Shown: positions 1-64,000 of the stretch, piece after piece | How positions within the stretch are numbered: position 1 is the first letter of the stretch | Layout: the number at the start of each line of letters is the position of its first letter | Origin: Terriglobales bacterium | GTDB taxonomy: Bacteria; Acidobacteriota; Terriglobia; Terriglobales; Acidobacteriaceae | Assembly (NCBI GenBank): GCA_025934735.1 | Contig: JAICWP010000001.1 | Span: 248,001-312,000 of the forward strand | Length of the DNA stretch: 64,000 nt | Reading direction: 5' to 3' | Notes under the pieces: generated by a model | What the model saw: the letters and a program-made list of their open reading frames with translations, nothing else | Told to the model about the DNA's origin: nothing | Database searches by the model: none | Position numbers and translations under genes: made by a program

Positions 1-1
1 C

Positions 2-820
2 CTGCAGCAGTTCGCGGAATTCCTGGAGCGGCGCAAGCGAGCGTTGGCCTCCGCACGGCAGCGCGATGTGCGCGAATTTTTGGAGGAATTGCAGGCCAAC
101 GCGATGGATGCGCGCTCGGTGGGGCGGAAGCTTTCGGCGCTGCGCCAGTTCTACCGTTACCTGCTGCTTGACCGGTTGGCAGAAAGCGATCCCACTCTCA
201 ACATCGAATCGCCGCGGCAGTGGAAGGTGCTGCCCAAGTCGCTGGCGCGCGAGGAACTGGAGAAGCTGCTGGCAAGCCCGCGGGCGGCGGGTTCCACCAC
301 GGAGGCAGAGGCGATCGCGCTGCGCGACCGCGCCATGCTGGAGGTGTTTTACGCCGGGGCGCTGCGCGTTTCCGAATTGGTGGGCGTGAAGCTGGATGAT
401 TTGAAGCTGGACCTGGGGTGCGTGCTGGTGCGCGGCAAAGGCGACAAGGAGCGCATTGTGCCGCTGGGACAGAGCGCCCAGCGCGTGCTACGGGACTATC
501 TGCAAAGCGCGCGCGGGGTGCTGGCGGGCAAACGATCGTCGCCATTGTTGTTCCTGGGGCGTGGAGCAAAACGCCTGACGCGGCAGCGGGTGTGGCAGAT
601 GGTGAGCGCGGCTTCGGTTGCCGCCGGGCGCCACGCCAGCCCCCACATGCTGCGCCACAGTTGCGCCACGCACATGGTGGAAAATGGCGCCGACCTGCGC
701 ACCGTGCAGACCATCCTGGGGCATGCCGATATTGCGACTACACAGATTTACACCCATGTGGCGCTGGACCGGCTGAGAAATGTGTACAAGCAGCACCATC
801 CCAGGGCGAAGAAGAATTGA
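2..820 (+). CDS. xerD: Tyrosine recombinase XerD, 5'-truncated by window edge
   Basis: Site-specific recombinase that, with XerC, resolves chromosome dimers at dif. The reading frame is open to the left edge, so the N-terminus (about 25 residues by family length) lies outside; the first internal start, TTG at 44, would cut into the core-binding domain and is unlikely to be real. The SAM-like core-binding domain (ARSVGRKLSALRQFYRYLL) is followed by the catalytic domain with Arg in ALRVSELVG, Lys in RGKGDKERIVPLG, the box HMLRHSCATHM, ILGH, and the nucleophile Tyr in TTQIYTHV. The tail ...RNVYKQHHPRAKKN is XerD-like. A XerC-type gene follows 178 bp downstream on the same strand. Confidence 0.9.
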   Translation: MQQFAEFLERRKRALASARQRDVREFLEELQANAMDARSVGRKLSALRQFYRYLLLDRLAESDPTLNIESPRQWKVLPKSLAREELEKLLASPRAAGSTTEAEAIALRDRAMLEVFYAGALRVSELVGVKLDDLKLDLGCVLVRGKGDKERIVPLGQSAQRVLRDYLQSARGVLAGKRSSPLLFLGRGAKRLTRQRVWQMVSAASVAAGRHASPHMLRHSCATHMVENGADLRTVQTILGHADIATTQIYTHVALDRLRNVYKQHHPRAKKN

Positions 821-844
821 GTAATTGGGTAATTGAGTAATTGA
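813..844. repeat. Stutter repeat, 8-bp unit GTAATTGA
   Basis: Four tandem copies of an 8-bp unit (one with two mismatches, one with a single mismatch, two perfect) begin inside the last codons of the XerD gene and run past its stop codon. It is AT-rich against a GC-rich background and lies just before a second, 7-bp stutter repeat. No function is evident. Confidence 0.75.
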
Positions 845-910
845 AAGAAGCAATTAGCAGTTAGCACTTGGCCAGCCACGTTTCTCGGCACTCCAGCTTA
901 GTGTTTCAAG

Positions 911-973
911 GCTAAATGCTAAATGCTAAATGCTAAATGCTAAATGCTAAAGGCTAAGTGCTAATTGCTAATT
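911..973. repeat. Tandem 7-bp repeat GCTAAAT
   Basis: Nine consecutive 7-bp units: five perfect GCTAAAT copies, then degenerate GCTAAAG, GCTAAGT, GCTAATT, GCTAATT. It fills the xerD-xerC spacer and ends 25 bp before the likely xerC ATG. The 7-nt period and low GC make it a candidate slippage-prone tract that could vary in copy number between strains. Confidence 0.85.
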
Positions 974-998
974 GTAAGTGCTTGTTCAGCGCAATTGC

Positions 999-1922
999 AT
1001 GGGTACTCCGACGCGACAACCCGAGCCGCAGACGGTCGTTGAAAAAACCATCACGCAGTTTCTGCGCGTGCTGCGGGCGCGCAATGCTTCGCCGCACACC
1101 ATCAATGCCTATCGCAAGGATCTCGCCGGATTTGCGGCGCATGTGGGCGAGGCGCGCTGGGAGAATATTGACCATGTGCGGATTCGCGGGTTCCTCTCGC
1201 GGCTCTACGAGCGCGGGCTGAGCAAGACTTCGGTGGCTCGCTCGCTGGCGGCGGTGCGCTCGATTTATCGCTGGATGGCGCGGGAGGGCATGGTGGAGCA
1301 GAACCCGGCCAAGCTGGTGGCCACTCCGCGGCTGCCGCAAAAATTGCCGCGCGTGCCCACCATCGAGGAAATGAATATGGTGCTCGACGGAGATTTGCCG
1401 GAGACAGTTGCTTTTCCTGAACGCGACCGGCTGCTGCTGGAACTGCTCTACGGATGCGGGATCCGCAACTCCGAGCTGGTGGGCATCAACCTGGAAGACG
1501 TACACCCGCAGAACGAAGCCATCCTGGTGCGCGGCAAGGGGAAAAAGGAGCGCTATGTGCCGTTCAACCCAGCGGTGGCATCGGCATTGCAGGCTTATCT
1601 TCCGGCGCGGCGGCTGGTGGTTGTTAAGGCGGGGAAGAGCACGCCGGCGTTGCTGGTAAACCGGCGCGGCGGGCGGCTCACGACCCGCAGCGTAGGACGA
1701 ATTGTGAAAGCCATCGCGGTGGCCAAGGGACTCTCCCCCGACGTCCACCCGCACACGCTCCGGCATGCCTTCGGCACGCACATGCTGCAGGAGGGCGCCG
1801 ACCTGCGCGCCATCCAGGAATTGCTGGGCCATGAGCGGCTCTCCACCACGCAGCGATACACCCAGCTCTCCATGCAGCACGTCATGCAGGTGTATGGGAA
1901 GACGCATCCGCGGGCGAAATAG
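999..1922 (+). CDS. xerC: Tyrosine recombinase XerC
   Basis: Partner recombinase of XerD in dimer resolution; 307 residues from the ATG at 999, the usual family length. An upstream in-frame GTG at 978 would add seven residues but lies next to the repeat tract. The N-terminal core-binding domain ([34 protein letters not shown]) is followed by the catalytic set: Arg in GIRNSELVG, Lys in [27 protein letters not shown], and nucleophile Tyr in TTQRYTQL. The tail [15 protein letters not shown] matches the XerC rather than the XerD pattern. Having both recombinases side by side is unusual; in many bacteria they are unlinked. Confidence 0.88.
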
Positions 1923-1967
1923 TTCTGGTACCAGAGAGCAGTGGTTTAGAAGCCAGGTTTTCGGAAG

Positions 1968-2020
1968 GGCACGGCTTCAGCCGGTGCCGCCGGGCCCGCT
2001 GAAACTGCGGGCTTTAGCCC
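1968..2020. repeat. REP-like double palindrome
   Basis: Two adjacent imperfect palindromes: GGCACGGCTTCAGCCGGTGCC at about 1968-1988 and GGGCTTTAGCCC at 2009-2020, joined by a GC-rich linker. They lie in the 279-bp gap after xerC. The two-hairpin form, containing CGGCTTCAGCCG and GGGCTTTAGCCC, resembles short dispersed repeats scattered through acidobacterial intergenic DNA; that resemblance is from memory. It could also slow transcription after xerC, but there is no U-tract. Confidence 0.6.
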
Positions 2021-2201
2021 CTGAGGGTTGCTTCTCATCACCCCCGAAACGATTCTAGAAACCAGTTCTATCAGCTAGTTAGCACGCACCCAGCGTTCAA
2101 CCACGGTCATCCCAGGGCGCGGGGTTCGATTCGTAACTGGTGTAATAGCTGTTCACAACAGTAACCTTGGAACTGGCCTCGATTCGGAGTAGGGTGCTGC
2201 C

Positions 2202-2687
2202 GTGAAGAGAGCAACCATCAGCGGGATTATTCTGCTGGCTGTTGCAGCAGCTATCTTTCTTATTGTGCGCTCTCGTAGGCGAACGGCCGCCGAACAGAAC
2301 CTCGTCGTAGTGCGCGTATTCCGAGACAACAAATCCGATTTTCGAACAGAGCTTGACAGACGCCTTTATGGCTTTACTGACGAACGGCACCGAACAAAAT
2401 CGGGGAAATGGATTTTTGTCGCGACTATAGAGCCGTATGACTATCGCGCAGAGTTGGATGGCAAAGTGGCACTGGTGCAGCCGCAACTTGTGATTCTAGA
2501 TTCAGAAGAGGACACCAAGCTCGTCACTGGTATCGGAGGCCTAAGGCAAGCAAAGAGTGCTTGTGGAGCCGCGGGAAATTGTCCAGCGTTTATTCCCGCG
2601 TGGGTATGTGGCGATGAACTGGACGCGACCAAACAAGTGTTTGATTCTATCACCGCGCAATCAGTCACTGCGCCTGCAGCGCGATAA
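2202..2687 (+). CDS. Small membrane-anchored protein of unknown function
   Basis: 161 residues from a GTG start at 2202; the spacing and context are plausible but no strong Shine-Dalgarno is seen. A single N-terminal hydrophobic segment (about residues 7-22, IILLAVAAAIFLIV) followed by RSRRR predicts an inner-membrane anchor with a periplasmic domain of about 135 residues. The domain holds two cysteines in SACGAAGNCPAF and a third in WVCGDE. I do not recognise the family; the strand pattern LVVVRVFRD and LVILDSEED is faintly like a solute-binding lobe, but this is a guess. It converges with the long acyltransferase fusion 67 bp downstream. Confidence 0.55.
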   Translation: MKRATISGIILLAVAAAIFLIVRSRRRTAAEQNLVVVRVFRDNKSDFRTELDRRLYGFTDERHRTKSGKWIFVATIEPYDYRAELDGKVALVQPQLVILDSEEDTKLVTGIGGLRQAKSACGAAGNCPAFIPAWVCGDELDATKQVFDSITAQSVTAPAAR

Positions 2688-2754
2688 TTGGCGATAAATC
2701 CCCTTCTCACCAGCGACACCTTCTGAACTGTCTCTGGCCACTACGTACCGCGTA

Positions 2755-5520
2755 CTAGGTCTTGGGAACTGATTTCCCGTGCAACTGCTCCCACATCTCC
2801 ACAACCCGCGCCTTGAGTTCGCCGGTGATGGCGGTGTAGGTGGCTTCGCCGGGTTCGGCATCAGCGGGCGGCGATACCGGATCACCGAACGCGATGCGCA
2901 GCGGATGCGGGCCCTGATACTTCTTGCCCCGCGGCCACACTTCGTAGAAACCATGCATGGCCACGGGAACAATGGGTACGCGCAGATTGGTGGCCAGGAT
3001 GGCGGCGCCCTTCTTGAAGTTGCGGGGCACGCCGTCAATGCTTCGTTCCCCTTCCGGAAACAGCACCAGCACCTTGCCGCGGCGCAGGCCATAAGCGCCG
3101 GCGCGCATGGCGGAAACCAGCGCCGAGTCCGGATCCACGGGAATCACTTTGAGCAGGCGGGCGACCCGCTTGGGCAGGATGGCGCCAAAAATTTCCGTGG
3201 TGCCGAGCGAGAAGGCGTCGCGGAAGATCCGCCAGGGCACTACTGAGGCGAGCACGATAGGATCAAGAAAACTCTGATGATTGGGGCAGAGGAGGCAGGG
3301 GCCGTGCTCGGGTAGCTTCTCCAAGCCGCTGACCCGGAGATCAAAGCGGTCGCGGGAGATCATCTGCACGATCTTGGCAATGCAGAATCCCACGGCGGTG
3401 GAAAGGGGGCGGCGGCGGATGGCGGCGCGCACGAATTCGTCGGGGGCGTCGGCCTGGAGCACCGAAGCCCAGTCCACGCCGGATTTAGCCTCAGGGCCAG
3501 CGGAACCAGAGGTGGCGAGCACGCGATCCACCAGCTCGCGCACGGTGTAAACCTCCGACATCACCGATTCAGGCAAGGTGGCGCCGAATTCCTGCTGCAA
3601 AGACATAAGCAGCTCAACCCGCTGGATGGAGTCGAGGCCGAGGTCGAGTTCGAGGTTGTCTGGTGGACGAATTGCGCGGGAGCCGGAGCGCGCCTCCTGG
3701 CGCACGATTTCGAGTGCCCGCTGCACTTCGGGGCGTTCCAGCCAGAGCTGGTCTTCTTCGCTGAGCGGCCGGGTTTCTGGAGATGGGCCGCCTTCCTCCT
3801 CCATCTTGCCGGATTGCTGCTCCTGGCGGACGCGCTGCTCGATTTCAAAGCGCTTCACCTTGCGGGTAGTGGTGCGCGGCAATTCGTGCTGCCAGATTTC
3901 GTAGCTGAGGATGCGCTTGGTGGCGGGCAGCTGCGCCGAGAGAGTTTCAATGTCAAAGCGGATGACCTCTCTGGTGTTGGCGATCTTGCGCTCGCGCAGG
4001 ACATCGAAATTGGGAACGAGCACGGCATGCAGCTTTTCCGCGTAGGGTTCGCCGGGGCGACTCTCCAGGCCCATGACGCAGATTTCCTTAATGAACGGCG
4101 ATTTCAGGTAGTGATGTTCGATTTCTTCGGGATAAATGTTCTTGCCGGAGCTGAGGACGATGATTTCCTTTTTGCGTCCGGTGATGAAGAGGTTGCCATG
4201 GGAGTCGAGATAGCCGAGGTCACCGGTGAGCAGCCACTCATCGCGCAGGACGGCGGCGGTAGCGTCCGGCCGGTTGTAGTAGCCCGGCATGACGATGGGG
4301 CCTCGAATGGCGACTTCGCCGATGGCAGGGGCGCCGTCTTCCGGCGGCTGTGGATCGAGGAGCTTGACTTCGATACCGGGCAGGGGTGGTCCAACCGAGC
4401 CGATAGCGCGGCTGCCGGGAGGCGTGCAGGTGGCCCCGCCAGTGGTTTCGGTGAGGCCGTAGGCTTGCAGAATTTCAAAGCCGAGAGCATAGAGATCGCG
4501 GCCAACCTGCGGGTCGAAGCGCGAGCCGCCGGTAATGAGATAACGCATGCGGCTGCCCAGCATCTGGTGAACGCGGCCGAAGATGAGCTTGCCGGGATTC
4601 GCGCCCAGGGCGCGGGCGCCGCGGCAAAGCTTAAGCAGGACGCGGAAGGCGAGGCGGGCAGCAGCGCCACGCTGGCCCACCTCTTTCAGCATGCGTTCGT
4701 GAATCAGGTAAAAGAACTGGGGCACGCAACAGAACAGGGTGATATCGCGCTCGCGCAAGGCGCGCAGCAGTTCGGTGGTGTTCAACGACTCCAGGTAAAC
4801 GATGCGGGCGCCGACCGCCAAGGGCACGAGCAGGTTGGCCATTTGGGCCAGGGCATGGAACAGGGGCAGCACGCCCAGGATGGCGTCGCCGGGACCAACC
4901 TTAAACATGCCGAGGGCGGCCTCGATCTCGCCAACCAGGTTGGCCTGGGTGAGCACAACCCCCTTGGGGTCAGCGGTAGTGCCGGAAGTGTAGAGGATGG
5001 CGGCGATGCTGCCCGGGTCTGCCTCAGGCGGGGTGAATTCACCCGGCTTGGCGGCCAGGATTTCGTCTACCACAGCAACCGCCTGCGCGGCCTGAGCGCC
5101 GACAGCCGAAGCGATGGCTGAGCCTTCCAATAACGCCAACTGAGCCGGCAAATCCTGGGTGGCTTGACGTGCGGCGGGCAGGTGCTCGGAATCGGTGAAG
5201 AGCAGAGTAGAGCCGCTGTCGCGCAGCAACTTGGCTATCTGATCAGGTCGGAAGGCGGTGTCCAGGGGAACAGCTACGCAGCCGGCGGCCAGGGTTCCGA
5301 GATAGGCGGCGACCCACCGAGGGCTGTTTGCAGCCAAGAAGGCGATCCGGGAGCCGGAGGCATAGCCGGACTCGCGCAGCCAGCCAGCAAGGGCGTTGGC
5401 GGCCTGCCGCAATTCGCCATAACCGACGCAATCCACCCGGTCGCGCCGCTGCATTTCCAAGGCTGCCGCCTGTGGCCAGCGCTCGGCTGCTTCCAGAAAC
5501 CGGCTGTAGAAGGTGCGCAT
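2755..5520 (-). CDS. Acyl-activating enzyme / acyl carrier / PlsC acyltransferase fusion
   Basis: 921 residues from the ATG at 5518-5520, preceded by AAGGACA; an earlier in-frame ATG at 5577 lacks that site. Three domains are visible. An AMP-binding synthetase spans about residues 5-570 (phosphate loop YTSGTTADPKG at 177-187; later GYLDSHGNLFITGRKKEI). A phosphopantetheine carrier domain has LELDLGLDSIQRVELL with attachment Ser 631. A PlsC-type acyltransferase has NHQSFLD at 747-753 and FPEGERS at 821-827. The likely job is to activate a fatty acid, load it on the built-in carrier and transfer it to a lyso-phospholipid or similar acceptor at the membrane. E. coli Aas combines synthetase and acyltransferase in the opposite order and has no carrier, so this is not a simple orthologue. 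Substrate unknown. Confidence 0.85.
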   Translation of the reverse strand: MRTFYSRFLEAAERWPQAAALEMQRRDRVDCVGYGELRQAANALAGWLRESGYASGSRIAFLAANSPRWVAAYLGTLAAGCVAVPLDTAFRPDQIAKLLRDSGSTLLFTDSEHLPAARQATQDLPAQLALLEGSAIASAVGAQAAQAVAVVDEILAAKPGEFTPPEADPGSIAAILYTSGTTADPKGVVLTQANLVGEIEAALGMFKVGPGDAILGVLPLFHALAQMANLLVPLAVGARIVYLESLNTTELLRALRERDITLFCCVPQFFYLIHERMLKEVGQRGAAARLAFRVLLKLCRGARALGANPGKLIFGRVHQMLGSRMRYLITGGSRFDPQVGRDLYALGFEILQAYGLTETTGGATCTPPGSRAIGSVGPPLPGIEVKLLDPQPPEDGAPAIGEVAIRGPIVMPGYYNRPDATAAVLRDEWLLTGDLGYLDSHGNLFITGRKKEIIVLSSGKNIYPEEIEHHYLKSPFIKEICVMGLESRPGEPYAEKLHAVLVPNFDVLRERKIANTREVIRFDIETLSAQLPATKRILSYEIWQHELPRTTTRKVKRFEIEQRVRQEQQSGKMEEEGGPSPETRPLSEEDQLWLERPEVQRALEIVRQEARSGSRAIRPPDNLELDLGLDSIQRVELLMSLQQEFGATLPESVMSEVYTVRELVDRVLATSGSAGPEAKSGVDWASVLQADAPDEFVRAAIRRRPLSTAVGFCIAKIVQMISRDRFDLRVSGLEKLPEHGPCLLCPNHQSFLDPIVLASVVPWRIFRDAFSLGTTEIFGAILPKRVARLLKVIPVDPDSALVSAMRAGAYGLRRGKVLVLFPEGERSIDGVPRNFKKGAAILATNLRVPIVPVAMHGFYEVWPRGKKYQGPHPLRIAFGDPVSPPADAEPGEATYTAITGELKARVVEMWEQLHGKSVPKT

Positions 5521-5676
5521 TCGCTGTCCTTGGAATATAGCGGAAATCGCGCCAAGTGGCGGCCTTCCGAGGTGCAACTCTTTGCACCCGGTAGGTGGAA
5601 TGGCAGTCTGGCGTTGACAAGCAGAGCGGAGAATCCTAAGCTGCTCTCCTGCAGGTTAGCCGCCTGTCTGTGTCCT

Positions 5677-5955
5677 ATGTACGCTCTTACCAAGATATTG
5701 CGATTCGCGGTGGGCGCATGCCTCAGCCTGGTGCTGCTCTACTGCGGAATCGGCATGATTGTGGGCATCGTGCTGGGCCGGGTGCTGCCGTCCTTCCCGT
5801 TTTCCTGGGTGGACTGGCTGAACCGTCCCAACCTGCCGCCGCTGCTGGATCACGTGATTAATTTCATTGTGACCAGCATGGTGGGGGCTGTGTTCCAAAG
5901 CACGGGACGACAAAAGGCTCCCGCTTGCGGCGCGCGAAAAAGCAGCGCCTTCTAA
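5677..5955 (+). CDS. Small membrane protein of unknown function
   Basis: 92 residues from the ATG at 5677; the frame is open further upstream only because it reads antisense through the neighbouring fusion gene. Residues about 8-34 form a strong hydrophobic segment (FAVGACLSLVLLYCGIGMIVGIVLG); a second, weaker one (HVINFIVTSMVGAVF) lies near residue 60. The C-terminus is basic and Cys-containing. It is divergent from the acyltransferase fusion across 156 bp. No family recognised; it could be a membrane-bound regulator or a spurious frame. Confidence 0.45.
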   Translation: MYALTKILRFAVGACLSLVLLYCGIGMIVGIVLGRVLPSFPFSWVDWLNRPNLPPLLDHVINFIVTSMVGAVFQSTGRQKAPACGARKSSAF

Positions 5956-6144
5956 CCACAATTGTCTCCCGCTCATTAATCCAGCACAGGAATGTTGCTC
6001 AGGGCAACCGCCCTCCACGGCGGCAAGTCCAACTGTGATCGAGGCTGGATTTTGCTGTCCACATCCGCGGCCGAGATATAGCACCGATATCGATCAGGCG
6101 AACGAGTGGAAAGCTCGTTTTGTCCCACGAGGGGAGAAGAAGAT

Positions 6145-6696
6145 ATGGAGACCGCACGGGAATTGCTGCTGCACGAATTGAAAGACATGCTAGATGCTGA
6201 ACAACAGCTGGTGGAAGCTCTGGGCAAGCAGGCGGAGGAGTCGAGCCGTCCCGAGCTGAAGAAGGCGTTCGAGAGCCATCAGGCGCAAACCGAAGGCCAC
6301 GTGGAGCGCCTGCAGCAGGCATTCCAGGAACTGGAGGAGGAGCCGGAAGAGAGCGAATGCCACGGCATCCGCGGGCTGATCCAGGAGCATGAAGCTTTTA
6401 AGGAGGAGAGCCCGGCCGAGGACCTGATGGACATTTTCAACGTAGGCGCGGCCGTAAAGGTGGAACGCTACGAGATGAGCTCCTATGAAAGTCTGATCCG
6501 GCTGGCCGGGGAATTAGGAGAGAAGAAGATCGCGCAGCTGCTGACCAAGACTTTGCGCGAGGAACAGCAGACGGAGAAGAAGATGGCAGCTTTCAGCAAG
6601 AAGCTCAAACCGGAACAACTGGGCGTAGAAGCGGAAGAAGCACCCGGGCGGGGGGCGCGGGCGGGGAGCCGTCGTCGCAGCCGGCGGGCGGCATAG
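6145..6696 (+). CDS. YciE/YciF-type ferritin-like stress protein (DUF892)
   Basis: 183 residues from the ATG at 6145, which has GGGGAGAAG just upstream; the earlier ATG at 6106 has no such site. The N-terminal ETARELLLHELKDMLDAEQQ and later EHEAFKEESPAEDLMDIFNV, KVERYEMSSYESLIRLA and KTLREEQQTEKKM are typical of this four-helix ferritin-like family, with Glu and His residues in helices able to bind a di-iron centre. Family members are linked to general stress responses. The last 20 residues are Arg/Gly-rich (RAGSRRRSRR), an extension that might bind nucleic acid. A strong terminator follows. Confidence 0.85.
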   Translation: METARELLLHELKDMLDAEQQLVEALGKQAEESSRPELKKAFESHQAQTEGHVERLQQAFQELEEEPEESECHGIRGLIQEHEAFKEESPAEDLMDIFNVGAAVKVERYEMSSYESLIRLAGELGEKKIAQLLTKTLREEQQTEKKMAAFSKKLKPEQLGVEAEEAPGRGARAGSRRRSRRAA

Positions 6697-6717
6697 AACC
6701 TCTGGAAACTCCATCGC

Positions 6718-6747
6718 AACGCCGGCTCAAACGGGCCGGCGTTTTTT
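6718..6747 (+). terminator. Rho-independent terminator of the YciE-like gene
   Basis: Perfect stem ACGCCGGC (6719-6726) with GCCGGCGT (6735-6742), an 8-nt loop, then a run of six T. It lies 22 bp after the stop codon and separates this gene from secA. Confidence 0.9.
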
Positions 6748-6991
6748 ATTGTCGCTGCCACCCTTAGGGCTCGGCTCGCCGCCAAACAGGCGGCTAATGC
6801 TCAGCCGGACAGGCGAGGTCCGATTGTCCCCACAACATGAATAACTGGCCTGGTCCGAATCGCAAGCTGTGGCATCTAACTGTGTTAGGCTCATACTGAA
6901 GCGGTGAAGTGTCTGCTGTCCGAGACCTCAGAAAGTTACGTCTCTACCGAGCTTCGCCGGCGGAAGCCACCATCAACCAGGAACAGAGACT

Positions 6992-10015
<3,024 letters not shown>

Positions 10016-10174
10016 GCTTATCCTGCATCTTTTCGCTTGACCCTGCCACATATGTCGTGCAACGATATGTCTCGTAATCTCTTGACATTTAAGCATCTTT
10101 AGACGACATGTTTATCGGCCCTTTGTATAACCGCGGAACCTTTCTTTCTTTCCCGACATCTAAATAAGGTAGAT

Positions 10175-10636
10175 ATGATTGCACTCAAATTGGCAAGGCT
10201 GATTGAAGCCCATGCGGACCAGCTTGCCCAGGGCCTTGTACACAAGATCTGCACCTCGCTGCGCACCGTGGAGTACCAGAAAGCGGTTCCTCGAGAAGAA
10301 CTGGAACGCTCGGTGCGCGAAATTTACCACCACATCAGCGACTGGCTGCTGACCAAGACGGAGAGCGACGTGGAATTGCGCTTCACCGAAACCGGCATGC
10401 GGCGCGCCGCTGAAGGCTTGCCCTTCAGCCAGTTGCTGTGGGCCCTGGCCATGACCAAGGAGCACCTGTGGGGATTCCTGCAGCGGGAAGCGCTGATCGA
10501 CCGCCCCGTGGAGCTTTTTGGCGAACTGGAGCTGATCATGCTGCTGGACCAGTTTTTCGACCGCGCCATGTACTACGCCGCCGCCGGCTACGAGCAGGTG
10601 ACGCAGGAGCGCGGCGAGGAAGTGGGAGCGGATTAG
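10175..10636 (+). CDS. Stand-alone RsbRD_N-like sensor domain
   Basis: 153 residues from the ATG at 10175 with AAGGTAG just upstream. All helical, soluble, no transmembrane segment. The pattern (LIEAHADQLAQGLVHKICTSL, EIYHHISDWLLTKTE, VELRFTETGMRRAAEG, LPFSQLLWALAMTKEHLW, ELIMLLDQFFDRAMYYAAAGYEQ) resembles the N-terminal domain of RsbR/RsbRD co-antagonists, the sensory half of stressosome proteins, but the STAS output domain is absent. It might sense or sequester a partner encoded elsewhere. The upstream 150 bp is AT-rich with repeated CGACAT words, so the gene probably has its own promoter. Confidence 0.6.
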   Translation: MIALKLARLIEAHADQLAQGLVHKICTSLRTVEYQKAVPREELERSVREIYHHISDWLLTKTESDVELRFTETGMRRAAEGLPFSQLLWALAMTKEHLWGFLQREALIDRPVELFGELELIMLLDQFFDRAMYYAAAGYEQVTQERGEEVGAD

Positions 10637-10788
10637 CTGATTAGCTGATAAGCTGACTGGCTGTCTAGCTCCCTAGCCCGTCGGGTTTGGTTGTAAATGG
10701 CGGTGAGCCGGCCTGCACACCATGGCGGGACACCTAACTGACCATTACGTAGAACAGCCTGAAAGCCAGTCAGCTAGCCAGCTGCCTT
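10637..10788. repeat. Stutter and inverted repeat between convergent genes
   Basis: The 152-bp gap between two converging genes starts with stuttered AGCTGATT/AGCTGATA/AGCTGACT units (10635-10662). AGCTGACTGGCT at 10651-10662 recurs as the exact reverse complement AGCCAGTCAGCT at 10764-10775, about 100 bp away. The arms could pair in RNA from either strand and act as a bidirectional terminator, though there is no T-run. Confidence 0.65.
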
Positions 10789-12360
10789 TCAATCCCAATC
10801 CTTCAGTTGCGGCCAGACTTGCTGCAAATTCCCCTTCATGCCGCGGCAGAGCAGCACGGGATGGCGCTCGAATATAGCGCCGTAGGGCGGCAGGTCAGGT
10901 TGGGCCACCACCTCCACGATGTTGCACCACTGCTTTAACTTCTCCGGCCGGTCGCCCAACACAATCATGATTTCACCCGTGTAGTTCCGTGGTCCCCACA
11001 GCCAGTAACTCTGGTGAACGCCAATGGATTTTGGCAAGCCGTACTGGGGGCCGAGCAGGTCAATGGCGCCCGATTCGGCAAAGTTGTTGCCGATGATCGC
11101 GGTTTTCGCCTGCTGATCGGGAGGCAGGCTGTGATATGCGCGAGCCACCGCCTGCACCATTTCCGGCCAGCCGAACTGCCAGGCAAAGTAATGTGGCAGT
11201 TCGGCCCTGGCATGCGCTTTCTCGCTGGCCTGCGGCTTGAGCGGGAACTTCTCCACATATCCAACCAGGCGTTCCGGCGAGAGTACCGGCAAATTGATGG
11301 GCAGCATGGCGGCGGTGGCGGCCAGCAGCAGGATGACAAAGGCGGCCCGGGCCCATATGCCAAGGCGGTTAAGCGTTACGCTTTCCAGTGCCACAGCGCC
11401 GGCAGCCAGCGCGATGGGATACACCGGGGCGGTGTAGTAATCCTTTCCGTGCAAGGCAAAAAATGTCGCAAAGATGGCCAGGAAGACCCAGCCCAGCAGG
11501 CGGTAGGGCCGGGCGTTCCGACTGAAGAACAGGTAGAGAGCGCCCGCCAGCCACACGGGAAAGGTCAGCGGATTCATGATCATGATCTGCTGCAGGAGGT
11601 ATTGCGCCGGACCCAACACCACATCGCGCCCGCTGGCATGGATGTTGTGCATCAACTGAAGAAACGGCCACTGATGGCGGATGTTCCACACCACATTGGG
11701 CAGGAAAATGGCGAAGGCCAGCGCGCCCGCAATCCAGATCCATTTATGAGCCAGTGCCTTGCGCTCGGGTGTGAGCAGCAGGGCCACCACTACTCCGAAG
11801 CCGAATACGGCCATGGAATACTTGTTCTCCAGGCCAATGCCGCTGAGCAGCCCGAACCAGAGCCAGAGCTTCTGGTTGCCGGTCTTGATGATTCGGATCA
11901 CGACGTAAGCGCAGGCCGTCCACAGCAGCGGCTCCCACGCGTTCATCGTAAACAGATAGTTGAGCACCAGGTACACGCTGGAGCAGGCGACGCACAGAGC
12001 AGAGAGGAATTGGGCGAAGCGGCCGCCGCCCAGTTCGCGGGCGATGGCGCCGGTGAGCAGCACGGTGGCGGCGCCGGCAAGCGCCGGAACAAACCGTATG
12101 GCCAGCAAGGAAGTTCCAAGTGTGTGGCGCACCAGCCAGGCTACAAGGGCGATTAACGGCGGCTGGTCTACGTAACCCCAGGCCAGGTGCTGGCCGCACG
12201 CCAGGTGATACATCTCGTCTCCGAAATAGCCGTAGCGAGAAGCCGTGAGCAGGTGCAGAAGCAGCAGGGCGCCGGCGACGTAAGCCACCAAGGCGGGGCC
12301 GCTGGACCAGCGCGAAGTTGGCTGTATTGTCGCAGTGGGAGCGACAGTGTGCGAAGCCAT
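10789..12360 (-). CDS. Glycosyltransferase family 39 (PMT-like) membrane protein
   Basis: 523 residues, start ATG at 12358-12360 behind GAGGAG. A polytopic inner-membrane protein with about 10-12 hydrophobic segments and the GT39/ArnT-like hallmarks: an acidic pair in the first periplasmic loop (YGYFGDEMYHL) and GYVDQPPLIALVAWL. Such enzymes transfer a sugar from a polyprenyl-phosphate donor to protein or lipid acceptors on the outer face of the inner membrane. The soluble C-terminal part (from about residue 370) is probably the acceptor-binding region. Acceptor and sugar cannot be read from sequence. It converges with the RsbRD_N-like gene and follows the gnd-gntK pair on the same strand. 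Confidence 0.85.
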   Translation of the reverse strand: MASHTVAPTATIQPTSRWSSGPALVAYVAGALLLLHLLTASRYGYFGDEMYHLACGQHLAWGYVDQPPLIALVAWLVRHTLGTSLLAIRFVPALAGAATVLLTGAIARELGGGRFAQFLSALCVACSSVYLVLNYLFTMNAWEPLLWTACAYVVIRIIKTGNQKLWLWFGLLSGIGLENKYSMAVFGFGVVVALLLTPERKALAHKWIWIAGALAFAIFLPNVVWNIRHQWPFLQLMHNIHASGRDVVLGPAQYLLQQIMIMNPLTFPVWLAGALYLFFSRNARPYRLLGWVFLAIFATFFALHGKDYYTAPVYPIALAAGAVALESVTLNRLGIWARAAFVILLLAATAAMLPINLPVLSPERLVGYVEKFPLKPQASEKAHARAELPHYFAWQFGWPEMVQAVARAYHSLPPDQQAKTAIIGNNFAESGAIDLLGPQYGLPKSIGVHQSYWLWGPRNYTGEIMIVLGDRPEKLKQWCNIVEVVAQPDLPPYGAIFERHPVLLCRGMKGNLQQVWPQLKDWD

Positions 12361-12405
12361 CGCAGAACTCCTCGGGGAATTGTACGGGAGGGGTGGCTGG
12401 AATGT

Positions 12406-12903
12406 TCAACTGCTGTCGTTGCGGGAACGGAGCAGGGGTAAGAGGCGGTCCAGGATAATTTCGGGAGGAGGGGAAATATCTACCACCAGGGCATCGCGGG
12501 GTTCCTCCAGGTCGGCGAACTGGCTGGGCAACATGCCGGCTTTCATGTAGTGCTCGCGGCGGTGCTGGACACGCGAGGCGATCAGCTCTGGTGAGCCCTT
12601 CAGGTACACCCAGCTAACATCGGCGCCGCGCGCGAGAAAATCGCGGTACTGCTGCTTGAGGGCGGAGCAGGCGACCACCAGGCATTGCTTTTGCCCAATG
12701 GCCGCCAGAATATGGTCGCGGATGGCGGCCAGCCAGGGGGCACGGTCGTCGTCGGTGAGCGGGATGCCGCGGCTCATCTTTTCGACGTTGGCGGCGGGAT
12801 GAAGCGCATCGCCTTCGAGAAACGGGCAGCCCAGCGCCTCGGCCAGCCGTCGGCCGATGGTGGTCTTGCCGGAACCGGCCACACCCATCACCACCACGAT
12901 CAT
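12406..12903 (-). CDS. gntK: Gluconokinase
   Basis: 165 residues from the ATG at 12901-12903; longer frames upstream run into gnd. Phosphorylates D-gluconate to 6-phosphogluconate with ATP. P-loop GVAGSGKTT at residues 7-15, then GCPFLEGDALHPAANVEKMSRGIPLTDDDRAPWL, the family's substrate and lid signature (read in two parts: EGDALHP and GIPLTDDDR), and ACSALKQQYRDFL. The gene begins 7 bp after the gnd stop codon, so the two form an operon that makes 6-phosphogluconate and then oxidises it. Confidence 0.93.
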   Translation of the reverse strand: MIVVVMGVAGSGKTTIGRRLAEALGCPFLEGDALHPAANVEKMSRGIPLTDDDRAPWLAAIRDHILAAIGQKQCLVVACSALKQQYRDFLARGADVSWVYLKGSPELIASRVQHRREHYMKAGMLPSQFADLEEPRDALVVDISPPPEIILDRLLPLLRSRNDSS

Positions 12904-12910
12904 GAGAGGC

Positions 12911-13927
12911 TTATCCTGCCTTGCGCTCCACATGGCCGCCGAACTGGTAGCGCATGGCGGAGAGCAGCTTGGCGGCGAAATCGCCCTCGCCGCGGGAAGT
13001 GAAGCGCTCATAGAGCGCGGTGCTGAGCACAGGCGCGGGCGCAGACTCCTCAATGGCGGCCATGATGGTCCAGCGGCCTTCGCCGGAATCGGAGACGTGC
13101 CCGGAGAAGCCGGCCAGATCGGGCGCTTGCAGCAGGGCGATAGCGGTCAGGTCAAGCAGCCAGGAGGCGACCACGCTGCCGCGGCGCCAAACCTCGGCTA
13201 CATCCGCCAGGTTGAAATCGTATTGGTAGTGCTCGGGATCGCGCAGGGGAGTGGTTTCGGCATCCACCACGCGCCCGCGCTTGCCCACGTTGGCGTGCTT
13301 CAGGATGTTAAATCCCTCGGCATAAGCGGCCATCAAGCCGTACTCGATGCCGTTATGCACCATCTTGACGAAGTGGCCGGCGCCGTTGGGACCGCAGTGC
13401 AAGTATCCTTGCTCGGCGGTTCCGGAATCCTTTCCGCGTCCGGGCGTACGAGGCGCATCGCCAGGGCCGGGAGCGAGTGTTTTAAAAATGGGATCGAGGC
13501 GCTGGACCACATCGCGATCGCCGCCGATCATCTGGCAATAGCCGCGCTCCAGACCCCAGACGCCGCCGCTGGTCCCCACGTCGAGGTAGAAGAGTTTCTT
13601 TTCGCGCAGTTCTTTGGCGCGGCGAATATCGTCGATATAGTACGAATTGCCGCCGTCAATGATGGCGTCGCCGGGCTCGAGACGCGGAGCCAGTTCCGCA
13701 AGCGTGTTGTCCACCACCGCGGCCGGAACCATGAGCCACACGGCCCGCGATTTCTTCAGGTTACGAGCCAAGTCGTCCAGTGAACTGGCGCCGGTGGCAC
13801 CCTCGCCCGCCATCTGCTTGACGCTGGCGGGATTCATGTCGAAAACGACGCACTCGTGACCGCCCTTCATCAGGCGGCGCACCATGTTGGACCCCATGCG
13901 GCCCAAGCCGATCATTCCCAGTTGCAT
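12911..13927 (-). CDS. gnd: 6-phosphogluconate dehydrogenase, decarboxylating (short YqeC/GndA type)
   Basis: 338 residues from the ATG at 13925-13927 behind GAGGAG; a longer frame upstream is not conserved-looking. Converts 6-phosphogluconate to ribulose 5-phosphate and CO2 with reduction of NAD(P). Rossmann motif GLGRMGSNM at the N-terminus, [25 protein letters not shown], and the catalytic Lys/Asn in [14 protein letters not shown]. The length of about 335 residues marks the short clade, often NAD-linked, rather than the 470-residue clade. A Gly/Pro/Arg-rich insertion ([16 protein letters not shown]) precedes the catalytic helix. First gene of gnd-gntK. Confidence 0.93.
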
Positions 13928-14069
13928 TGAGAGCTCCTCATCGGAAATCGCAAACCGATATGTTATACGCAACTGCGGAAAGCCGTGAGGGTCGGACGCT
14001 TTCAGAACAGCCCGGCGGCAGGCTGGTGCTACCGCGGGCGAGGCGCCGCGAGTCAAATCAGACATGTTC

Positions 14070-14585
14070 CTATTCTCGCTGCGGTTTAGGGAGGCGGAGG
14101 CGACGAACGGGCTCGCCAATGGCGGCCAGGATTAGCACGACGACTATGATCCAGAGCGCACCCATGGGCGTGTCGTACGTACCCAAAGAAATCAGAAGGG
14201 CGGTGGCGAGGGCGGCGGGCTGACCGGAATCCAATTTCAGGTTGAGGAAAGTTGTGGCCACCACCGCGATTACCGCCGCTCCCAAACGGGCCATGCTGAC
14301 CGAGGTGGTTTCGTTCACTTTGGGTGCGCCCCAGGCATTCATAATGGCAACACTCAGAAATCCGCATCCCAGACCCACAAAATGCCCAACGATAACGTTA
14401 TACGGGCGGGCGCTCTTCAAGTGTGGCTTTTCGGCTTGCTCATAAGCTGTGGGGCCCAGACTGCTGAAGAGCCAGGGGTGGCCGAATGCCCAGGCGGCAA
14501 GCGCTACGACAAAGATAAGGGCGCCTTCCCAAATTGGGGCCCAGATATAGTCGGGTATCCGCACAATCCCGAATTTCGTGCGCAT
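14070..14585 (-). CDS. HPP family integral membrane protein
   Basis: 171 residues from the ATG at 14583-14585. Four hydrophobic segments ([66 protein letters not shown]) and the family motif [14 protein letters not shown], with a second conserved stretch [20 protein letters not shown] proteins are inner-membrane proteins of poorly defined function; some plant and cyanobacterial members carry nitrite. A short cytoplasmic basic tail ends the protein. Probably expressed apart from gnd, with 142 bp between them. Confidence 0.85.
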
Positions 14586-14681
14586 AGATGCCGTATAGGG
14601 TGCGAGCGCATAGACCTAAGTTGGCCGCGTTTCCGGGGAAGCCGAGCCGATTCTTTGCCGGGAGGCTTCGGCTTGTTTCCG

Positions 14682-15113
14682 TCAGCCGCCGATCTGCTGC
14701 TGCACGAGTGGTTGGCCGGTAGGCTCCGTAACTTTGGCCTGATTCTCGGCGGTTACAAAGAGCTGAAATCGCTTGTACGGCGTAACGGTCTTGAATTCTC
14801 CCTGCAGATTATTGTCCACCCGCAGTTCCCCCTGATTGATCGGTTGTTTTCCCGAAGGCTGAACCCAGACCACATAGCTGTTGCTCGGAGGTGTAAGTGC
14901 CGAGGGCGGAGCCAGGTGCTTCACCTTGAGATCAATTACGGTGTTGCCGTTCTTATCTGTGCTGGTGTGCACGGTGCCACTCGCGGCCGGCACGCTGGGT
15001 GCGGAGACGAGGTGGTACATGTGGCCGCTGCACCCAAACGACAACGATGCCAGCGACAACGCGGCGGCAGCGGCAAACGAATACCAGGTAGAGTTCGTAA
15101 ACTTCGGCCTCAT
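14682..15113 (-). CDS. Putative secreted lipoprotein
   Basis: 143 residues from the ATG at 15111-15113. N-terminal signal peptide (SFAAAAALSLASLSFGC) with a Cys at about residue 28 at a suboptimal lipobox (LSFGC), so lipid modification is likely but not certain. The mature part, about 115 residues, is rich in beta-strand (NSYVVWVQPSG, GELRVDNNLQGEFKTVTPYKRFQLFVTAENQAKVTEP) and looks like a small beta-sandwich. The family is not one I can name. It is divergent from the downstream antiporter gene across about 190 bp. Confidence 0.65.
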   Translation of the reverse strand: MRPKFTNSTWYSFAAAAALSLASLSFGCSGHMYHLVSAPSVPAASGTVHTSTDKNGNTVIDLKVKHLAPPSALTPPSNSYVVWVQPSGKQPINQGELRVDNNLQGEFKTVTPYKRFQLFVTAENQAKVTEPTGQPLVQQQIGG

Positions 15114-15300
15114 ACAAACTTAGATGTTCCCGCAAGCAGACCGCGTTGTCGCGACGCTGCTTGAAGTCAACTCCACATCGCGAAGCACAGGGACCCGGGC
15201 TGCGCCGCTCGTGGAAGCATCAGGATGAAGATGAATTCGGCGGCAGATCGCGCTCTGATGCCGCGCGAATGCTTGATGCTGACATCCAACTTAGATAGCC

Positions 15301-16491
15301 ATGGCCCTGCTGCTCGCCTTCGCGCTGGCGCTGTTTATAGCCGTTCTCATCTCCGACCTGGCACGGCGCACCGTGCTCTCCACCGCCGTGTTGTTCCTGG
15401 GAGCTGGACTGCTGATCGGCAGCGGATTATTCGGCAGTACCGTAAAGCCGAATACCGGTTTGTTGCAGTGGCTGGCGGAACTGGCACTTTTCAGCGTGTT
15501 GTTTACCGATGGAATGCGCACCGGAGGAATCGAGGAGATCCGACAAAACTGGCGCGGTCCCAGCCGGGCTCTGCTGCTGGGCATGCCGCTGACCATCGCC
15601 GGTATCGCTGTGCTGGCGCATGAGCTGGTGGGCTTCCGCTGGGCAGCTTCCTTCCTGCTGGGCGCCGCGCTAAGCCCCACCGACCCGGTGTTCGTATCGG
15701 CAATTTTCGCCATTGAAGCGGTGCCGGCAGGCATCAAGCGTGCGCTGAACCTGGAAAGTGGATTGAACGATGGCCTTGCCCTCCTGCCGATTATGCTGTT
15801 GTTGCCGCAAATGGGGAAGGGCCCGGCCCATACCGGCCACGTGTTGCTGGAATTGGGGCTGGGCGTGGCTATCGGAGTGGTCATTCCCTGGGTGGGTATC
15901 GTTCTGGAACGCAGCCGCTTTTTTCGGGCGGCGGGGATTTTCGAGCCCCTGAACGCCTTTGCCATTGGTTTGCTGGTTCTCTCGGTAGCTGAAATCAGTG
16001 GAGGAAACGCCTTTCTGGCCGCTTTTGCCGGCGGCGCCAGCATCGCCACTTTCAGCCGGGCCGTCAAAGAATCATTCCAGGGGTTCGGGGAATTAGTGGC
16101 TGAGCTGCTCAAACTGGCTGCCCTGCTGGTATTTGGCGCCGTCATCGAGCCACGCTTGTTCGCCGCCATTCCGGGCAGAGAGTACGTATTCGTCTTGCTG
16201 GCTATTTTTGCAGTGCGCCTTATAGCGATATGGTTTTCTTTCCTGGGCAGCGGCTGGCCTGCAAAGGAGGTCCTGGTGTTCGGCTGGTTTGGTCCCAAGG
16301 GCTTCGCCTCTGTGGTTTATGGCATTCTCATCCTGAATATTGGGACATCCGAGTCCAGGCACATGGCCCATTTGGTCGCCTTGGCTATTATGGCCTCTAT
16401 TGTGGTTTATTCTTCCACCGACATCCTCGTGGGCCGCTGGTTTAAACCCCAACCGCAATCAGGCGTAGATGAAAACAGAGAGGCGGCCTGA
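15301..16491 (+). CDS. CPA1-family Na+(K+)/H+ antiporter
   Basis: 396 residues from the ATG at 15301. Eleven to twelve hydrophobic segments with no long cytoplasmic tail. Ion-binding features of the CPA1/NhaP group are visible: SPTDPVF (unwound helix region), ESGLNDGLAL (the Asn-Asp ion-binding pair), and GGNAFLAAFAGG. Exchanges cytoplasmic monovalent cations for protons across the inner membrane. No RCK/TrkA regulatory domain is fused. The gene stands between a divergent lipoprotein gene and a secreted-protein gene; no operon partner is obvious. Confidence 0.88.
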   Translation: MALLLAFALALFIAVLISDLARRTVLSTAVLFLGAGLLIGSGLFGSTVKPNTGLLQWLAELALFSVLFTDGMRTGGIEEIRQNWRGPSRALLLGMPLTIAGIAVLAHELVGFRWAASFLLGAALSPTDPVFVSAIFAIEAVPAGIKRALNLESGLNDGLALLPIMLLLPQMGKGPAHTGHVLLELGLGVAIGVVIPWVGIVLERSRFFRAAGIFEPLNAFAIGLLVLSVAEISGGNAFLAAFAGGASIATFSRAVKESFQGFGELVAELLKLAALLVFGAVIEPRLFAAIPGREYVFVLLAIFAVRLIAIWFSFLGSGWPAKEVLVFGWFGPKGFASVVYGILILNIGTSESRHMAHLVALAIMASIVVYSSTDILVGRWFKPQPQSGVDENREAA

Positions 16492-16605
16492 AGGCGAGAA
16501 CCCGTGCCGCTGCCACTCGCTGCCCTTCAGTAGGGGCGGTTTTGCGCATCTAAATGCAGGAGTTGCGAGCATCCGGCAGGGAATCTGAGCCCCGCTTCGA
16601 GCTAT

Positions 16606-17439
16606 ATGACAGCCACTTTTTGGCGTAGACTTAGCCCTGCGATGGGGCGTGCCATTGTTCTGTTTTCCTTCCTCTGCATAGGGTTAGCTAGCGCTGCCCA
16701 GGATGTGCAGACCATCATTCAACGCTCCGTTCAGTCCAATGAGAAGGATTGGCAGGCGGACCCCCAGTACGACCACTACGAAACCGACCAGGAAGACGGC
16801 AACCCGCCGCAAACCTATGAAGTACGCATGATCCTAGGCTCGCCGTACAAACGACTGGTATCAGTGAACGGCAGCACGCTATCCGCGGAACAACAAGCCT
16901 CCGAGCAGCACAAGATGCAGCAGGAAATCGCAAAGAGGCAGGCGGAAACGCCGCAACAGCGCTCGGCACGGATCGCCAAGTGGCAGAAGGACCGCAAGCG
17001 CGACCACTTGCTGATGGAGCAACTCACGGCGGCGTTTGATTTCAAGCTGCTGGGACAGCAAAAACTGGGACCTTACCAGGTGTACACGCTGAAAGCCACG
17101 CCTCGCCCGGGCTATAAGCCGCCCAACATGCAATCCCAGGTGCTCACCGGAATGCAGGGCAAGCTGTGGATTGACACCAAGACCTTCCAGTGGGTAAAGG
17201 TGCAGGCCAAGGTAATACAACCGGTTTCCATCGAAGGTTTTCTGGCAACGGTCCAGCCGGGCACTCATTTTGAACTAGAAAAGGCGCCCGTAGGCGACGG
17301 CGTGTGGGAACCGGCGCATTTTTCGATGAAATCGCAGGCTAAGGTTTTGTTCTTTTTTAGCCGCCGCAGCCAGGAAAACGACGTGTACTTCGGATATCGG
17401 AAAGCCAGTGGCCCGTGGTCAATGGCTGGTTCCCAGTAA
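16606..17439 (+). CDS. Secreted protein, possibly LolA-like fold
   Basis: 277 residues from the ATG at 16606. Signal peptide with hydrophobic core AIVLFSFLCIGLASA and probable cleavage after ASA at about residue 30. The mature protein has charged coiled segments (KMQQEIAKRQAETPQQRSARIAKWQKDRKRDH, read in two parts) and a C-terminal beta-rich part (GKLWIDTKTFQWVKVQAKV, FELEKAPVGDGVWEPAHFSM, NDVYFGYRKA) whose order is like outer-membrane-lipoprotein carrier or sigma-E regulator sheets. The fold assignment is a guess. It lies just before the export cluster but has a 142-bp gap with its own regulatory-looking elements. Confidence 0.6.
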   Translation: MTATFWRRLSPAMGRAIVLFSFLCIGLASAAQDVQTIIQRSVQSNEKDWQADPQYDHYETDQEDGNPPQTYEVRMILGSPYKRLVSVNGSTLSAEQQASEQHKMQQEIAKRQAETPQQRSARIAKWQKDRKRDHLLMEQLTAAFDFKLLGQQKLGPYQVYTLKATPRPGYKPPNMQSQVLTGMQGKLWIDTKTFQWVKVQAKVIQPVSIEGFLATVQPGTHFELEKAPVGDGVWEPAHFSMKSQAKVLFFFSRRSQENDVYFGYRKASGPWSMAGSQ

Positions 17440-17482
17440 AGACGAGTGGTCCCTACTGTTCGCGCGCGCACACTGCTGTTCG

Positions 17483-17500
17483 GAAACGGACACCCGTTTC
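17483..17500. promoter_or_regulatory. Candidate regulator-binding dyad upstream of export cluster
   Basis: Perfect inverted repeat GAAACGG (17483-17489), 4-bp spacer, CCGTTTC (17494-17500). Its centre is about 63 bp upstream of the GG of a sigma-54-like element, within the range where NtrC-type activators bind. Since the cluster encodes such an activator, this is a reasonable candidate site. The link is inference. Confidence 0.45.
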
Positions 17501-17552
17501 GGCGTGACGCAGGACTTCCGCCCCTAAATCAATAACTTAGAGCCACACTTGT

Positions 17553-17568
17553 TGGCATACGGCGTGCC
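17553..17568 (+). promoter_or_regulatory. Sigma-54-like -24/-12 element
   Basis: TGGCATACGGCGTGCC: GG at 17554-17555 and GC at 17566-17567 are exactly 12 bp apart, as in the consensus TGGCAC-N5-TTGC. The match is 5/6 at -24 and TGC at -12. The predicted start of transcription (about 17579) is only 3 bp before the adaptor ATG, which would give a nearly leaderless message; that counts against it. The same bases form an inverted repeat TGGCA/TGCCA that could be an operator instead. Confidence 0.35.
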
Positions 17569-17581
17569 ACGCAGGTGAGTA

Positions 17582-18838
17582 ATGGATATCGTCCGACCAG
17601 CAACGGTAGCTCGCCAACGAAAACGGCGCAGGATCGTCTATGCAGCAGTAGGAATTGTTGTGGTGGCCCTGGTGACGATGGGGCTGTCACGGCTGAAGCC
17701 AGCGGCGCCGGGCGTGGACCGCTCGACGGTGTGGATTGACACGGTGAAGCGCGGCCCCATGCTGCGGCAGGTGCGCGGCCTGGGCACGCTGACCCCGGTA
17801 GACATTCAGTGGATCCCGGCGGCCACCGACGGGCGAGTGGAAAAAATTCCGGTTTTGCCGGGAACCGCGGTGCAGCCCAACACCGTATTACTGATATTGA
17901 CGAACCCGCAACTGGTGCAGGAAACCCTGGACGCCACCTTGAAGCTGAAAGCCGCGCAAGCCGATTACAAGAATCTGGAAGCGCAGCTGGAGAGCCAGGT
18001 GTTGACGCAGAAGTCGCTGGTGGCGCAGGCCAGCGCGGAATACAACGAGGCGCGCATGCAGGCCGAGACTGACCAGCAACTGAACAAGCTGGGGGTAATT
18101 TCCGACCTGAACCGCAAAATTGCCGATGGGAAGGCGCAGCAGCTAAAGACGCGCGACCAGATTGAGCAGGAGCGACTGACCAACAGCAGCAAGGTGCTGC
18201 AGGCGCAGTTGCTGGCCAAGCAGGCAGAAATAGATCAAAATCGCGCGCTGGTCCAGTTGAAGCAGACCCAGGTGCAGAACCTGACCGTTCGTGCCGGCAT
18301 CAGGGGAGTGCTGCAGGAGCAGCCCCTGAAGGTGGGGCAGTGGGTCACGCCGGGCACCACGCTGGCCAAAGTGGTGCAGCCCGACCATCTGAAGGCGGAG
18401 CTGAAAATTCCTGAGACCCAGGCCAAGGACATTCAGCTGAACCTGCCGGCATCCGTAGACACGCACAACGGGGTGATCGCCGGTCACGTGATGAGAATTG
18501 ATCCTGCTGTTTACAACGGCACCGTGACCGTGGATGTGATGCTGGACGATAAGCTTCCGCCCGGCGCGCGGCCGGACCTAAGCGTGGACGGCACCATTGA
18601 TCTGGAGCGGCTGGCCAATGTGCTCTACGTGGGCCGGCCCGCTTTCGGCCAGGAAAACAGCACGGTGGGAATGTTCGTACTGCAGCCCGACGGCAAAACC
18701 GCCGTACGTTCGCAAGTGAAACTGGGACGCAGCTCGGTCAACACGGTGGAAATCCTGGGTGGCCTGAGAGAAGGCGAAGAGGTCATCCTTTCCGATATGT
18801 CACGCTGGGACAATTTCGACCGCATCCGCTTGGAATAG
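17582..18838 (+). CDS. HlyD/MacA-type periplasmic adaptor of efflux system
   Basis: 418 residues from the ATG at 17582 behind AGGTGAG. A single N-terminal transmembrane anchor (IVYAAVGIVVVALVTMGL, about residues 18-36), then the barrel-sandwich half (GTLTPVDIQWIPAATDGRVEKI), a long coiled-coil hairpin (about residues 115-235, many Gln/Ala/Lys), the returning lipoyl half (LTVRAGIRGVLQEQPLKVGQWV), and beta-barrel/membrane-proximal parts. Adaptors of this class join an inner-membrane transporter to a TolC channel. It is first in the block and followed 13 bp later by an ATPase gene, so co-transcription is likely. Only one adaptor serves five permeases here. Confidence 0.9.
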   Translation: MDIVRPATVARQRKRRRIVYAAVGIVVVALVTMGLSRLKPAAPGVDRSTVWIDTVKRGPMLRQVRGLGTLTPVDIQWIPAATDGRVEKIPVLPGTAVQPNTVLLILTNPQLVQETLDATLKLKAAQADYKNLEAQLESQVLTQKSLVAQASAEYNEARMQAETDQQLNKLGVISDLNRKIADGKAQQLKTRDQIEQERLTNSSKVLQAQLLAKQAEIDQNRALVQLKQTQVQNLTVRAGIRGVLQEQPLKVGQWVTPGTTLAKVVQPDHLKAELKIPETQAKDIQLNLPASVDTHNGVIAGHVMRIDPAVYNGTVTVDVMLDDKLPPGARPDLSVDGTIDLERLANVLYVGRPAFGQENSTVGMFVLQPDGKTAVRSQVKLGRSSVNTVEILGGLREGEEVILSDMSRWDNFDRIRLE

Positions 18839-18851
18839 CGAGGAAACACGC

Positions 18852-19565
18852 ATGAATGCAACCGCACCTAGCCCTGGACAGCAACTGATCCGCATGGACA
18901 CCATCAACAAAGTCTTCTACACCGACGAGGTGGAGACGCACGCGCTTTCCGGCATCCAGCTGGAAGTGCGAAAAGGCGAGTACGTGGCCATCGCCGGGCC
19001 TTCGGGCTCGGGGAAATCCACGCTGTTGTCCATCATCGGGTTGCTGGATTCGCCCTCGGAGGGCGAGTACTGGCTGAATGGGAGCCAGGTAGCCAACCTC
19101 AACATCAACGAACGCTCGCGTATCCGCAACCGTGAGATCGGGTTCATATTCCAGAACTTCAATCTGATCGGCGACCTCACGGTGTACGAGAACGTGGAGT
19201 TGCCGCTCACCTACCGCGGGATGTCGGGAGTGGAGCGCAAGAAGCGGGTGCTGGAGGCGCTGGAGCGAGTGGGCATGAGTCACCGGCTGAAGCACTATCC
19301 TTCGCAGCTCTCCGGCGGCCAGCAGCAACGTGTGGCCGTGGCGCGCGCCCTGGGAGGAAGCCCCTCCATCATGCTGGCGGACGAGCCCACCGGCAACCTG
19401 GATTCGCGCAACGCGGAAAACATCATGGAGCTGCTGCGCGAACTGCACCGCGAAGGTTCCACCATCTGCATGGTCACGCACGACCCGCGCTTCGCCCGTC
19501 ACGCGGAGCGCACGATCCACCTGTTTGACGGACGGGTGGTGGAGGAAACCGTCGAAGTGAACTAA
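18852..19565 (+). CDS. ABC transporter ATPase, LolD/MacB type (first of two)
   Basis: 237 residues; ATG at 18852 behind AGGAAA. Canonical ABC motifs: Walker [11 protein letters not shown]-loop [18 protein letters not shown], signature [15 protein letters not shown], Walker B plus D-loop [16 protein letters not shown]-loop MVTHDPRFA. The [15 protein letters not shown] and PTGNLDS stretches are typical of the LolD/MacB group that powers FtsX-type permeases by mechanotransmission rather than classical substrate channelling. All catalytic residues are present, so it is expected to be active. Placed between the adaptor and the first ADOP permease. Confidence 0.95.
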
Positions 19566-19656
19566 GCCTCCGCTGTCCGCCAATCTCGTCCTGTTACGCG
19601 AACACCGGGGCCCGTTTTGTCTCTGGAAGCAAGCAGTTTCGTCAGGAGCAGCCGCG

Positions 19657-22083
19657 ATGGAGACCTTGATCCAGGACATCCGCTACGGGCTGCGCATGCT
19701 GCGCAAGTCGCCGGGATTTACCGCGGTGGCGGTGATCACGCTGGCGCTGGGCATCGGGGCCAACACCGTGACCTTCAGTTCGATCAATGGCATGCTGCTG
19801 CGTCCGTTCATTTTTCCGCAACTGAATCGTGTAATGGCCATCTGGGAGACCGCTCCCAAGCAGAACATCAAACGGGCGAGCGCGGCAGCGGGCAATCTCC
19901 AGGATTGGCAGCAACAGAGCCGCAGCTTCCAATATCTGGCGGCCAGCCACACTTGGAACGCCAACATGACCGGCGCTGGAACGCCGGAGAGGGTGGAAGG
20001 CTACCAGGTTACGGCGGATTTCTTCCGCCTGCTGGGAGTGCCTGCCGAGTACGGCCGCGCCATCACCACGGACGACTTCACCAGCAGTCGTGTTCCCGTG
20101 GTGGTCCTCAGCCATAGTTTCTGGGAGCAGCGCCTGGGAGGAGACCGCGCGCTGGTAGGGAAGACCTTGGAGTTCGATGGCCAAGCGCGCACGGTGGTGG
20201 GCATTATGTTGCGCGATTTCGATTTCCCCCCGGGAGCGCAGGCGTGGGCGCCGCTGCTTCTGAGCGGAGCGGAAGCTGCGGACCGCGACAACCATTATTT
20301 GAAGGTGATCGGGCGGCTGAAAGCGGGGGTCTCGCCCAGGCAGGCAGAAGGCGACTTGGGGGCGATCGCGGCGCGAGCAGGGCTTGAGTTTCCACAAAGC
20401 AACGCCGGGCATGGCGTGCGCGTGCTTTCGCTGGTGGAAGATATGGCTGAAGGTTCACGCCAGTTTTTATCAGTACTTTTAGGAGCCGCGATTTTTGTGT
20501 TGCTGCTGGCCTGCGCCAACGTTGCCAATCTTCAACTGGCGCGGGCGACGGGGCGAGCCAAGGAAGTGGCGTTGCGCACCGCGCTGGGAGCCAGCCGCGG
20601 CCGCATTATTCAGCAATTGCTGGCTGAGAGCCTGCTACTGGCGGCACTCGGCGCCGGCGCCGGGCTGCTGATATCCAGTTGGTGGCTGCCGCTGCTGATG
20701 CGCACCGTGCCGCCGTTCATTATCGAGCACGTACCGGGCCTGAAACACATTCAACTGGACTATCGCGCCTTGGAGTTCACCCTGGTGCTGGGCGGGCTGG
20801 CGGGACTGCTGACGGGGCTAGCGCCAGCATTGCAGGTATCGCGGCCGGACCTGAACGAAGCGCTGAAGGAAGGAGTGCGAGGCGGCATCGCGGCGCCGGG
20901 GCGGCATCGCCTGCGCTCGCTGTTGGTGATTTCGGAAATGGCGCTGGCCATCGTTTTGCTGGTGGGCGCCGGGCTGATGGTGACGGGATTTCGGGCCATC
21001 ATGGAACGAGACCAGGGATTCGACCGCGATGCGATATTGACGTTCCACATCGCGCTGCCGGCAGCGAAGTATGGCACGACAGCGCGGGTGAGAGATTTTT
21101 ACCGCCAGTTGACCGAGCGCTTGCAAGGCTTGCCGGGGGTGAAATCGGCGGCGGTGGCCAACAGCCTGCCGGCGGATTGGTACTGGGACAGCATGCGGGT
21201 CACAATCGAGGGGCAGGGACCTCTTCTTCCGGGCGAGATGCGGCTGGCGATCTCCGAGCTGGTCGGTCCCGATTTCTTTCGCACCTTGCGGATTCCGCTG
21301 CGGCAGGGCCGGCTATTCACTTCAGGGGACGGAGCAGAAGCCGCGCCCGTGGCCATCATCAGCGATAGTCTGGCGCGGCATTACTGGCCGGCTAAAAGCC
21401 CCATAGGAAAACGCATGCGCCTGGGCGATGACACCAAAGCGCCGTGGCGAACGGTGGTGGGCGTAGCCGGAGACATCGTACGGGCTCCGCTGGATTTGCA
21501 GCCCGATCCCACGGTATATGTTCCCTTCGCGCAACAGCCGCAAGGGGCGATGGCAATAGCCATCCGCACCAGCGGAGATCCGATGGCGGTGGGAGCAGCC
21601 GCCCAGACCCAAGTGCAGGCGCTGGACCGCAACCAGCCAATCTATGACATGCGCACCCTGGAGCAGAAAGTCTCGGACAACATGAGCGGAGTGGAGTCTT
21701 CAGCGAGGTTGATGACCATGTTTGGCATCATCGGCCTCGTGCTGGCGGCGGCGGGCGTTTATGCAGTCATGGCGTATCTGGTGGTGCAGCGCACGCACGA
21801 AATCGGAGTACGCATGGCGCTGGGAGCGACTCCAGGGCATGTTCTGCGGCTGATGGTTCGGCGAGCCGTGGTTCTGGCGGTCGTAGGGCTGGCCATTGGC
21901 CTGCCCGCAGCCCTGGCGCTGGCCCGCGTGTTGTCGAGCGTTCTATTTGGGGTTGTGAGTATGGATCTGGCTGTCTTCACGGGCTGCACTTTTGTTTTGG
22001 CGCTGGTGGCGGGCGTGGCGGGTTATTTGCCAGCACGGCGCGCGAGCAAGGTGGATCCCATAGTGGCCCTGAGGTACGAGTAA
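19657..22083 (+). CDS. ADOP-type ABC permease 1 (MacB/FtsX-like, duplicated)
   Basis: 808 residues from the ATG at 19657 behind CAGGAG. Begins with the ADOP N-terminal signature ([20 protein letters not shown]) and contains two MacB-like units, each a periplasmic core domain plus FtsX helices: first copy [19 protein letters not shown], second copy [19 protein letters not shown]. Ends [17 protein letters not shown]. Predicted eight transmembrane helices, about twice a single MacB permease part. No ATPase is fused; the upstream LolD-type gene (91 bp away) is the natural partner. Probably moves a lipid, peptide or small molecule from the periplasmic side towards TolC; substrate unknown. Confidence 0.93.
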
Positions 22084-22087
22084 GCAG

Positions 22088-22120
22088 GCGGGCCCGCCCG
22101 CACAGGCGGGGCGCCTGTGC
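22088..22120. repeat. Hairpin repeat between permeases 1 and 2
   Basis: Palindrome GCGGGCCCGC (22088-22097) followed by a hairpin with arms GCACAGGCG (22100-22108) and CGCCTGTGC (22112-22120). The second hairpin recurs almost unchanged before permease 3. It lies between the stop of permease 1 and the ribosome-binding site of permease 2, so it could modulate mRNA decay or relative expression. Confidence 0.8.
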
Positions 22121-22139
22121 CCACGTGTTTGAGGGACTT

Positions 22140-24623
22140 ATGGAAACGTTGCTGCAGGACATTCGTTACGGTTTACGCATGCTGCTGAAGGCGCCCGGCT
22201 TTACGGTGGTAGCTGTGGTCACGCTGGCGCTGGGCATCGGCGCGAGCACCGCGATCTTCAGCGTAGTGTATGGCGTGCTGCTGCGGCCACTTGCGTACGA
22301 CCACCCCGACCAGATCGTAGAACTGCATGAGGTTAATCCACAGGGCGGCGAAATGCACTTCGCCGATCCTAATTTTGAAGATATCCGGTCGCAGGCCCGG
22401 TCTCTGCAGGATTTAGCGGAATACGGCGCCTGGACCGAGTCGGTATCGGGCGGCACGGAGCCGACGCGCACGATAATCGCCCCGGTTTCGCGCGACTTCT
22501 TTCCCGTGCTGCGCGTGCAGCCATTTCTAGGGCGCAGTTTTTCGGCGCAGGACCAGCGCTTTGGAGCCGCTCCCGTCGCTTTGGTCGGTTATGGATACTG
22601 GAAGCAGTTTCTCGGCGGCGCGGCCGACCTCTCCTCGAAGAAGCTCGCTATTGACAATCGCTCGTTTTCGATTGTGGGCGTGCTGCCGCCGCAATTCAGC
22701 TTTCCTCCCCAGGCTGAAATCTGGGTGCCACGGGAGCTCTATGAGCGCCTTCCCAGCCGCACTGCCCACAACTGGCAGTTGATAGGCCGCTTGCGCGACG
22801 GCGCCTCCGTACCCGAAGCGCACGCCGAACTGCAGACCCTTGCCACGCGGTTGAAGCGGCAGTACGGCCAGGACACGATGATGACTGGCGTCGCTATCGC
22901 GCCGCTGCGCAAAGCGATGACCAGTCCGGTGCGTCCGGCGCTGTGGATCCTGCTGGGGGCAGTGGGATTTCTTCTGCTGATAGCGTGCGCTAACGTGGCC
23001 AACCTGCTGCTGGTGCAATCGGCGGCGCGGCAAAGGGAGCTCGCGATCCGCGTGGCTGTTGGCGCGAACCGCAGCCGCATCGTCCGGCAGTTGCTGGCCG
23101 AGGCGCTTTTGCTGTCACTCGGCGGCTGTGCCGCCGGTGTGGTGGCCGCCGTCTGGGGGCTGCAGGCGCTGCTGGCATTATCACCCGGCGTTCTGCCACG
23201 CATGGCGGAACTTACGATCAGCGCTCCGGTGCTTGCGTTTTCTGTGGGACTGGCTGTGTTGGTCGCCGTAGCGCTAGGGGCCTTCAGCGGTTTGCGGTGC
23301 AGCACGGGGAGTGTGCAGCACGCCCTCATGGCAGGCGGGCGTTCCCAAACCGGCGCGCTGATTTCGCAGCGCCTGAGCCGCGCTATCGTAGCCGGGCAGT
23401 TAGCCATCACGCTGGCGCTGCTGGCCGGAGCCGCGCTACTGGGCCGAAGCCTGCTGCGGGTCCTGTCGGTGAATACCGGTTTTCAAACCGAACACATAAT
23501 CACCATGAATCTGGCGCTTCCAACGGTCGTGGACTGGGCAGCGCCGGGCCCACTCGCCAACCAGGATGCGGCGAAACAGAGGCGGGCACAGTTCCTGGAT
23601 GAATTGCTGGCCCAGGTTCGCAACATTCCCGGGGTTCAGGAGGTGGGCGGCACCAATGTTCTTCCGGTCACCAACTCAGCTGCGGACGGCACGTACGCGT
23701 TAATAAGTCCAGGGGAGGCGGCCCCCAGGGACATGCAGGGTCTGCAGCAGATGTTTCACGACCGCAGCCGCACCGGGGATGCTGATTACAGCGCGGTGAC
23801 GGCCGGCTACTTTCGAGTCCTCGGGATTCCCTTGCTGCGCGGACGGCTGTTTAGCGCGAGCGACACCATGGATTCCCCGCACGTGGCCCTGATCAGCGAA
23901 TCGCTGACGCGTGAGAAGTGGCCAAACCAGGATCCACTGGGCCACCAGATCGAATTCGGCAACATGGATGGCGACCTGCGCCTGCTTACCGTGGTGGGAG
24001 TGGTCGGCGACGTGCGCGAAAACAACCTGGAAAGCCCAGCCGGGCCGACGATCTATGTGGATTGCCGGCAACGGCCGGAAGCAACTTCTGATTTCACAAT
24101 TGTCGCGCGCACGAATGCGGATCCCGCTGCCGTGACCCAGGCAGCGCGGCGGATCGTGCGCGACCTCGACCCCAACGTTCCACCCAGATTCGCCACTCTG
24201 GCAGAGGTGGTTTCGGGTTCGCTGCAGTCGCGCCGCTTTAATTTGATCCTGGTAGGGGCGTTTGCGGCGAGCGCGCTGTTGCTGGCCTTGGCCGGGATGT
24301 ATGGGGTGATGGCCTATTCGGTTAGCCGCCGCACCAATGAAATCGGAGTGCGCATGGCGCTGGGCGCCAGCCGGATGAGCGTGCTCCGCCTGGTGCTGGG
24401 GCAGGGGCTGCTGACCGCGGGCGCGGGAGTCGGCCTGGGGCTGGTTGTTTCCCTAGCGTTAACCCGCACGATGGGCTCGCTGCTCTTCGGATTAAGTGCT
24501 GACGATCCTTTGACATTTGCCGGAGTAGCACTGCTGCTGGTCACCGTGGCGCTGCTGGCAAGCTACATTCCCGCCCGACGGGCAAGCAGGGTGGATCCCA
24601 TGGAGGCGCTACGGTACGAGTGA
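22140..24623 (+). CDS. ADOP-type ABC permease 2
   Basis: 827 residues from the ATG at 22140 behind TTGAGGG; the in-frame ATG at 22125 lies ahead of that site. Same duplicated MacB architecture: ADOP signature [20 protein letters not shown], first FtsX unit RQRELAIRVAVGANRSRIV, second [19 protein letters not shown], end PARRASRVDPMEALRYE. Bases 22161-22242 are identical to 24727-24808 at the start of permease 3, and the hairpin ahead is shared too, pointing to tandem duplication or gene conversion. The periplasmic core domains have diverged clearly, so substrate or partner roles may differ. Confidence 0.93.
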   Translation: METLLQDIRYGLRMLLKAPGFTVVAVVTLALGIGASTAIFSVVYGVLLRPLAYDHPDQIVELHEVNPQGGEMHFADPNFEDIRSQARSLQDLAEYGAWTESVSGGTEPTRTIIAPVSRDFFPVLRVQPFLGRSFSAQDQRFGAAPVALVGYGYWKQFLGGAADLSSKKLAIDNRSFSIVGVLPPQFSFPPQAEIWVPRELYERLPSRTAHNWQLIGRLRDGASVPEAHAELQTLATRLKRQYGQDTMMTGVAIAPLRKAMTSPVRPALWILLGAVGFLLLIACANVANLLLVQSAARQRELAIRVAVGANRSRIVRQLLAEALLLSLGGCAAGVVAAVWGLQALLALSPGVLPRMAELTISAPVLAFSVGLAVLVAVALGAFSGLRCSTGSVQHALMAGGRSQTGALISQRLSRAIVAGQLAITLALLAGAALLGRSLLRVLSVNTGFQTEHIITMNLALPTVVDWAAPGPLANQDAAKQRRAQFLDELLAQVRNIPGVQEVGGTNVLPVTNSAADGTYALISPGEAAPRDMQGLQQMFHDRSRTGDADYSAVTAGYFRVLGIPLLRGRLFSASDTMDSPHVALISESLTREKWPNQDPLGHQIEFGNMDGDLRLLTVVGVVGDVRENNLESPAGPTIYVDCRQRPEATSDFTIVARTNADPAAVTQAARRIVRDLDPNVPPRFATLAEVVSGSLQSRRFNLILVGAFAASALLLALAGMYGVMAYSVSRRTNEIGVRMALGASRMSVLRLVLGQGLLTAGAGVGLGLVVSLALTRTMGSLLFGLSADDPLTFAGVALLLVTVALLASYIPARRASRVDPMEALRYE

Positions 24624-24627
24624 GCCC

Positions 24628-24686
24628 GCCCACCCTTTGCACAAACCGCAAAGGATGGGGCACCCGCACAGGCGAGGCGCCTGTGC
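24628..24686. repeat. Two-hairpin repeat between permeases 2 and 3
   Basis: First hairpin: CCCACCCTTTGC (24629-24640) pairs imperfectly with GCAAAGGATGGGG (24648-24660). Second: GCACAGGCG (24666-24674) with CGCCTGTGC (24678-24686). The first unit recurs, degenerate but ungapped, right after the stop of permease 3 (27160-27197); the second recurs before permease 2. Both forms resemble dispersed palindromes I recall from acidobacterial genomes. Confidence 0.8.
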
Positions 24687-24705
24687 CCACATGATTGAGG
24701 AACTT

Positions 24706-27159
24706 ATGGAGACTTTGCTGCAGGATATTCGTTACGGTTTACGCATGCTGCTGAAGGCGCCCGGCTTTACGGTGGTAGCTGTGGTCACGCTGGCGCTGGG
24801 CATCGGCGGCAACACCGCCATGTTCAGCGTGGTTGATGCCGTGCTGCTCAAGCCTTTGGCATTTCCTCACTCCGAGCGCTTGATCTCGGTCAATGAAACG
24901 GATTCGCGGCGTCCAGGCAAACCGGACACATTTTCTTATGCCGATTTCTTCGATTACCGGGCGCAGAACCGCACGTTCGAAAGCATGGCCACATATCGCG
25001 ACGCCTCTTTCAACCTGACGGGCGTTGGCCAACCACAGCATCTGGAAGGGGAAGTAGTCTCCTCCGACTTCTTTTCCGTTTTGGGAATAAAGCCGGCTCT
25101 GGGGCGAGGGTTCCGTCGTGAAGAAGAGCAGGCGGGCCGGTGGGTGGTGGTGCTGAGCCATCAGCTTTGGCAATCGCAATTTGGCTCCGATCCCGCCATT
25201 ATCGGCCGCACCATCACGCTGGATAACCGCGCCTACTCCGTGATCGGCGTAGCTCCGGCGGGCTTGGAGTTTCCCGTTCAGTATCCCGCTCCGCAGCTGT
25301 GGGGCAGCCTGGCGCGGGACGCCGATCCCAACGGCGGCACGCCCGCTACGGCGCCCACCAACCGGGGTGCTCATTTCGTGAGCGTGATTGGGCGACTGAA
25401 TCCGGGCGTGACTCTAGCCAGCGCCCAGGCCGACACCAATGTCATCGCCCAGCGTCTGGCGCGCCAATATCCGGACAGCAACTCGCGCCGCAGCGTCAGC
25501 ATGCTTATCCCAGAATTGCAGAGGCTGGTGGGAGATGTGCGTCCGGCTTTGCTTGTGCTGCTCGCGGCAGTGGGATTCGTGCTGCTGATCGCGTGCGCCA
25601 ATGTCGCCAATCTGCTCTTGGCGCATGCCAGCAAGCGGCATCGCGAGATTACGGTGCGCGCCGCCTTAGGCGCTCCCCGGCGGCGACTGGTGAGGCAGTT
25701 GTTGACGGAAAGCCTGCTGCTGGGGTTGGTGGGTGGCGGGCTGGGCTTAGGACTGGCCAGCTGGATTCTTGTCGCGATTGTTCACTTTGAAGCCGGGAAC
25801 ATTCCGCGCCTGGAGCAGGTGGGGCTGAACCTGCCGGTGCTGGGATTTACGGCTGCGGTGTCGTTTGCCGCGAGCATGCTGTTCGGGATGGCTCCCGCCT
25901 GGCATACTGCGCGCACCGACCTGGCAGAAACCTTAAAAGAGGGCGGCCGCGGCGCGTCGGGCAGCGCCGGCTCCAACCGGCTGCGCGCAGGCCTGGTGAT
26001 TGCTGAAACAGCAATCGGCGTGGTGCTGCTGGTGGGCGCGGGCCTGCTGCTGCGCAGCTTCGTTCAGTTGATTCGGGTGGACCCTCACTTCAACCCTCAT
26101 CATGTGCTGGCCCTCAGTTTCAACCTGCCAAGCTCACGCTACAACGATGCAAAAACCATCAACTTCTATGACCAGTTGCTGCCCCGGTTGCGGGCGCTGC
26201 CTGGGGCGGAGGAGGTCGGTGCGGCCTGGCCGCTGCCTTTCAGCGGAGATGACGCAATTATCTCCTTCGAGATTCAAGGACGTCCTTCGCCTCCCGGCCA
26301 GCATCCGTTGGCCGATCTGGCGGTCGTCAGTCCCGGCTACTTCCATACCATGGGAATTAGCTTGCTCAAGGGCCGTGACTTCAGCGCGCATGACGAGGCC
26401 ACCTCACCGCCTGTGGTTATCATCAGCCAGAGCTTTGCCCGCCAGTATTTTCCCAATCAGGATCCAGTAGGCCAACATATGCAGCCGGGAGTTTCCAAGA
26501 GTGATAAGGAACCTCCCATGCGCGAAATCGTAGGCGTGGTGGCCGATATCAAGCACGGCAGCTTAAGCGATGACTTCACGCCCCGCTACTATCTGCCCTA
26601 TTCGCAGGGAATGTTTGGCCCCCCGTTGAGCATTGTGGTCCGCTCCGCCGGAAATCCCGTGGCACAGTTGGACGCCGTGAGCAATGCAATTCACGGCATG
26701 GACAAGGAACTGGCCGTGTATGGCGTGCACACTATGGACGAGATGATGTCCACTTCGGCCAACCAGCCGCGCTTCGATACTTTCCTGCTCTCGCTGTTTG
26801 CCGCTATCGCGCTGCTGCTCACCGCGGTCGGGCTCTATGGCGTGATGGCTTACTCGGTGGTGCAGAAGACACATGAAATCGGCATTCGCATGGCGCTGGG
26901 GGCCGATCCGGCTGACCTGCTGCGCATGGTGCTGCGACGGACAATTGTGTTGGTGGTCGCCGGGCTGGGCCTTGGCATTGTGATCGGGATTGGAGTGACG
27001 CGCTTCCTGGCGGGCATGTTGTTTGCGGTGCATCCGCTGGACTGGCCGACTTACGCGGGTGTCTCCGTGGTTCTACTCGGAGTCGGACTGCTGGCCGGCT
27101 ATGTGCCGGCGCGGAGGGCCAGTAGGGTCGATCCAATGGTGGCATTGAGGTACGAGTGA
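24706..27159 (+). CDS. ADOP-type ABC permease 3
   Basis: 817 residues from the ATG at 24706 behind TTGAGGAA; the longer frame from 24637 reads through the repeat and is unlikely. ADOP signature [20 protein letters not shown]; FtsX units RHREITVRAALGAPRRRLV and [19 protein letters not shown]; end PARRASRVDPMVALRYE. The first 35 codons are nearly identical to permease 2, the rest is not. Followed by a degenerate copy of the intergenic hairpin and then a second ATPase gene 66 bp on, so this permease ends the first ATPase-permease set. Confidence 0.93.
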   Translation: METLLQDIRYGLRMLLKAPGFTVVAVVTLALGIGGNTAMFSVVDAVLLKPLAFPHSERLISVNETDSRRPGKPDTFSYADFFDYRAQNRTFESMATYRDASFNLTGVGQPQHLEGEVVSSDFFSVLGIKPALGRGFRREEEQAGRWVVVLSHQLWQSQFGSDPAIIGRTITLDNRAYSVIGVAPAGLEFPVQYPAPQLWGSLARDADPNGGTPATAPTNRGAHFVSVIGRLNPGVTLASAQADTNVIAQRLARQYPDSNSRRSVSMLIPELQRLVGDVRPALLVLLAAVGFVLLIACANVANLLLAHASKRHREITVRAALGAPRRRLVRQLLTESLLLGLVGGGLGLGLASWILVAIVHFEAGNIPRLEQVGLNLPVLGFTAAVSFAASMLFGMAPAWHTARTDLAETLKEGGRGASGSAGSNRLRAGLVIAETAIGVVLLVGAGLLLRSFVQLIRVDPHFNPHHVLALSFNLPSSRYNDAKTINFYDQLLPRLRALPGAEEVGAAWPLPFSGDDAIISFEIQGRPSPPGQHPLADLAVVSPGYFHTMGISLLKGRDFSAHDEATSPPVVIISQSFARQYFPNQDPVGQHMQPGVSKSDKEPPMREIVGVVADIKHGSLSDDFTPRYYLPYSQGMFGPPLSIVVRSAGNPVAQLDAVSNAIHGMDKELAVYGVHTMDEMMSTSANQPRFDTFLLSLFAAIALLLTAVGLYGVMAYSVVQKTHEIGIRMALGADPADLLRMVLRRTIVLVVAGLGLGIVIGIGVTRFLAGMLFAVHPLDWPTYAGVSVVLLGVGLLAGYVPARRASRVDPMVALRYE

Positions 27160-27225
27160 GCGCTCGCACGCTGTGCACAAATCGCAAAGGGTGGACGCCC
27201 CATACCAATCTTTAGGAGCTGATAC

Positions 27226-27948
27226 ATGATTCAGTTGCGAAACGTGGAACGAACCTACAAAACCGGGCCGGGAGTGACGTATGTGCTGCGGCGCGTCAAC
27301 GTGGACATCCAGGCGGGAGAGTTTGTCACCATCATGGGCCCCTCGGGAGCGGGGAAGACCACGCTGCTCAGCATTGTTGGCATGCTGGACGATTCGTGGG
27401 CGGGCGAGTACTACTTCCTTGACCATCCAGTGCACAAAATGGACCGGAAAAAGCGGGCCGAGTTGAACCGGCAATATATCGGCTTCGTTTTCCAGAGCTA
27501 TCACCTGCTGGACAACCTGACGGTGTATGAAAATCTGGACGTGCCGCTCTCCTACCGCAACATCTCGCGGCACCAGCGCGCTTCCATGGTGGCTGAAGCG
27601 CTGGACCGGTTCCAGATCGTGGGCAAAAAAGATCTGTATCCCAGCCAGCTTTCCGGCGGACAGCAGCAGTTGGTGGGGGTGGCAAGGGCGGTGGTGGGAA
27701 ATCCCAAACTGATTCTGGCCGATGAGCCCACTGGCAACCTGCACTCCAGCCAAGCCAAAGAAATCATGGAGCTGTTCAAGAAGCTGAACGACCAGGGCAC
27801 CACCATCATTCAGGTGACACATTCCGAGGTGAACGCCTCTTACGGCAACCGCACCATTCAGCTGTTCGATGGATGGGTGGTGAATGATCCCAAGGCACCG
27901 AAGGGGGAAGGCCAGTCGGAGCCGGCGGCATCCGGAGGAACGAGATAG
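27226..27948 (+). CDS. ABC transporter ATPase, LolD/MacB type (second, with altered signature and D-loop)
   Basis: 240 residues from the ATG at 27226 behind TAGGAG. Walker A GPSGAGKTT, Q-loop FVFQSYHLLDNLTVYENL, Walker B LILADEPTG and H-loop VTHSE are intact. Two positions deviate: the signature reads LSGGQQQLVGVARA where [10 protein letters not shown] is usual, and the D-loop reads GNLHS instead of GNLDS. These could weaken ATP-driven closure in a homodimer; pairing with the canonical ATPase of the same cluster is a possibility. Followed by two more permeases (gap 21 bp), which suggests a second functional set. Confidence 0.93.
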   Translation: MIQLRNVERTYKTGPGVTYVLRRVNVDIQAGEFVTIMGPSGAGKTTLLSIVGMLDDSWAGEYYFLDHPVHKMDRKKRAELNRQYIGFVFQSYHLLDNLTVYENLDVPLSYRNISRHQRASMVAEALDRFQIVGKKDLYPSQLSGGQQQLVGVARAVVGNPKLILADEPTGNLHSSQAKEIMELFKKLNDQGTTIIQVTHSEVNASYGNRTIQLFDGWVVNDPKAPKGEGQSEPAASGGTR

Positions 27949-27969
27949 AAGCAAGCCTGCGAGGCGCTA

Positions 27970-30435
27970 ATGGAGACTCTGCTGCAGGATGTTCGCTACG
28001 GGCTGCGCATGCTGCGCAAGAGCCCGGGCTTCACGCTGCTGGCCGTGATCACGCTGGCGCTGGGAATTGGCGCGAACACGGCGATCTTCAGCGTGGTTTA
28101 CGAGGTGATGTTCCGGCCGTTGCCTTACGCGCAGCCGGACCGCCTGGTAAAGGTCACCCTGCAGTGGAAGCATGGCGGCATAGCCGACAGCGTCACCCCG
28201 GTGCTGGCCAGTGCGGTGCTGGAAAATAACCGTGTATTCCAGTCGTCCGCGATGGAGTTTCCCGCGACGGGCTGCAATCTGGCGGGAGGCGGCGCCCCGG
28301 AGTACGTGCCGGCGAAGCGAGTGTCGGCCGGTTTTTTCGGCACCTTGGGCGTGACGCCGGCACTGGGACGCGAATTTCTGGAGTCAGAAGCGGCGGGCGG
28401 GCACAGCGCCGTGCTGAGTTACGGACTCTGGCAAAGCCGCTTTGGCGCCGAACCAGACATTCTGGGACAGCAGATTGCCTGCAATGGAGAGACGTATACC
28501 GTCGTGGGCGTGCTGCCGCGAAGCTTTCGTTACGAGCGCCGCGCCGACGTATGGCTGCCTGATCGCCTGACCAATCACCTGCAGGACAGCGGCCTGAATT
28601 ATGACCTGATCGCACGCTTGCGGCCGGGGGTGAGCCTGGCCCAAGCACAGGAGGACGGCCGGCGGATGTGGGCGCAATTGTCGCGCGAGCATGGGAGCGC
28701 CTGGTACGTCCGCAACACCGAAGGGTTCAACTTCATACCCTACCAGCGCTGGCTGGCGCGCGATGTGCGCCCATCGCTGCTGTTTCTGCTAGGGGCCGTT
28801 GCCCTGGTGCTGCTGATTGCCGTGGCCAATGTTGCCGGGCTGATGCTGGCGCGCACGACCGCGCGAGCCCGTGAGATTGCGGTGCGGGCCGCGCTGGGGG
28901 CCACCCGCGCTCGGATCGTTGGCCAACTGATCACAGAAGCCGTCCTGCTCAGCCTGCTCGGAGGCGCGGCGGGCGTGTTGCTGGCGTGGTACCTGAATGG
29001 CGGGCTGAAGGCGATTTTTCCAGCGGAAGTGGCGCTCCACATGCCGGTGCAATTGGACTTGACAGGACTGGCGCTGAATGGCCCGGTTCTGATTTATACG
29101 GTCGTGATTTCCTGTGTGGTGGGGATTCTGGCCGGCACGGTTCCGGCGCTGCACTGCCTGAGAGGGCAGCCCAATGCCGCTTTGAAGCAGGGCGAACGCA
29201 GCGTGGGCAGCAGCCGCGCCCAGCGGCGGGGACGCAACCTGCTACTGGTGGGCGAGGTCGCCCTCTCCCTCATGCTGCTGGTGGGCTGCTCGCTGCTGCT
29301 GCGCAGTTTCCTGCTCATGCGCGGTGTGGACCTCGGCTTCGATCCGCACAACTTGCAGGTCGCGCAGCTCTCGCTGGCCTCACGGAAATTTGACAACACC
29401 GCCGCGGTCACACAGTTTCAGCAGAAATTGCTGGAGAAAGTGCGCGGAATACCCGGGGTGGTAGATGCGGCGAGCGTCTCCTCGGCGCCGCTGGAGTTCG
29501 GCCTCAACCTGCCCATGCCCGAGCTACCCGGCAAGGACTGTAGTGACAATCCACTGGAATACCGCGCGGTGAGCCCGTCGTACTTTTCGACCATGCGGGT
29601 GCCGCTGCTGCGCGGGCGTAGTTTCACCCATGGCGATGGTGCCGGAGCGGGTCCGGTAATGATCATCAACCGGGCCATGGCCCGGTTGTGCTGGCCGGGA
29701 AAGGATGCGCTGGGGGCGCAGGTATGGATCGGCAAGGGCATGGAAAAAGAAGGCCTGACCGATCAGCCGCGCCAGGTGGTGGGCATTGTCGGGGACATGA
29801 AGGAGTACTCGCTGGGCCAGGCGCCGCCGCCCATGGCGTTCGTGCCGCAGGCGCAGGTGCCGGATGCGATTGACGGCTTGCTGTACCAGAGCTTCGGGCT
29901 GCTCTCCGCGATGGTAATTCGCACCAGCGGCCCCGTGGATTTTTCTTTGCCGCTGGCGCGCGCGGTTCGTGAAGTTGACCCACAGCAGCCGCTGGCGAGC
30001 GTGGCGCCCATGTCGCAACTGGTGAGCGACTCGGTGGCATTCGCGCGCGTGCTGGCCATTCTGATGAGCGCATTTGCCGGGCTGGCGCTGCTGCTGAGCG
30101 CCGTGGGGCTTTATGCCCTGCTCAGCTATCACGTGAGCCAGCGCACGCAGGAGATTGGCATCCGCATGGCACTGGGCGCTCCCAGAGAGCGGGTACTGGC
30201 CATGGTGATGCGGGAGGGCATTGTGCTGGTCGCAGTTGGAACGGCGGTGGGACTTGCGGCGGCGCTGGGGCTGACGCGCCTGGCGGCCAGCCTGCTGTTT
30301 GGGATTACAGCAACCGACGCGGCTTCATTTGTGGTGTCGGTGCTGTGCTTGTTGGGAGTCGCTCTGCTGGCCAGCTATCTGCCGGCACGGAGAGCGACCA
30401 AGGTGGACCCCCTAGTAGCGCTGCGATACGAGTGA
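27970..30435 (+). CDS. ADOP-type ABC permease 4
   Basis: 821 residues from the ATG at 27970 behind GAGG. ADOP signature [20 protein letters not shown]; FtsX units [19 protein letters not shown] and [19 protein letters not shown]; end [17 protein letters not shown]. First of the two permeases after the altered ATPase. Its first periplasmic domain ([20 protein letters not shown]) is shorter of charged residues than in permeases 2 and 3, and carries the Cys pairs seen in none of them. Twelve bases separate it from permease 5, so the two are translated from one message. Confidence 0.93.
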
Positions 30436-30447
30436 ATTGAGGCAAGT

Positions 30448-32880
30448 ATGGACTCTTTTCTACATGATCTTCGCTACGGGCTACGCATGCTGCGCAAGAG
30501 CCCGGGATTCACCACGGTGGCGCTGCTGGTGCTGACCATCGGCATTGGGGCGAATGTGGCCATCTTCAGCGTGGTTAACACGGTGCTGCTGCGGCCGCTG
30601 CCGTACCACGACCCTGGACGGCTGGTGATGATCTGGGAGAGCCTGCCCGGCATCGGCTACCCGCAGGTGGGTACCTCCAGCGCCGAATACCTCGACTACC
30701 GCGATCGCAACCGGGTGTTCAGCGGTATTGCCGGATACAAGAATGACACGGCGAACCTGACCGGCTCCGGCCAGCCGGAACGCATTCCCATCACGCGAGC
30801 CAGCTTCAACCTGTTTTCCATTCTGGGAGTTGAGCCCGCGATGGGCCGCACCTACACGGCCGAGGAAGACAGGCCGGGAGGACCCAAGGTTGCTGTCCTT
30901 AGCTACGGGCTGTGGAAGCGGCGCTATGGCGCCGATACCAACATTCTGGGCCGGGCCATCAGCCTCGACGGGCAGCCCTATACGGTGATTGGCGTGATGC
31001 CGGCATCGTTCCAGTTTCCATTTTCCACGCTGCCTTACTCGGACCAGGCGGAACTATGGGTTCCGGTGGCGTTTACGCCGGATGAAATCGCGGACCGCGT
31101 GCGGGAATTCGGCACCTTCACCGTGGCGCGACTGAAGCCGGGAGTCTCGCAGCCGCAGGCGCAGGAGGACGTGACGCGGGTCGCTGCCGAATTCCAGCAG
31201 CAGAACCCTAAAGTTTACAACGGCAGTGTTTATGTGAAACCGACCGCCAGCCCTCTGGCGGCCGACATTGTGGGCAAAGTGCGGCCCATGCTGCTGGTGC
31301 TGCTGGGAGCGGTAGGTTTTGTGCTGCTGATCGCCTGCGCGAACCTGGCTAACCTGCTGCTGGCACGGAGCACGGCGCGGAGGCGGGAGATGGCGGTGCG
31401 GGCGGCGCTGGGCGCGTCCCAGGCGCGTCTGGTGCGGCAATTTCTGACGGAGAGCGTTCTGCTGGCCCTAGGTGGCGGCGTACTCGGACTGGGAGCCGCG
31501 TTCTGGCTGGTTCGCCTGCTGGCGGCATTCGGTCCAGAACAGGTGCCGCGGCTGCAGGATGTTTCACTCGATCCGGTGGTTCTGGCCTTCGCGGCAGCGC
31601 TCGCCCTGGTCACGGGAATCCTGTTCGGAATGGTCCCAGCGTGGCGTACTTCGCGAAGCCAATTGCAATCGGCGCTGAAGGAAGGAGCTCGGGCGGGCAC
31701 CAGCCGGGAAGGGCTGCGCCTGCGCAACGGGCTGGTCGTCGTGGAGACGGCGTGCTCGCTGGTTCTGCTGGCGGGGGCGGGCTTGCTGATTAACAGCTTT
31801 ATACGGGTTTTGAGAGTGCCACCGGGATTCAACCCCCGCGGGGTGCTGATTGCCCGTACCCAGTTCGATGAGACCCGCTACCCCAAAGCGTCGTCATGCG
31901 CTGCTGCGGAACGGGAAATCCTCGCCCGCTTGCGGCAGTTGCCGGGAGTGCAGTCAGTGGCTTTCGTGACCAATCTCCCGCTGGCGGACCCCAGGGGAAT
32001 AGGCTTCCGCATCGAAGGACACCCGCCCAATGAGTTCCACAACGCTGACAACACATTAGTGAGCGAAAACTACTTCCCAGTGATGGGAATCTCGCTGCTG
32101 CGGGGACGCGGGTTCCGGGAGCAAGACACGGAATCAACCCCGCTGGTAGCGGTCATAAACGAGACTCTCGCCCGCACGTATTTTCGGGACGAAGATCCCA
32201 TTGGGAAACGGTTGCTTTGGGGTGACCGGACGCCATTCACCATCGTGGGGGTGACCGGCGATGTCAAATTTTCCGCGCTAGATGCCGAGGTCGCGCCCAT
32301 GATCTACATGTCGAATTTCCAGGTGGCGAGCGGAGTTAGCCGGCACGCGGTATTCGTGGTGCGAACGGCAGGAGATCCGGCCAGCCTGGCGAGCGCCGCG
32401 CGGCGCTCCATCTGGGCTGTGGACAAGGACCTGCCGGTGTTTGGCGTAACCACGATGAATGATGTGCTGGCGGGCTCGGTGGCGCAACGCCGCTTCAGCA
32501 TGAGCCTGCTGGGAGCCTTCGCCATATTGGCGCTGCTGATGGCGGCGATTGGACTTTATGGCGTGCTCTCTTACTCGGTCAGCCAGCGCATGCACGAGAT
32601 GGGATTGCGCGTCGCGCTGGGAGCGAACGCGCGCGATCTGCTTCGTTTGGTGGTTGGACAGGGAATTCGCGTGGCGCTGATCGGTGTGGCCGCGGGTCTG
32701 CTCGCCAGCTTCGCGGGCACGCGGCTGTTGGCGGGAATGCTCTTCGGAGTGAGCCCTCTCGATCCGCTCACCTTCCTCGTGGTGGCGGGAGTGCTGGTTT
32801 TGGCAGCGCTGCTGGCCAGTTTCGTGCCGGCGCGGCGGGCGACCAAAGTGGACCCTATGGTGGCGCTGCGCTATGAGTGA
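30448..32880 (+). CDS. ADOP-type ABC permease 5
   Basis: 810 residues from the ATG at 30448 behind GAGG. N-terminus [20 protein letters not shown] is the most divergent of the five; FtsX units [19 protein letters not shown] and RMHEMGLRVALGANARDLL; end [17 protein letters not shown]. The topology is again two MacB-like halves with large periplasmic domains. Last permease before the TolC gene (150-bp gap). Whether all five act with the same adaptor and channel, or some are spares under divergence, cannot be told from sequence. Confidence 0.93.
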   Translation: MDSFLHDLRYGLRMLRKSPGFTTVALLVLTIGIGANVAIFSVVNTVLLRPLPYHDPGRLVMIWESLPGIGYPQVGTSSAEYLDYRDRNRVFSGIAGYKNDTANLTGSGQPERIPITRASFNLFSILGVEPAMGRTYTAEEDRPGGPKVAVLSYGLWKRRYGADTNILGRAISLDGQPYTVIGVMPASFQFPFSTLPYSDQAELWVPVAFTPDEIADRVREFGTFTVARLKPGVSQPQAQEDVTRVAAEFQQQNPKVYNGSVYVKPTASPLAADIVGKVRPMLLVLLGAVGFVLLIACANLANLLLARSTARRREMAVRAALGASQARLVRQFLTESVLLALGGGVLGLGAAFWLVRLLAAFGPEQVPRLQDVSLDPVVLAFAAALALVTGILFGMVPAWRTSRSQLQSALKEGARAGTSREGLRLRNGLVVVETACSLVLLAGAGLLINSFIRVLRVPPGFNPRGVLIARTQFDETRYPKASSCAAAEREILARLRQLPGVQSVAFVTNLPLADPRGIGFRIEGHPPNEFHNADNTLVSENYFPVMGISLLRGRGFREQDTESTPLVAVINETLARTYFRDEDPIGKRLLWGDRTPFTIVGVTGDVKFSALDAEVAPMIYMSNFQVASGVSRHAVFVVRTAGDPASLASAARRSIWAVDKDLPVFGVTTMNDVLAGSVAQRRFSMSLLGAFAILALLMAAIGLYGVLSYSVSQRMHEMGLRVALGANARDLLRLVVGQGIRVALIGVAAGLLASFAGTRLLAGMLFGVSPLDPLTFLVVAGVLVLAALLASFVPARRATKVDPMVALRYE

Positions 32881-33030
32881 ACGGCGGGTTGTCGCTGCGC
32901 CCAGGATTTCGGCAGCGGATTCAAGCACGTCACCCAGACAACCGACTGAAGTTTTTCGTGGTTTGCGAGGGCAACATGCACCCCGTGAAGCTGGCGAGAG
33001 CCGGCGCCCATTTTCAAAGGTGTGGTGAAT

Positions 33031-35043
33031 ATGACAAAAACCAATGGTGTTTTCGGTGCGATTTGCGGGCTGCTGCTGATGATTGCCGCGGCCGGTACCC
33101 CGATTTCGGCTCAGGTGTTCCGCTTTCCCAACGCCGGATCGCAATTTCCCAACCTGATCAATCCCTATACCCCGGTGCAGGTGCCGCAGCCCAAGCTGAC
33201 GAACACGCCGCGTCTGGACACGCTGATGAGGAACGGCAAGCTGATGCTGTCGCTAAGCGATGCGGTGGCGATGGCGCTGGAGAATAATCTGGACATCGCT
33301 ATCGCGCGCTATAACCTTTCTATCGCGGATACCGACATTCTGCGGGCGCAGGCGGGATCGGAGATCCGCGGCGTGGCCACCGGTCTGGTGGAAGGCACGC
33401 CGGGCGGGGGAGTAGGCGGGTTCGGCACCGGAGCGCAGGGCTCGGGGGCGGGCGGGACCAGCGGCGGGGCGGGGGGGGCCGGCGGCGGCGCTTCCGGCCT
33501 GGTGGAGTCCACGCTGGGGACGGGCTCGCAATTGGAGCCTTACGATCCGCAACTGATCGCGAAGATGAACATCAACCACGCGGCCCAGCCCGTCAACAAC
33601 GCGGTCACCACCGGCCAAATCAGCGCCTTCCAGCAGAACATCGCCAATGCAAACTTTAACTACCAGCAGGCGTTTCCCACTGGCACGCTGCTGCAGGTGG
33701 AATTCAACAACTTCCGGGCTACCGACAATGGCCAGTTTGATCTGCTGGTGCCGCAGGTATTTTCCCAGTTCCGGGCTGAGGTAAAGCAGCACTTGCTTTC
33801 TGGCTTCGGGCTGGGACCGAACCTGCGCTTCGTCCGCATCGCGAAAAACAACCGCGAGATTTCGGATGTAGCGTTTCGCAACCAGGTGATTGCCACGGTG
33901 TCACAGATACAGAACATCTACTGGGACCTGGTCAGCTCCTATGAAGACGAGAAGGTGAAGGAGCGTTCGCTGAACCTGGCGGAGAAGACGCTTTCCGATA
34001 ACCAGGAGCAAGTGCGGATTGGGGCGCTGCCGGCGATCGAGGTGACGCAGGCGCAGAACGAGGTGGCCAGCCGCAAGCAGGACCTGATCATCGCGCAGAC
34101 CGGATTGCAGCTGCAGCAGTTGCTGATGAAAAACGCGATTACACGCAACCTGGGCGATCCGTTCATTGCGGCCGCGCCGGTGGTGCCCACCGACACCATG
34201 TATGTGCCGGAGAAGGAGCCGGTTCGGCCGGTACAGGACCTGCTGGACGACGCCTATGCCCACCGTCCCGAGCTGGCGCAGGCGCGCATTGACCTGACCA
34301 ACCGCGAAATCAGCCGCAAGAGCGCCAAGAACGCCCTCCTGCCCACGGTGGATCTGGTGGGGTGGTACGGGGCTTCGGCCTTAGCGGGCCAGCAGAACCC
34401 GGCGTTCACCTGTCCAGCGGGAGTGGTACCGTCCAATTCTCTGGAGTGCCTGCCAGCCGGGACGGTGGCCCGGACGGGTTTCAACAATGCTTTTGCCAAG
34501 CTGTTCCGCAACGACTTTCCCGATTACGCAGTGGGATTCCAGATCAATATTCCCTTCCGCAACCGGGCCGCCAAAGCGGACCAGATCCGCTCCGAACTGG
34601 AATACCGCCAAGCGCAGATGCGGCTACAGCAACTGCAGAACGAAATCGGGATCGAGGTGCGCAACGCGCAATTTGCCCTGCAGCAGAACCGGGCGCGGGT
34701 GGAAGCGGCCACCACCGCGCGCGACCTGGCGCAGCACACCTTCGAGATCGAGCAGAAGAAGTACGCGCTGGGCGCTTCCACCAGCTACCAGGTGCTGCAG
34801 ACGCAGCGCGACCTGGCGCAATCGGAGTCGGCGCGGGTGGGAGCCATGGCGGCCTATGAGAAGTCGCGCGTGGAATTGGACCGCGTGACCGGGCTGACGC
34901 TGACGCACAACGGAATCGAGATTGCCGATGCGGAGAACGGGCATGTGCAGAAGGCGCCGGAGATTCCTGGCGTGATGCCGCGTACCGACTTAACCGACCA
35001 GAAGCCGACTCCTGCGCCCGACATCCCCGGGCCTTCCTTGTGA
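33031..35043 (+). CDS. TolC-type outer-membrane efflux channel with Gly-rich insertion
   Basis: 670 residues from the ATG at 33031, preceded by AAAGGTG; GTG codons at 33022 and 33025 are alternatives. Signal peptide (GAICGLLLMIAAAGTPISAQ), then two outer-membrane-efflux-protein repeats: LSDAVAMALENNLDIAIARYN and later DDAYAHRPELAQARIDLTNRE, with long coiled-coil helices ending in QQKKYALGAS-type stretches. About 190 residues longer than E. coli TolC, partly from a low-complexity Gly/Ser insertion at bases 33400-33510 (such as GGGVGGFGTGAQGSGAGG). Its C-terminal tail is Pro-rich. Last structural gene of the export block; its stop overlaps the GTG start of the response regulator. Confidence 0.92.
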   Translation: MTKTNGVFGAICGLLLMIAAAGTPISAQVFRFPNAGSQFPNLINPYTPVQVPQPKLTNTPRLDTLMRNGKLMLSLSDAVAMALENNLDIAIARYNLSIADTDILRAQAGSEIRGVATGLVEGTPGGGVGGFGTGAQGSGAGGTSGGAGGAGGGASGLVESTLGTGSQLEPYDPQLIAKMNINHAAQPVNNAVTTGQISAFQQNIANANFNYQQAFPTGTLLQVEFNNFRATDNGQFDLLVPQVFSQFRAEVKQHLLSGFGLGPNLRFVRIAKNNREISDVAFRNQVIATVSQIQNIYWDLVSSYEDEKVKERSLNLAEKTLSDNQEQVRIGALPAIEVTQAQNEVASRKQDLIIAQTGLQLQQLLMKNAITRNLGDPFIAAAPVVPTDTMYVPEKEPVRPVQDLLDDAYAHRPELAQARIDLTNREISRKSAKNALLPTVDLVGWYGASALAGQQNPAFTCPAGVVPSNSLECLPAGTVARTGFNNAFAKLFRNDFPDYAVGFQINIPFRNRAAKADQIRSELEYRQAQMRLQQLQNEIGIEVRNAQFALQQNRARVEAATTARDLAQHTFEIEQKKYALGASTSYQVLQTQRDLAQSESARVGAMAAYEKSRVELDRVTGLTLTHNGIEIADAENGHVQKAPEIPGVMPRTDLTDQKPTPAPDIPGPSL

Positions 35044-36461
35044 AGGAGGCCATGGCGGAACGTATACAATCCTCGGGTAAGGCCCTGAAAATGAGCCCTG
35101 GAAGCCTGCCCGCACCGCGCATCCTGATCGCCGATGACCAGCGTGACGTCATCGAGGCCCTCCGTTTGCTGCTCAAGCCCGAAGGCTATGACTTGAGCGC
35201 CGTGTCCCTGCCCTCGGGGGTGCTGGAGGCGTTGCACAACCACGAATTCGACGCCGCGCTTATAGATCTGAACTACACGCGAGACACCACCTCCGGGCAA
35301 GAGGGTCTGGACCTGCTCTCCCAGATACAGGCTATGGACAGCACCTTCCCGGTCATCGTCATGACCGCCTGGGGCAGCGTGGACTTGGCCGTGGAAGCCA
35401 TGCGCCGGGGCGCCCGCGATTTCGTGCAGAAGCCGTGGGAAAATGCGCGCCTGCTCTCGGTGTTGCGTACGCAGGTGGAATTGGGCCGGGCGCTGCGCAT
35501 GGGCCAGCGGCTGGAGGCGGAAAACCGGCTGCTGCGGGCGGAGGGTCGGCCGAACTTCATTGCCGAGTCAGATGCCATGAAGCCCATCCTGCAGCTCATT
35601 ACGCGGGTGGCGCCTTCCGATGCCAACGTGCTCATCACCGGCGAGCATGGCAGCGGTAAAGAAGTGGTGGCGCGCACGCTACATGCATTGTCCAACCGCG
35701 CCCACCGGCCGTTTGTGGCGGTTAATACTGGCGGACTGCCCGAAGGCGTGTTCGAAAGCGAACTATTCGGCCACGTAAAAGGTGCGTTCACCGACGCGCG
35801 CTCCGATCGCGTGGGGCGCTTCGAACTGGCCGACGGCGGCACTATCTTTCTGGACGAGATTGCCAATGTGCCGGCTCCCCAGCAGGCCAAACTCTTGCGC
35901 GTGCTGGAATCAGGGGAGATGGAGCCGGTGGGCTCCTCTAAAACCCGGCGGGTGAACGCGCGAGTTATCTCAGCCACCAACGCCGACCTGAACCAGGAAG
36001 TTTCCAACGGGCGCTTTCGCCAGGACCTGCTGTTTCGCCTGAACACGGTGGAGGTGCATCTGCCGCCCTTGCGAGAGCGGCGGCAGGATACTTCCGTGCT
36101 GGCCATGCACTTTCTGAAGCGCTACTCCGAACGCTATGGCAAGCGCCTGAACGGGTTCGACGCGGCGGCGTTGCGCGCCATGCTGGAATACGCCTGGCCT
36201 GGGAACGTGCGCGAACTGGACCACTCGGTGGAGCGGGGGGTATTGCTGGCCGAGGGTGAGCAGGTACGAGTGAGCGATCTGGGGCTGCGGGGGGCGCGCG
36301 ATAGCGGGCAAAAGATGGAAGATATGAGCCTGGAGGAAGTGGAGTCGCTGCTGGTGCGTAAGGCGCTGGCCCGCTATAGCGGTAATATCAGTCAGGCGTC
36401 GGAAGCGCTGGGCTTGAGCCGCAGCGCGCTCTATCGGCGTCTGCAGAAGTATGGAATCTGA
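35040..36461 (+). CDS. Sigma-54-dependent response regulator (NtrC family)
   Basis: 473 residues if the GTG at 35040 is used; it overlaps the TolC stop as GTGA, the usual coupling arrangement. ATG codons at 35052 and 35091 are alternatives. Receiver domain (ILIADDQRDVIEALRLLL; phospho-acceptor Asp in AALIDLNYTRD), AAA+ domain with Walker A GEHGSGKE, sigma-54 contact loop GAFTDA where GAFTGA is the consensus, Walker B TIFLDEI, and R-finger region RQDLLFRLN; C-terminal Fis-type helix-turn-helix NISQASEALGLSRSALYRRL. Expected to activate sigma-54 promoters when phosphorylated by the kinase encoded next, most likely including this export operon. Confidence 0.93.
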   Translation: MKEAMAERIQSSGKALKMSPGSLPAPRILIADDQRDVIEALRLLLKPEGYDLSAVSLPSGVLEALHNHEFDAALIDLNYTRDTTSGQEGLDLLSQIQAMDSTFPVIVMTAWGSVDLAVEAMRRGARDFVQKPWENARLLSVLRTQVELGRALRMGQRLEAENRLLRAEGRPNFIAESDAMKPILQLITRVAPSDANVLITGEHGSGKEVVARTLHALSNRAHRPFVAVNTGGLPEGVFESELFGHVKGAFTDARSDRVGRFELADGGTIFLDEIANVPAPQQAKLLRVLESGEMEPVGSSKTRRVNARVISATNADLNQEVSNGRFRQDLLFRLNTVEVHLPPLRERRQDTSVLAMHFLKRYSERYGKRLNGFDAAALRAMLEYAWPGNVRELDHSVERGVLLAEGEQVRVSDLGLRGARDSGQKMEDMSLEEVESLLVRKALARYSGNISQASEALGLSRSALYRRLQKYGI

Positions 36462-37845
36462 CCAGGCCAAACCGGCCGCAACCCAGTTCTTCCGCAACCG
36501 CGCTGCCACGGCCCTGCCACGGCACCGGGGCCGGCGGCGCATGGCGCATGAAAACCGGGTGCTGCTGTTTGCCTTGGCCTCTGGCCTGGCGGGCTTGATT
36601 CCCGCCATGGTGCTGCTGTGGACCGGACCTTACTCCGGGAGCACGCAGTGGACGCTCACGGTGGTGATCGTTACCTGCTGGCTGGCTTTTTCCTTCGCGG
36701 TGCGGGGCATGGTCATGCGCCCGCTGCAAACCCTGGCGAACATGCAGGCGGCATTGCGCGAGGGCGATTTCTCCATGCGCGCCCGGGTGGGCAATCCCGA
36801 GGATGCGCTGGGCGAGCTGATGCGCGAGGTCAACGCGCTTTCCGAAATGCTGCGCGAACAGCGGCTAGGCGCCATGGAAGCCAGCGCCCTTCTGGGCACG
36901 GTGATGGGCGAAATTGACGTGGCCGTGTTCACCTTTGACCCGGAATCTCGGCTGCGCCTGGTGAACCGCGCCGGGGAACGGCTGCTCAGCCAAAACGTGG
37001 AACGCTTGCTGGGCAAAACCGCCGTCGAACTGGGCCTGGCTGACTGCCTGGAAGGGGAGATGGCGCGTACCCTGGAAAAGAGCTTTCCCGCGCGCTCGGG
37101 ACGCTGGGGCGTTCGGCGCACCGTGTTCCGGCAGGGCGGGGCGCCGCACCAGTTGCTAGTAGTTTCCGACTTGAGCCAGGCCTTGCGCGAGGAAGAACGC
37201 CAGGCCTGGCAGCGCCTGGTGCGGGTGCTGGGCCACGAGATGAACAACTCGCTGGCTCCGATCTCCTCCATCGCGCAGAGTCTGGAGACGCTGCTCAAGC
37301 GCGAGCCGCGTTCGGCCGACTGGGAAGACGACCTGCGCCGCGGCCTAAGAATCATCGCGGAACGCTCCGACGCGCTCAGCAAATTCATGCGTGACTACTC
37401 CCGCCTGGCCCGCCTGCCCAAGCCGCAACTGCAGGGAGTGGAGCTCGGCGCTCTGGTGCGCGCCGCTGCCAGCGTGGAAACCCGGTTGCCCGTGGAGGTG
37501 GCGCCGGGGCCGCAAATCACCCTGCAAGGCGATCCTGACCAGCTGCAGCAGGTCCTCATCAATCTGATTCGGAACGCTGCCGATGCTTCCCTGGAAACCC
37601 AGGGAGGGGTGAGCGTGGGCTGGCAGAGAAATGGGAGCGCGCTGGACGTCTATGTGCGCGACGAGGGGCTGGGCATTGCCAATCCGGGGAACCTGTTCGT
37701 TCCATTCTTCACCACTAAGCCTGGAGGATCAGGAATCGGGTTGGCGCTCAGCCGGCAAATAGCGGAGGCCCACGGCGGCACCGTGCAACTCCGCAACCGC
37801 GTGGAAGGAAACGGCTGCGAAGCGAGGCTGCACCTTCCGTTGTGA
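36451..37845 (+). CDS. Membrane sensor histidine kinase (NtrY-like)
   Basis: 464 residues; ATG at 36451 overlaps the regulator's end by 11 bp, so the pair is co-translated. Two transmembrane helices (LLFALASGLAGLIPAMVLLW and LTVVIVTCWLAFSFAVRGMV) enclose a very short periplasmic loop, so the signal is probably sensed in or at the membrane rather than by a periplasmic domain. Then HAMP (RPLQTLANMQAALREGDFSM), a PAS-like region (TFDPESRLRLVNRAGERLL), H-box with His in VLGHEMNNSLAPISS, N-box NLIRNAADAS, G-boxes DEGLGIANP and GGSGIGLALSRQIAEAHGG. Cognate of the adjacent sigma-54 activator. Confidence 0.93.
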   Translation: MESDQAKPAATQFFRNRAATALPRHRGRRRMAHENRVLLFALASGLAGLIPAMVLLWTGPYSGSTQWTLTVVIVTCWLAFSFAVRGMVMRPLQTLANMQAALREGDFSMRARVGNPEDALGELMREVNALSEMLREQRLGAMEASALLGTVMGEIDVAVFTFDPESRLRLVNRAGERLLSQNVERLLGKTAVELGLADCLEGEMARTLEKSFPARSGRWGVRRTVFRQGGAPHQLLVVSDLSQALREEERQAWQRLVRVLGHEMNNSLAPISSIAQSLETLLKREPRSADWEDDLRRGLRIIAERSDALSKFMRDYSRLARLPKPQLQGVELGALVRAAASVETRLPVEVAPGPQITLQGDPDQLQQVLINLIRNAADASLETQGGVSVGWQRNGSALDVYVRDEGLGIANPGNLFVPFFTTKPGGSGIGLALSRQIAEAHGGTVQLRNRVEGNGCEARLHLPL

Positions 37846-38191
37846 TGCTAATTATCGGCCGGGCATTAAGGATCAATGCAGCAGCTTTTTTGCACTAGTG
37901 AGATATTCAGTGCCCGTGCTTAGAGCCACCACGGGTGCAGGGCACTCGGCGCGATATGCAGCAATCAGGACTTCCTTGTCTGAAAAGAATGTCCGAGAAC
38001 GAACATGTGCGGATTTCCACATCAGCCCACCCCAGAAGAACTGGTGCGTGTTGCCCGTGAGATAGGGGCGGGGAGCCATGCAGCAAATCGGAACCATTAG
38101 GCTCCGCGCCTGAACCGCGAAAGTCGAGAGGGCCTCGGGCGGCATGATGACAGAGCGCGGGCCGGGAAATCTACCCTCCGGGGTTTAGCTG
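37846..38191. other. Gap after the export cluster, no supported gene
   Basis: 346 bp between the histidine kinase and a decayed transporter. A 90-codon minus-strand frame (37873-38145) has no recognisable motif, no ribosome-binding site and odd composition, so I do not call it. No terminator with a T-run was found after the kinase. Confidence 0.5.
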
Positions 38192-38560
38192 ATGCGACGG
38201 GCAGCAAACGACAAGGCGGCCGCTTCCGGCATCTCAGATGACGTGGCGACCGCTTCCTGGTTTGACAAGTCCATAGCGCGTGCGATCGCCACGGCGCTGC
38301 TATTCGTGCGCGGCGGGCGCTTTCGTATATGAGGCATGGCGCGTCATCGTCGCGTTTCTCTTCGCGATCTTCCTGGCATACATTCTGGCGCCCGCGGTCG
38401 CCTGGCTACAGGCACGCACGCGGCTCACGAGAGGCTCGCGGGCGGGCGCTATTCTCGCCCTGTATGTGGCTCTGGGCGCACTAATCGGGGTACTCATCAT
38501 TTTTGCGGGACCGCGGCTGGTGAGCGAAGGCGAGACATCGCGGGCTTTGTCTGGGCCGGG
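38192..38560 (+). pseudogene. AI-2E family transporter, N-terminal remnant, frameshifted
   Basis: From the ATG at 38192 the frame reads MRRAANDKAAASGISDDVAT, then ASWFDKSIARAIATALLFV, and then stops at 38330. The match continues in another frame from about 38315: GAFVYEAWRVIVAFLFAIF, LAYILAPAVAWLQARTRLTR, AGAILALYVALGALIGVLII. That is the first helices of AI-2E/YdiK-type exporters (VIVPFLFALFLAYLL-like pattern, about 350 residues when whole). A single-base indel near 38310-38320 broke the frame, and similarity fades after about 38545, so at least two-thirds of the gene is gone. Confidence 0.7.
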
Positions 38561-38599
38561 CAATACCATGCCGGGACGGTCCCGACGGCACCATGAAAA

Positions 38600-39245
38600 T
38601 TCTAGGCACTCACCGCAGCTTTGTATTCGGCTTGGGCCTGGTACGCAGATTGGGCCCTTTGCCTTTTCACCTATCAGCACGAATGCCCGAGCCAATGTCT
38701 CGTTCATTGCGGCATTTGGCAGGCACGCGGCCAGGAAATTCGCCTGCGTAAAAGAAGTATTGTTGTGGGCGTGAGACCGACTGTCCCGGCCTGCGGCTAG
38801 TCGCCCCCCATGCAATATCTTGCCCGGTAAGGTGATTAGACAGTTTCTTGCGCTGCCTTCTTGACGCGCAGGGGCGCAACTTCGTCGCGTGGAGCGAGAT
38901 TCCCTGACGGACGAAGACCGGTATCTTGCCTGATGGATTAGTGTACGAGGAAGGGTCAAACTAATTCCAGCTCCCGTACAACTCTTGGTGGCTGTTGTCG
39001 GTGCGCAGGGTAATCTTCCGTCGCCGCACGCCTGGCCAGAGGGAGAAGCGGCGCGGGCGGCGGCGGGCGCAGTGAAAGGCCCGGAGGTGGTCGCCGGCGC
39101 GCTGCGCCGGGCTCGTGCTGGTGCTGGCGATGCCGTTATACAGCTTTTGCCGGACGCGAGGAACTACTTCAGCTACTGACAGACCGATTTGCCTCGGATG
39201 CGGACGGGCTGTATCGATACGTGGCAGCTCCGATTCCGTGACCTT
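38600..39245. other. Non-coding or decayed stretch
   Basis: About 650 bp with stops in all frames and no motif. A short plus-strand piece near 39155-39240 (REELLQLLTDRFASDADGLY) looks protein-like but matches nothing I know and has no start. Probably residue of lost genes between the AI-2E and Dps remnants. Confidence 0.5.
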
Positions 39246-39540
39246 TCAGCCTTGTAGGTGCGCTTCCACGAACCAGAAATCTTTGCCCACCTGCCGCGAA
39301 AATTCCGTGAGGATATCGGCAGCGTTTTTGTAACCCAAATCATCAGGTTGCTCAATCGCCTCCCTTACTCCGGCCGCGAACTTGAAATGTTCTTGATCAG
39401 CGACTTCAGGTGATCCGCTCCGTCAGATCCAGCGCGTCGGCAAGGAGCACATTTAGAATTTCGGTCAAACGACTCCGCTCTTTTCCAGGAATGTCGATGT
39501 TGGTGTGAAACATCTTGGATTTTCGTGTCGTCGTGGGCAT
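39246..39540 (-). pseudogene. dps: Dps ferritin-like protein with central deletion
   Basis: From the ATG at 39538-39540 the minus strand reads MPTTTRKSKMFHTNIDIPGK, ERSRLTEILNVLLADALDLT, then stops after TERIT. In a second frame from about 39415 it resumes with DQEHFKFAAGVREAIEQPDD, LGYKNAADILTEFSRQVGKD, FWFVEAHLQG and a stop at 39246. These are the N- and C-terminal parts of a Dps-type DNA-protection/iron-storage protein (about 160 residues). Some 70-80 central residues, which normally carry the ferroxidase ligands in AHWNVKG-like sequence, are missing, and the halves are out of frame. It cannot make a functional protein. Confidence 0.85.
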
Positions 39541-39739
39541 TACGTCTGCTCCCTTCACGGTCTGCTAAACAGATCGTCATGACATTATTGGCTAGTGATG
39601 TGCTACTCCTCTTTGTTCTTACAACAGTGAGCAGTCGGCGGCGCTCGAAAACCTTGAAACGATTCCGGCCCGAGTCGCATTTACCGATGACGCGATGTTA
39701 TTCTGCGTTACCGCCACCGGAAATGACAGTTAAAAACTT

Positions 39740-40006
39740 TTAAGCGGCCCGCCTCGCGTCCGACCCATGTTGTTTCACCATCTTGTTGTAGTTGCCCATG
39801 ATCAGGAATGGTGCCGCCCACTGACCCACAAAAAGCGCCCAATCATCTTTCCCCATGATTTTCAGAATAGCGGAGACCGCCATCGATCCGATGGCAAGTC
39901 CCAGAAAGGTCGTCGAAGGAAGCTGTGACGTATGCTTCTCTATTGCTCCGGTAAAACGGTCCTCGGTAGACTCCCCCCGAGACACTTTGGTGTTGTACCC
40001 GCCCAT
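39740..40006 (-). CDS. Small membrane protein of unknown function
   Basis: 88 residues from the ATG at 40004-40006, with AGGAGAAATGA directly upstream; an ATG at 40024 is an alternative but precedes that site. A polar N-terminus (MGGYNTKVSRGESTEDRFTG) is followed by two hydrophobic segments, TFLGLAIGSMAVSAILKIMG and WALFVGQWAAPFLIMGNYN, and a short basic tail. I recall similar two-helix proteins with EDRFT...IPSTAFLGLAVGSM patterns in soil bacteria, without known function. It appears intact, in contrast with the neighbouring decayed genes. Confidence 0.7.
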   Translation of the reverse strand: MGGYNTKVSRGESTEDRFTGAIEKHTSQLPSTTFLGLAIGSMAVSAILKIMGKDDWALFVGQWAAPFLIMGNYNKMVKQHGSDARRAA

Positions 40007-40187
40007 TTCATTTCTCCTGTTCATAACACTCCGTTACCATCGCGGTGTGTCTGCTATTGGATGCGTTAGTTGTTTCCGGGTTGGCGATTGCCTCTGGCTA
40101 GATGATCAGGACAGAGCGACAGAGACTTACACGAGAATTCTGTCGCGTCTAACTGGCCGGTCGAGCTGGGCCACTGCTCCCGGCGGT

Positions 40188-40559
40188 TCAGCGACGCGCG
40201 CCCGGCTTCTCTCCTGTGTTGTTGATGCTGAAGAAAGCAACGCGAAAGGCGCCATCTATTTCGGCTACGAACATCTCGGCCCCCCAGTGGGTCGCCTCAG
40301 GCTGAGCCATACCGACACCGTGCTGCTGCGCGACAGCAAACGCTGCGGAGATGCTATCAACCTCGCATATTAGATCAGCGTTGACCGTAGGTTGTCCAAC
40401 AACCAGTTCAATACAACCTTGGGGGACCAGGAAAGGCAATCCTGTGCTGCGGTCATCTGACCAACCTTCACCTACCGTGAAGCCCAGCTCACGAAGAAAA
40501 CTCTTAGCTTTGTCAAGCGTGCACTGATCAACAATTCGAGGCACAACAATGGATTTCAT
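40188..40559 (-). CDS. VOC (glyoxalase/bleomycin-resistance-like) family protein
   Basis: 123 residues from the ATG at 40557-40559 (MKSIVVPRIVDQCTLDKAKS); earlier starts extend into unlikely sequence. The layout resembles one vicinal-oxygen-chelate module: an alpha/beta unit (KAKSFLRELGFTVGEGW), strands (GLPFLVPQGCIELVVGQPT), and a second unit DSISAAFAVAQQHGVGMAQP then ATHWGAEMFVAEIDGAFRVA followed by FFS. The final Glu metal ligand typical of enzymatic VOC proteins is not clear, so it may bind rather than convert a ligand. No operon partner. Confidence 0.6.
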   Translation of the reverse strand: MKSIVVPRIVDQCTLDKAKSFLRELGFTVGEGWSDDRSTGLPFLVPQGCIELVVGQPTVNADLICEVDSISAAFAVAQQHGVGMAQPEATHWGAEMFVAEIDGAFRVAFFSINNTGEKPGARR

Positions 40560-40760
40560 CAATTTGCACCCGCCATCATGCGGTGCTCGCTGCCTCGTGA
40601 ATAATCCTTTCGATGCGCGAGTCCACCCCATAGTTGTCGATGACAGCCCGCGTGCTGAGGAGCAGTCCTGTGCTCGATTTTTTCAACTATGCATACGTAC
40701 CTCCTCGTTAGGCGCCTTTGTAATGGCAACTGAGAAGGACGCAGAGGCAGCACCGAAAAT

Positions 40761-40991
40761 TTATGCCGCCTCACTGCGGGGAGCTGTTTCTGCTTTGCGC
40801 CGCAGGGTGCCCTTGCGATTAGTCGCAGAACGAAGGAACAGAACGGCTGCCGAGATCAGCAGCAGGTAGGTGATTCGTCCGCCGCCCCAATGCGCGGCAT
40901 AGGCAACGACCCAAAGAGCCCCCAGGACAATGAAAACCGCCCACATCACCTGGGCAGCACAGGAACGACTGGATTCGGAACTATTCTTCAT
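40761..40991 (-). CDS. Small lmo0937-like membrane protein
   Basis: 76 residues from the ATG at 40989-40991, or 61 from the ATG at 40944-40946 (MWAVFIVLGALWVVAYAAHW), which resembles the usual family start and has AGGTG close upstream. Two hydrophobic segments (FIVLGALWVVAYA and ITYLLLISAAVLFLRSA) with a basic C-terminus match the lmo0937/DUF5670-type peptides, often found near stress genes. Function unknown. Third small intact gene in the decaying zone. Confidence 0.55.
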   Translation of the reverse strand: MKNSSESSRSCAAQVMWAVFIVLGALWVVAYAAHWGGGRITYLLLISAAVLFLRSATNRKGTLRRKAETAPRSEAA

Positions 40992-41238
40992 GCAGATCGC
41001 CGGGCCCTCTCCACTCTCTCAAACCGGACAGCTGGACAAGAAGCATTTAGCTGGCCACTCGGCGTCGCCTACAGGTGTGAAATGCTTTCGGGAAAGACCC
41101 GGCGTGCGGGCGACGTGCGGGGCTAACGGGGTGCGAGGGTTTGCATCAGCGGCACAATAGTAGGCACGAAGGGAACCCGCCGCGAGCACTGCCAGGAGCG
41201 GAGTTCCGGCTAGAGCGCGGAACGCGGTCAAGCCAGCC

Positions 41239-42843
41239 TTATCTGCCCTGAGGCGGATTCGTAGGGGTAGCTGGCGCCTCGCCGGCAGCGGGAGCGGTGC
41301 GCAATTCGTAAAGATAGGCGGCAGCACCGTATTCCAGGTGCGCATCCTTTCGTACGCCCATGCCGTCGAGGATGTGCAGGGCGTAGGCAGGTTCGTCCAC
41401 GCCGTTGCTTGACCAGTTATGGGCAAAGATGACCCACACTCGCCGTCCGCGCAGGTGGGAAAAGTCCTCCTGAAAGATATCCCAGTTCTTGCCGCGCGCG
41501 GGCCGGCGGAACGCGCCGCCCAGGACTACGTTTTCGCCCTTCAAACCATAGGCTTCGGCGTAGTACTGATACATCGTCCGCGCGTAGTAGTAGATGTACC
41601 AGGTATCGCCGGGCTGCTGATGCTGGTGAACGTACTGCAGCACGGGCCGCAATTCTTCTGCCGGCATGTGGTGCCGGACGACCCCAGCGGTAGTGACCAC
41701 GGGCTGAAAGAACAGCAGCAGCAATAAAGCCGCCGGCACGGCGCGGGAGCGGGCGGTCTGGCAAATTTCTTCGACGCCGGCGCCGGTCAGCAAAAACAGC
41801 GCGGGCGAGAAGAACAGAAAAAATCTTCCCGGCAAAGGATAGAGGTGCCGGCTGGAGGCGGCCAAGGCCAACAACAATGGCAGCACCAGGAAACAGCAAC
41901 CGGCACCATCTTTTCTCCAGAAGTGGAGCGCACCAAGGAAGGCGGCAAACAGGGTTACCCCCAGCAGCGGGGTTACCGCGGTCTGCTGCAGGCCAAGGAC
42001 GCTCTGCAGAGCCATATCCAGGGTAGAAAGCCGGATGGGGAAGGTGAAGAACGGATAGGCGTGAGGAAGGCCCACGTTCTGGCTGCTGCTGCGCAGAGTC
42101 AGCCAGTAATCCACGGCAAAGCTCGCGGCCCATGCGGTAAACACCGGGGCGAAACGCGCCATGCGCGACCAATCGCGATCCATCAGGCTGGCCACAAACA
42201 CGGCAGCCGCAAAGCCGCAGGCAACGAACACGACGGGATGGGAAAACCAGAACAAGGCCGCGCCGGCCAGCGCCAAAAGGGAAAGCTTCAGGGCGGAGGG
42301 ACGGCCGCCCAAGGCCCAGAATCCGAGCAGCCAAAGCAGGGCGCAAGAAGCGGGGTCGCTGCCGTAGGGCTTAAGTTCCGAGGAGTAATAAATAAGCGGA
42401 GGCGAAAGAGCAAACAGGGCAACAGCCACCAGGGCGGCGCGCGGCGCCAGTAAGCGTCGGGCGAGCAGGGCCACCAGCACCATCGCCAGCGTGCCGCCGG
42501 CAATGGCCACTAAGCGCAAAGAGAGCTCACGCGGGCCAAAAAGCAAGCTGCAGGACTTTTCCCCGAACAGCCACGCCAGGGGAGCGACCAGTTGGTAATC
42601 CAGGGGTTTGGTGAGCTGGGCAAAAGTGCGATGGAGCAGGTTAAGCGCCATCAGCGACTCATCCAGCCACAGAGAGCGGTTGAAAAAATACTGCTCCAGG
42701 CGCAGAGCCGCTCCTGCCGCGGTCATGATCCACAGCCAGCGAGCGTAGCCAATTCCGAGCCAGCCTGCGGGTTGCTCGGCGCCGGCGGGAGTAGAGGCGG
42801 GAGTCTGGGTCAGAGCGGAAGCGGAGGAGGTTTCTACCGGCAT
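41239..42843 (-). CDS. GT39-like polytopic glycosyltransferase
   Basis: 534 residues from the ATG at 42841-42843. About 11 hydrophobic segments; the first periplasmic loop carries the acidic pair in NRSLWLDESLMALNLLH, and LIYYSSELKPYGSDPASCALL is the type of loop seen in PMT/GT39 and related polyprenyl-phosphate-sugar enzymes. The soluble C-terminal 150 residues (from GDTWYIYYYARTMYQYYAEA) would face the periplasm. Acceptor and donor unknown. It lies 20 bp after the small gene at 42864-43487 on the same strand, and probably shares its promoter. It is not closely similar to the GT39 gene at 10.8 kb beyond the general topology. Confidence 0.75.
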   Translation of the reverse strand: MPVETSSASALTQTPASTPAGAEQPAGWLGIGYARWLWIMTAAGAALRLEQYFFNRSLWLDESLMALNLLHRTFAQLTKPLDYQLVAPLAWLFGEKSCSLLFGPRELSLRLVAIAGGTLAMVLVALLARRLLAPRAALVAVALFALSPPLIYYSSELKPYGSDPASCALLWLLGFWALGGRPSALKLSLLALAGAALFWFSHPVVFVACGFAAAVFVASLMDRDWSRMARFAPVFTAWAASFAVDYWLTLRSSSQNVGLPHAYPFFTFPIRLSTLDMALQSVLGLQQTAVTPLLGVTLFAAFLGALHFWRKDGAGCCFLVLPLLLALAASSRHLYPLPGRFFLFFSPALFLLTGAGVEEICQTARSRAVPAALLLLLFFQPVVTTAGVVRHHMPAEELRPVLQYVHQHQQPGDTWYIYYYARTMYQYYAEAYGLKGENVVLGGAFRRPARGKNWDIFQEDFSHLRGRRVWVIFAHNWSSNGVDEPAYALHILDGMGVRKDAHLEYGAAAYLYELRTAPAAGEAPATPTNPPQGR

Positions 42844-42863
42844 GTTTTAGCTGGTGAACAGGC

Positions 42864-43487
42864 TCAGCCGCCGCGCTTCTTCCAGAACCGCAGCCGGTGC
42901 CATCCTGGAGGCTTGCTGGATTTGCTCTGGGCCGTGGCCGGCGCGGGAGGGGCCTCCGTGATTCCAAACCTTTGTCGTAAGGCGGCAAGTTCCAGGGAGT
43001 GGCGCTGACGCTCACGGGTTTCCATCTGCAGGCGCTGGCGCTCATGAGCCTGCTGTCGGGCGGCCAGGCCCAGCAAGTCAGCCACCCACGGCCCATCACA
43101 GAACACTTCCACGCTGCGCGCCACCCATTCGGGTTTGCCCTCTCCTTCATCCGTGCAGGAAGCACCCACCGTGAGCACGATCTGATTGCCGCAACGAATT
43201 TCCAACTGGCCTGTTCTCACCTCCTCTTCGATTTCGTAAATGAAGGTGGTCTTAGTGCCGAAGGTGAATACGTATTCCGCCTGCTCGGTGCATAACAGGG
43301 TGGAGTGATAGCCCAGCTCCCGGACCTCCTTCACGTCGGGATGGATGTAGTGCGGACAAATGGATTTCCAGTTGGGAAAGCTGCGTACGCTGTCGAGATA
43401 CAGCGCCAGCATCTTCTCAGGGATTTCGCGGTCCCAGGGGGCGGAAGTATCCGGACGGGGATGGCCGAACTCAGACATCGGCGACAT
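42864..43487 (-). CDS. Conserved-looking protein of unknown function, operon partner of GT39
   Basis: 207 residues from the ATG at 43485-43487; another ATG lies at 43478, and the longer frame to 43931 is unconvincing. Soluble, mixed alpha/beta in the first 140 residues (EMFVF-like strands TEQAEYVFTFGTKTTFIYEI, GQLEIRCGNQIVLTVGASCT), then a charged helix (RQQAHERQRLQMETRERQRH, coiled-coil-like) and a basic Pro/Ser-rich tail ending WHRLRFWKKRGG. No family recognised. Translated just ahead of the glycosyltransferase gene. Confidence 0.6.
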   Translation of the reverse strand: MSPMSEFGHPRPDTSAPWDREIPEKMLALYLDSVRSFPNWKSICPHYIHPDVKEVRELGYHSTLLCTEQAEYVFTFGTKTTFIYEIEEEVRTGQLEIRCGNQIVLTVGASCTDEGEGKPEWVARSVEVFCDGPWVADLLGLAARQQAHERQRLQMETRERQRHSLELAALRQRFGITEAPPAPATAQSKSSKPPGWHRLRFWKKRGG

Positions 43488-44018
43488 AACGAGGGGCGCC
43501 GCGACGGCAAGCCAGAGTCCTAACCTAACCCTCCGGGAGGCGATGGTCAACTCCCTCGCCAATACGGAAGCGACGAAACCACCGGATATATGGACGTGAG
43601 CGTATCCGATTCGAGCAATCTGACCAGCTTTAACACTCTCCGCGCCACCACCAACTCCATGCCGCCGCCGTTTGTGAAAGAACAAGCCTTCGGCGGGACT
43701 CCGGCTACCCCTGTGCCAGGACACAAGAATACCTGGCGATTGTGGCATTGTCGTCAATGGCGGAAAGGCCTGCGTAATCGCCCATGAATAAGCCGCTGAA
43801 CTCAGTTGGCGGCGGTAGCGGGGAATGACCAGGAGATATACACGACCACAGTGCTGCTTCCGTAAGTTGCTAATGTCCTGTGCGTGGATTGCCGCTCGCG
43901 GCATCCACGTCAGGGTCCATTGGAAACGCATGCGGGACGCTCAGGGGGCACTAGCTCCCGTGCCTATCTGGGCGCCAGCACCGGCAACCTGGCATGAGAT
44001 AATCGCTTACGTCGCAAT
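43488..44018. other. Intergenic region upstream of tRNA-Arg
   Basis: 531 bp between a divergent protein gene and the tRNA. Only short, compositionally poor frames are present. Apart from the extended -10 element near 43995 I see no structured element. Confidence 0.55.
43995..44003 (+). promoter_or_regulatory. Extended -10 promoter for tRNA-Arg
   Basis: TGAGATAAT: a TGN motif followed by GATAAT (5 of 6 matches to TATAAT), 15 bp before the mature tRNA 5' end. No good -35 hexamer is visible, as expected for an extended -10 promoter. Confidence 0.5.
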
Positions 44019-44095
44019 GGCCCCGTAGCTCAGATGGATAGAGCAGCGGTTTCCTAAACCGTTGGTCGGGTGTTCGAGTCACCCCGGGGCTACCA
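44019..44095 (+). tRNA. tRNA-Arg (anticodon CCT)
   Basis: 77 nt including an encoded CCA. Acceptor GGCCCCG (44019-44025) pairs with CGGGGCT before A-CCA; D-arm GCTCAGATGGATAGAGC; anticodon stem GCGGT/ACCGT with loop TTCCTAA (CCT at 44053-44055); T-arm GGGTG-TTCGAGT-CACCC. Reads the codon AGG. No repeated 3' half was noticed nearby, so there is no sign of integration here. Confidence 0.95.
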
Positions 44096-44279
44096 TGTGC
44101 CTTTCGGCGATGCGCCGCGCGCACTGTTCCGGTTCCTTCTAGTACAGCGGAGAAGATCAAGTACATCCTAGCTAGCTGAAGGGCTCGCCGTCGCCTCCTG
44201 TGGCGCAGGCTCGCGGGCGAGCGCCAGCGCCACAACAGGGTCTCAACTCCCCGATCGTGATTATTTTTGGAAATTAGCC

Positions 44280-44300
44280 GGCGCCGGATAACCCGGCGCC
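44280..44300 (-). terminator. Hairpin after the PEP-CTERM gene, possible terminator
   Basis: Perfect stem GGCGCCGG/CCGGCGCC with a 5-nt loop, 20 bp past the PEP-CTERM stop codon on the minus strand. The following bases are only moderately T-rich on that strand, so intrinsic termination is plausible but not certain. Confidence 0.6.
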
Positions 44301-44319
44301 AGCAGGGGAGGGATGATGC

Positions 44320-44952
44320 TTAGTGGGCGTGCGCCAGCTTGTGCCGACGCCATCCCAAGCTCAGCCCGAACAGGCCGGTGAACAGCAGGACCAGCGAGGA
44401 GGGCTCCGGAACATTAAAGCTGGTGCTGGCAATCGTGGCCAGATCATGATTGTTTTCAAACCCGAAATACAGAATGTTGAAATCGGGGTCGGTGTTGGTG
44501 CTGGAAAAGGCGACAACACTGGCAGGGGTCTCAAATACAAACGGTATGCCCAAGCCGGGGAAGAACAGCGCATTGCCGGGGTCAGTGCCGCAACCGGCTT
44601 CGGGATTGATTTCGTTCTGACAGGTCATCCCGCCGGCGGCCTCAAATTGCGCGGGAGTAGCAGCAAAAAGTTGGCTGACGTTATTGATGATTTGCCCGCT
44701 CTGGTTCTCGAAGTTGCATTGCGAGCTGTCGCCGCTCAGGTCGGGCATGCAGAAACCGGCAGTAAACGGATTGAAGGAGCCAACCGGGTTGCCGTTGAAG
44801 GTGAGGGTCAACCCCGGTCCGATAATGGCGTAGTTGGCGTAATCGGCGCCGCTGCGAATGATTCCGCCCGGGTCGGCGATGGTGCCGGCCAGTGCAGACG
44901 CCGAGAGCAGCAAAACGACAGCGGCAATCACGATTCCGTTCCGACGCATCAT
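44320..44952 (-). CDS. PEP-CTERM sorting-domain secreted protein
   Basis: 210 residues from the ATG at 44950-44952 behind AGAGGAGG. Signal peptide IVIAAVVLLLSASALAG. The mature part is Asn/Gly-rich with five cysteines (GFCMPDLSGDSSQCNF, MTCQNEINPEAGCGTD), and reads as an extracellular beta-rich protein. The C-terminus carries the sorting signal: VPEPSSLVLLF, a hydrophobic helix to GLSLGW, and basic RRHKLAHAH. Exosortase processes such proteins for attachment in an exopolysaccharide-rich surface; no exosortase gene is in the window. It is followed by a hairpin and stands alone. Confidence 0.88.
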   Translation of the reverse strand: MMRRNGIVIAAVVLLLSASALAGTIADPGGIIRSGADYANYAIIGPGLTLTFNGNPVGSFNPFTAGFCMPDLSGDSSQCNFENQSGQIINNVSQLFAATPAQFEAAGGMTCQNEINPEAGCGTDPGNALFFPGLGIPFVFETPASVVAFSSTNTDPDFNILYFGFENNHDLATIASTSFNVPEPSSLVLLFTGLFGLSLGWRRHKLAHAH

Positions 44953-45191
44953 GGAGAGTCCTCCTCTGGGGGGCGGAAACGGTTAACTTGCACTCAGGTC
45001 GCCGGATGGGGCCCAGTCCGCTATTTTTTTCCGCCTGACCGCTTAACCACTTGCGGCGCTAAGACCAGGAAATACACAGGGGTGGCGGCGCAGAGTGCAA
45101 AATCTTGCCGCAATGTGTATGTTCGCTGCAGCATTCCTCAGCAACCGGGAAGGCGCTATTCGCCCGGCGAGCCTGCTAACAGGGGCAAGCG

Positions 45192-48032
45192 CTAGTTGGC
45201 CCTGCTGCCGAACGAGCGCATCATGGCGGCAAATTCCGGGAGTGCCTGCAGGTCCTTGAGTTCAGGATCACTCTGCGCCTCCTGGGCAGGATAGCCCTGC
45301 TGCAAAGCCTGATGAAGAGCTTTCAGCGCCTCGTTCTTTCGCCCTGCCATGCATTCCACCACCGCCTGAAAGTAGATGAGGGATACGTCAGTGGGATCCA
45401 TGGCGCGCGCTCGGCGAATGAAATCCAGTCCGCGCTGGGGGTCGCCTTTCTTGGCGAAGTATTGTCCCAGATACCCCATGGCATCGGCGTCACGAGGGTT
45501 GATGGACAGTTGCTTGTAGGCGAGGGCAATGGCCTTGTCATACGTGGCCAGGGCCTGCGGGCGCCGCCCCGCCCAGCGGTAGCCGTCCGCCAGATTGCCC
45601 ATCACCATGTGCTCGTTGGGATTCATGGCCGCCGCTTTCTCGAACATCTTGACGGCGTCGTCATAGCGCTTCAGGAAAAAGTACGCCGTACCCAGATTGG
45701 AGTAAGTAGCGTAGTAGGGCTGGAGCTGCAGGGCTTTTTCGAAATTAGGAATGCAATCGTTCCAGCGCTCCATGCGCATGAGGACTACACCCAGATTGTC
45801 ATAGCCGGCGGCATTGTCCGGCTCGAGTTCAATCACTTTCTTAAATCCGGCGACCGCCTCTTCATTTTGCCCGAAGCTGTAATACGCCCCAGCCAGCGCG
45901 TTGTAATTCTCCCAATAGTAAGGATTGAGTTCGATCGCCTTCTTGTAGGCCTCGATGGCTTCCGGCTTTCGCCCGATCATGGCGTAAACCACGCCCAGGC
46001 GGCGGTAGCCCTCGTCGGACTTGGGGGCAAGTTCCAGAGCGCGCTTCAGTTCGCTGATGGCCTCGGCGGTCTTTCCTGTATCGGTATAAACGCTGCCCAG
46101 AGAAAAGTGGACTTCCGGGAGCTTGGTGTTCATCTGGTCGGCTTGCTGCGCGGCGCGCAGAGCCTTGTCGGACCAGAAACTATCCTTGGTATGGCGATAC
46201 ATCGAGAGGCTGGCGTCGGCTACGCCGGCATAGGCAAGGGCAAAGCCAGAATCCTTGGCCAGCGCCTTCTGGTAGAGATCCAGTGCCCCCTCCACCTTTT
46301 TCACGTCCTGCTCCTGGCGCATATCTTCCCGGCCCTTCAGGTACAAATCGTAGGCTTCCGCGTTTTCAGTGGGATGGGCGCTGAGGGCCGCCGCTTCCGA
46401 GTTATTGGGCTTCAGGGAGAGCGCAGCCACCAGCTGGGAATAAATATTGTCTTCCAGGGTCAGCAGATCCTGAGGGACCCCGGAGAATTCGCTGGTCCAC
46501 ACGCGGCGTCCATCAGCCACGTCGTCTAAGCTGATGGTGATGCGCATTTTGGCTGCGCTGCCCTGAACCGTTCCCTGGGCGATGAGGTTCACTCCCAAAC
46601 GGCGAGCGATTTTCTCCAAGGGCTCATCGGGATTGATGGTCTGTACCGCACTCGGGGAAGCGAGGTGGACTTCCTTCATTTGGAAAAGTTTGGCGGCCGT
46701 GGCCTCCACCAGGCCATCGCTGACGTAGCCGAGTGCATTCTTGTCGCCTATAACACGAAACGGAAGCAGGGCCAGGTATTTGCCCTGACTTAGCGGGGGA
46801 ATACCGGTGCTGGGCTGGGCGGACGCGGGGCGGCGGCCCAGTAGCAGATGGCGGATCGTGGGCACCGACAAAACCGTCAGCACAGCGAGCAGGAGGGTTC
46901 CAGCCACGCTCAGGTACCAGATTTTCCTGTTTGAGCTCGGGATGGCGGCAGCGGGGAGCTGCTGCGACCGAGGCGGGCGCGAAGGTTGGGCAGCCTGCAG
47001 ATCGTCCAGGATCTCGCGCGCGCTCTGGTATCGTTGCGCGGGATCGGTTTCCAGGCAGCGCAAGATTATTTCCGCCAGATAGCCCGGCAAATCAGGATTG
47101 TGCTCCCGGGGATCCGAGGGTTTCTCGTGCACCCTGAGATACATGGTCTGCAGGGTCGACTCCGCCTTGAACGGAATTTCTCCGGTGACCATTTCGTAGA
47201 GAATTAGTCCCAGGGAGTAAAGATCGCTGCGGTGGTCCAGAGGAGCAGCTAATGCCTGTTCGGGCGACATGTAGCGCGGCGTGCCCAGGAATTGGCCGCT
47301 CAGGGTCACTTGGGTGGCGTCAGGCTCCAGCGACTTGGCCAATCCGAAATCGGAAACGTAGACTTGGCCCGTCTTATCCAGCAGGATGTTCTGCGGCTTC
47401 AGGTCGCGATGGACCACTCCTTCAGCGTGGGCGGCTTCCAGGGCGGAGCACAACTGCCTGGCGATGGCCAGGGCACGATCGAGAGGCAGCCGTCCCTCGC
47501 GCAGCAGCAGACGGTGCAGGTCTTCGCCCTCCACGTAGGCCATGGAGATGAACTTGGTCCCATTGGCTTCGCCCAAGTCGTGAATACGAAGGATGTTCTT
47601 ATGGGAAATCTTGCTGGCCAGCAGCAGTTCCTGACGAAAGCGCTGGGTGATGGTGGGATCGGAGCCAAGCTCAGGGCGAATGAGCTTGAGGGCGACGGTG
47701 CGATCCAGTTCCCGGTCATAGGCGCGGTAAACCGCCCCCATGCCGCCTTCGCCCAGCAGAGCCTCGACCTGGTAGCGGGGACCGAAGTCCACCAGTTTGC
47801 CTTCACCGCTGGGCGTACTGGGAGACGGAGTAGCAGGAGCGGCGGGCGGCGGGGTGGTAGCGAAGCCTACAGCAGTTGCAGCCTGGGACAGCATCGGTTG
47901 CTTCTGTCCTCCGGCTGGACTTTCATGGCGAGCAGGCGGGGGTTGGGCGGGAGCGGCCGACAGCGGCGAGCCGCAGGCGGCGCAGCGGGAGACCCCGCTC
48001 GGGTTCTGCGCCAAACAGACCGGACAAATCAT
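45192..48032 (-). CDS. Zinc-ribbon Ser/Thr protein kinase with TolB-like and TPR domains
   Basis: 946 residues from the ATG at 48030-48032. N-terminal zinc ribbon (Cys 3, 6, 17 and 20 in MICPVC and CAAC). PknB-type kinase at about 87-345: Gly loop GEGGMGAVY, Lys 116 in ALKLI, HRDLKPQN at 208-215, DFG 228-230, SPEQA activation segment. A transmembrane helix (371-392) leads to a periplasmic part: a TolB-amino-terminus-like region (YLALLPFRVIGD, YVSDGLVEATAAKL, LGVNLIAQGTVQ), then about ten TPR units to the end. It probably senses envelope or peptide cues and phosphorylates cytoplasmic targets. This architecture is frequent in acidobacteria. All catalytic residues are present. Confidence 0.93.
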   Translation of the reverse strand: MICPVCLAQNPSGVSRCAACGSPLSAAPAQPPPARHESPAGGQKQPMLSQAATAVGFATTPPPAAPATPSPSTPSGEGKLVDFGPRYQVEALLGEGGMGAVYRAYDRELDRTVALKLIRPELGSDPTITQRFRQELLLASKISHKNILRIHDLGEANGTKFISMAYVEGEDLHRLLLREGRLPLDRALAIARQLCSALEAAHAEGVVHRDLKPQNILLDKTGQVYVSDFGLAKSLEPDATQVTLSGQFLGTPRYMSPEQALAAPLDHRSDLYSLGLILYEMVTGEIPFKAESTLQTMYLRVHEKPSDPREHNPDLPGYLAEIILRCLETDPAQRYQSAREILDDLQAAQPSRPPRSQQLPAAAIPSSNRKIWYLSVAGTLLLAVLTVLSVPTIRHLLLGRRPASAQPSTGIPPLSQGKYLALLPFRVIGDKNALGYVSDGLVEATAAKLFQMKEVHLASPSAVQTINPDEPLEKIARRLGVNLIAQGTVQGSAAKMRITISLDDVADGRRVWTSEFSGVPQDLLTLEDNIYSQLVAALSLKPNNSEAAALSAHPTENAEAYDLYLKGREDMRQEQDVKKVEGALDLYQKALAKDSGFALAYAGVADASLSMYRHTKDSFWSDKALRAAQQADQMNTKLPEVHFSLGSVYTDTGKTAEAISELKRALELAPKSDEGYRRLGVVYAMIGRKPEAIEAYKKAIELNPYYWENYNALAGAYYSFGQNEEAVAGFKKVIELEPDNAAGYDNLGVVLMRMERWNDCIPNFEKALQLQPYYATYSNLGTAYFFLKRYDDAVKMFEKAAAMNPNEHMVMGNLADGYRWAGRRPQALATYDKAIALAYKQLSINPRDADAMGYLGQYFAKKGDPQRGLDFIRRARAMDPTDVSLIYFQAVVECMAGRKNEALKALHQALQQGYPAQEAQSDPELKDLQALPEFAAMMRSFGSRAN

Positions 48033-48180
48033 GGAACGGCCCCACCCTCCAGTTAGCCAGATTATCGGTCAGCTAAGGGTGCTTGGCAACAGAAGATGCC
48101 GCTGGACCCCTGCCAGCACTGATGTCAGGCGGTACACTGGTGGTCTTGGAAATCGCAGGCCAGCTCAGGCAAGGACGTAG

Positions 48181-49032
48181 ATGAGTAGAGAAGTGACAAG
48201 TGGTGCTGTTCCTGATTCGCAGCAAACGGCAGTTCGCGCGCCACGCTCCCGGGAGTGGAATTCGGAGGTTTACCAGCGATTGTCCTCTCCCCAGTTCGGA
48301 TGGGGCAAGAAGGTGCTGGACCGCGTCCGCCTGCGAGGTGATGAAACCGTGCTGGACGCCGGCTGCGGCACCGGGCGGCTCACCGGTGAATTGCTCGAAA
48401 GGCTGCCGCGTGGCCTGGTGTTGGGGGTGGACCTTTCCAGCAACATGCTGCAAAAAGCGAGGCGTGAACTGGAGCCACGCTTTGCCTGCCATCTCTGGCT
48501 GGTCGCGGCCGATTTGCAGCAGTTGCCGTTTCAAGAAGCGGCCGACGGCATTTTCAGCACCGCTGCTTTTCATTGGGTCAGGGATCATGAACGTCTCTTC
48601 CGCAGCCTGCAGGGCGCGCTGCGGCCGGGGGGCTGGCTGGAAGCGCAGTGCGGCGGCGGGCCCAACCTGGCGAAGCTGCTGCAACGGGCTCAGTCACTGA
48701 TCTCCGCGCCGCCGCTGGCCCAATTCTTCGCTGACTGGCAGAGTCCCTGGGAATACGCTTCTGCGGAGACCACGGCCGAGCGGCTGCGGATGACGGGATT
48801 TGGCGACATTCACACCGGCTTGGAGCCCGCGCCCGTCCTGCTGGCAAACGCTGAAGAGTATCGCGAGTACCTGGCCAACATCATCTTCCATCGTCACCTG
48901 GAGCGCATGGCTGATCCGAAACTGCGGCGAGGATTCCTTGATGAGCTCACAGGGCAGGCGGCGCAAGACGATCCTCCGTTCCTGCTGGATTACTGGCGTC
49001 TGAACATGAGCGCGCACAAGGGTGGCGGGTAG
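48181..49032 (+). CDS. SAM-dependent methyltransferase (trans-aconitate methyltransferase-like)
   Basis: 283 residues from the ATG at 48181 behind AAGGACG. Class I Rossmann methyltransferase: motif I VLDAGCGTGRLTGEL, motif II LVLGVDLSSNMLQKA, then VAADLQQLPFQEAADGIFS and AAFHWVRDHERLF, the latter seen in trans-aconitate 2-methyltransferase and BioC-type proteins. The acceptor substrate cannot be inferred. Divergent from the kinase gene across 148 bp. Confidence 0.8.
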   Translation: MSREVTSGAVPDSQQTAVRAPRSREWNSEVYQRLSSPQFGWGKKVLDRVRLRGDETVLDAGCGTGRLTGELLERLPRGLVLGVDLSSNMLQKARRELEPRFACHLWLVAADLQQLPFQEAADGIFSTAAFHWVRDHERLFRSLQGALRPGGWLEAQCGGGPNLAKLLQRAQSLISAPPLAQFFADWQSPWEYASAETTAERLRMTGFGDIHTGLEPAPVLLANAEEYREYLANIIFHRHLERMADPKLRRGFLDELTGQAAQDDPPFLLDYWRLNMSAHKGGG

Positions 49033-49057
49033 TCGCTCGTCGTTGAACGGCCAACGA

Positions 49058-49381
49058 CTAACCGCCAACAACGGAACTTCCAATCCACTCCAGGTACTCT
49101 TCGCTCCCCTTCTCGATGGGCAACTGAATGCATTCCGGCAGCTCGTAGGAGTGTAGCTCGCGGATTGTTTTGGCTACGGCATCAAACCGGCTCGCGGTGG
49201 TCTTGATAATCAGCAGGTGCTCGGCTGCGTTCTCCACCTTGCCCTGCCAACGATAGACGGAGTGGATCGGTCCCACGATGTTGGCGCAGGCGGCGAGGCG
49301 GCGCTCGACCAGGGCGTGCGCGATTTTTTCCGCCTCTTCGCGAGAACCTGCGGTGGTGAGCACAATCTTTTTGTCAGTCAT
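49058..49381 (-). CDS. cutA: CutA1-like divalent-cation tolerance protein
   Basis: 107 residues from the ATG at 49379-49381, the typical length. Family features: TTAGSREEAEKIAHALVERR, LAACANIVGPIHSVYRWQGK, AEHLLIIKTTASRFDAV and the C-terminal LPIEKGSEEYLEWI. CutA1 forms a trimer with a ferredoxin-like fold; it has been linked to copper tolerance in E. coli, but its biochemical role is unclear. It converges with the methyltransferase and is divergent from the phosphohexomutase. Confidence 0.93.
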   Translation of the reverse strand: MTDKKIVLTTAGSREEAEKIAHALVERRLAACANIVGPIHSVYRWQGKVENAAEHLLIIKTTASRFDAVAKTIRELHSYELPECIQLPIEKGSEEYLEWIGSSVVGG

Positions 49382-49454
49382 AAGTTAGAATCGTTGGTCG
49401 GCTGCTGCGAATGGCGTCGCGCTATTACACTAGCATTCGCGGACGGCGCACACG

Positions 49455-50864
49455 ATGGTAACGCAAATCAAGTTCGGCACTTCGGGATGGCGGGCGGTGA
49501 TGGCGGAAGAATTTACGTTCGCCAATGCTCGCCGCGCGGTCACCGGAATTGCCCGTTACGTGGCCACGCAAAAGCCGCAGGGGGCGCGCATCCTGGTGGG
49601 CCGAGACCCGCGGTTCCTGGGAGAGGCCTTCTCCGACCTGGCGGCGCAGATCCTAATCCAGCACGGGATTGCGCCGCTGGTGATCGCGCAGGCGGCGCCC
49701 ACGCCGGCCATCGCTTTCGAGGTGATCCGGTTGCGTGCTGATGGCGCCATCAACTTCACCGCCTCGCATAATCCGCCGGAGTACAACGGCATCAAGTTTT
49801 CAACTCCGGATGGCGCTCCCGCCTTGCCCGAGGTCACGCGGCAGATCGAAGCCAGCGTTCCCGCCGACGGAATCGAACCGCCGAAGCTCGCGGAGCGAGC
49901 CGCCATGCCTGCCAAGGAGTCCATTGATGTTCGTCCCGCCTACCTGGCGCGCCTGCGCGACATTGTGGACTTGGAAGCGATCCGCAAGGCAAATCTGAAA
50001 ATTGCGTTCGACCCGCTTTGGGGCGCGGCGCGCAGCTATCCCGACCGCCTGCTGCGGGAGGCCGGCGTAGAGGTGAGCACGGTGCACGACTCGCGCGACG
50101 TGCTGTTTGGCGGGCATGCCCCTGAGCCCGATGACCACCTGCTGGAGGATTTGCGGGGAGCGATGCGCCAGGCTGGCGCCCACATCGGCATTTCCACGGA
50201 CGGCGACGCCGACCGCTTCGGGATTCTCGACCAGGACGGAACCTTCCTGCAGCCCAACTACATCATCGCGCTGCTCTTCGATTATCTGGTCGAGAGCCGC
50301 GGCTGGAAAAACGGTGTGGCTAAATCCGTAGCCACCACCAACCTGGTTAATGCGCTGGCTGAGCAAATGCAAGTGCCGCTGTACGAAACGCCCGTGGGCT
50401 TCAAATACATCGGCGAGCTGATCAAGCAGGACAAGATCGCCATCGGCGGGGAAGAGAGCGCCGGCCTCTCCATTCGACACCACGTTCCGGAAAAGGACGG
50501 TATTCTGGCTGGACTGCTGTGCTGCGAAATGGCGGCACGCCGGGGCAAGACTCTGCAGCAGCAACTGCGCGAGCTGTTTGGCAAAGTTGGTTCCTATTTC
50601 CCCCGCCGGGAAAACTTCCGCTTGACGCCACAGGTGAAACAGAAGTTCACTGAAAAGTTACAGGCGGAGCCGCAGGAATTTTTCGGGCACAAGGTGGTCC
50701 AGGTGGTGCGCACCGACGGCCTCAAGCTGGTGCTGGCTGATGGCTCCTGGGTTTGCTACCGGCTGAGCGGTACCGAGCCGGTGGTGCGGGTTTATGCCGA
50801 GGCGCGAAGCGCCGAAGGCCTGGAAAAGCTGATCGCCGCGGCGGAGAAATGGGTATTCGACTGA
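49455..50864 (+). CDS. Phosphoglucomutase/phosphomannomutase family protein
   Basis: 469 residues from the ATG at 49455. Alpha-D-phosphohexomutase with all four signature regions: FGTSGWRAV at the N-terminus, catalytic phospho-Ser in FTASHNPPEYNG, metal loop STDGDADRFGI, sugar-binding GGEESAGLS, and the phosphate-binding loop RLSGTEPVVRVYAEA near the C-terminus. Interconverts hexose 1- and 6-phosphates for glycogen, sugar-nucleotide and cell-wall synthesis; glucose versus mannose preference is not clear by eye. The ftsB-like gene begins inside its last 16 bases. Confidence 0.93.
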   Translation: MVTQIKFGTSGWRAVMAEEFTFANARRAVTGIARYVATQKPQGARILVGRDPRFLGEAFSDLAAQILIQHGIAPLVIAQAAPTPAIAFEVIRLRADGAINFTASHNPPEYNGIKFSTPDGAPALPEVTRQIEASVPADGIEPPKLAERAAMPAKESIDVRPAYLARLRDIVDLEAIRKANLKIAFDPLWGAARSYPDRLLREAGVEVSTVHDSRDVLFGGHAPEPDDHLLEDLRGAMRQAGAHIGISTDGDADRFGILDQDGTFLQPNYIIALLFDYLVESRGWKNGVAKSVATTNLVNALAEQMQVPLYETPVGFKYIGELIKQDKIAIGGEESAGLSIRHHVPEKDGILAGLLCCEMAARRGKTLQQQLRELFGKVGSYFPRRENFRLTPQVKQKFTEKLQAEPQEFFGHKVVQVVRTDGLKLVLADGSWVCYRLSGTEPVVRVYAEARSAEGLEKLIAAAEKWVFD

Positions 50865-51241
50865 GGATCAACCGGGAAAGCCCCGCTGTTGCCAGAACAC
50901 TCGCCGCTGTGCGGCGCCTGTATGCGCTTCGCCGCAAACTGGGGACGGGGGTCATAGGCCTGCTCACGGTGTGGATGTTCATTCATGTTATGTTCGGGCC
51001 GAACGGCATGGTGGTGTACCAGAAGAAGCGGGCTGAATACCGAAAGTTGCAACAAGAAATTCAAGTGTTACAGAAAGAAAACCAGCGCTACAACGAGCAA
51101 GTCAAAGCGCTCAAATCCGATCCCAACGCCATCGAGAAGACGGCGCGCGAGGAGCTGCGGTACGCCCGGCCGGGTGAGGTGGTCTACGTCGTGCCTCAGC
51201 CCGCCCACGAACATCCCGCAACCAAAACTGCTGAAAAATGA
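50849..51241 (+). CDS. ftsB: FtsB/DivIC-like septum formation initiator
   Basis: 130 residues from the ATG at 50849 (overlap of 16 bp with the phosphohexomutase, GGAG upstream). A short basic cytoplasmic N-terminus, one transmembrane helix (LGTGVIGLLTVWMFIHVMFG), then a coiled coil (YQKKRAEYRKLQQEIQVLQK) and the family end ...NAIEKTAREELRYARPGEVV. It belongs to the divisome sub-complex with FtsL and FtsQ. Pairing with a sugar-phosphate enzyme suggests coordination of envelope synthesis, although this may be chance. Confidence 0.88.
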   Translation: MGIRLRINRESPAVARTLAAVRRLYALRRKLGTGVIGLLTVWMFIHVMFGPNGMVVYQKKRAEYRKLQQEIQVLQKENQRYNEQVKALKSDPNAIEKTAREELRYARPGEVVYVVPQPAHEHPATKTAEK

Positions 51242-51362
51242 AGTAACTTTTGCGCCTGCTGGAACTCACTATGAGCTGGCCGCGCTTGAGCCTGTGGCGC
51301 CAATCGCGGGCGGATAACCCCATCATTTCGCAAACAGATACTCTGAGAGGAGAACCTGCAAC

Positions 51363-51713
51363 ATGAAGAAATTGAGCTTGTATTTGTTTCTGGTGTTCTC
51401 GCTGCTGTTCTGCCTGACGTTCCTTTCTGCCGCCAAGACCAAGTCCGCCAGCACCAAAGCGACCACGACCAAGGGCTGGGTGACAGACGCGAAGTGCAAT
51501 GTGAAGGGCGCAAACGCAAACGGGGAAGCCTGCACCAAGAAGTGCCTGGCCGCAGGCGAAAAAATGGTGTTTGTGACCGATAAGGACCACCAGGTCCTTA
51601 CTGTCGATAATCCCGATGCCCTGAAGGACCATGCCGGCCACCATGTGGCGGTCAAGGGAAAGGTGGATTCCTCATCTGGCACCATCCACGTAGATAGCGC
51701 CAGCATGTTGTAA
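51363..51713 (+). CDS. Small secreted Cys-containing protein
   Basis: 116 residues from the ATG at 51363 behind AGGAGAAC. Signal peptide SLYLFLVFSLLFCLTFLSAA with cleavage near residue 24. The mature domain (about 80 residues) begins with TKGWVTDAKCNVKGA, has four cysteines (AKC, ACTKKC plus one in the signal region excluded), and continues with FVTDKDHQVLTVDNP, HHVAVKGKVDSSSGTIHVDS; it reads as a small beta-barrel. I recall such proteins in acidobacteria (DUF5818-like), function unknown. It resembles the protein at 59.5-60.0 kb in pattern. A terminator follows. Confidence 0.7.
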   Translation: MKKLSLYLFLVFSLLFCLTFLSAAKTKSASTKATTTKGWVTDAKCNVKGANANGEACTKKCLAAGEKMVFVTDKDHQVLTVDNPDALKDHAGHHVAVKGKVDSSSGTIHVDSASML

Positions 51714-51743
51714 TTTCCCCGACGGCATCTTTTTTCAGTGAGG

Positions 51744-51771
51744 AAGGCAGCCCGTTCAAGGCTGCCTTTTT
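51744..51771 (+). terminator. Rho-independent terminator
   Basis: Stem AGGCAGCC (51745-51752) with GGCTGCCT (51760-51767), 7-nt loop, T-run following. 31 bp after the stop codon of the small secreted protein gene. Confidence 0.9.
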
Positions 51772-51899
51772 CTTTCCTCCGGGCAGGTTGGAGGGCGAGA
51801 CGCACTAATGCAGGCGGGCAAGCTGCCGGCCGCTTGGGGCTCAGAATGGAGCCAGGGCGGCGGTACTCAGGGCGCAGTCGGCTGGTATATCATGGAGCC

Positions 51900-52220
51900 A
51901 TGAACCTCGGTATTCCGGAGATGATCTTCATTTTCGTGCTGGCCCTGATCATCTTTGGCCCCAAGAAAATGCCGGAGATTGGCCGCCAGATCGGCCGGGC
52001 ATTGGCCGAATTCAAGCGCGCCAGCAGCGAATTCAGGTCGCAAATCGAGACCGAGATCCGGCAAATGGAAGTCGAGACGAATGTGCCTTCCTATATCTCG
52101 GAGCCGGTAGCTCCACCCGAAAACGCTATTGCCGCGGGTGCGGCCGCCTCCGCAGAAGCGGTCAACAGCGAGGTTCCTACACCGGAAGTTATCCCGCCTG
52201 TCAAGGGACCCGATGCCTGA
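51900..52220 (+). CDS. tatA: Twin-arginine translocase subunit TatA/TatB
   Basis: 106 residues from the ATG at 51900 (MNLGIPEMIFIFVLALIIFG). A short N-terminal transmembrane helix, the FGPKKMPEIGRQIGRALAEF hinge and amphipathic helix, and a long polar tail are typical; the extended helix EFRSQIETEIRQMEVET is rather TatB-like. It forms the pore or receptor of the Tat pathway, which exports folded proteins, together with TatC, whose start overlaps its stop by 8 bp. Whether it acts as TatA, TatB or both cannot be decided; no second homologue is in the window. Confidence 0.9.
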   Translation: MNLGIPEMIFIFVLALIIFGPKKMPEIGRQIGRALAEFKRASSEFRSQIETEIRQMEVETNVPSYISEPVAPPENAIAAGAAASAEAVNSEVPTPEVIPPVKGPDA

Positions 52221-53031
52221 TCCCGCAGTCAAGCCCGCCCGTTTCGCGCGCGGCGGCAAAAACGAAGAAATGACCAGCATGAGCTTCCTCGAGCACCTGG
52301 AGGAGCTGCGGCGGCGCCTTATTTATTCGCTGCTGGGAGTAGGAGTCGCGTTCTTTGCCTGCTTTTATTACGCCGACCGCATCTTCGGCCTGATGCAGCA
52401 GCCCATCATGGAAGCGCTGCAACGCAATCACATGCCGGAGAAGTTGGTGTACCTGAACCCCACCGAACCCTTCAATATGTACTTGAAGATCGGGCTGCTG
52501 GCCGGTCTGTTTGTGGCCTCTCCGTTCGTGCTCTACCAGGTATGGATGTTCATTTCGCCGGGCCTCTACCGTCATGAAAAACGCTACGTTATACCCTTCA
52601 TGACCTCGACCATCTTTCTTTTCCTGGCGGGCGGGTTCTTCGGCTACAAGATTGTTTACCCGGAAGCGCTGGATTTTCTGATCGGTTACGGGCGGCAGTT
52701 TCAGCCCATGATCACCATCGGTGAGTACACCGACCTGTTTCTCACCATCATCATAGGGTTGGGAGCGATTTTTGAGCTGCCCATCCTGGTGTTCTTTCTG
52801 TCTCTGATGGGAATCGTCAACGCCGGATTCATGTGGCGCAATTTCCGCTATTCCATCCTGATTATTTTCATCATCGCCGCCATCGTGACGCCCACCACCG
52901 ACATCATGAACATGTGCATCTTTGCGGCGCCGATGGTCGCGCTGTATGTGGTCAGCATCGGAGTGGCCTGGCTGGTGCATCCCAAGCGCAGGCGGGCACG
53001 GCGGGAAGCCGCAGCCAAATCATCGGAATAG
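52213..53031 (+). CDS. tatC: Sec-independent translocase protein TatC
   Basis: 272 residues from the ATG at 52213, overlapping tatA by 8 bp; RBS AAGGGA lies within tatA. Six transmembrane helices; conserved SFLEHLEELRRRLIYSLL at the N-terminus, LNPTEPFNMYLKIGLLAGLF and VLYQVWMFISPGLYRHEKRY. Core receptor that reads the twin-arginine signal. The N-terminal 30 residues are an extra polar segment. A QC-like peptidase gene follows after 3 bp, suggesting one transcript. Confidence 0.97.
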   Translation: MPDPAVKPARFARGGKNEEMTSMSFLEHLEELRRRLIYSLLGVGVAFFACFYYADRIFGLMQQPIMEALQRNHMPEKLVYLNPTEPFNMYLKIGLLAGLFVASPFVLYQVWMFISPGLYRHEKRYVIPFMTSTIFLFLAGGFFGYKIVYPEALDFLIGYGRQFQPMITIGEYTDLFLTIIIGLGAIFELPILVFFLSLMGIVNAGFMWRNFRYSILIIFIIAAIVTPTTDIMNMCIFAAPMVALYVVSIGVAWLVHPKRRRARREAAAKSSE

Positions 53032-53034
53032 TCC

Positions 53035-54054
53035 ATGAACGTGGTATCCGAGCGAGGCAGAATCGTGGCCCCTATCACGCGCGCCTTCATCCTTTGCTTC
53101 ATGATTTGTGGCCTTTATGGTTGCATTCAGAAGAATTCGCCGGCCACAAGGAGCAGCCCGGAAGCGGCACCGGCGGCCATGACCGAAACCGGCCCGGCTG
53201 ATAGCGCAACCCTGCCGCCGGACAACACTCCTCCCCCCCACATTGATGCGGCCAAAGCCATGGACTACGTCCGCCAGGTGGTCAGTTTCGGACCTCGCTA
53301 CCTCAACAGCCCTGGCCACAAAAAGACCGAGGAATTCCTGCGCGCCCATTTGAAGGGCGACGATCTGGAAGAGGACGCCTTCACCGCCTCCACGCCGGCG
53401 GGCAAATTGCCCATGGTCAACTTCATCGCCAAGTTTTCAGGATCGCAGAACGGGATTGTGGTGCTGGCCGGCCACTACGATACGCTTTATGGGCGGAACG
53501 ATTTTGTGGGCGCCAACGATGCCGCCTCCGATACCGGGCTGCTGCTGGCCATTGCCGATTACTTGCGCGCCCAGAAAAATCGCCAGGGCTACAGCATCTG
53601 GCTGGTATGGCTGGACGGGGAAGAGGCGATCAAGCAGTGGACGGCTACGGACAGCGTGTACGGCGCGCGGCATCTGGCGGAAAAGTGGCAGAAAGACGGC
53701 ACCGCCAAAAACCTCAAAGCGTTTCTGCTGGCCGACATGATCGGCGACAAAGACCTGGACATAGATCGTGACCAGAACTCCACTCCCTGGCTGGAGGACC
53801 TGGTGGGCCAGGCAGCCGCGCGCCTGGGATATCAATCTCACTTTTTCCAGCGCCTAAATGCGGTGGAGGATGATCACCTTCCCTTTGCCCGTATCGGCGT
53901 GCCCGTGGCCGACCTGATTGACTTCAACTACGGCTACAACAATGTGTTCTGGCACAGCCCGCAGGACACTGTGGACAAGCTCAGCCCGCAGAGCCTGGGC
54001 ATAGTGGCCGACGTGATGCTGGAGACCGCGCGCCTCCTGCCCGCGCGCAAGTAG
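53035..54054 (+). CDS. Glutaminyl-peptide cyclotransferase-like M28 lipoprotein
   Basis: 339 residues from the ATG at 53035, 3 bp after tatC. A membrane-targeting signal ends in GLYGC (lipobox-like Cys at about residue 30). The M28 zinc core is complete: GHYDT, GANDAASDTGLLL, LVWLDGEEAIKQW, LADMIGD, and WHSPQDT. The order and the stretches EEAIKQWTATDSVYGARHLA, EDDHLPFARIGVPVADLID resemble animal glutaminyl cyclases ([20 protein letters not shown] pattern), so conversion of N-terminal Gln to pyroglutamate in secreted proteins is the best guess; an aminopeptidase is the alternative. Confidence 0.8.
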   Translation: MNVVSERGRIVAPITRAFILCFMICGLYGCIQKNSPATRSSPEAAPAAMTETGPADSATLPPDNTPPPHIDAAKAMDYVRQVVSFGPRYLNSPGHKKTEEFLRAHLKGDDLEEDAFTASTPAGKLPMVNFIAKFSGSQNGIVVLAGHYDTLYGRNDFVGANDAASDTGLLLAIADYLRAQKNRQGYSIWLVWLDGEEAIKQWTATDSVYGARHLAEKWQKDGTAKNLKAFLLADMIGDKDLDIDRDQNSTPWLEDLVGQAAARLGYQSHFFQRLNAVEDDHLPFARIGVPVADLIDFNYGYNNVFWHSPQDTVDKLSPQSLGIVADVMLETARLLPARK

Positions 54055-54122
54055 ATTCGAGACGCTCCAGTCAAGGTACGCAACTGGAAGCGAGTACAAG
54101 CCGGTCTGATACATTCTCCCTA

Positions 54123-55895
54123 GTGTCACCCGCTGAGGAATACGCGCGCCGGCTGCAGCAGAGAGAACGGAAGGCCACAGAACTGGAGCGGCTGCATATC
54201 CGAATCGGTTATGTGCGGCTGCTGCTGGGCATTGCGGTCGGCCTCATGGCGTGGTGGGCGTTTGCCCGGCATGCCTTTTCTGGTTGGTGGCTGGTGGCAC
54301 CTATTGTGGTGTTTGCGGCGGTGGCGGCACGCCATGCGAAAATCCTGCGAGTCCGCATGCTGGCCGAGCGAGCCGCCGAACTCTATCGCCAGGGGATCGC
54401 CCGGATTGAAGACCGTTGGGCGGGCACTGGGCAAACCGGGGAACGTTTTCAGGACCTGCACCATGTTTATGCCGCCGACCTCGACCTGTTCGGCAATGGC
54501 AGCCTGTTCCAGTTACTTTCCACAGCGCGCACGCGCATGGGCGGAGAGACATTAGCCGCGTGGTTGTTGGCACCCGCCAAGCTCCAGGAGATTAGCGAGC
54601 GCCAAGCCGCAGTCGCCGACCTGCGCGACCGGCTCAACCTGCGGGAGGATTTGGGTGTTCTCGGGGAAGGCGTGGGCATCCATCCCGAAGCCCTGCTGCA
54701 ATGGGCGGAAGCTCCGCCGCAACTCCGTCACACCTGGGTCCGCATAGCAGCGCCGATTTTGGCGGTACTGGCCATCGCCACGGCCGTGGTTTGGGGCGCG
54801 TGGGGAATCATTCTGCCCTTCTTTGTAGTCTTGGGAATCAACGTTGTTGTGGCACGGCGTCTCAAGCAGCCGCTGGAGCAGACGCTGCACGGCACGGAAC
54901 ATGCCTTCGAGGATCTTGACCTGCTCTCCTCCGTGCTGGCGCGTTTGGAGCGGGAGGCGTTCTCCGCGCCCAGGCTCCAAACATTAGGACAGCAGCTAGT
55001 TTCGCGGCATCTGCCGCCTTCACGCGCTATCGCAAAACTGCGCACCATTATTGATTTCATCTACTCGCGCGACAACATGTTCTTGCGCGTGCTTGATCTG
55101 GGCGTGCTGTACACGGTGCAGGTGGGCTTCTGGGCGGAGGCGTGGCGCCGCCGGCACGGCGCTGCCGTCCGCCGCTGGCTGGATGCAACCGGGCAGATAG
55201 AAGCGCTGATCTCGCTTGCGGCTTACAGCTACGAGCATCCCGCCGACCCGTTTCCGGAGTTCACCACCGGCCCCACCATATTTGAAGCTGAAGAGCTTGG
55301 GCACCCGCTGATTGCGGCAGAGAAGTGCGTGCGCAATAGCGTGCAGGTTGGAGAGGGCAGCCGCGTGCTGCTGGTGAGCGGCTCCAACATGTCCGGCAAA
55401 AGCACGCTGCTGCGCGCGGTGGGCATCAATACCGTGCTGGCCATAGCCGGCGCCCCGGTGCGTGCCCGCCGGCTGCGCCTGAGCCCGTTGCAGGTGGGCG
55501 CCAGCATCCGAGTGAACGATTCGCTGCAGGAGGGCAGTTCGCGGTTCTACGGGGAAATCACCCGCCTGCGCCGCATCTTCGACCTGGCCGGGGGAGACCC
55601 GCCGCTCCTGTTCCTGCTTGACGAACTCCTGCAGGGCACCAACTCCATGGATCGGAGAATCGGCGCGGAAGGCATTGTGCGCGCACTGGTTGAGCGCGGC
55701 GCCATCGGTCTGGTTACCACCCACGACTTGGCGCTGGCCGAAATAAGCGGCTCGCTCGATGGACAAATCCGCAACGTCCATTTTCAGGATGAACTGGAGA
55801 ACGGGCGGATGCGCTTCGATTACCGCCTGCGGCCCGGCGTAGTAACCAAGAGCAACGGGCTGGAACTGATGCGCTCGATCGGCCTAAACGTATAG
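54123..55895 (+). CDS. Membrane-anchored MutS-like ATPase
   Basis: 590 residues from a GTG start at 54123 (the start is uncertain). Two hydrophobic segments at the N-terminus (RLLLGIAVGLMAWWAFARHA and WWLVAPIVVFAAVAARHA) and another pair near residues 205-240 (IAAPILAVLAIATAVVWGAW) suggest membrane association. The C-terminal 200 residues are a MutS domain-V-type ATPase: Walker A LVSGSNMSGKSTLLRAVG, VGASIRVNDSLQEGSSRFYG, Walker B FLLDELLQGTNSMDRRIGAE, and TTHDLALAEI. Mismatch-recognition domain I is absent, so it is not the canonical MutS. Such MutS-like ATPases are common in soil bacteria; the role is unknown. Confidence 0.8.
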   Translation: MSPAEEYARRLQQRERKATELERLHIRIGYVRLLLGIAVGLMAWWAFARHAFSGWWLVAPIVVFAAVAARHAKILRVRMLAERAAELYRQGIARIEDRWAGTGQTGERFQDLHHVYAADLDLFGNGSLFQLLSTARTRMGGETLAAWLLAPAKLQEISERQAAVADLRDRLNLREDLGVLGEGVGIHPEALLQWAEAPPQLRHTWVRIAAPILAVLAIATAVVWGAWGIILPFFVVLGINVVVARRLKQPLEQTLHGTEHAFEDLDLLSSVLARLEREAFSAPRLQTLGQQLVSRHLPPSRAIAKLRTIIDFIYSRDNMFLRVLDLGVLYTVQVGFWAEAWRRRHGAAVRRWLDATGQIEALISLAAYSYEHPADPFPEFTTGPTIFEAEELGHPLIAAEKCVRNSVQVGEGSRVLLVSGSNMSGKSTLLRAVGINTVLAIAGAPVRARRLRLSPLQVGASIRVNDSLQEGSSRFYGEITRLRRIFDLAGGDPPLLFLLDELLQGTNSMDRRIGAEGIVRALVERGAIGLVTTHDLALAEISGSLDGQIRNVHFQDELENGRMRFDYRLRPGVVTKSNGLELMRSIGLNV

Positions 55896-55913
55896 CCAGC
55901 ACCGGTTGGCTGG

Positions 55914-56732
55914 TTATGCGGCTTCTTTTTTCTCCGGCTCACGGGCGCGGTTCGGCATGACAAAGACCTCGCCGCCCCGCAATTCCACCGGATAGCTTTC
56001 GATCTTGCTCCGTGCCGGGCCAGCGACCACATGGCCGGTGCGAATGTCGAATTGCGAGCCGTGCCAGGGACACTGCACGGTGCAGCCCACCAGAGCGCCG
56101 TCGGAAAGCGGCCCGCCTCGGTGGGTGCAATGATCGCTGAAGGCGAACATTCCTTCAGGACAGCGTCCCACCACCACCTTGAGACCCCTTACCTCCGCTA
56201 CCGTCATCTGCCCATCGGCCAATTCGCTCTGGTTGCAGACCGGCTGGTCCCAGCCTGCCAGGGTGCGCTCGCGCCACTTCCCGGCATTGGCGTAACGGTG
56301 GTCAACGCCGATCTGGTTGCGATAAACCAGGGTGCCGCCCAGCCAGCCGGAGGATAGGATCAGCACCACACCAATGGCGGAAAGCAAAATGGAGAGGCCG
56401 TCGGGCATCGCGCCAGCCCCGCCGCGGCGCGCGGCCACAACGATAAACAAGACCAGGGCACTTACGTTCAGAACCGCGTGGATGTAGCCGCGATTTTTGG
56501 CGCTGGAACGCGAAGGCACAACGCCAAAAAGGTCAACCGCGCCGGCGATAGCGGCCAGCACTGCTCCGGCGCAGCCGCCAATGACCGCATAGAAACCCGC
56601 CGCGGCGAGCGAGGGATCGCCCTGCGCAATGGCTGCCACATCAAAAGCGAAACTTCCAATCCATAAGCCGATGGGAAACGCCACCAGCATGGGGTGAATC
56701 GGGTGGGAACGAAGTTGCGCGCGCGCACGCAT
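55914..56732 (-). CDS. DUF2231-Rieske [2Fe-2S] fusion protein
   Basis: 272 residues from the ATG at 56730-56732. The first half has about four hydrophobic helices with the DUF2231 start HPIHPMLVAFPIGLWIGSFA. The second half is a Rieske ferredoxin domain with cluster ligands in CTHRGGPLSDG (Cys-X-His) and CPWHGSQFD (Cys-X2-His), preceded by VVVGRCPEGMFAFSDH. It is probably a membrane-bound electron carrier with the cluster exposed to one side; the partner redox enzyme is unknown. Convergent with the MutS-like gene (18 bp gap). Confidence 0.88.
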   Translation of the reverse strand: MRARAQLRSHPIHPMLVAFPIGLWIGSFAFDVAAIAQGDPSLAAAGFYAVIGGCAGAVLAAIAGAVDLFGVVPSRSSAKNRGYIHAVLNVSALVLFIVVAARRGGAGAMPDGLSILLSAIGVVLILSSGWLGGTLVYRNQIGVDHRYANAGKWRERTLAGWDQPVCNQSELADGQMTVAEVRGLKVVVGRCPEGMFAFSDHCTHRGGPLSDGALVGCTVQCPWHGSQFDIRTGHVVAGPARSKIESYPVELRGGEVFVMPNRAREPEKKEAA

Positions 56733-56848
56733 GGAGACCTCCTGGCCAGCCGCTCAGGCCGCCTGCACCCTAAGTAGGATGCATCTCGAGCGCTTTCCGC
56801 CTACTTTGCCCTTTTCGGCGGCGATTTTTTAATTTCTAATGCGCGGTA

Positions 56849-58366
56849 ATGACGAAACGCATGTGCCGTTCTCATTTGGCCTGGTTGCTTCCATTTGCCC
56901 TGGCTATCTTCGAAGTGATGGGGCTCGCTCGGGTTGCTGGCGCTCAGACCGCTGCATCCGTTAGCACTGATGCGGAGCGCGTCATGCCTGAGGCGCTCAA
57001 GCCTTCGCCGCTGCAAAGCAATTTGCAGCACCTGACGGATGACATCGGCGGCAGGGTTCCCGGTACGCCCGCCATGGAACAGGCTATTGAGTGGGCGCAG
57101 GAAGCCTTCCGCGCCGCGGGCGGGGAGAACGTGCATACGGAGAAGTTCCAGATTCCCCAGTCCTGGGCGGAAGGCCAAACCCGCTTTTCAGTGCAGTCGC
57201 CGCTAGAACTTAGTCTGCATGCCGTCTCCGTCGGCTGGGCGCCCCCGCTGGAACCGCTTCGCCACGTGCACATCGTGGACGTGAAGGACGGAACGGGCGA
57301 CGACTTCCTGCAGGCCGGGAACATCGCCGGATCCATCGTGCTGGTGCACGGTAAGGTCATTCAGACCTGGGACGACCTCGATGGGGAGTACAACCGCGTG
57401 CCGCCGATCCTTCAATCTGCCGTGCGGGGGCGGGCAGCGGCCATCGTCTGGATCGCGGAGCGCGACCGCGACCTGCTTTACCGGCACACAGATACCCAGA
57501 CAGGAGAGCTGGAGCCGATTTCGCAGGTCATCGTGGCGCGCGAGGAGGGCCTGCGCATTGCGCGGCTGCTGAATTCCGGGCGCCAGGTCTACGCGAATCT
57601 GGAAGTTCCCAACCAGGTGGGCGGGCCGCTGACTACGGCCAACGTGGTGGCCGAAATCCGCGGCAGCGAGCATCCCGAGCAGTTTGTAGTTCTGGGCGCG
57701 CACCTGGATTCGTGGGAGCTGGGCACTGGGGCGCTCGACAATGGCTGCAATGCGGCCATGGTGATTGACGCGTTGCGCGCTATCCGCGCCTCGGGCGTGC
57801 AGCCCAAGCGCACCCTTCGCTTCGTGCTTTTTTCTGGTGAAGAGCAAGGCTTGCTGGGTTCTGAGGCCTATGCGCGTGAACATCGCCCCGAACTGGACAA
57901 TGCGCTGGCCGCGGTTATTTTTGATTCTGGCAGCGGGCGGGTGACCGGATTCACCCTGAGCGGGCGCACCGACCTGGCCGGCGCCGCGCGGGTCCTGATG
58001 GCGCCTCTACAGCAGATGGGCGTCACTGCGGTCACCCAGGACGCCGACATGGGCACCGATAATTTTGATTTTCTGCTGGAAGGGGTGCCCACCTTGGTGG
58101 CAAACCAGGATCCTGCCAACTACATGCAGAATTATCACGCGATGTCGGACACCTTCGACAAGGTGGACTTGGGCAACCTGCGCAAGGAAGTGGCGGAAGC
58201 GGCAACCGTGGTGGTGGGCATCGCCAATGCTCCTCAGCGCTTCGGCACGCGCCAGGACCGCACCCAGGTGAAACAATTGCTGCGCGATACGCACCTGGAA
58301 GACACCATGAAGTTAAACGGAGTGTGGACGGCGTGGGAAAGCGGACAGCGCGGGCGCACACGCTGA
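56849..58366 (+). CDS. Secreted M28 peptidase, carboxypeptidase Q-like
   Basis: 505 residues from the ATG at 56849. Signal peptide HLAWLLPFALAIFEVMGLAR with cleavage after VAGA or AQT. The first part has LTDDIGGRVPGTPAMEQAIE, characteristic of the carboxypeptidase Q group; a protease-associated domain (about 130-290) is inserted before the zinc core: LGAHLDSWELGTGALDNGCN, LFSGEEQGLLGSEAYAREHR, IFDSGSGRV and NYHAMSDTFDKVD. Digests peptides outside the cell or in the periplasm. Divergent from the Rieske gene across 116 bp. Confidence 0.9.
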   Translation: MTKRMCRSHLAWLLPFALAIFEVMGLARVAGAQTAASVSTDAERVMPEALKPSPLQSNLQHLTDDIGGRVPGTPAMEQAIEWAQEAFRAAGGENVHTEKFQIPQSWAEGQTRFSVQSPLELSLHAVSVGWAPPLEPLRHVHIVDVKDGTGDDFLQAGNIAGSIVLVHGKVIQTWDDLDGEYNRVPPILQSAVRGRAAAIVWIAERDRDLLYRHTDTQTGELEPISQVIVAREEGLRIARLLNSGRQVYANLEVPNQVGGPLTTANVVAEIRGSEHPEQFVVLGAHLDSWELGTGALDNGCNAAMVIDALRAIRASGVQPKRTLRFVLFSGEEQGLLGSEAYAREHRPELDNALAAVIFDSGSGRVTGFTLSGRTDLAGAARVLMAPLQQMGVTAVTQDADMGTDNFDFLLEGVPTLVANQDPANYMQNYHAMSDTFDKVDLGNLRKEVAEAATVVVGIANAPQRFGTRQDRTQVKQLLRDTHLEDTMKLNGVWTAWESGQRGRTR

Positions 58367-58402
58367 GCCGGTGAGCCCACAGCGGGGTCAACGAGGGGAA
58401 GC

Positions 58403-59317
58403 TTGCACCAATTGCTCTTTTGGATCGTGTTCAACGTATTTGTGCTGGTGATGCTGGCCCTCGATCTCGGGGTCTTCCACCGGCGAGCCCACGCCGTCAA
58501 ATTCCGCGAAGCCATGGCTTGGAGCATCATGTGGATCTGCCTGGCCGCTGCCTTCGCTGTGCTGGTCTATTTCTGGCATGGGCGCACCGCCGCCCTGGAG
58601 TTCACCACTGGGTACCTGATCGAGCTTTCCCTCAGCGTTGATAATCTTTTCGTTTTTCTGCTCATTTTCCGTTATTTCCGCGTTCCTGGCTGGCAGCAGC
58701 ATAAGGTGCTCTTCTGGGGCATTCTGGGCGCGCTCATCATGCGCGGTATTTTCATTGTGGTGGGCGTGGGCCTGATGCGGCGTTTCGAATGGATCATCTA
58801 CCTGTTCGGCGCCTTCCTGGTTTACACCGGCGCCAAGCTTTTCCGCAGCAAGGAAATGGAGGTGCATCCTTCGGAGAACCCGGTGGTGCGCCTGTTCCGG
58901 CGATGGATGCCGGTGACCCCTGATTTTGTGGGCAGCAAATTTCTGGTGCGCGAAAATGGCCTTTATGCCACACCGCTGCTGATTGTGCTGCTGGTGGTGG
59001 AGACCACCGACATTCTCTTCGCCGCCGATTCTATTCCCGCCGTGCTGGCCATCACCATTGATACCTTTATCGTTTACACCTCCAACGTCTTCGCCATCCT
59101 GGGGCTGCGCTCCATGTACTTCGCGCTGGCGGGCATGATGGAGGCTTTTCATTACCTGCACTATGGCCTGGCGATCATCCTGATGTTCATTGGAGTGAAG
59201 ATGCTGGTTTCGCACTATTACCGCATTCCTACTGAGGCCGCCCTGGCGGTAGTGGGTGTAGTGCTCGCAATTTCCGTGCTGGCCTCGGTTCTTCATCCGC
59301 AGAAGAAGCAGACCTAA
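58403..59317 (+). CDS. TerC family integral membrane protein (Alx-like)
   Basis: 304 residues from a TTG start at 58403 with GAGGGGAAGC upstream. Nine or so transmembrane segments; conserved acid-containing helices ELSLSVDNLFVFLLIF and LLVVETTDILFAADSIPAVL, with GAFLVYTGAKLF and SNVFAILGLRSMYFALAGMM. TerC/Alx proteins are implicated in metal export during protein secretion, mainly manganese, and in tellurite resistance. Follows the M28 gene by 36 bp. Confidence 0.93.
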   Translation: MHQLLFWIVFNVFVLVMLALDLGVFHRRAHAVKFREAMAWSIMWICLAAAFAVLVYFWHGRTAALEFTTGYLIELSLSVDNLFVFLLIFRYFRVPGWQQHKVLFWGILGALIMRGIFIVVGVGLMRRFEWIIYLFGAFLVYTGAKLFRSKEMEVHPSENPVVRLFRRWMPVTPDFVGSKFLVRENGLYATPLLIVLLVVETTDILFAADSIPAVLAITIDTFIVYTSNVFAILGLRSMYFALAGMMEAFHYLHYGLAIILMFIGVKMLVSHYYRIPTEAALAVVGVVLAISVLASVLHPQKKQT

Positions 59318-59321
59318 GACC

Positions 59322-59453
59322 AAAACCGCAGAGGACGCGGAGGACGCAGAGGTATTCGACTTAGGACCCTGCTGGTACTGCGACCTGAATTGAAAATAAA
59401 GCTGATTTCCCCAAATAAGCAATCTTGAAATTCTCTGCGTCCTCTGCGGTTTT
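59322..59453. repeat. Palindromic element with near-perfect terminal arms (MITE-like)
   Basis: Left arm 59322-59351 and right arm 59433-59453 are inverted: AAAACCGCAGAGGACGC...GACGCAGAG against CTCTGCGTCCTCTGCGG + TTTT. The left arm holds a 9-bp duplication (GGAGGACGC) absent on the right. The 81-bp centre is AT-richer than the flanks. It lies between convergent genes and resembles non-autonomous mobile elements; whether other copies exist is unknown. Confidence 0.75.
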
Positions 59454-59467
59454 CATAAACGGGCAAA

Positions 59468-59499
59468 AGAAAAACCCAGCACTCGGCTGGAGTGCTGGG
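59468..59499 (-). terminator. Rho-independent terminator of the downstream minus-strand gene
   Basis: Stem CCCAGCACT (59475-59483) with AGTGCTGGG (59491-59499) and 7-nt loop; on the minus strand the stem is followed by a T-run (AAAAA at 59470-59474 on the plus strand). It ends the gene at 59519-59989. Confidence 0.88.
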
Positions 59500-59518
59500 C
59501 GATTGAGCTGCGAACGAG

Positions 59519-59989
59519 TTACTGCTTGGGAGCTGCGCCCGATTTGGAACTGCAAGTCGGCGAAACCCGGTAAATGTTCTTCACCGTAATGGTGGGCCGG
59601 CTGCCGGAAGTGCTGGACGCCGAATTAGAACCCGAGCCACCGGAGGTGCTGCCCTCCACACGGACTTCTTCCCCGATGTGCGGTTTCAGATTCGAGGCAT
59701 CAGCGCCCGCAGGCAGTTGCAGTTGATAGCTGGTGCCGCTCTTGTCGGTGACGGTGAAGTCGTTGCCCGAGCCGCCGAGGCAGCCCTGCACACCATTCTG
59801 ACCCGCAGGAGACTGCGCCTCTCCCTGATTTGCATTGGGGGAACTCTGCGTGTTGGGGGCTTGCCCCGGAGAAGATTGTGACGTCCCCTGACTGGAACTC
59901 GGGGGGGCCTGTGAGCTGGGTTCCTGCTGCGCTACCACCCAAGCCGAAAGCGCCAGCAGGATCAGGGTGAAAAGTAATGTCTTTCGCAT
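59519..59989 (-). CDS. Small secreted Cys protein with Ser/Gln/Pro-rich linker
   Basis: 156 residues from the ATG at 59987-59989. Signal peptide LLFTLILLALSAWVVAQ, then a low-complexity linker of about 45 residues (Ser, Gln, Pro, Asn), then a small domain: GVQGCLGGSGNDFTVTDKSG, SYQLQLPAGADASNLKPHIG, EEVRVEGSTSGG, ending PTITVKNIYRVSPTCSSKSG. Two cysteines (GC, TC) could form a disulfide. The pattern recalls the small secreted protein at 51.4 kb, suggesting a shared fold. Function unknown. Confidence 0.65.
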   Translation of the reverse strand: MRKTLLFTLILLALSAWVVAQQEPSSQAPPSSSQGTSQSSPGQAPNTQSSPNANQGEAQSPAGQNGVQGCLGGSGNDFTVTDKSGTSYQLQLPAGADASNLKPHIGEEVRVEGSTSGGSGSNSASSTSGSRPTITVKNIYRVSPTCSSKSGAAPKQ

Positions 59990-60282
59990 TCAGAGAAACC
60001 TCCATGGAGATTCGAACATGGCGCGTAGAGCACTTAGAGGTGGGTTGCTGAGGGGGGTTTGCCCCTACGGGGGTGAAATCTTCTCCGGCCAGCTCTGGAC
60101 AGGGCCTTAGTCCTTAAAATAAAAAGTAAACAAAAAGTAAAGAGGAAGTACAAGGGGAATCGCCGGCGATGATGAGAAGACAGGAAGTTGTTGTGATTAC
60201 ATTTGCAGATCGAGATGGTGCCGCCCTATCGCCAGGAACGTCGCCTTGCTGGGAAGGTGTTTCATAAACGGCTGATGGTAGG

Positions 60283-61434
60283 ATGCGGTCCGCTGCCAAT
60301 TCCGTGAGAAGGCGCGGCTTGCGCTATCATTGGTACGTGGCAAAAGTATCCCTTCCCATCCCACCCCAGCCCTACGATGTACAGATCGAAGCCGGCCTGC
60401 TAGGCCGCGCTGGCGCGGTGTTGCGGGAGATTCTGCCCGCGAGCGCGCGCTGTTTCGTTATTACCGTGCCTACGGTGCGCAAGGCGTGGGGCGAGCCGCT
60501 GATGAATTCGCTGGCCGCCTCAGACCTGAAGGCGGAGATTTTGGAGATGCCGGAAGGCGAGTCGCACAAGACTCTTTCCACCGTGGAGCATCTGGCGCGC
60601 AAATTCGTGGCCCTGGGCGCCGACCGGCATTCAGTGATCCTCGCGTTTGGCGGCGGCGTGGTCGGCGACTTAGCCGGCTTCCTGGCCTCCATTTACATGC
60701 GGGGCATTGATTATGTGCAGATTCCCACCACGCTGCTGGCCCAGGTTGACGCCTCGGTGGGCGGCAAGACGGGAGTGAACCTGCGCGACGGGAAGAACCT
60801 GATCGGCCGTTTTCAGCAGCCCCGGGCCGTGCTTACCGACCCCAGCGTGCTCACCACTTTGCCGGAGCGCGAGTTTCGCTCCGGGCTTTATGAATCGCTG
60901 AAGTGCGGCGTAATCAGCAACGCGGATATTTTCACCCGTCTGGAAGAGGGCCGTGATCCCATCCTGCAGCGTGACATTCCAGCGCTGGAGTGGCTGATCA
61001 CCGAGAGCGTGAAGTGCAAGGCCTCCATTGTGACCGCGGACGAAAAGGAAGGCGACCTGCGGCGCGTGCTGAATTTCGGCCACACCATCGGCCACGCCCT
61101 CGAGGCTGAAACCGGCTACAAGCATTTCCTGCACGGAGAGGCGGTCGCCTGGGGGATGGTGGCTTCCGCCATGATCGCCGCCGCCATGCAGAAGACCGAT
61201 TCCGAAACCGCCCGCCGCATTATCTCGACCGTATTGGCGCTGGCCACCCTGCCGCGGGTGGAACCGCGCGGCAAGCGCGTGTTCCGCCGCCTGAAGAACG
61301 ACAAGAAGACCACCAACGGCGTGGTTCATTACGTGCTGCCCACCCGCATCGGGGCGGCGGAGATTGTCAGCGAAGTGCCCGACAGCGCGGTGGTGCAGGC
61401 CATCGAAGAGTTGCGCTATCTCTCGCGGGCGTAA
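60283..61434 (+). CDS. aroB: 3-dehydroquinate synthase
   Basis: 383 residues from the ATG at 60283; a GTG at 60337 would start nearer the conserved SLPIPPQPYDVQIEAGLL and is an alternative. Second step of the shikimate pathway, closing DAHP to 3-dehydroquinate with NAD+ and a divalent metal. Motifs: LAFGGGVVGDLAGFLASIYM, IPTTLLAQVDASVGGKTGVN, LREVLNFGHT-like stretch RRVLNFGHTIGHALEAETGY. ubiE begins 12 bp later. Chorismate made here feeds menaquinone as well as aromatic amino acids, which fits that pairing. Confidence 0.97.
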   Translation: MRSAANSVRRRGLRYHWYVAKVSLPIPPQPYDVQIEAGLLGRAGAVLREILPASARCFVITVPTVRKAWGEPLMNSLAASDLKAEILEMPEGESHKTLSTVEHLARKFVALGADRHSVILAFGGGVVGDLAGFLASIYMRGIDYVQIPTTLLAQVDASVGGKTGVNLRDGKNLIGRFQQPRAVLTDPSVLTTLPEREFRSGLYESLKCGVISNADIFTRLEEGRDPILQRDIPALEWLITESVKCKASIVTADEKEGDLRRVLNFGHTIGHALEAETGYKHFLHGEAVAWGMVASAMIAAAMQKTDSETARRIISTVLALATLPRVEPRGKRVFRRLKNDKKTTNGVVHYVLPTRIGAAEIVSEVPDSAVVQAIEELRYLSRA

Positions 61435-61445
61435 ACCAGCCAGCC

Positions 61446-62201
61446 TTGAGCCAGACCACCAAATCCGCGATCACGGGCGCAGCCCCGGAGGGCGCTCGCG
61501 ACACCCGGACCGCGGCCGTAGCGGTGCGCGACATGTTCAGCTCCATCGCGCCGCGCTATGACCTGCTCAACCACCTGCTCTCGTTCAACGTAGATCGGCT
61601 GTGGTGGCGGCGCACGGCGGGGAAATTTGCGGCCACCCTGGCCCGCAATGACGCACGGGTGCTCGACCTGTGCTGCGGCACCGGCGACATGGCTTTCGCG
61701 CTGCGGCGCCAGGCCGGCAAAGCGCGGCCGCTCATCGTGGGCGCGGATTTTTCCCATCCCATGCTGCAGCGGGCAAGTAAAAAATCCGCAGGAACATCGT
61801 TGCGCTGGATTGAAGCTGACGCGCTGCGCCTGCCCGTGCCGGATGCCAGCTTTGATCTGGTGACCGCGGCGTTCGGTTTTCGCAACTTGGCGGATTATGA
61901 TGCTGGCCTGCGGGAACTCGCGCGCGTGCTGCGGCCGGGCGGCCAAGCCGGAATTCTCGATTTCGGCGAACCTCGGGGGCTGCTCGGAGCACTGTACCGA
62001 CTCTACTTCCGACACATCCTGCCTAAAATTGGGACCGTTGTTTCAGGAGTGAAAGGACCGTACCAGTACCTGCCCGCCTCCGTGGAGCGATTTCCCACAC
62101 CCCAGGAGATGCTGCAGCGCATGCGGGCCGCCGGCTTTCGCGAAGCCACGTGGACGCCTTACACCTTCGGAATCGCCGGTCTCTACCGCGGTACGAAGTA
62201 G
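61446..62201 (+). CDS. ubiE: Demethylmenaquinone methyltransferase (UbiE/MenG)
   Basis: 251 residues from a TTG start at 61446. C-methyltransferase for the last step of menaquinone synthesis. Motifs: VRDMFSSIAPRYDLLNHLLS, VLDLCCGTGDMAFAL, ASFDLVTAAFGFRNLADYDA, LRELARVLRPGGQAGILDFG, and the tail PYTFGIAGLYRGTK. The N-terminal 25 residues are an extra polar leader. Last gene of the aroB-ubiE unit; the following gene is on the other strand. Confidence 0.95.
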   Translation: MSQTTKSAITGAAPEGARDTRTAAVAVRDMFSSIAPRYDLLNHLLSFNVDRLWWRRTAGKFAATLARNDARVLDLCCGTGDMAFALRRQAGKARPLIVGADFSHPMLQRASKKSAGTSLRWIEADALRLPVPDASFDLVTAAFGFRNLADYDAGLRELARVLRPGGQAGILDFGEPRGLLGALYRLYFRHILPKIGTVVSGVKGPYQYLPASVERFPTPQEMLQRMRAAGFREATWTPYTFGIAGLYRGTK

Positions 62202-62300
62202 AGCAGTTGCCCAGGTTTTCGCGGTTAGTGTTCACTAACGCGGCCAAGCCCGCCATCAGCAAGGCAGACACCCGCCAAGGATAGGAACACAAGAGGCATT

Positions 62301-63389
62301 TCACACCGCGAGGGGGCGAGGCGCCGGGGCAGGATCGGGCATGTTTCTGAAGCTGTCTTGCAGCGCCTGCTCGATGGTGAACTGTATCACTTCTTCGTAT
62401 TGAGGGCCCAGGAATGACTGCAGCCGCGACGTCTCCATGATGTAGCTGCCGGTCATGTACGGAACCACCTCCGGAGGAATGCCGGAGATGTTTATATTCC
62501 AGAGCACGCGCAATACCGCGCCGAACAGCAGCCGCGTGGGCACCGGCAACATGCGGTTTCCGGAGCGGCGGATGCATTCGCCTAAGGTTAGCGGATTGCC
62601 CCGGCCGGCCACATTCAGGATGGTGAGCTGCGGGTCGTGTGCCGTGCGCCGCAGGATGTGCGCGATCAGTCTCGCTACATCATCCACGTGCACAAACTGG
62701 AACAGCTTGTTGCGATAGCGTTCTCCCAGCGGCAGCATGCAGGGCAGGCGCTTGCCCTTGGTCCGCCAGCGCGCAGCCCGTGCGCTGCTGCCGGTGGGTG
62801 TGCCCCGGAAGGCGCCGAGCAGGTAATTGTTCACGCTGGCGCCAGCATAGATATGAGGCCGCAGGATGTACGTGCGGCAATCGAACAATTCGCGCGCCCG
62901 CTGCTGCACCACCAGGTCAGACTCGCGCTTGTGAATGGCGTAGGGCAGAGTGTGGCCGCCGAGGGGGAAATCTTCCGCCACCGGCCCGGGCAGGTCGGAC
63001 CCGTAGGCGGAAACGCTGCTGGGAAAAATAAACTGGCGAACCTGGCGCTCGTCGCGGTTGACCTCGCTGATGGCCTCCATGACCCGTGCCGTGCCGGCCA
63101 CATTGATCTGCCACATGCGCTCGACCTCGGTCACGCCGGTGCGCACCGGATCAATTACAAAGGCCAGGTGGACCACCGCGCTGGCCCGGGTTGCGCGCAA
63201 CAATTGGATCAGTTGAGGAGTGCTGGCCTCTTTTCCCAGATCAATAGGCTCAAAGTGGGCCAGGCCGCTCCCGGAAGGCGGTCGCATGTCCACGCCCACC
63301 ACGCAGAAATCCGGCAACTGAGGAAGCAAGCGCGTTCCCAAGTTGCCGGCAACGCCGGTGATCAAAACGGTCGGGCCCACGTCTGCCAT
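62301..63389 (-). CDS. NAD-dependent epimerase/dehydratase (extended SDR)
   Basis: 362 residues from the ATG at 63387-63389. Rossmann N-terminus VLITGVAGNLGTRLL, acidic residue VVGVDMRPP for NAD binding, SSVSAYG and catalytic YAIHK. Later YIVGRP-like regions (LRPHIYAGASVNNYLLGAFR). The substrate, probably a nucleotide sugar or related lipid, is not recognisable. It follows the PpiC-type gene by 9 bp on the same strand, so they may be co-transcribed. Confidence 0.85.
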   Translation of the reverse strand: MADVGPTVLITGVAGNLGTRLLPQLPDFCVVGVDMRPPSGSGLAHFEPIDLGKEASTPQLIQLLRATRASAVVHLAFVIDPVRTGVTEVERMWQINVAGTARVMEAISEVNRDERQVRQFIFPSSVSAYGSDLPGPVAEDFPLGGHTLPYAIHKRESDLVVQQRARELFDCRTYILRPHIYAGASVNNYLLGAFRGTPTGSSARAARWRTKGKRLPCMLPLGERYRNKLFQFVHVDDVARLIAHILRRTAHDPQLTILNVAGRGNPLTLGECIRRSGNRMLPVPTRLLFGAVLRVLWNINISGIPPEVVPYMTGSYIMETSRLQSFLGPQYEEVIQFTIEQALQDSFRNMPDPAPAPRPLAV

Positions 63390-63398
63390 CCGCTTAGG

Positions 63399-64000
63399 CT
63401 ATTGCTGGCTGGGCGGTGCGCCCGGCTGGCCAGCAGGTGACTTAGGGCGCCGCTGCGGTGCCATGCCGGGCGGTGTAGGACCGGCGCCGCCTCCGAAGTA
63501 GGACGGGTTCAGTTCCGGCTTAACCGAGCCAATCATCCCTTCCATCTCCTGGCGGAAGGTCTGCTGCTGCAGAAGATTGTGAATTTCGCCTTTGGCCTGG
63601 TCCAGCGGCACCTTCTGTTTGGAAACCACCTTGTAGACGTAGAAGCCGCCGGGATCATCCAGCAATTCGGAAACCTGGCCGGGCTGTATGTCGAACACCT
63701 TCTGGTGATTCGCAGGCAGGCCCTCGCGCGTGATCTTGCCCAGGTTGACGCTGGGCGACTGTGACTTAATGCCGGCGGCATCAAAGGCTTCCTGCTGCAG
63801 TTTCTGGAAATCGCCTCCGGCCGCTGCTTCGGCATGGATCTTCTCGGCCACCGCTTTCATGGCGGCCTGGTCGGCCGCTGTGTCCGTTTTGGCGGGAGCG
63901 GCGGACCCGGCGGGGGGCGCAGCTTGTTTCTCCTTAGGAACAAAGACGCGAAGCAGTTCGACTTCCTGGAACTTGGCGGGATTATCGTTGTAGTACTTCT
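63399..64000 (-). CDS. PpiC/SurA-type peptidyl-prolyl isomerase, 5'-truncated by window edge
   Basis: The C-terminal 200 residues are visible; the frame runs on beyond 64000, so the start (including an expected signal peptide and SurA N-domain) lies outside. The first internal ATG, at 63860, is not the true start because the upstream reading is protein-like (YYNDNPAKFQEVELLRVFVP). A parvulin domain can be seen: DFQKLQQEAFDAAG, FDIQPGQVSELLDDPGGFYV, KVVSKQKVPLD. The tail is Pro/Gly-rich (PTPPGMAPQRRPKSPAG). Such proteins help fold secreted and outer-membrane proteins in the periplasm. Confidence 0.88.
   Translation of the reverse strand, partial: KYYNDNPAKFQEVELLRVFVPKEKQAAPPAGSAAPAKTDTAADQAAMKAVAEKIHAEAAAGGDFQKLQQEAFDAAGIKSQSPSVNLGKITREGLPANHQKVFDIQPGQVSELLDDPGGFYVYKVVSKQKVPLDQAKGEIHNLLQQQTFRQEMEGMIGSVKPELNPSYFGGGAGPTPPGMAPQRRPKSPAGQPGAPPSQQ

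Follow-up and report, generated by a model that had tools for sequence, protein, structure and literature searches.

A conserved sigma-54-type promoter and enhancer layout, with a predicted near-leaderless message, in front of an ADOP-type exporter operon of Acidobacteriaceae

A run of eleven exporter and regulator genes in a Terriglobales bacterium (Acidobacteriaceae) is probably a sigma-54 operon that encodes an ADOP-type exporter and regulates itself; its message would start almost at the first codon of its leading gene, hlyD. The genes lie in a 64,000-nucleotide stretch of contig JAICWP010000001.1 (assembly GCA_025934735.1), which is called the window below. The parts of this reading differ in strength. 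Control by sigma-54 together with a TGTYC-N6-GGACA enhancer is very likely, and we lean, with some reserve, toward the view that the near-leaderless message is the one in use. The evidence is a sequence layout, a start codon, a gene order, and an activator contact loop (GAFTDA) that recur in relatives.

The eleven genes share one strand over about 20 kb; no gap between neighbours exceeds 141 nt, and the last genes overlap at two junctions (Table 1). This gene order, together with the overlaps, suggests a single operon that ends in its own regulators. A preliminary description of this DNA placed a sigma-54 activator at the end of the island; the activator is near the end, but a sensor kinase gene follows it as the last gene. 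Five genes exceed the cut-off of the ADOP permease model TIGR03434 (622.3 bits). The genome as a whole holds 54 matches to this model, 30 of them over the cut-off, compared with none over the cut-off in 14 control genomes. Five permeases, an adaptor, an ATPase, and TolC-like partners are features shared with ADOP permease systems and MacB/darobactin-type exporters. However, the operon differs from the latter in its DarC (69.7 of 450 bits) and DarD (255.2 of 375 bits) scores, and because both are under cut-off, we assign no substrate to the exporter. The nearest hlyD relatives outside the genome (L002 to L006) are 71-73% identical; four are labelled Terriglobia and one Acidobacteria.

Table 1. 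Genes and putative control elements of the exporter operon (window coordinates).
Feature	Position	Strand	Basis
Second enhancer copy, degenerate, TGTTCGCGCGCGCACA	17457..17472	+	2 mismatches to TGTCC-N6-GGACA; 20 nt from better copy
Main enhancer copy TGTTCGGAAACGGACA	17477..17492	+	TGTCC-N6-GGACA conserved in relatives
Dyad of the preliminary description	17483..17500	+	overlaps enhancer; register not conserved
IHF-like site AATCAATAACTTA	17527..17539	+	exact match to consensus, between enhancer and promoter
-24/-12 promoter TGGCATACGGCGTGCC	17553..17568	+	GG-N10-GC kept in relatives
Predicted +1 and leader GTA (3 nt), directly followed by ATG	17579..17581	+	placed by -12 to +1 distance
hlyD-like periplasmic adaptor gene	17582..18838	+	HlyD_3, HlyD_D23; TIGR01730 over cut-off
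ABC ATPase	18852..19565	+	ABC_tran
ADOP permease 1	19657..22083	+	TIGR03434 over cut-off
ADOP permease 2	22125..24623	+	TIGR03434 over cut-off
ADOP permease 3	24637..27159	+	TIGR03434 over cut-off
Second ABC ATPase	27226..27948	+	ABC_tran
ADOP permease 4	27970..30435	+	TIGR03434 over cut-off
ADOP permease 5	30448..32880	+	TIGR03434 over cut-off at G000:C20:278460-280877
TolC-like outer membrane efflux protein	33022..35043	+	OEP
Activator: receiver, sigma-54 AAA+, Fis-type HTH domains, loop GAFTDA	35040..36461	+	PF00072, PF00158, PF02954 over cut-off
Sensor histidine kinase	36451..37845	+	HATPase_c over cut-off, PAS_4 just over, HisKA under cut-off

For the comparison, we assembled 51 hlyD upstream loci, of which 44 came from genomes of the same family, six from named records, and one from the window. 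Of the 60 hlyD matches in the family, the 10 not yet used then served as hold-out loci, which brings the total to 61 regions. Loci L002 to L006 recurred as L085 to L089 and were counted once, and L007 was counted with the same family, to which we presume it belongs. Counts over 48 loci omit L095, L109, and L120, from which the promoter is absent.

The two elements named in the preliminary description, the promoter TGGCATACGGCGTGCC with its GG-N10-GC spacing and the dyad GAAACGG-ACAC-CCGTTTC, are present as written, and the dyad centre lies about 63 bp before the GG. Neither is impressive alone, since perfect dyads of this size (7-bp arms, 4-nt gap) occur 10 times in the window, whose promoter scores 9.8 with a weight matrix, below the 99% shuffle value of 11.3. 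When the same scoring was applied to the window and 70 of 80 loci (three were dropped for short upstream DNA and seven were unaligned from residue 1), 19 of 71 upstream regions exceeded the 99% shuffle level on the forward strand and 2 of 71 on the reverse. A scan for TGGCAY-N6-TTGCW with two mismatches allowed returned 43 matches, compared with 71 expected. The promoter and dyad of the window are thus unremarkable singly, and it is comparison with relatives that lifts the arrangement above chance.

That comparison strongly favors the promoter. Within 60 nt of the start, GG-N10-GC occurs in 48 of the 51 loci, whereas 200 shuffles gave a mean of 8.8 and a maximum of 15. The hold-out set behaves similarly: 9 of its 10 loci carry the element, each with a site 13-15 nt before the start. 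The -24/-12 spacing, which the preliminary description had proposed to look for before homologous operons, is therefore found in 57 of 61 hlyD upstream regions. Its position is also narrowly set: in 46 of 48 loci the C of the -12 element precedes the start codon by 13-17 nt (19 and 22 nt in the remaining two), as it does in 55 of the 57 promoter-bearing regions of the pooled set. Where several GG-N10-GC sites lie near a start, the best-matching one was used, chosen by eye for the hold-out loci. The genome carries one match to rpoN (PF00309, 54.9 bits).

In line with the proposed circuit, three of the four hlyD loci that lack the promoter belong to genomes in which no activator matched at an E value of 1e-120 (G041, G109, and G056). 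The fourth belongs to G034, a genome with two hlyD copies, and the copy that lies upstream of the activator does have the promoter. Counting against the circuit, the promoter is kept in three other genomes that lack an activator match, G112 (87% complete), G098 (85%), and G007 (100%), and in G007 the enhancer is degenerate. Two hlyD relatives from outside the phylum (L070 and L072, labelled Opitutaceae, Verrucomicrobia) also have GG-N10-GC near the start, with predicted leaders of 7 and 15 nt, and a TCCCA/TGGGA palindrome can be seen by eye upstream of L070.

The upstream palindrome is conserved in a different register from that of the reported dyad. At least 6 of the 7 arm positions of GAAACGG/CCGTTTC are matched in 2 of 48 loci, the window included, and we therefore rejected this register as the enhancer. 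In the 4.94-Mb genome, GAAACGG-N4-CCGTTTC has a single exact occurrence and another with one mismatch, and a reversed control pattern finds as many places. Given also the 10 perfect dyads in the window, such a dyad is not rare, and chance is the best account of its exact register. The overlapping pattern TGTCC-N6-GGACA is matched at 4 or more of 6 positions in all 48 loci, from whose sequences this register was itself chosen. With one mismatch or less, it occurs in 43 of 51 loci (mean of 0.37 and maximum of 3 in shuffles) and in 7 of the 10 hold-out loci. Furthermore, paired copies 19-21 nt apart, each with two mismatches or less, are present in 26 of 51 loci compared with a mean of 0.005 in 200 shuffles, and the window has such a pair (TGTTCGGAAACGGACA and the weaker TGTTCGCGCGCGCACA).

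Distances from enhancer to promoter cluster at 76, 86-88, 97-100, and 107-113, about one helical turn apart. A helical-phase test on 10 outlying loci gave p values of about 0.0007 at a period of 11 and 0.05 at 10.5, which is suggestive only because related loci are not independent. We also considered an intrinsic terminator at the dyad and rejected it, since none was found in 17300-17700 and no T-run follows the dyad. Elsewhere in the window, a second enhancer-like palindrome, TGTCCGAGAACGAACA, lies at 37990-38005, about 145 nt past the kinase gene; no TGG-N10-GC accompanies it at the spacings searched. In another genome (G037, contig C65, 22974-23187; L209), there is a pair of overlapping enhancer-plus-promoter units in divergent orientation, of which one points toward hlyD and the other away.

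Enhancer-dependent promoters of the NtrC type have IHF between enhancer and promoter, and the corresponding interval here contains AATCAATAACTTA, an exact match to the IHF consensus WATCAANNNNTTR. A match with one mismatch or less is found in 17 of 48 loci, compared with a mean of 2.3 and a maximum of 10 of 48 in shuffles. The genome has four genes of the HU/IHF family (PF00216, a model that cannot separate IHF from HU).

The predicted transcript start is unusually close to hlyD. Setting +1 at 12 nt after the C of the -12 element places it at 17579, in agreement with the earlier estimate of about 3 nt before the ATG at 17582. Because the C lies 13-17 nt from the start codon in nearly all relatives, the same rule predicts leaders of about 2-6 nt, so the message would not be strictly leaderless. 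The preliminary description regarded the loss of the ribosome-binding site as a difficulty for the promoter. The predicted transcript does exclude AGGTGA, which sits just upstream of 17579, but the layout is conserved, and the short leader is best seen as a property of the operon that gives no argument for a false promoter.

Although a misplaced start codon would remove the leader problem altogether, the true protein then beginning further down behind an ordinary leader, we rejected this as highly improbable. Codons 2, 3, and 5 of hlyD (D, I, and R) specify the same amino acids in all 48 loci despite synonymous codon variation, and the annotated start is thus very likely right; codon 1 is ATG in 45 loci and GTG in 3. 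Even more remote is the idea that a random dyad met a random GG-N10-GC. Within the window alone neither would be unusual, but chance does not account for promoter and enhancer at fixed positions across 51 loci and 10 hold-out loci, and it was rejected on that ground.

A greater, though still unlikely, alternative accepts sigma-54 and the enhancer and supposes that the working message has a leader: a second promoter further upstream would supply AGGTGA, and the -24/-12 RNA would be minor or poorly translated. In its favor, AGGTGA is well placed ahead of the hlyD ATG in the window, and AGGT recurs just before the predicted +1 in the near relatives L002, L003, L005, and L006. Shine-Dalgarno matches of at least 5 nt are also found in 7 of 48 loci (mean of 2.8 and maximum of 8 in shuffles), including the window and three near relatives. 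Against it, no sigma-70-like site was found in 17300-17700 by a strict-consensus search, and matches of at least 4 nt in the -18 to -5 interval number 12 of 48, compared with 12.1 in shuffles, and are absent from the other 36. Since these matches are at shuffle level, the family as a whole looks leader-independent, and the clade of the window may keep an alternative. In 33 of 48 loci, including 11 of 11 with 16-nt spacing, the third base before the start codon is a G, which is anchored more to the start codon than to the -12 element; it fits either a GNN leader or a translation context. The 10 hold-out loci were left out of the -3 base and Shine-Dalgarno counts.

It is less probable again that a paralogous activator is the main regulator, such as the one encoded on contig C40 with the same enhancer before its own gene, and that the operon's activator acts elsewhere or jointly. 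The shared enhancer and promoter do precede this paralogue and two ADOP permease genes, but the operon's activator is constantly linked to hlyD. Of 120 genomes in the family, 59 contain an hlyD match (two copies in G034), 59 an activator match, and 53 both. The two lie on one contig in 44 genomes, and in every one of these the activator gene follows hlyD on the same strand, at a distance of 4.9-29.8 kb with one exception at 60 kb. Because of this constant placement, autoregulation by the operon's own activator fits the data. The enhancer-plus-promoter arrangement with autoregulation in the preliminary description is thus supported by the conserved promoter, the upstream enhancer, and the activator near the operon end, with a different palindrome register in place of the dyad.

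The sigma-54 contact loop of this activator is GAFTDA in 25 of 25 orthologue rows, or 22 of 22 genomes once duplicates are removed (of the 59 with a match). Exact GAFTGA was not found in the loop of the window's activator or of the orthologues read in these 22 genomes. The annotated GTG start adds about 20 N-terminal residues that are unaligned in most relatives, and for this reason the true start of the activator may be later.

The enhancer also appears in front of other genes. A pattern of enhancer and promoter at limited spacing gave 71 matches in 39 of the 120 family genomes, whereas its reversal gave 3; because TGTCC is required, the 71 do not include the window itself, whose site reads TGTTC. 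With a looser pattern, the genome of the window has five places, including the window, compared with three at an off-by-one spacing and one further match in the reversed control. Counts like these do not by themselves prove a regulon in this genome. The argument, weak by count, comes from the gene contexts, which include two ADOP permease genes and one paralogous activator gene; a place on contig C16 has no recognizable target. The paralogous receiver-domain activator gene (L161, contig C40, near 23341) is preceded by two enhancer copies and a -24/-12 element, an arrangement that suggests a self-regulated paralogue or cross-talk.

Of 30 loci considered in relatives, 29 gave a result, and their targets comprise 11 hlyD genes, 6 ADOP permease-like genes, 1 activator-like gene, and 11 that are unclear or chance-like. 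Outside hlyD, the C of the -12 element lies 82, 28, and 32 nt from the start in the genome of the window and about 24-72 nt from the start for the six ADOP-like targets in relatives, with starts judged by eye. Other operons with the shared enhancer thus appear mostly to have ordinary leaders. A short leader may nevertheless occur outside hlyD, since the longest reading frames would place three of the six ADOP-like targets at 7, -4, and -4 nt, and the activator-like gene (L197) may start at either 13 or 28 nt.

From the conserved layout, we infer a positively autoregulated circuit. The kinase would phosphorylate the activator, which would bind the paired TGTYC-N6-GGACA enhancer, while an IHF-like protein would bend the DNA at 17527-17539. 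The activator would then open sigma-54 polymerase at 17553-17568, and a single sigma-54-dependent transcript would start at about 17579, so that the message would begin GUA-AUG and the adaptor would be translated from this near-leaderless RNA without a Shine-Dalgarno leader.

Several of these features have parallels in the literature. With NtrC-type sigma-54 promoters such as norV, regulated by NorR (PMC2941729), the operon shares the -24/-12 element, paired upstream palindromes, an IHF-like site between palindromes and promoter, and an NtrC-type activator; it differs in a predicted start 2-6 nt before the codon, a native GAFTDA loop, and another palindrome. The GAFTDA sequence is also known from DVU2106, the example given where GAFTDA is listed among variants expected to retain activity (PMC4641369), from VfmH, with which RpoN was not pulled down (PMC10714721), and from the NorR mutant G266D, which is freed from control by its regulatory domain yet remains able to open promoter complexes (PMC2941729). 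The NorR result favors sigma-54 activation through this loop, and the VfmH result counts against it. In contrast to these, the loop here is native in all 22 genomes and belongs to a receiver-domain activator.

Leaderless genes have been predicted in Acidobacteria, at 13.3% on average in 3 of 3 genomes, in a study that considered sigma-70-type boxes only (PMC3160421). The hlyD operon resembles such genes in its short or missing leader and differs in having a -24/-12 promoter and a predicted leader of 2-6 nt instead of zero. Leaderless messages and sigma-54 promoters are treated in the same organisms in PMC3616915, PMC3847290, PMC5243855, and PMC12403871. A conserved near-leaderless sigma-54 operon is not described in the available text of these four papers, whose tables could hold single cases, and in the C. 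jejuni study (PMC3847290) leaderless messages follow sigma-70 boxes. Likewise, we found no account of ADOP permease control in the open-licence literature, and the present enhancer, promoter, and activator offer a testable system for such control across the family.

We suggest tentatively that sigma-54 polymerase makes a message with a leader of about three bases (GNN-AUG) on demand and that the family has kept this device for one export operon, whereas most other operons that share the enhancer have leaders of ordinary length. Should the short leader be confirmed, near-leaderless messages would have a conserved source in sigma-54 promoters as well as in sigma-70 promoters, and the activator, with its native GAFTDA loop, would provide a natural equivalent to the NorR bypass mutant. 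If true, this arrangement would couple enhancer-controlled transcription to leader-independent translation, and synthesis of the pump adaptor could perhaps continue while normal initiation is hampered, for instance by the compounds that are exported.
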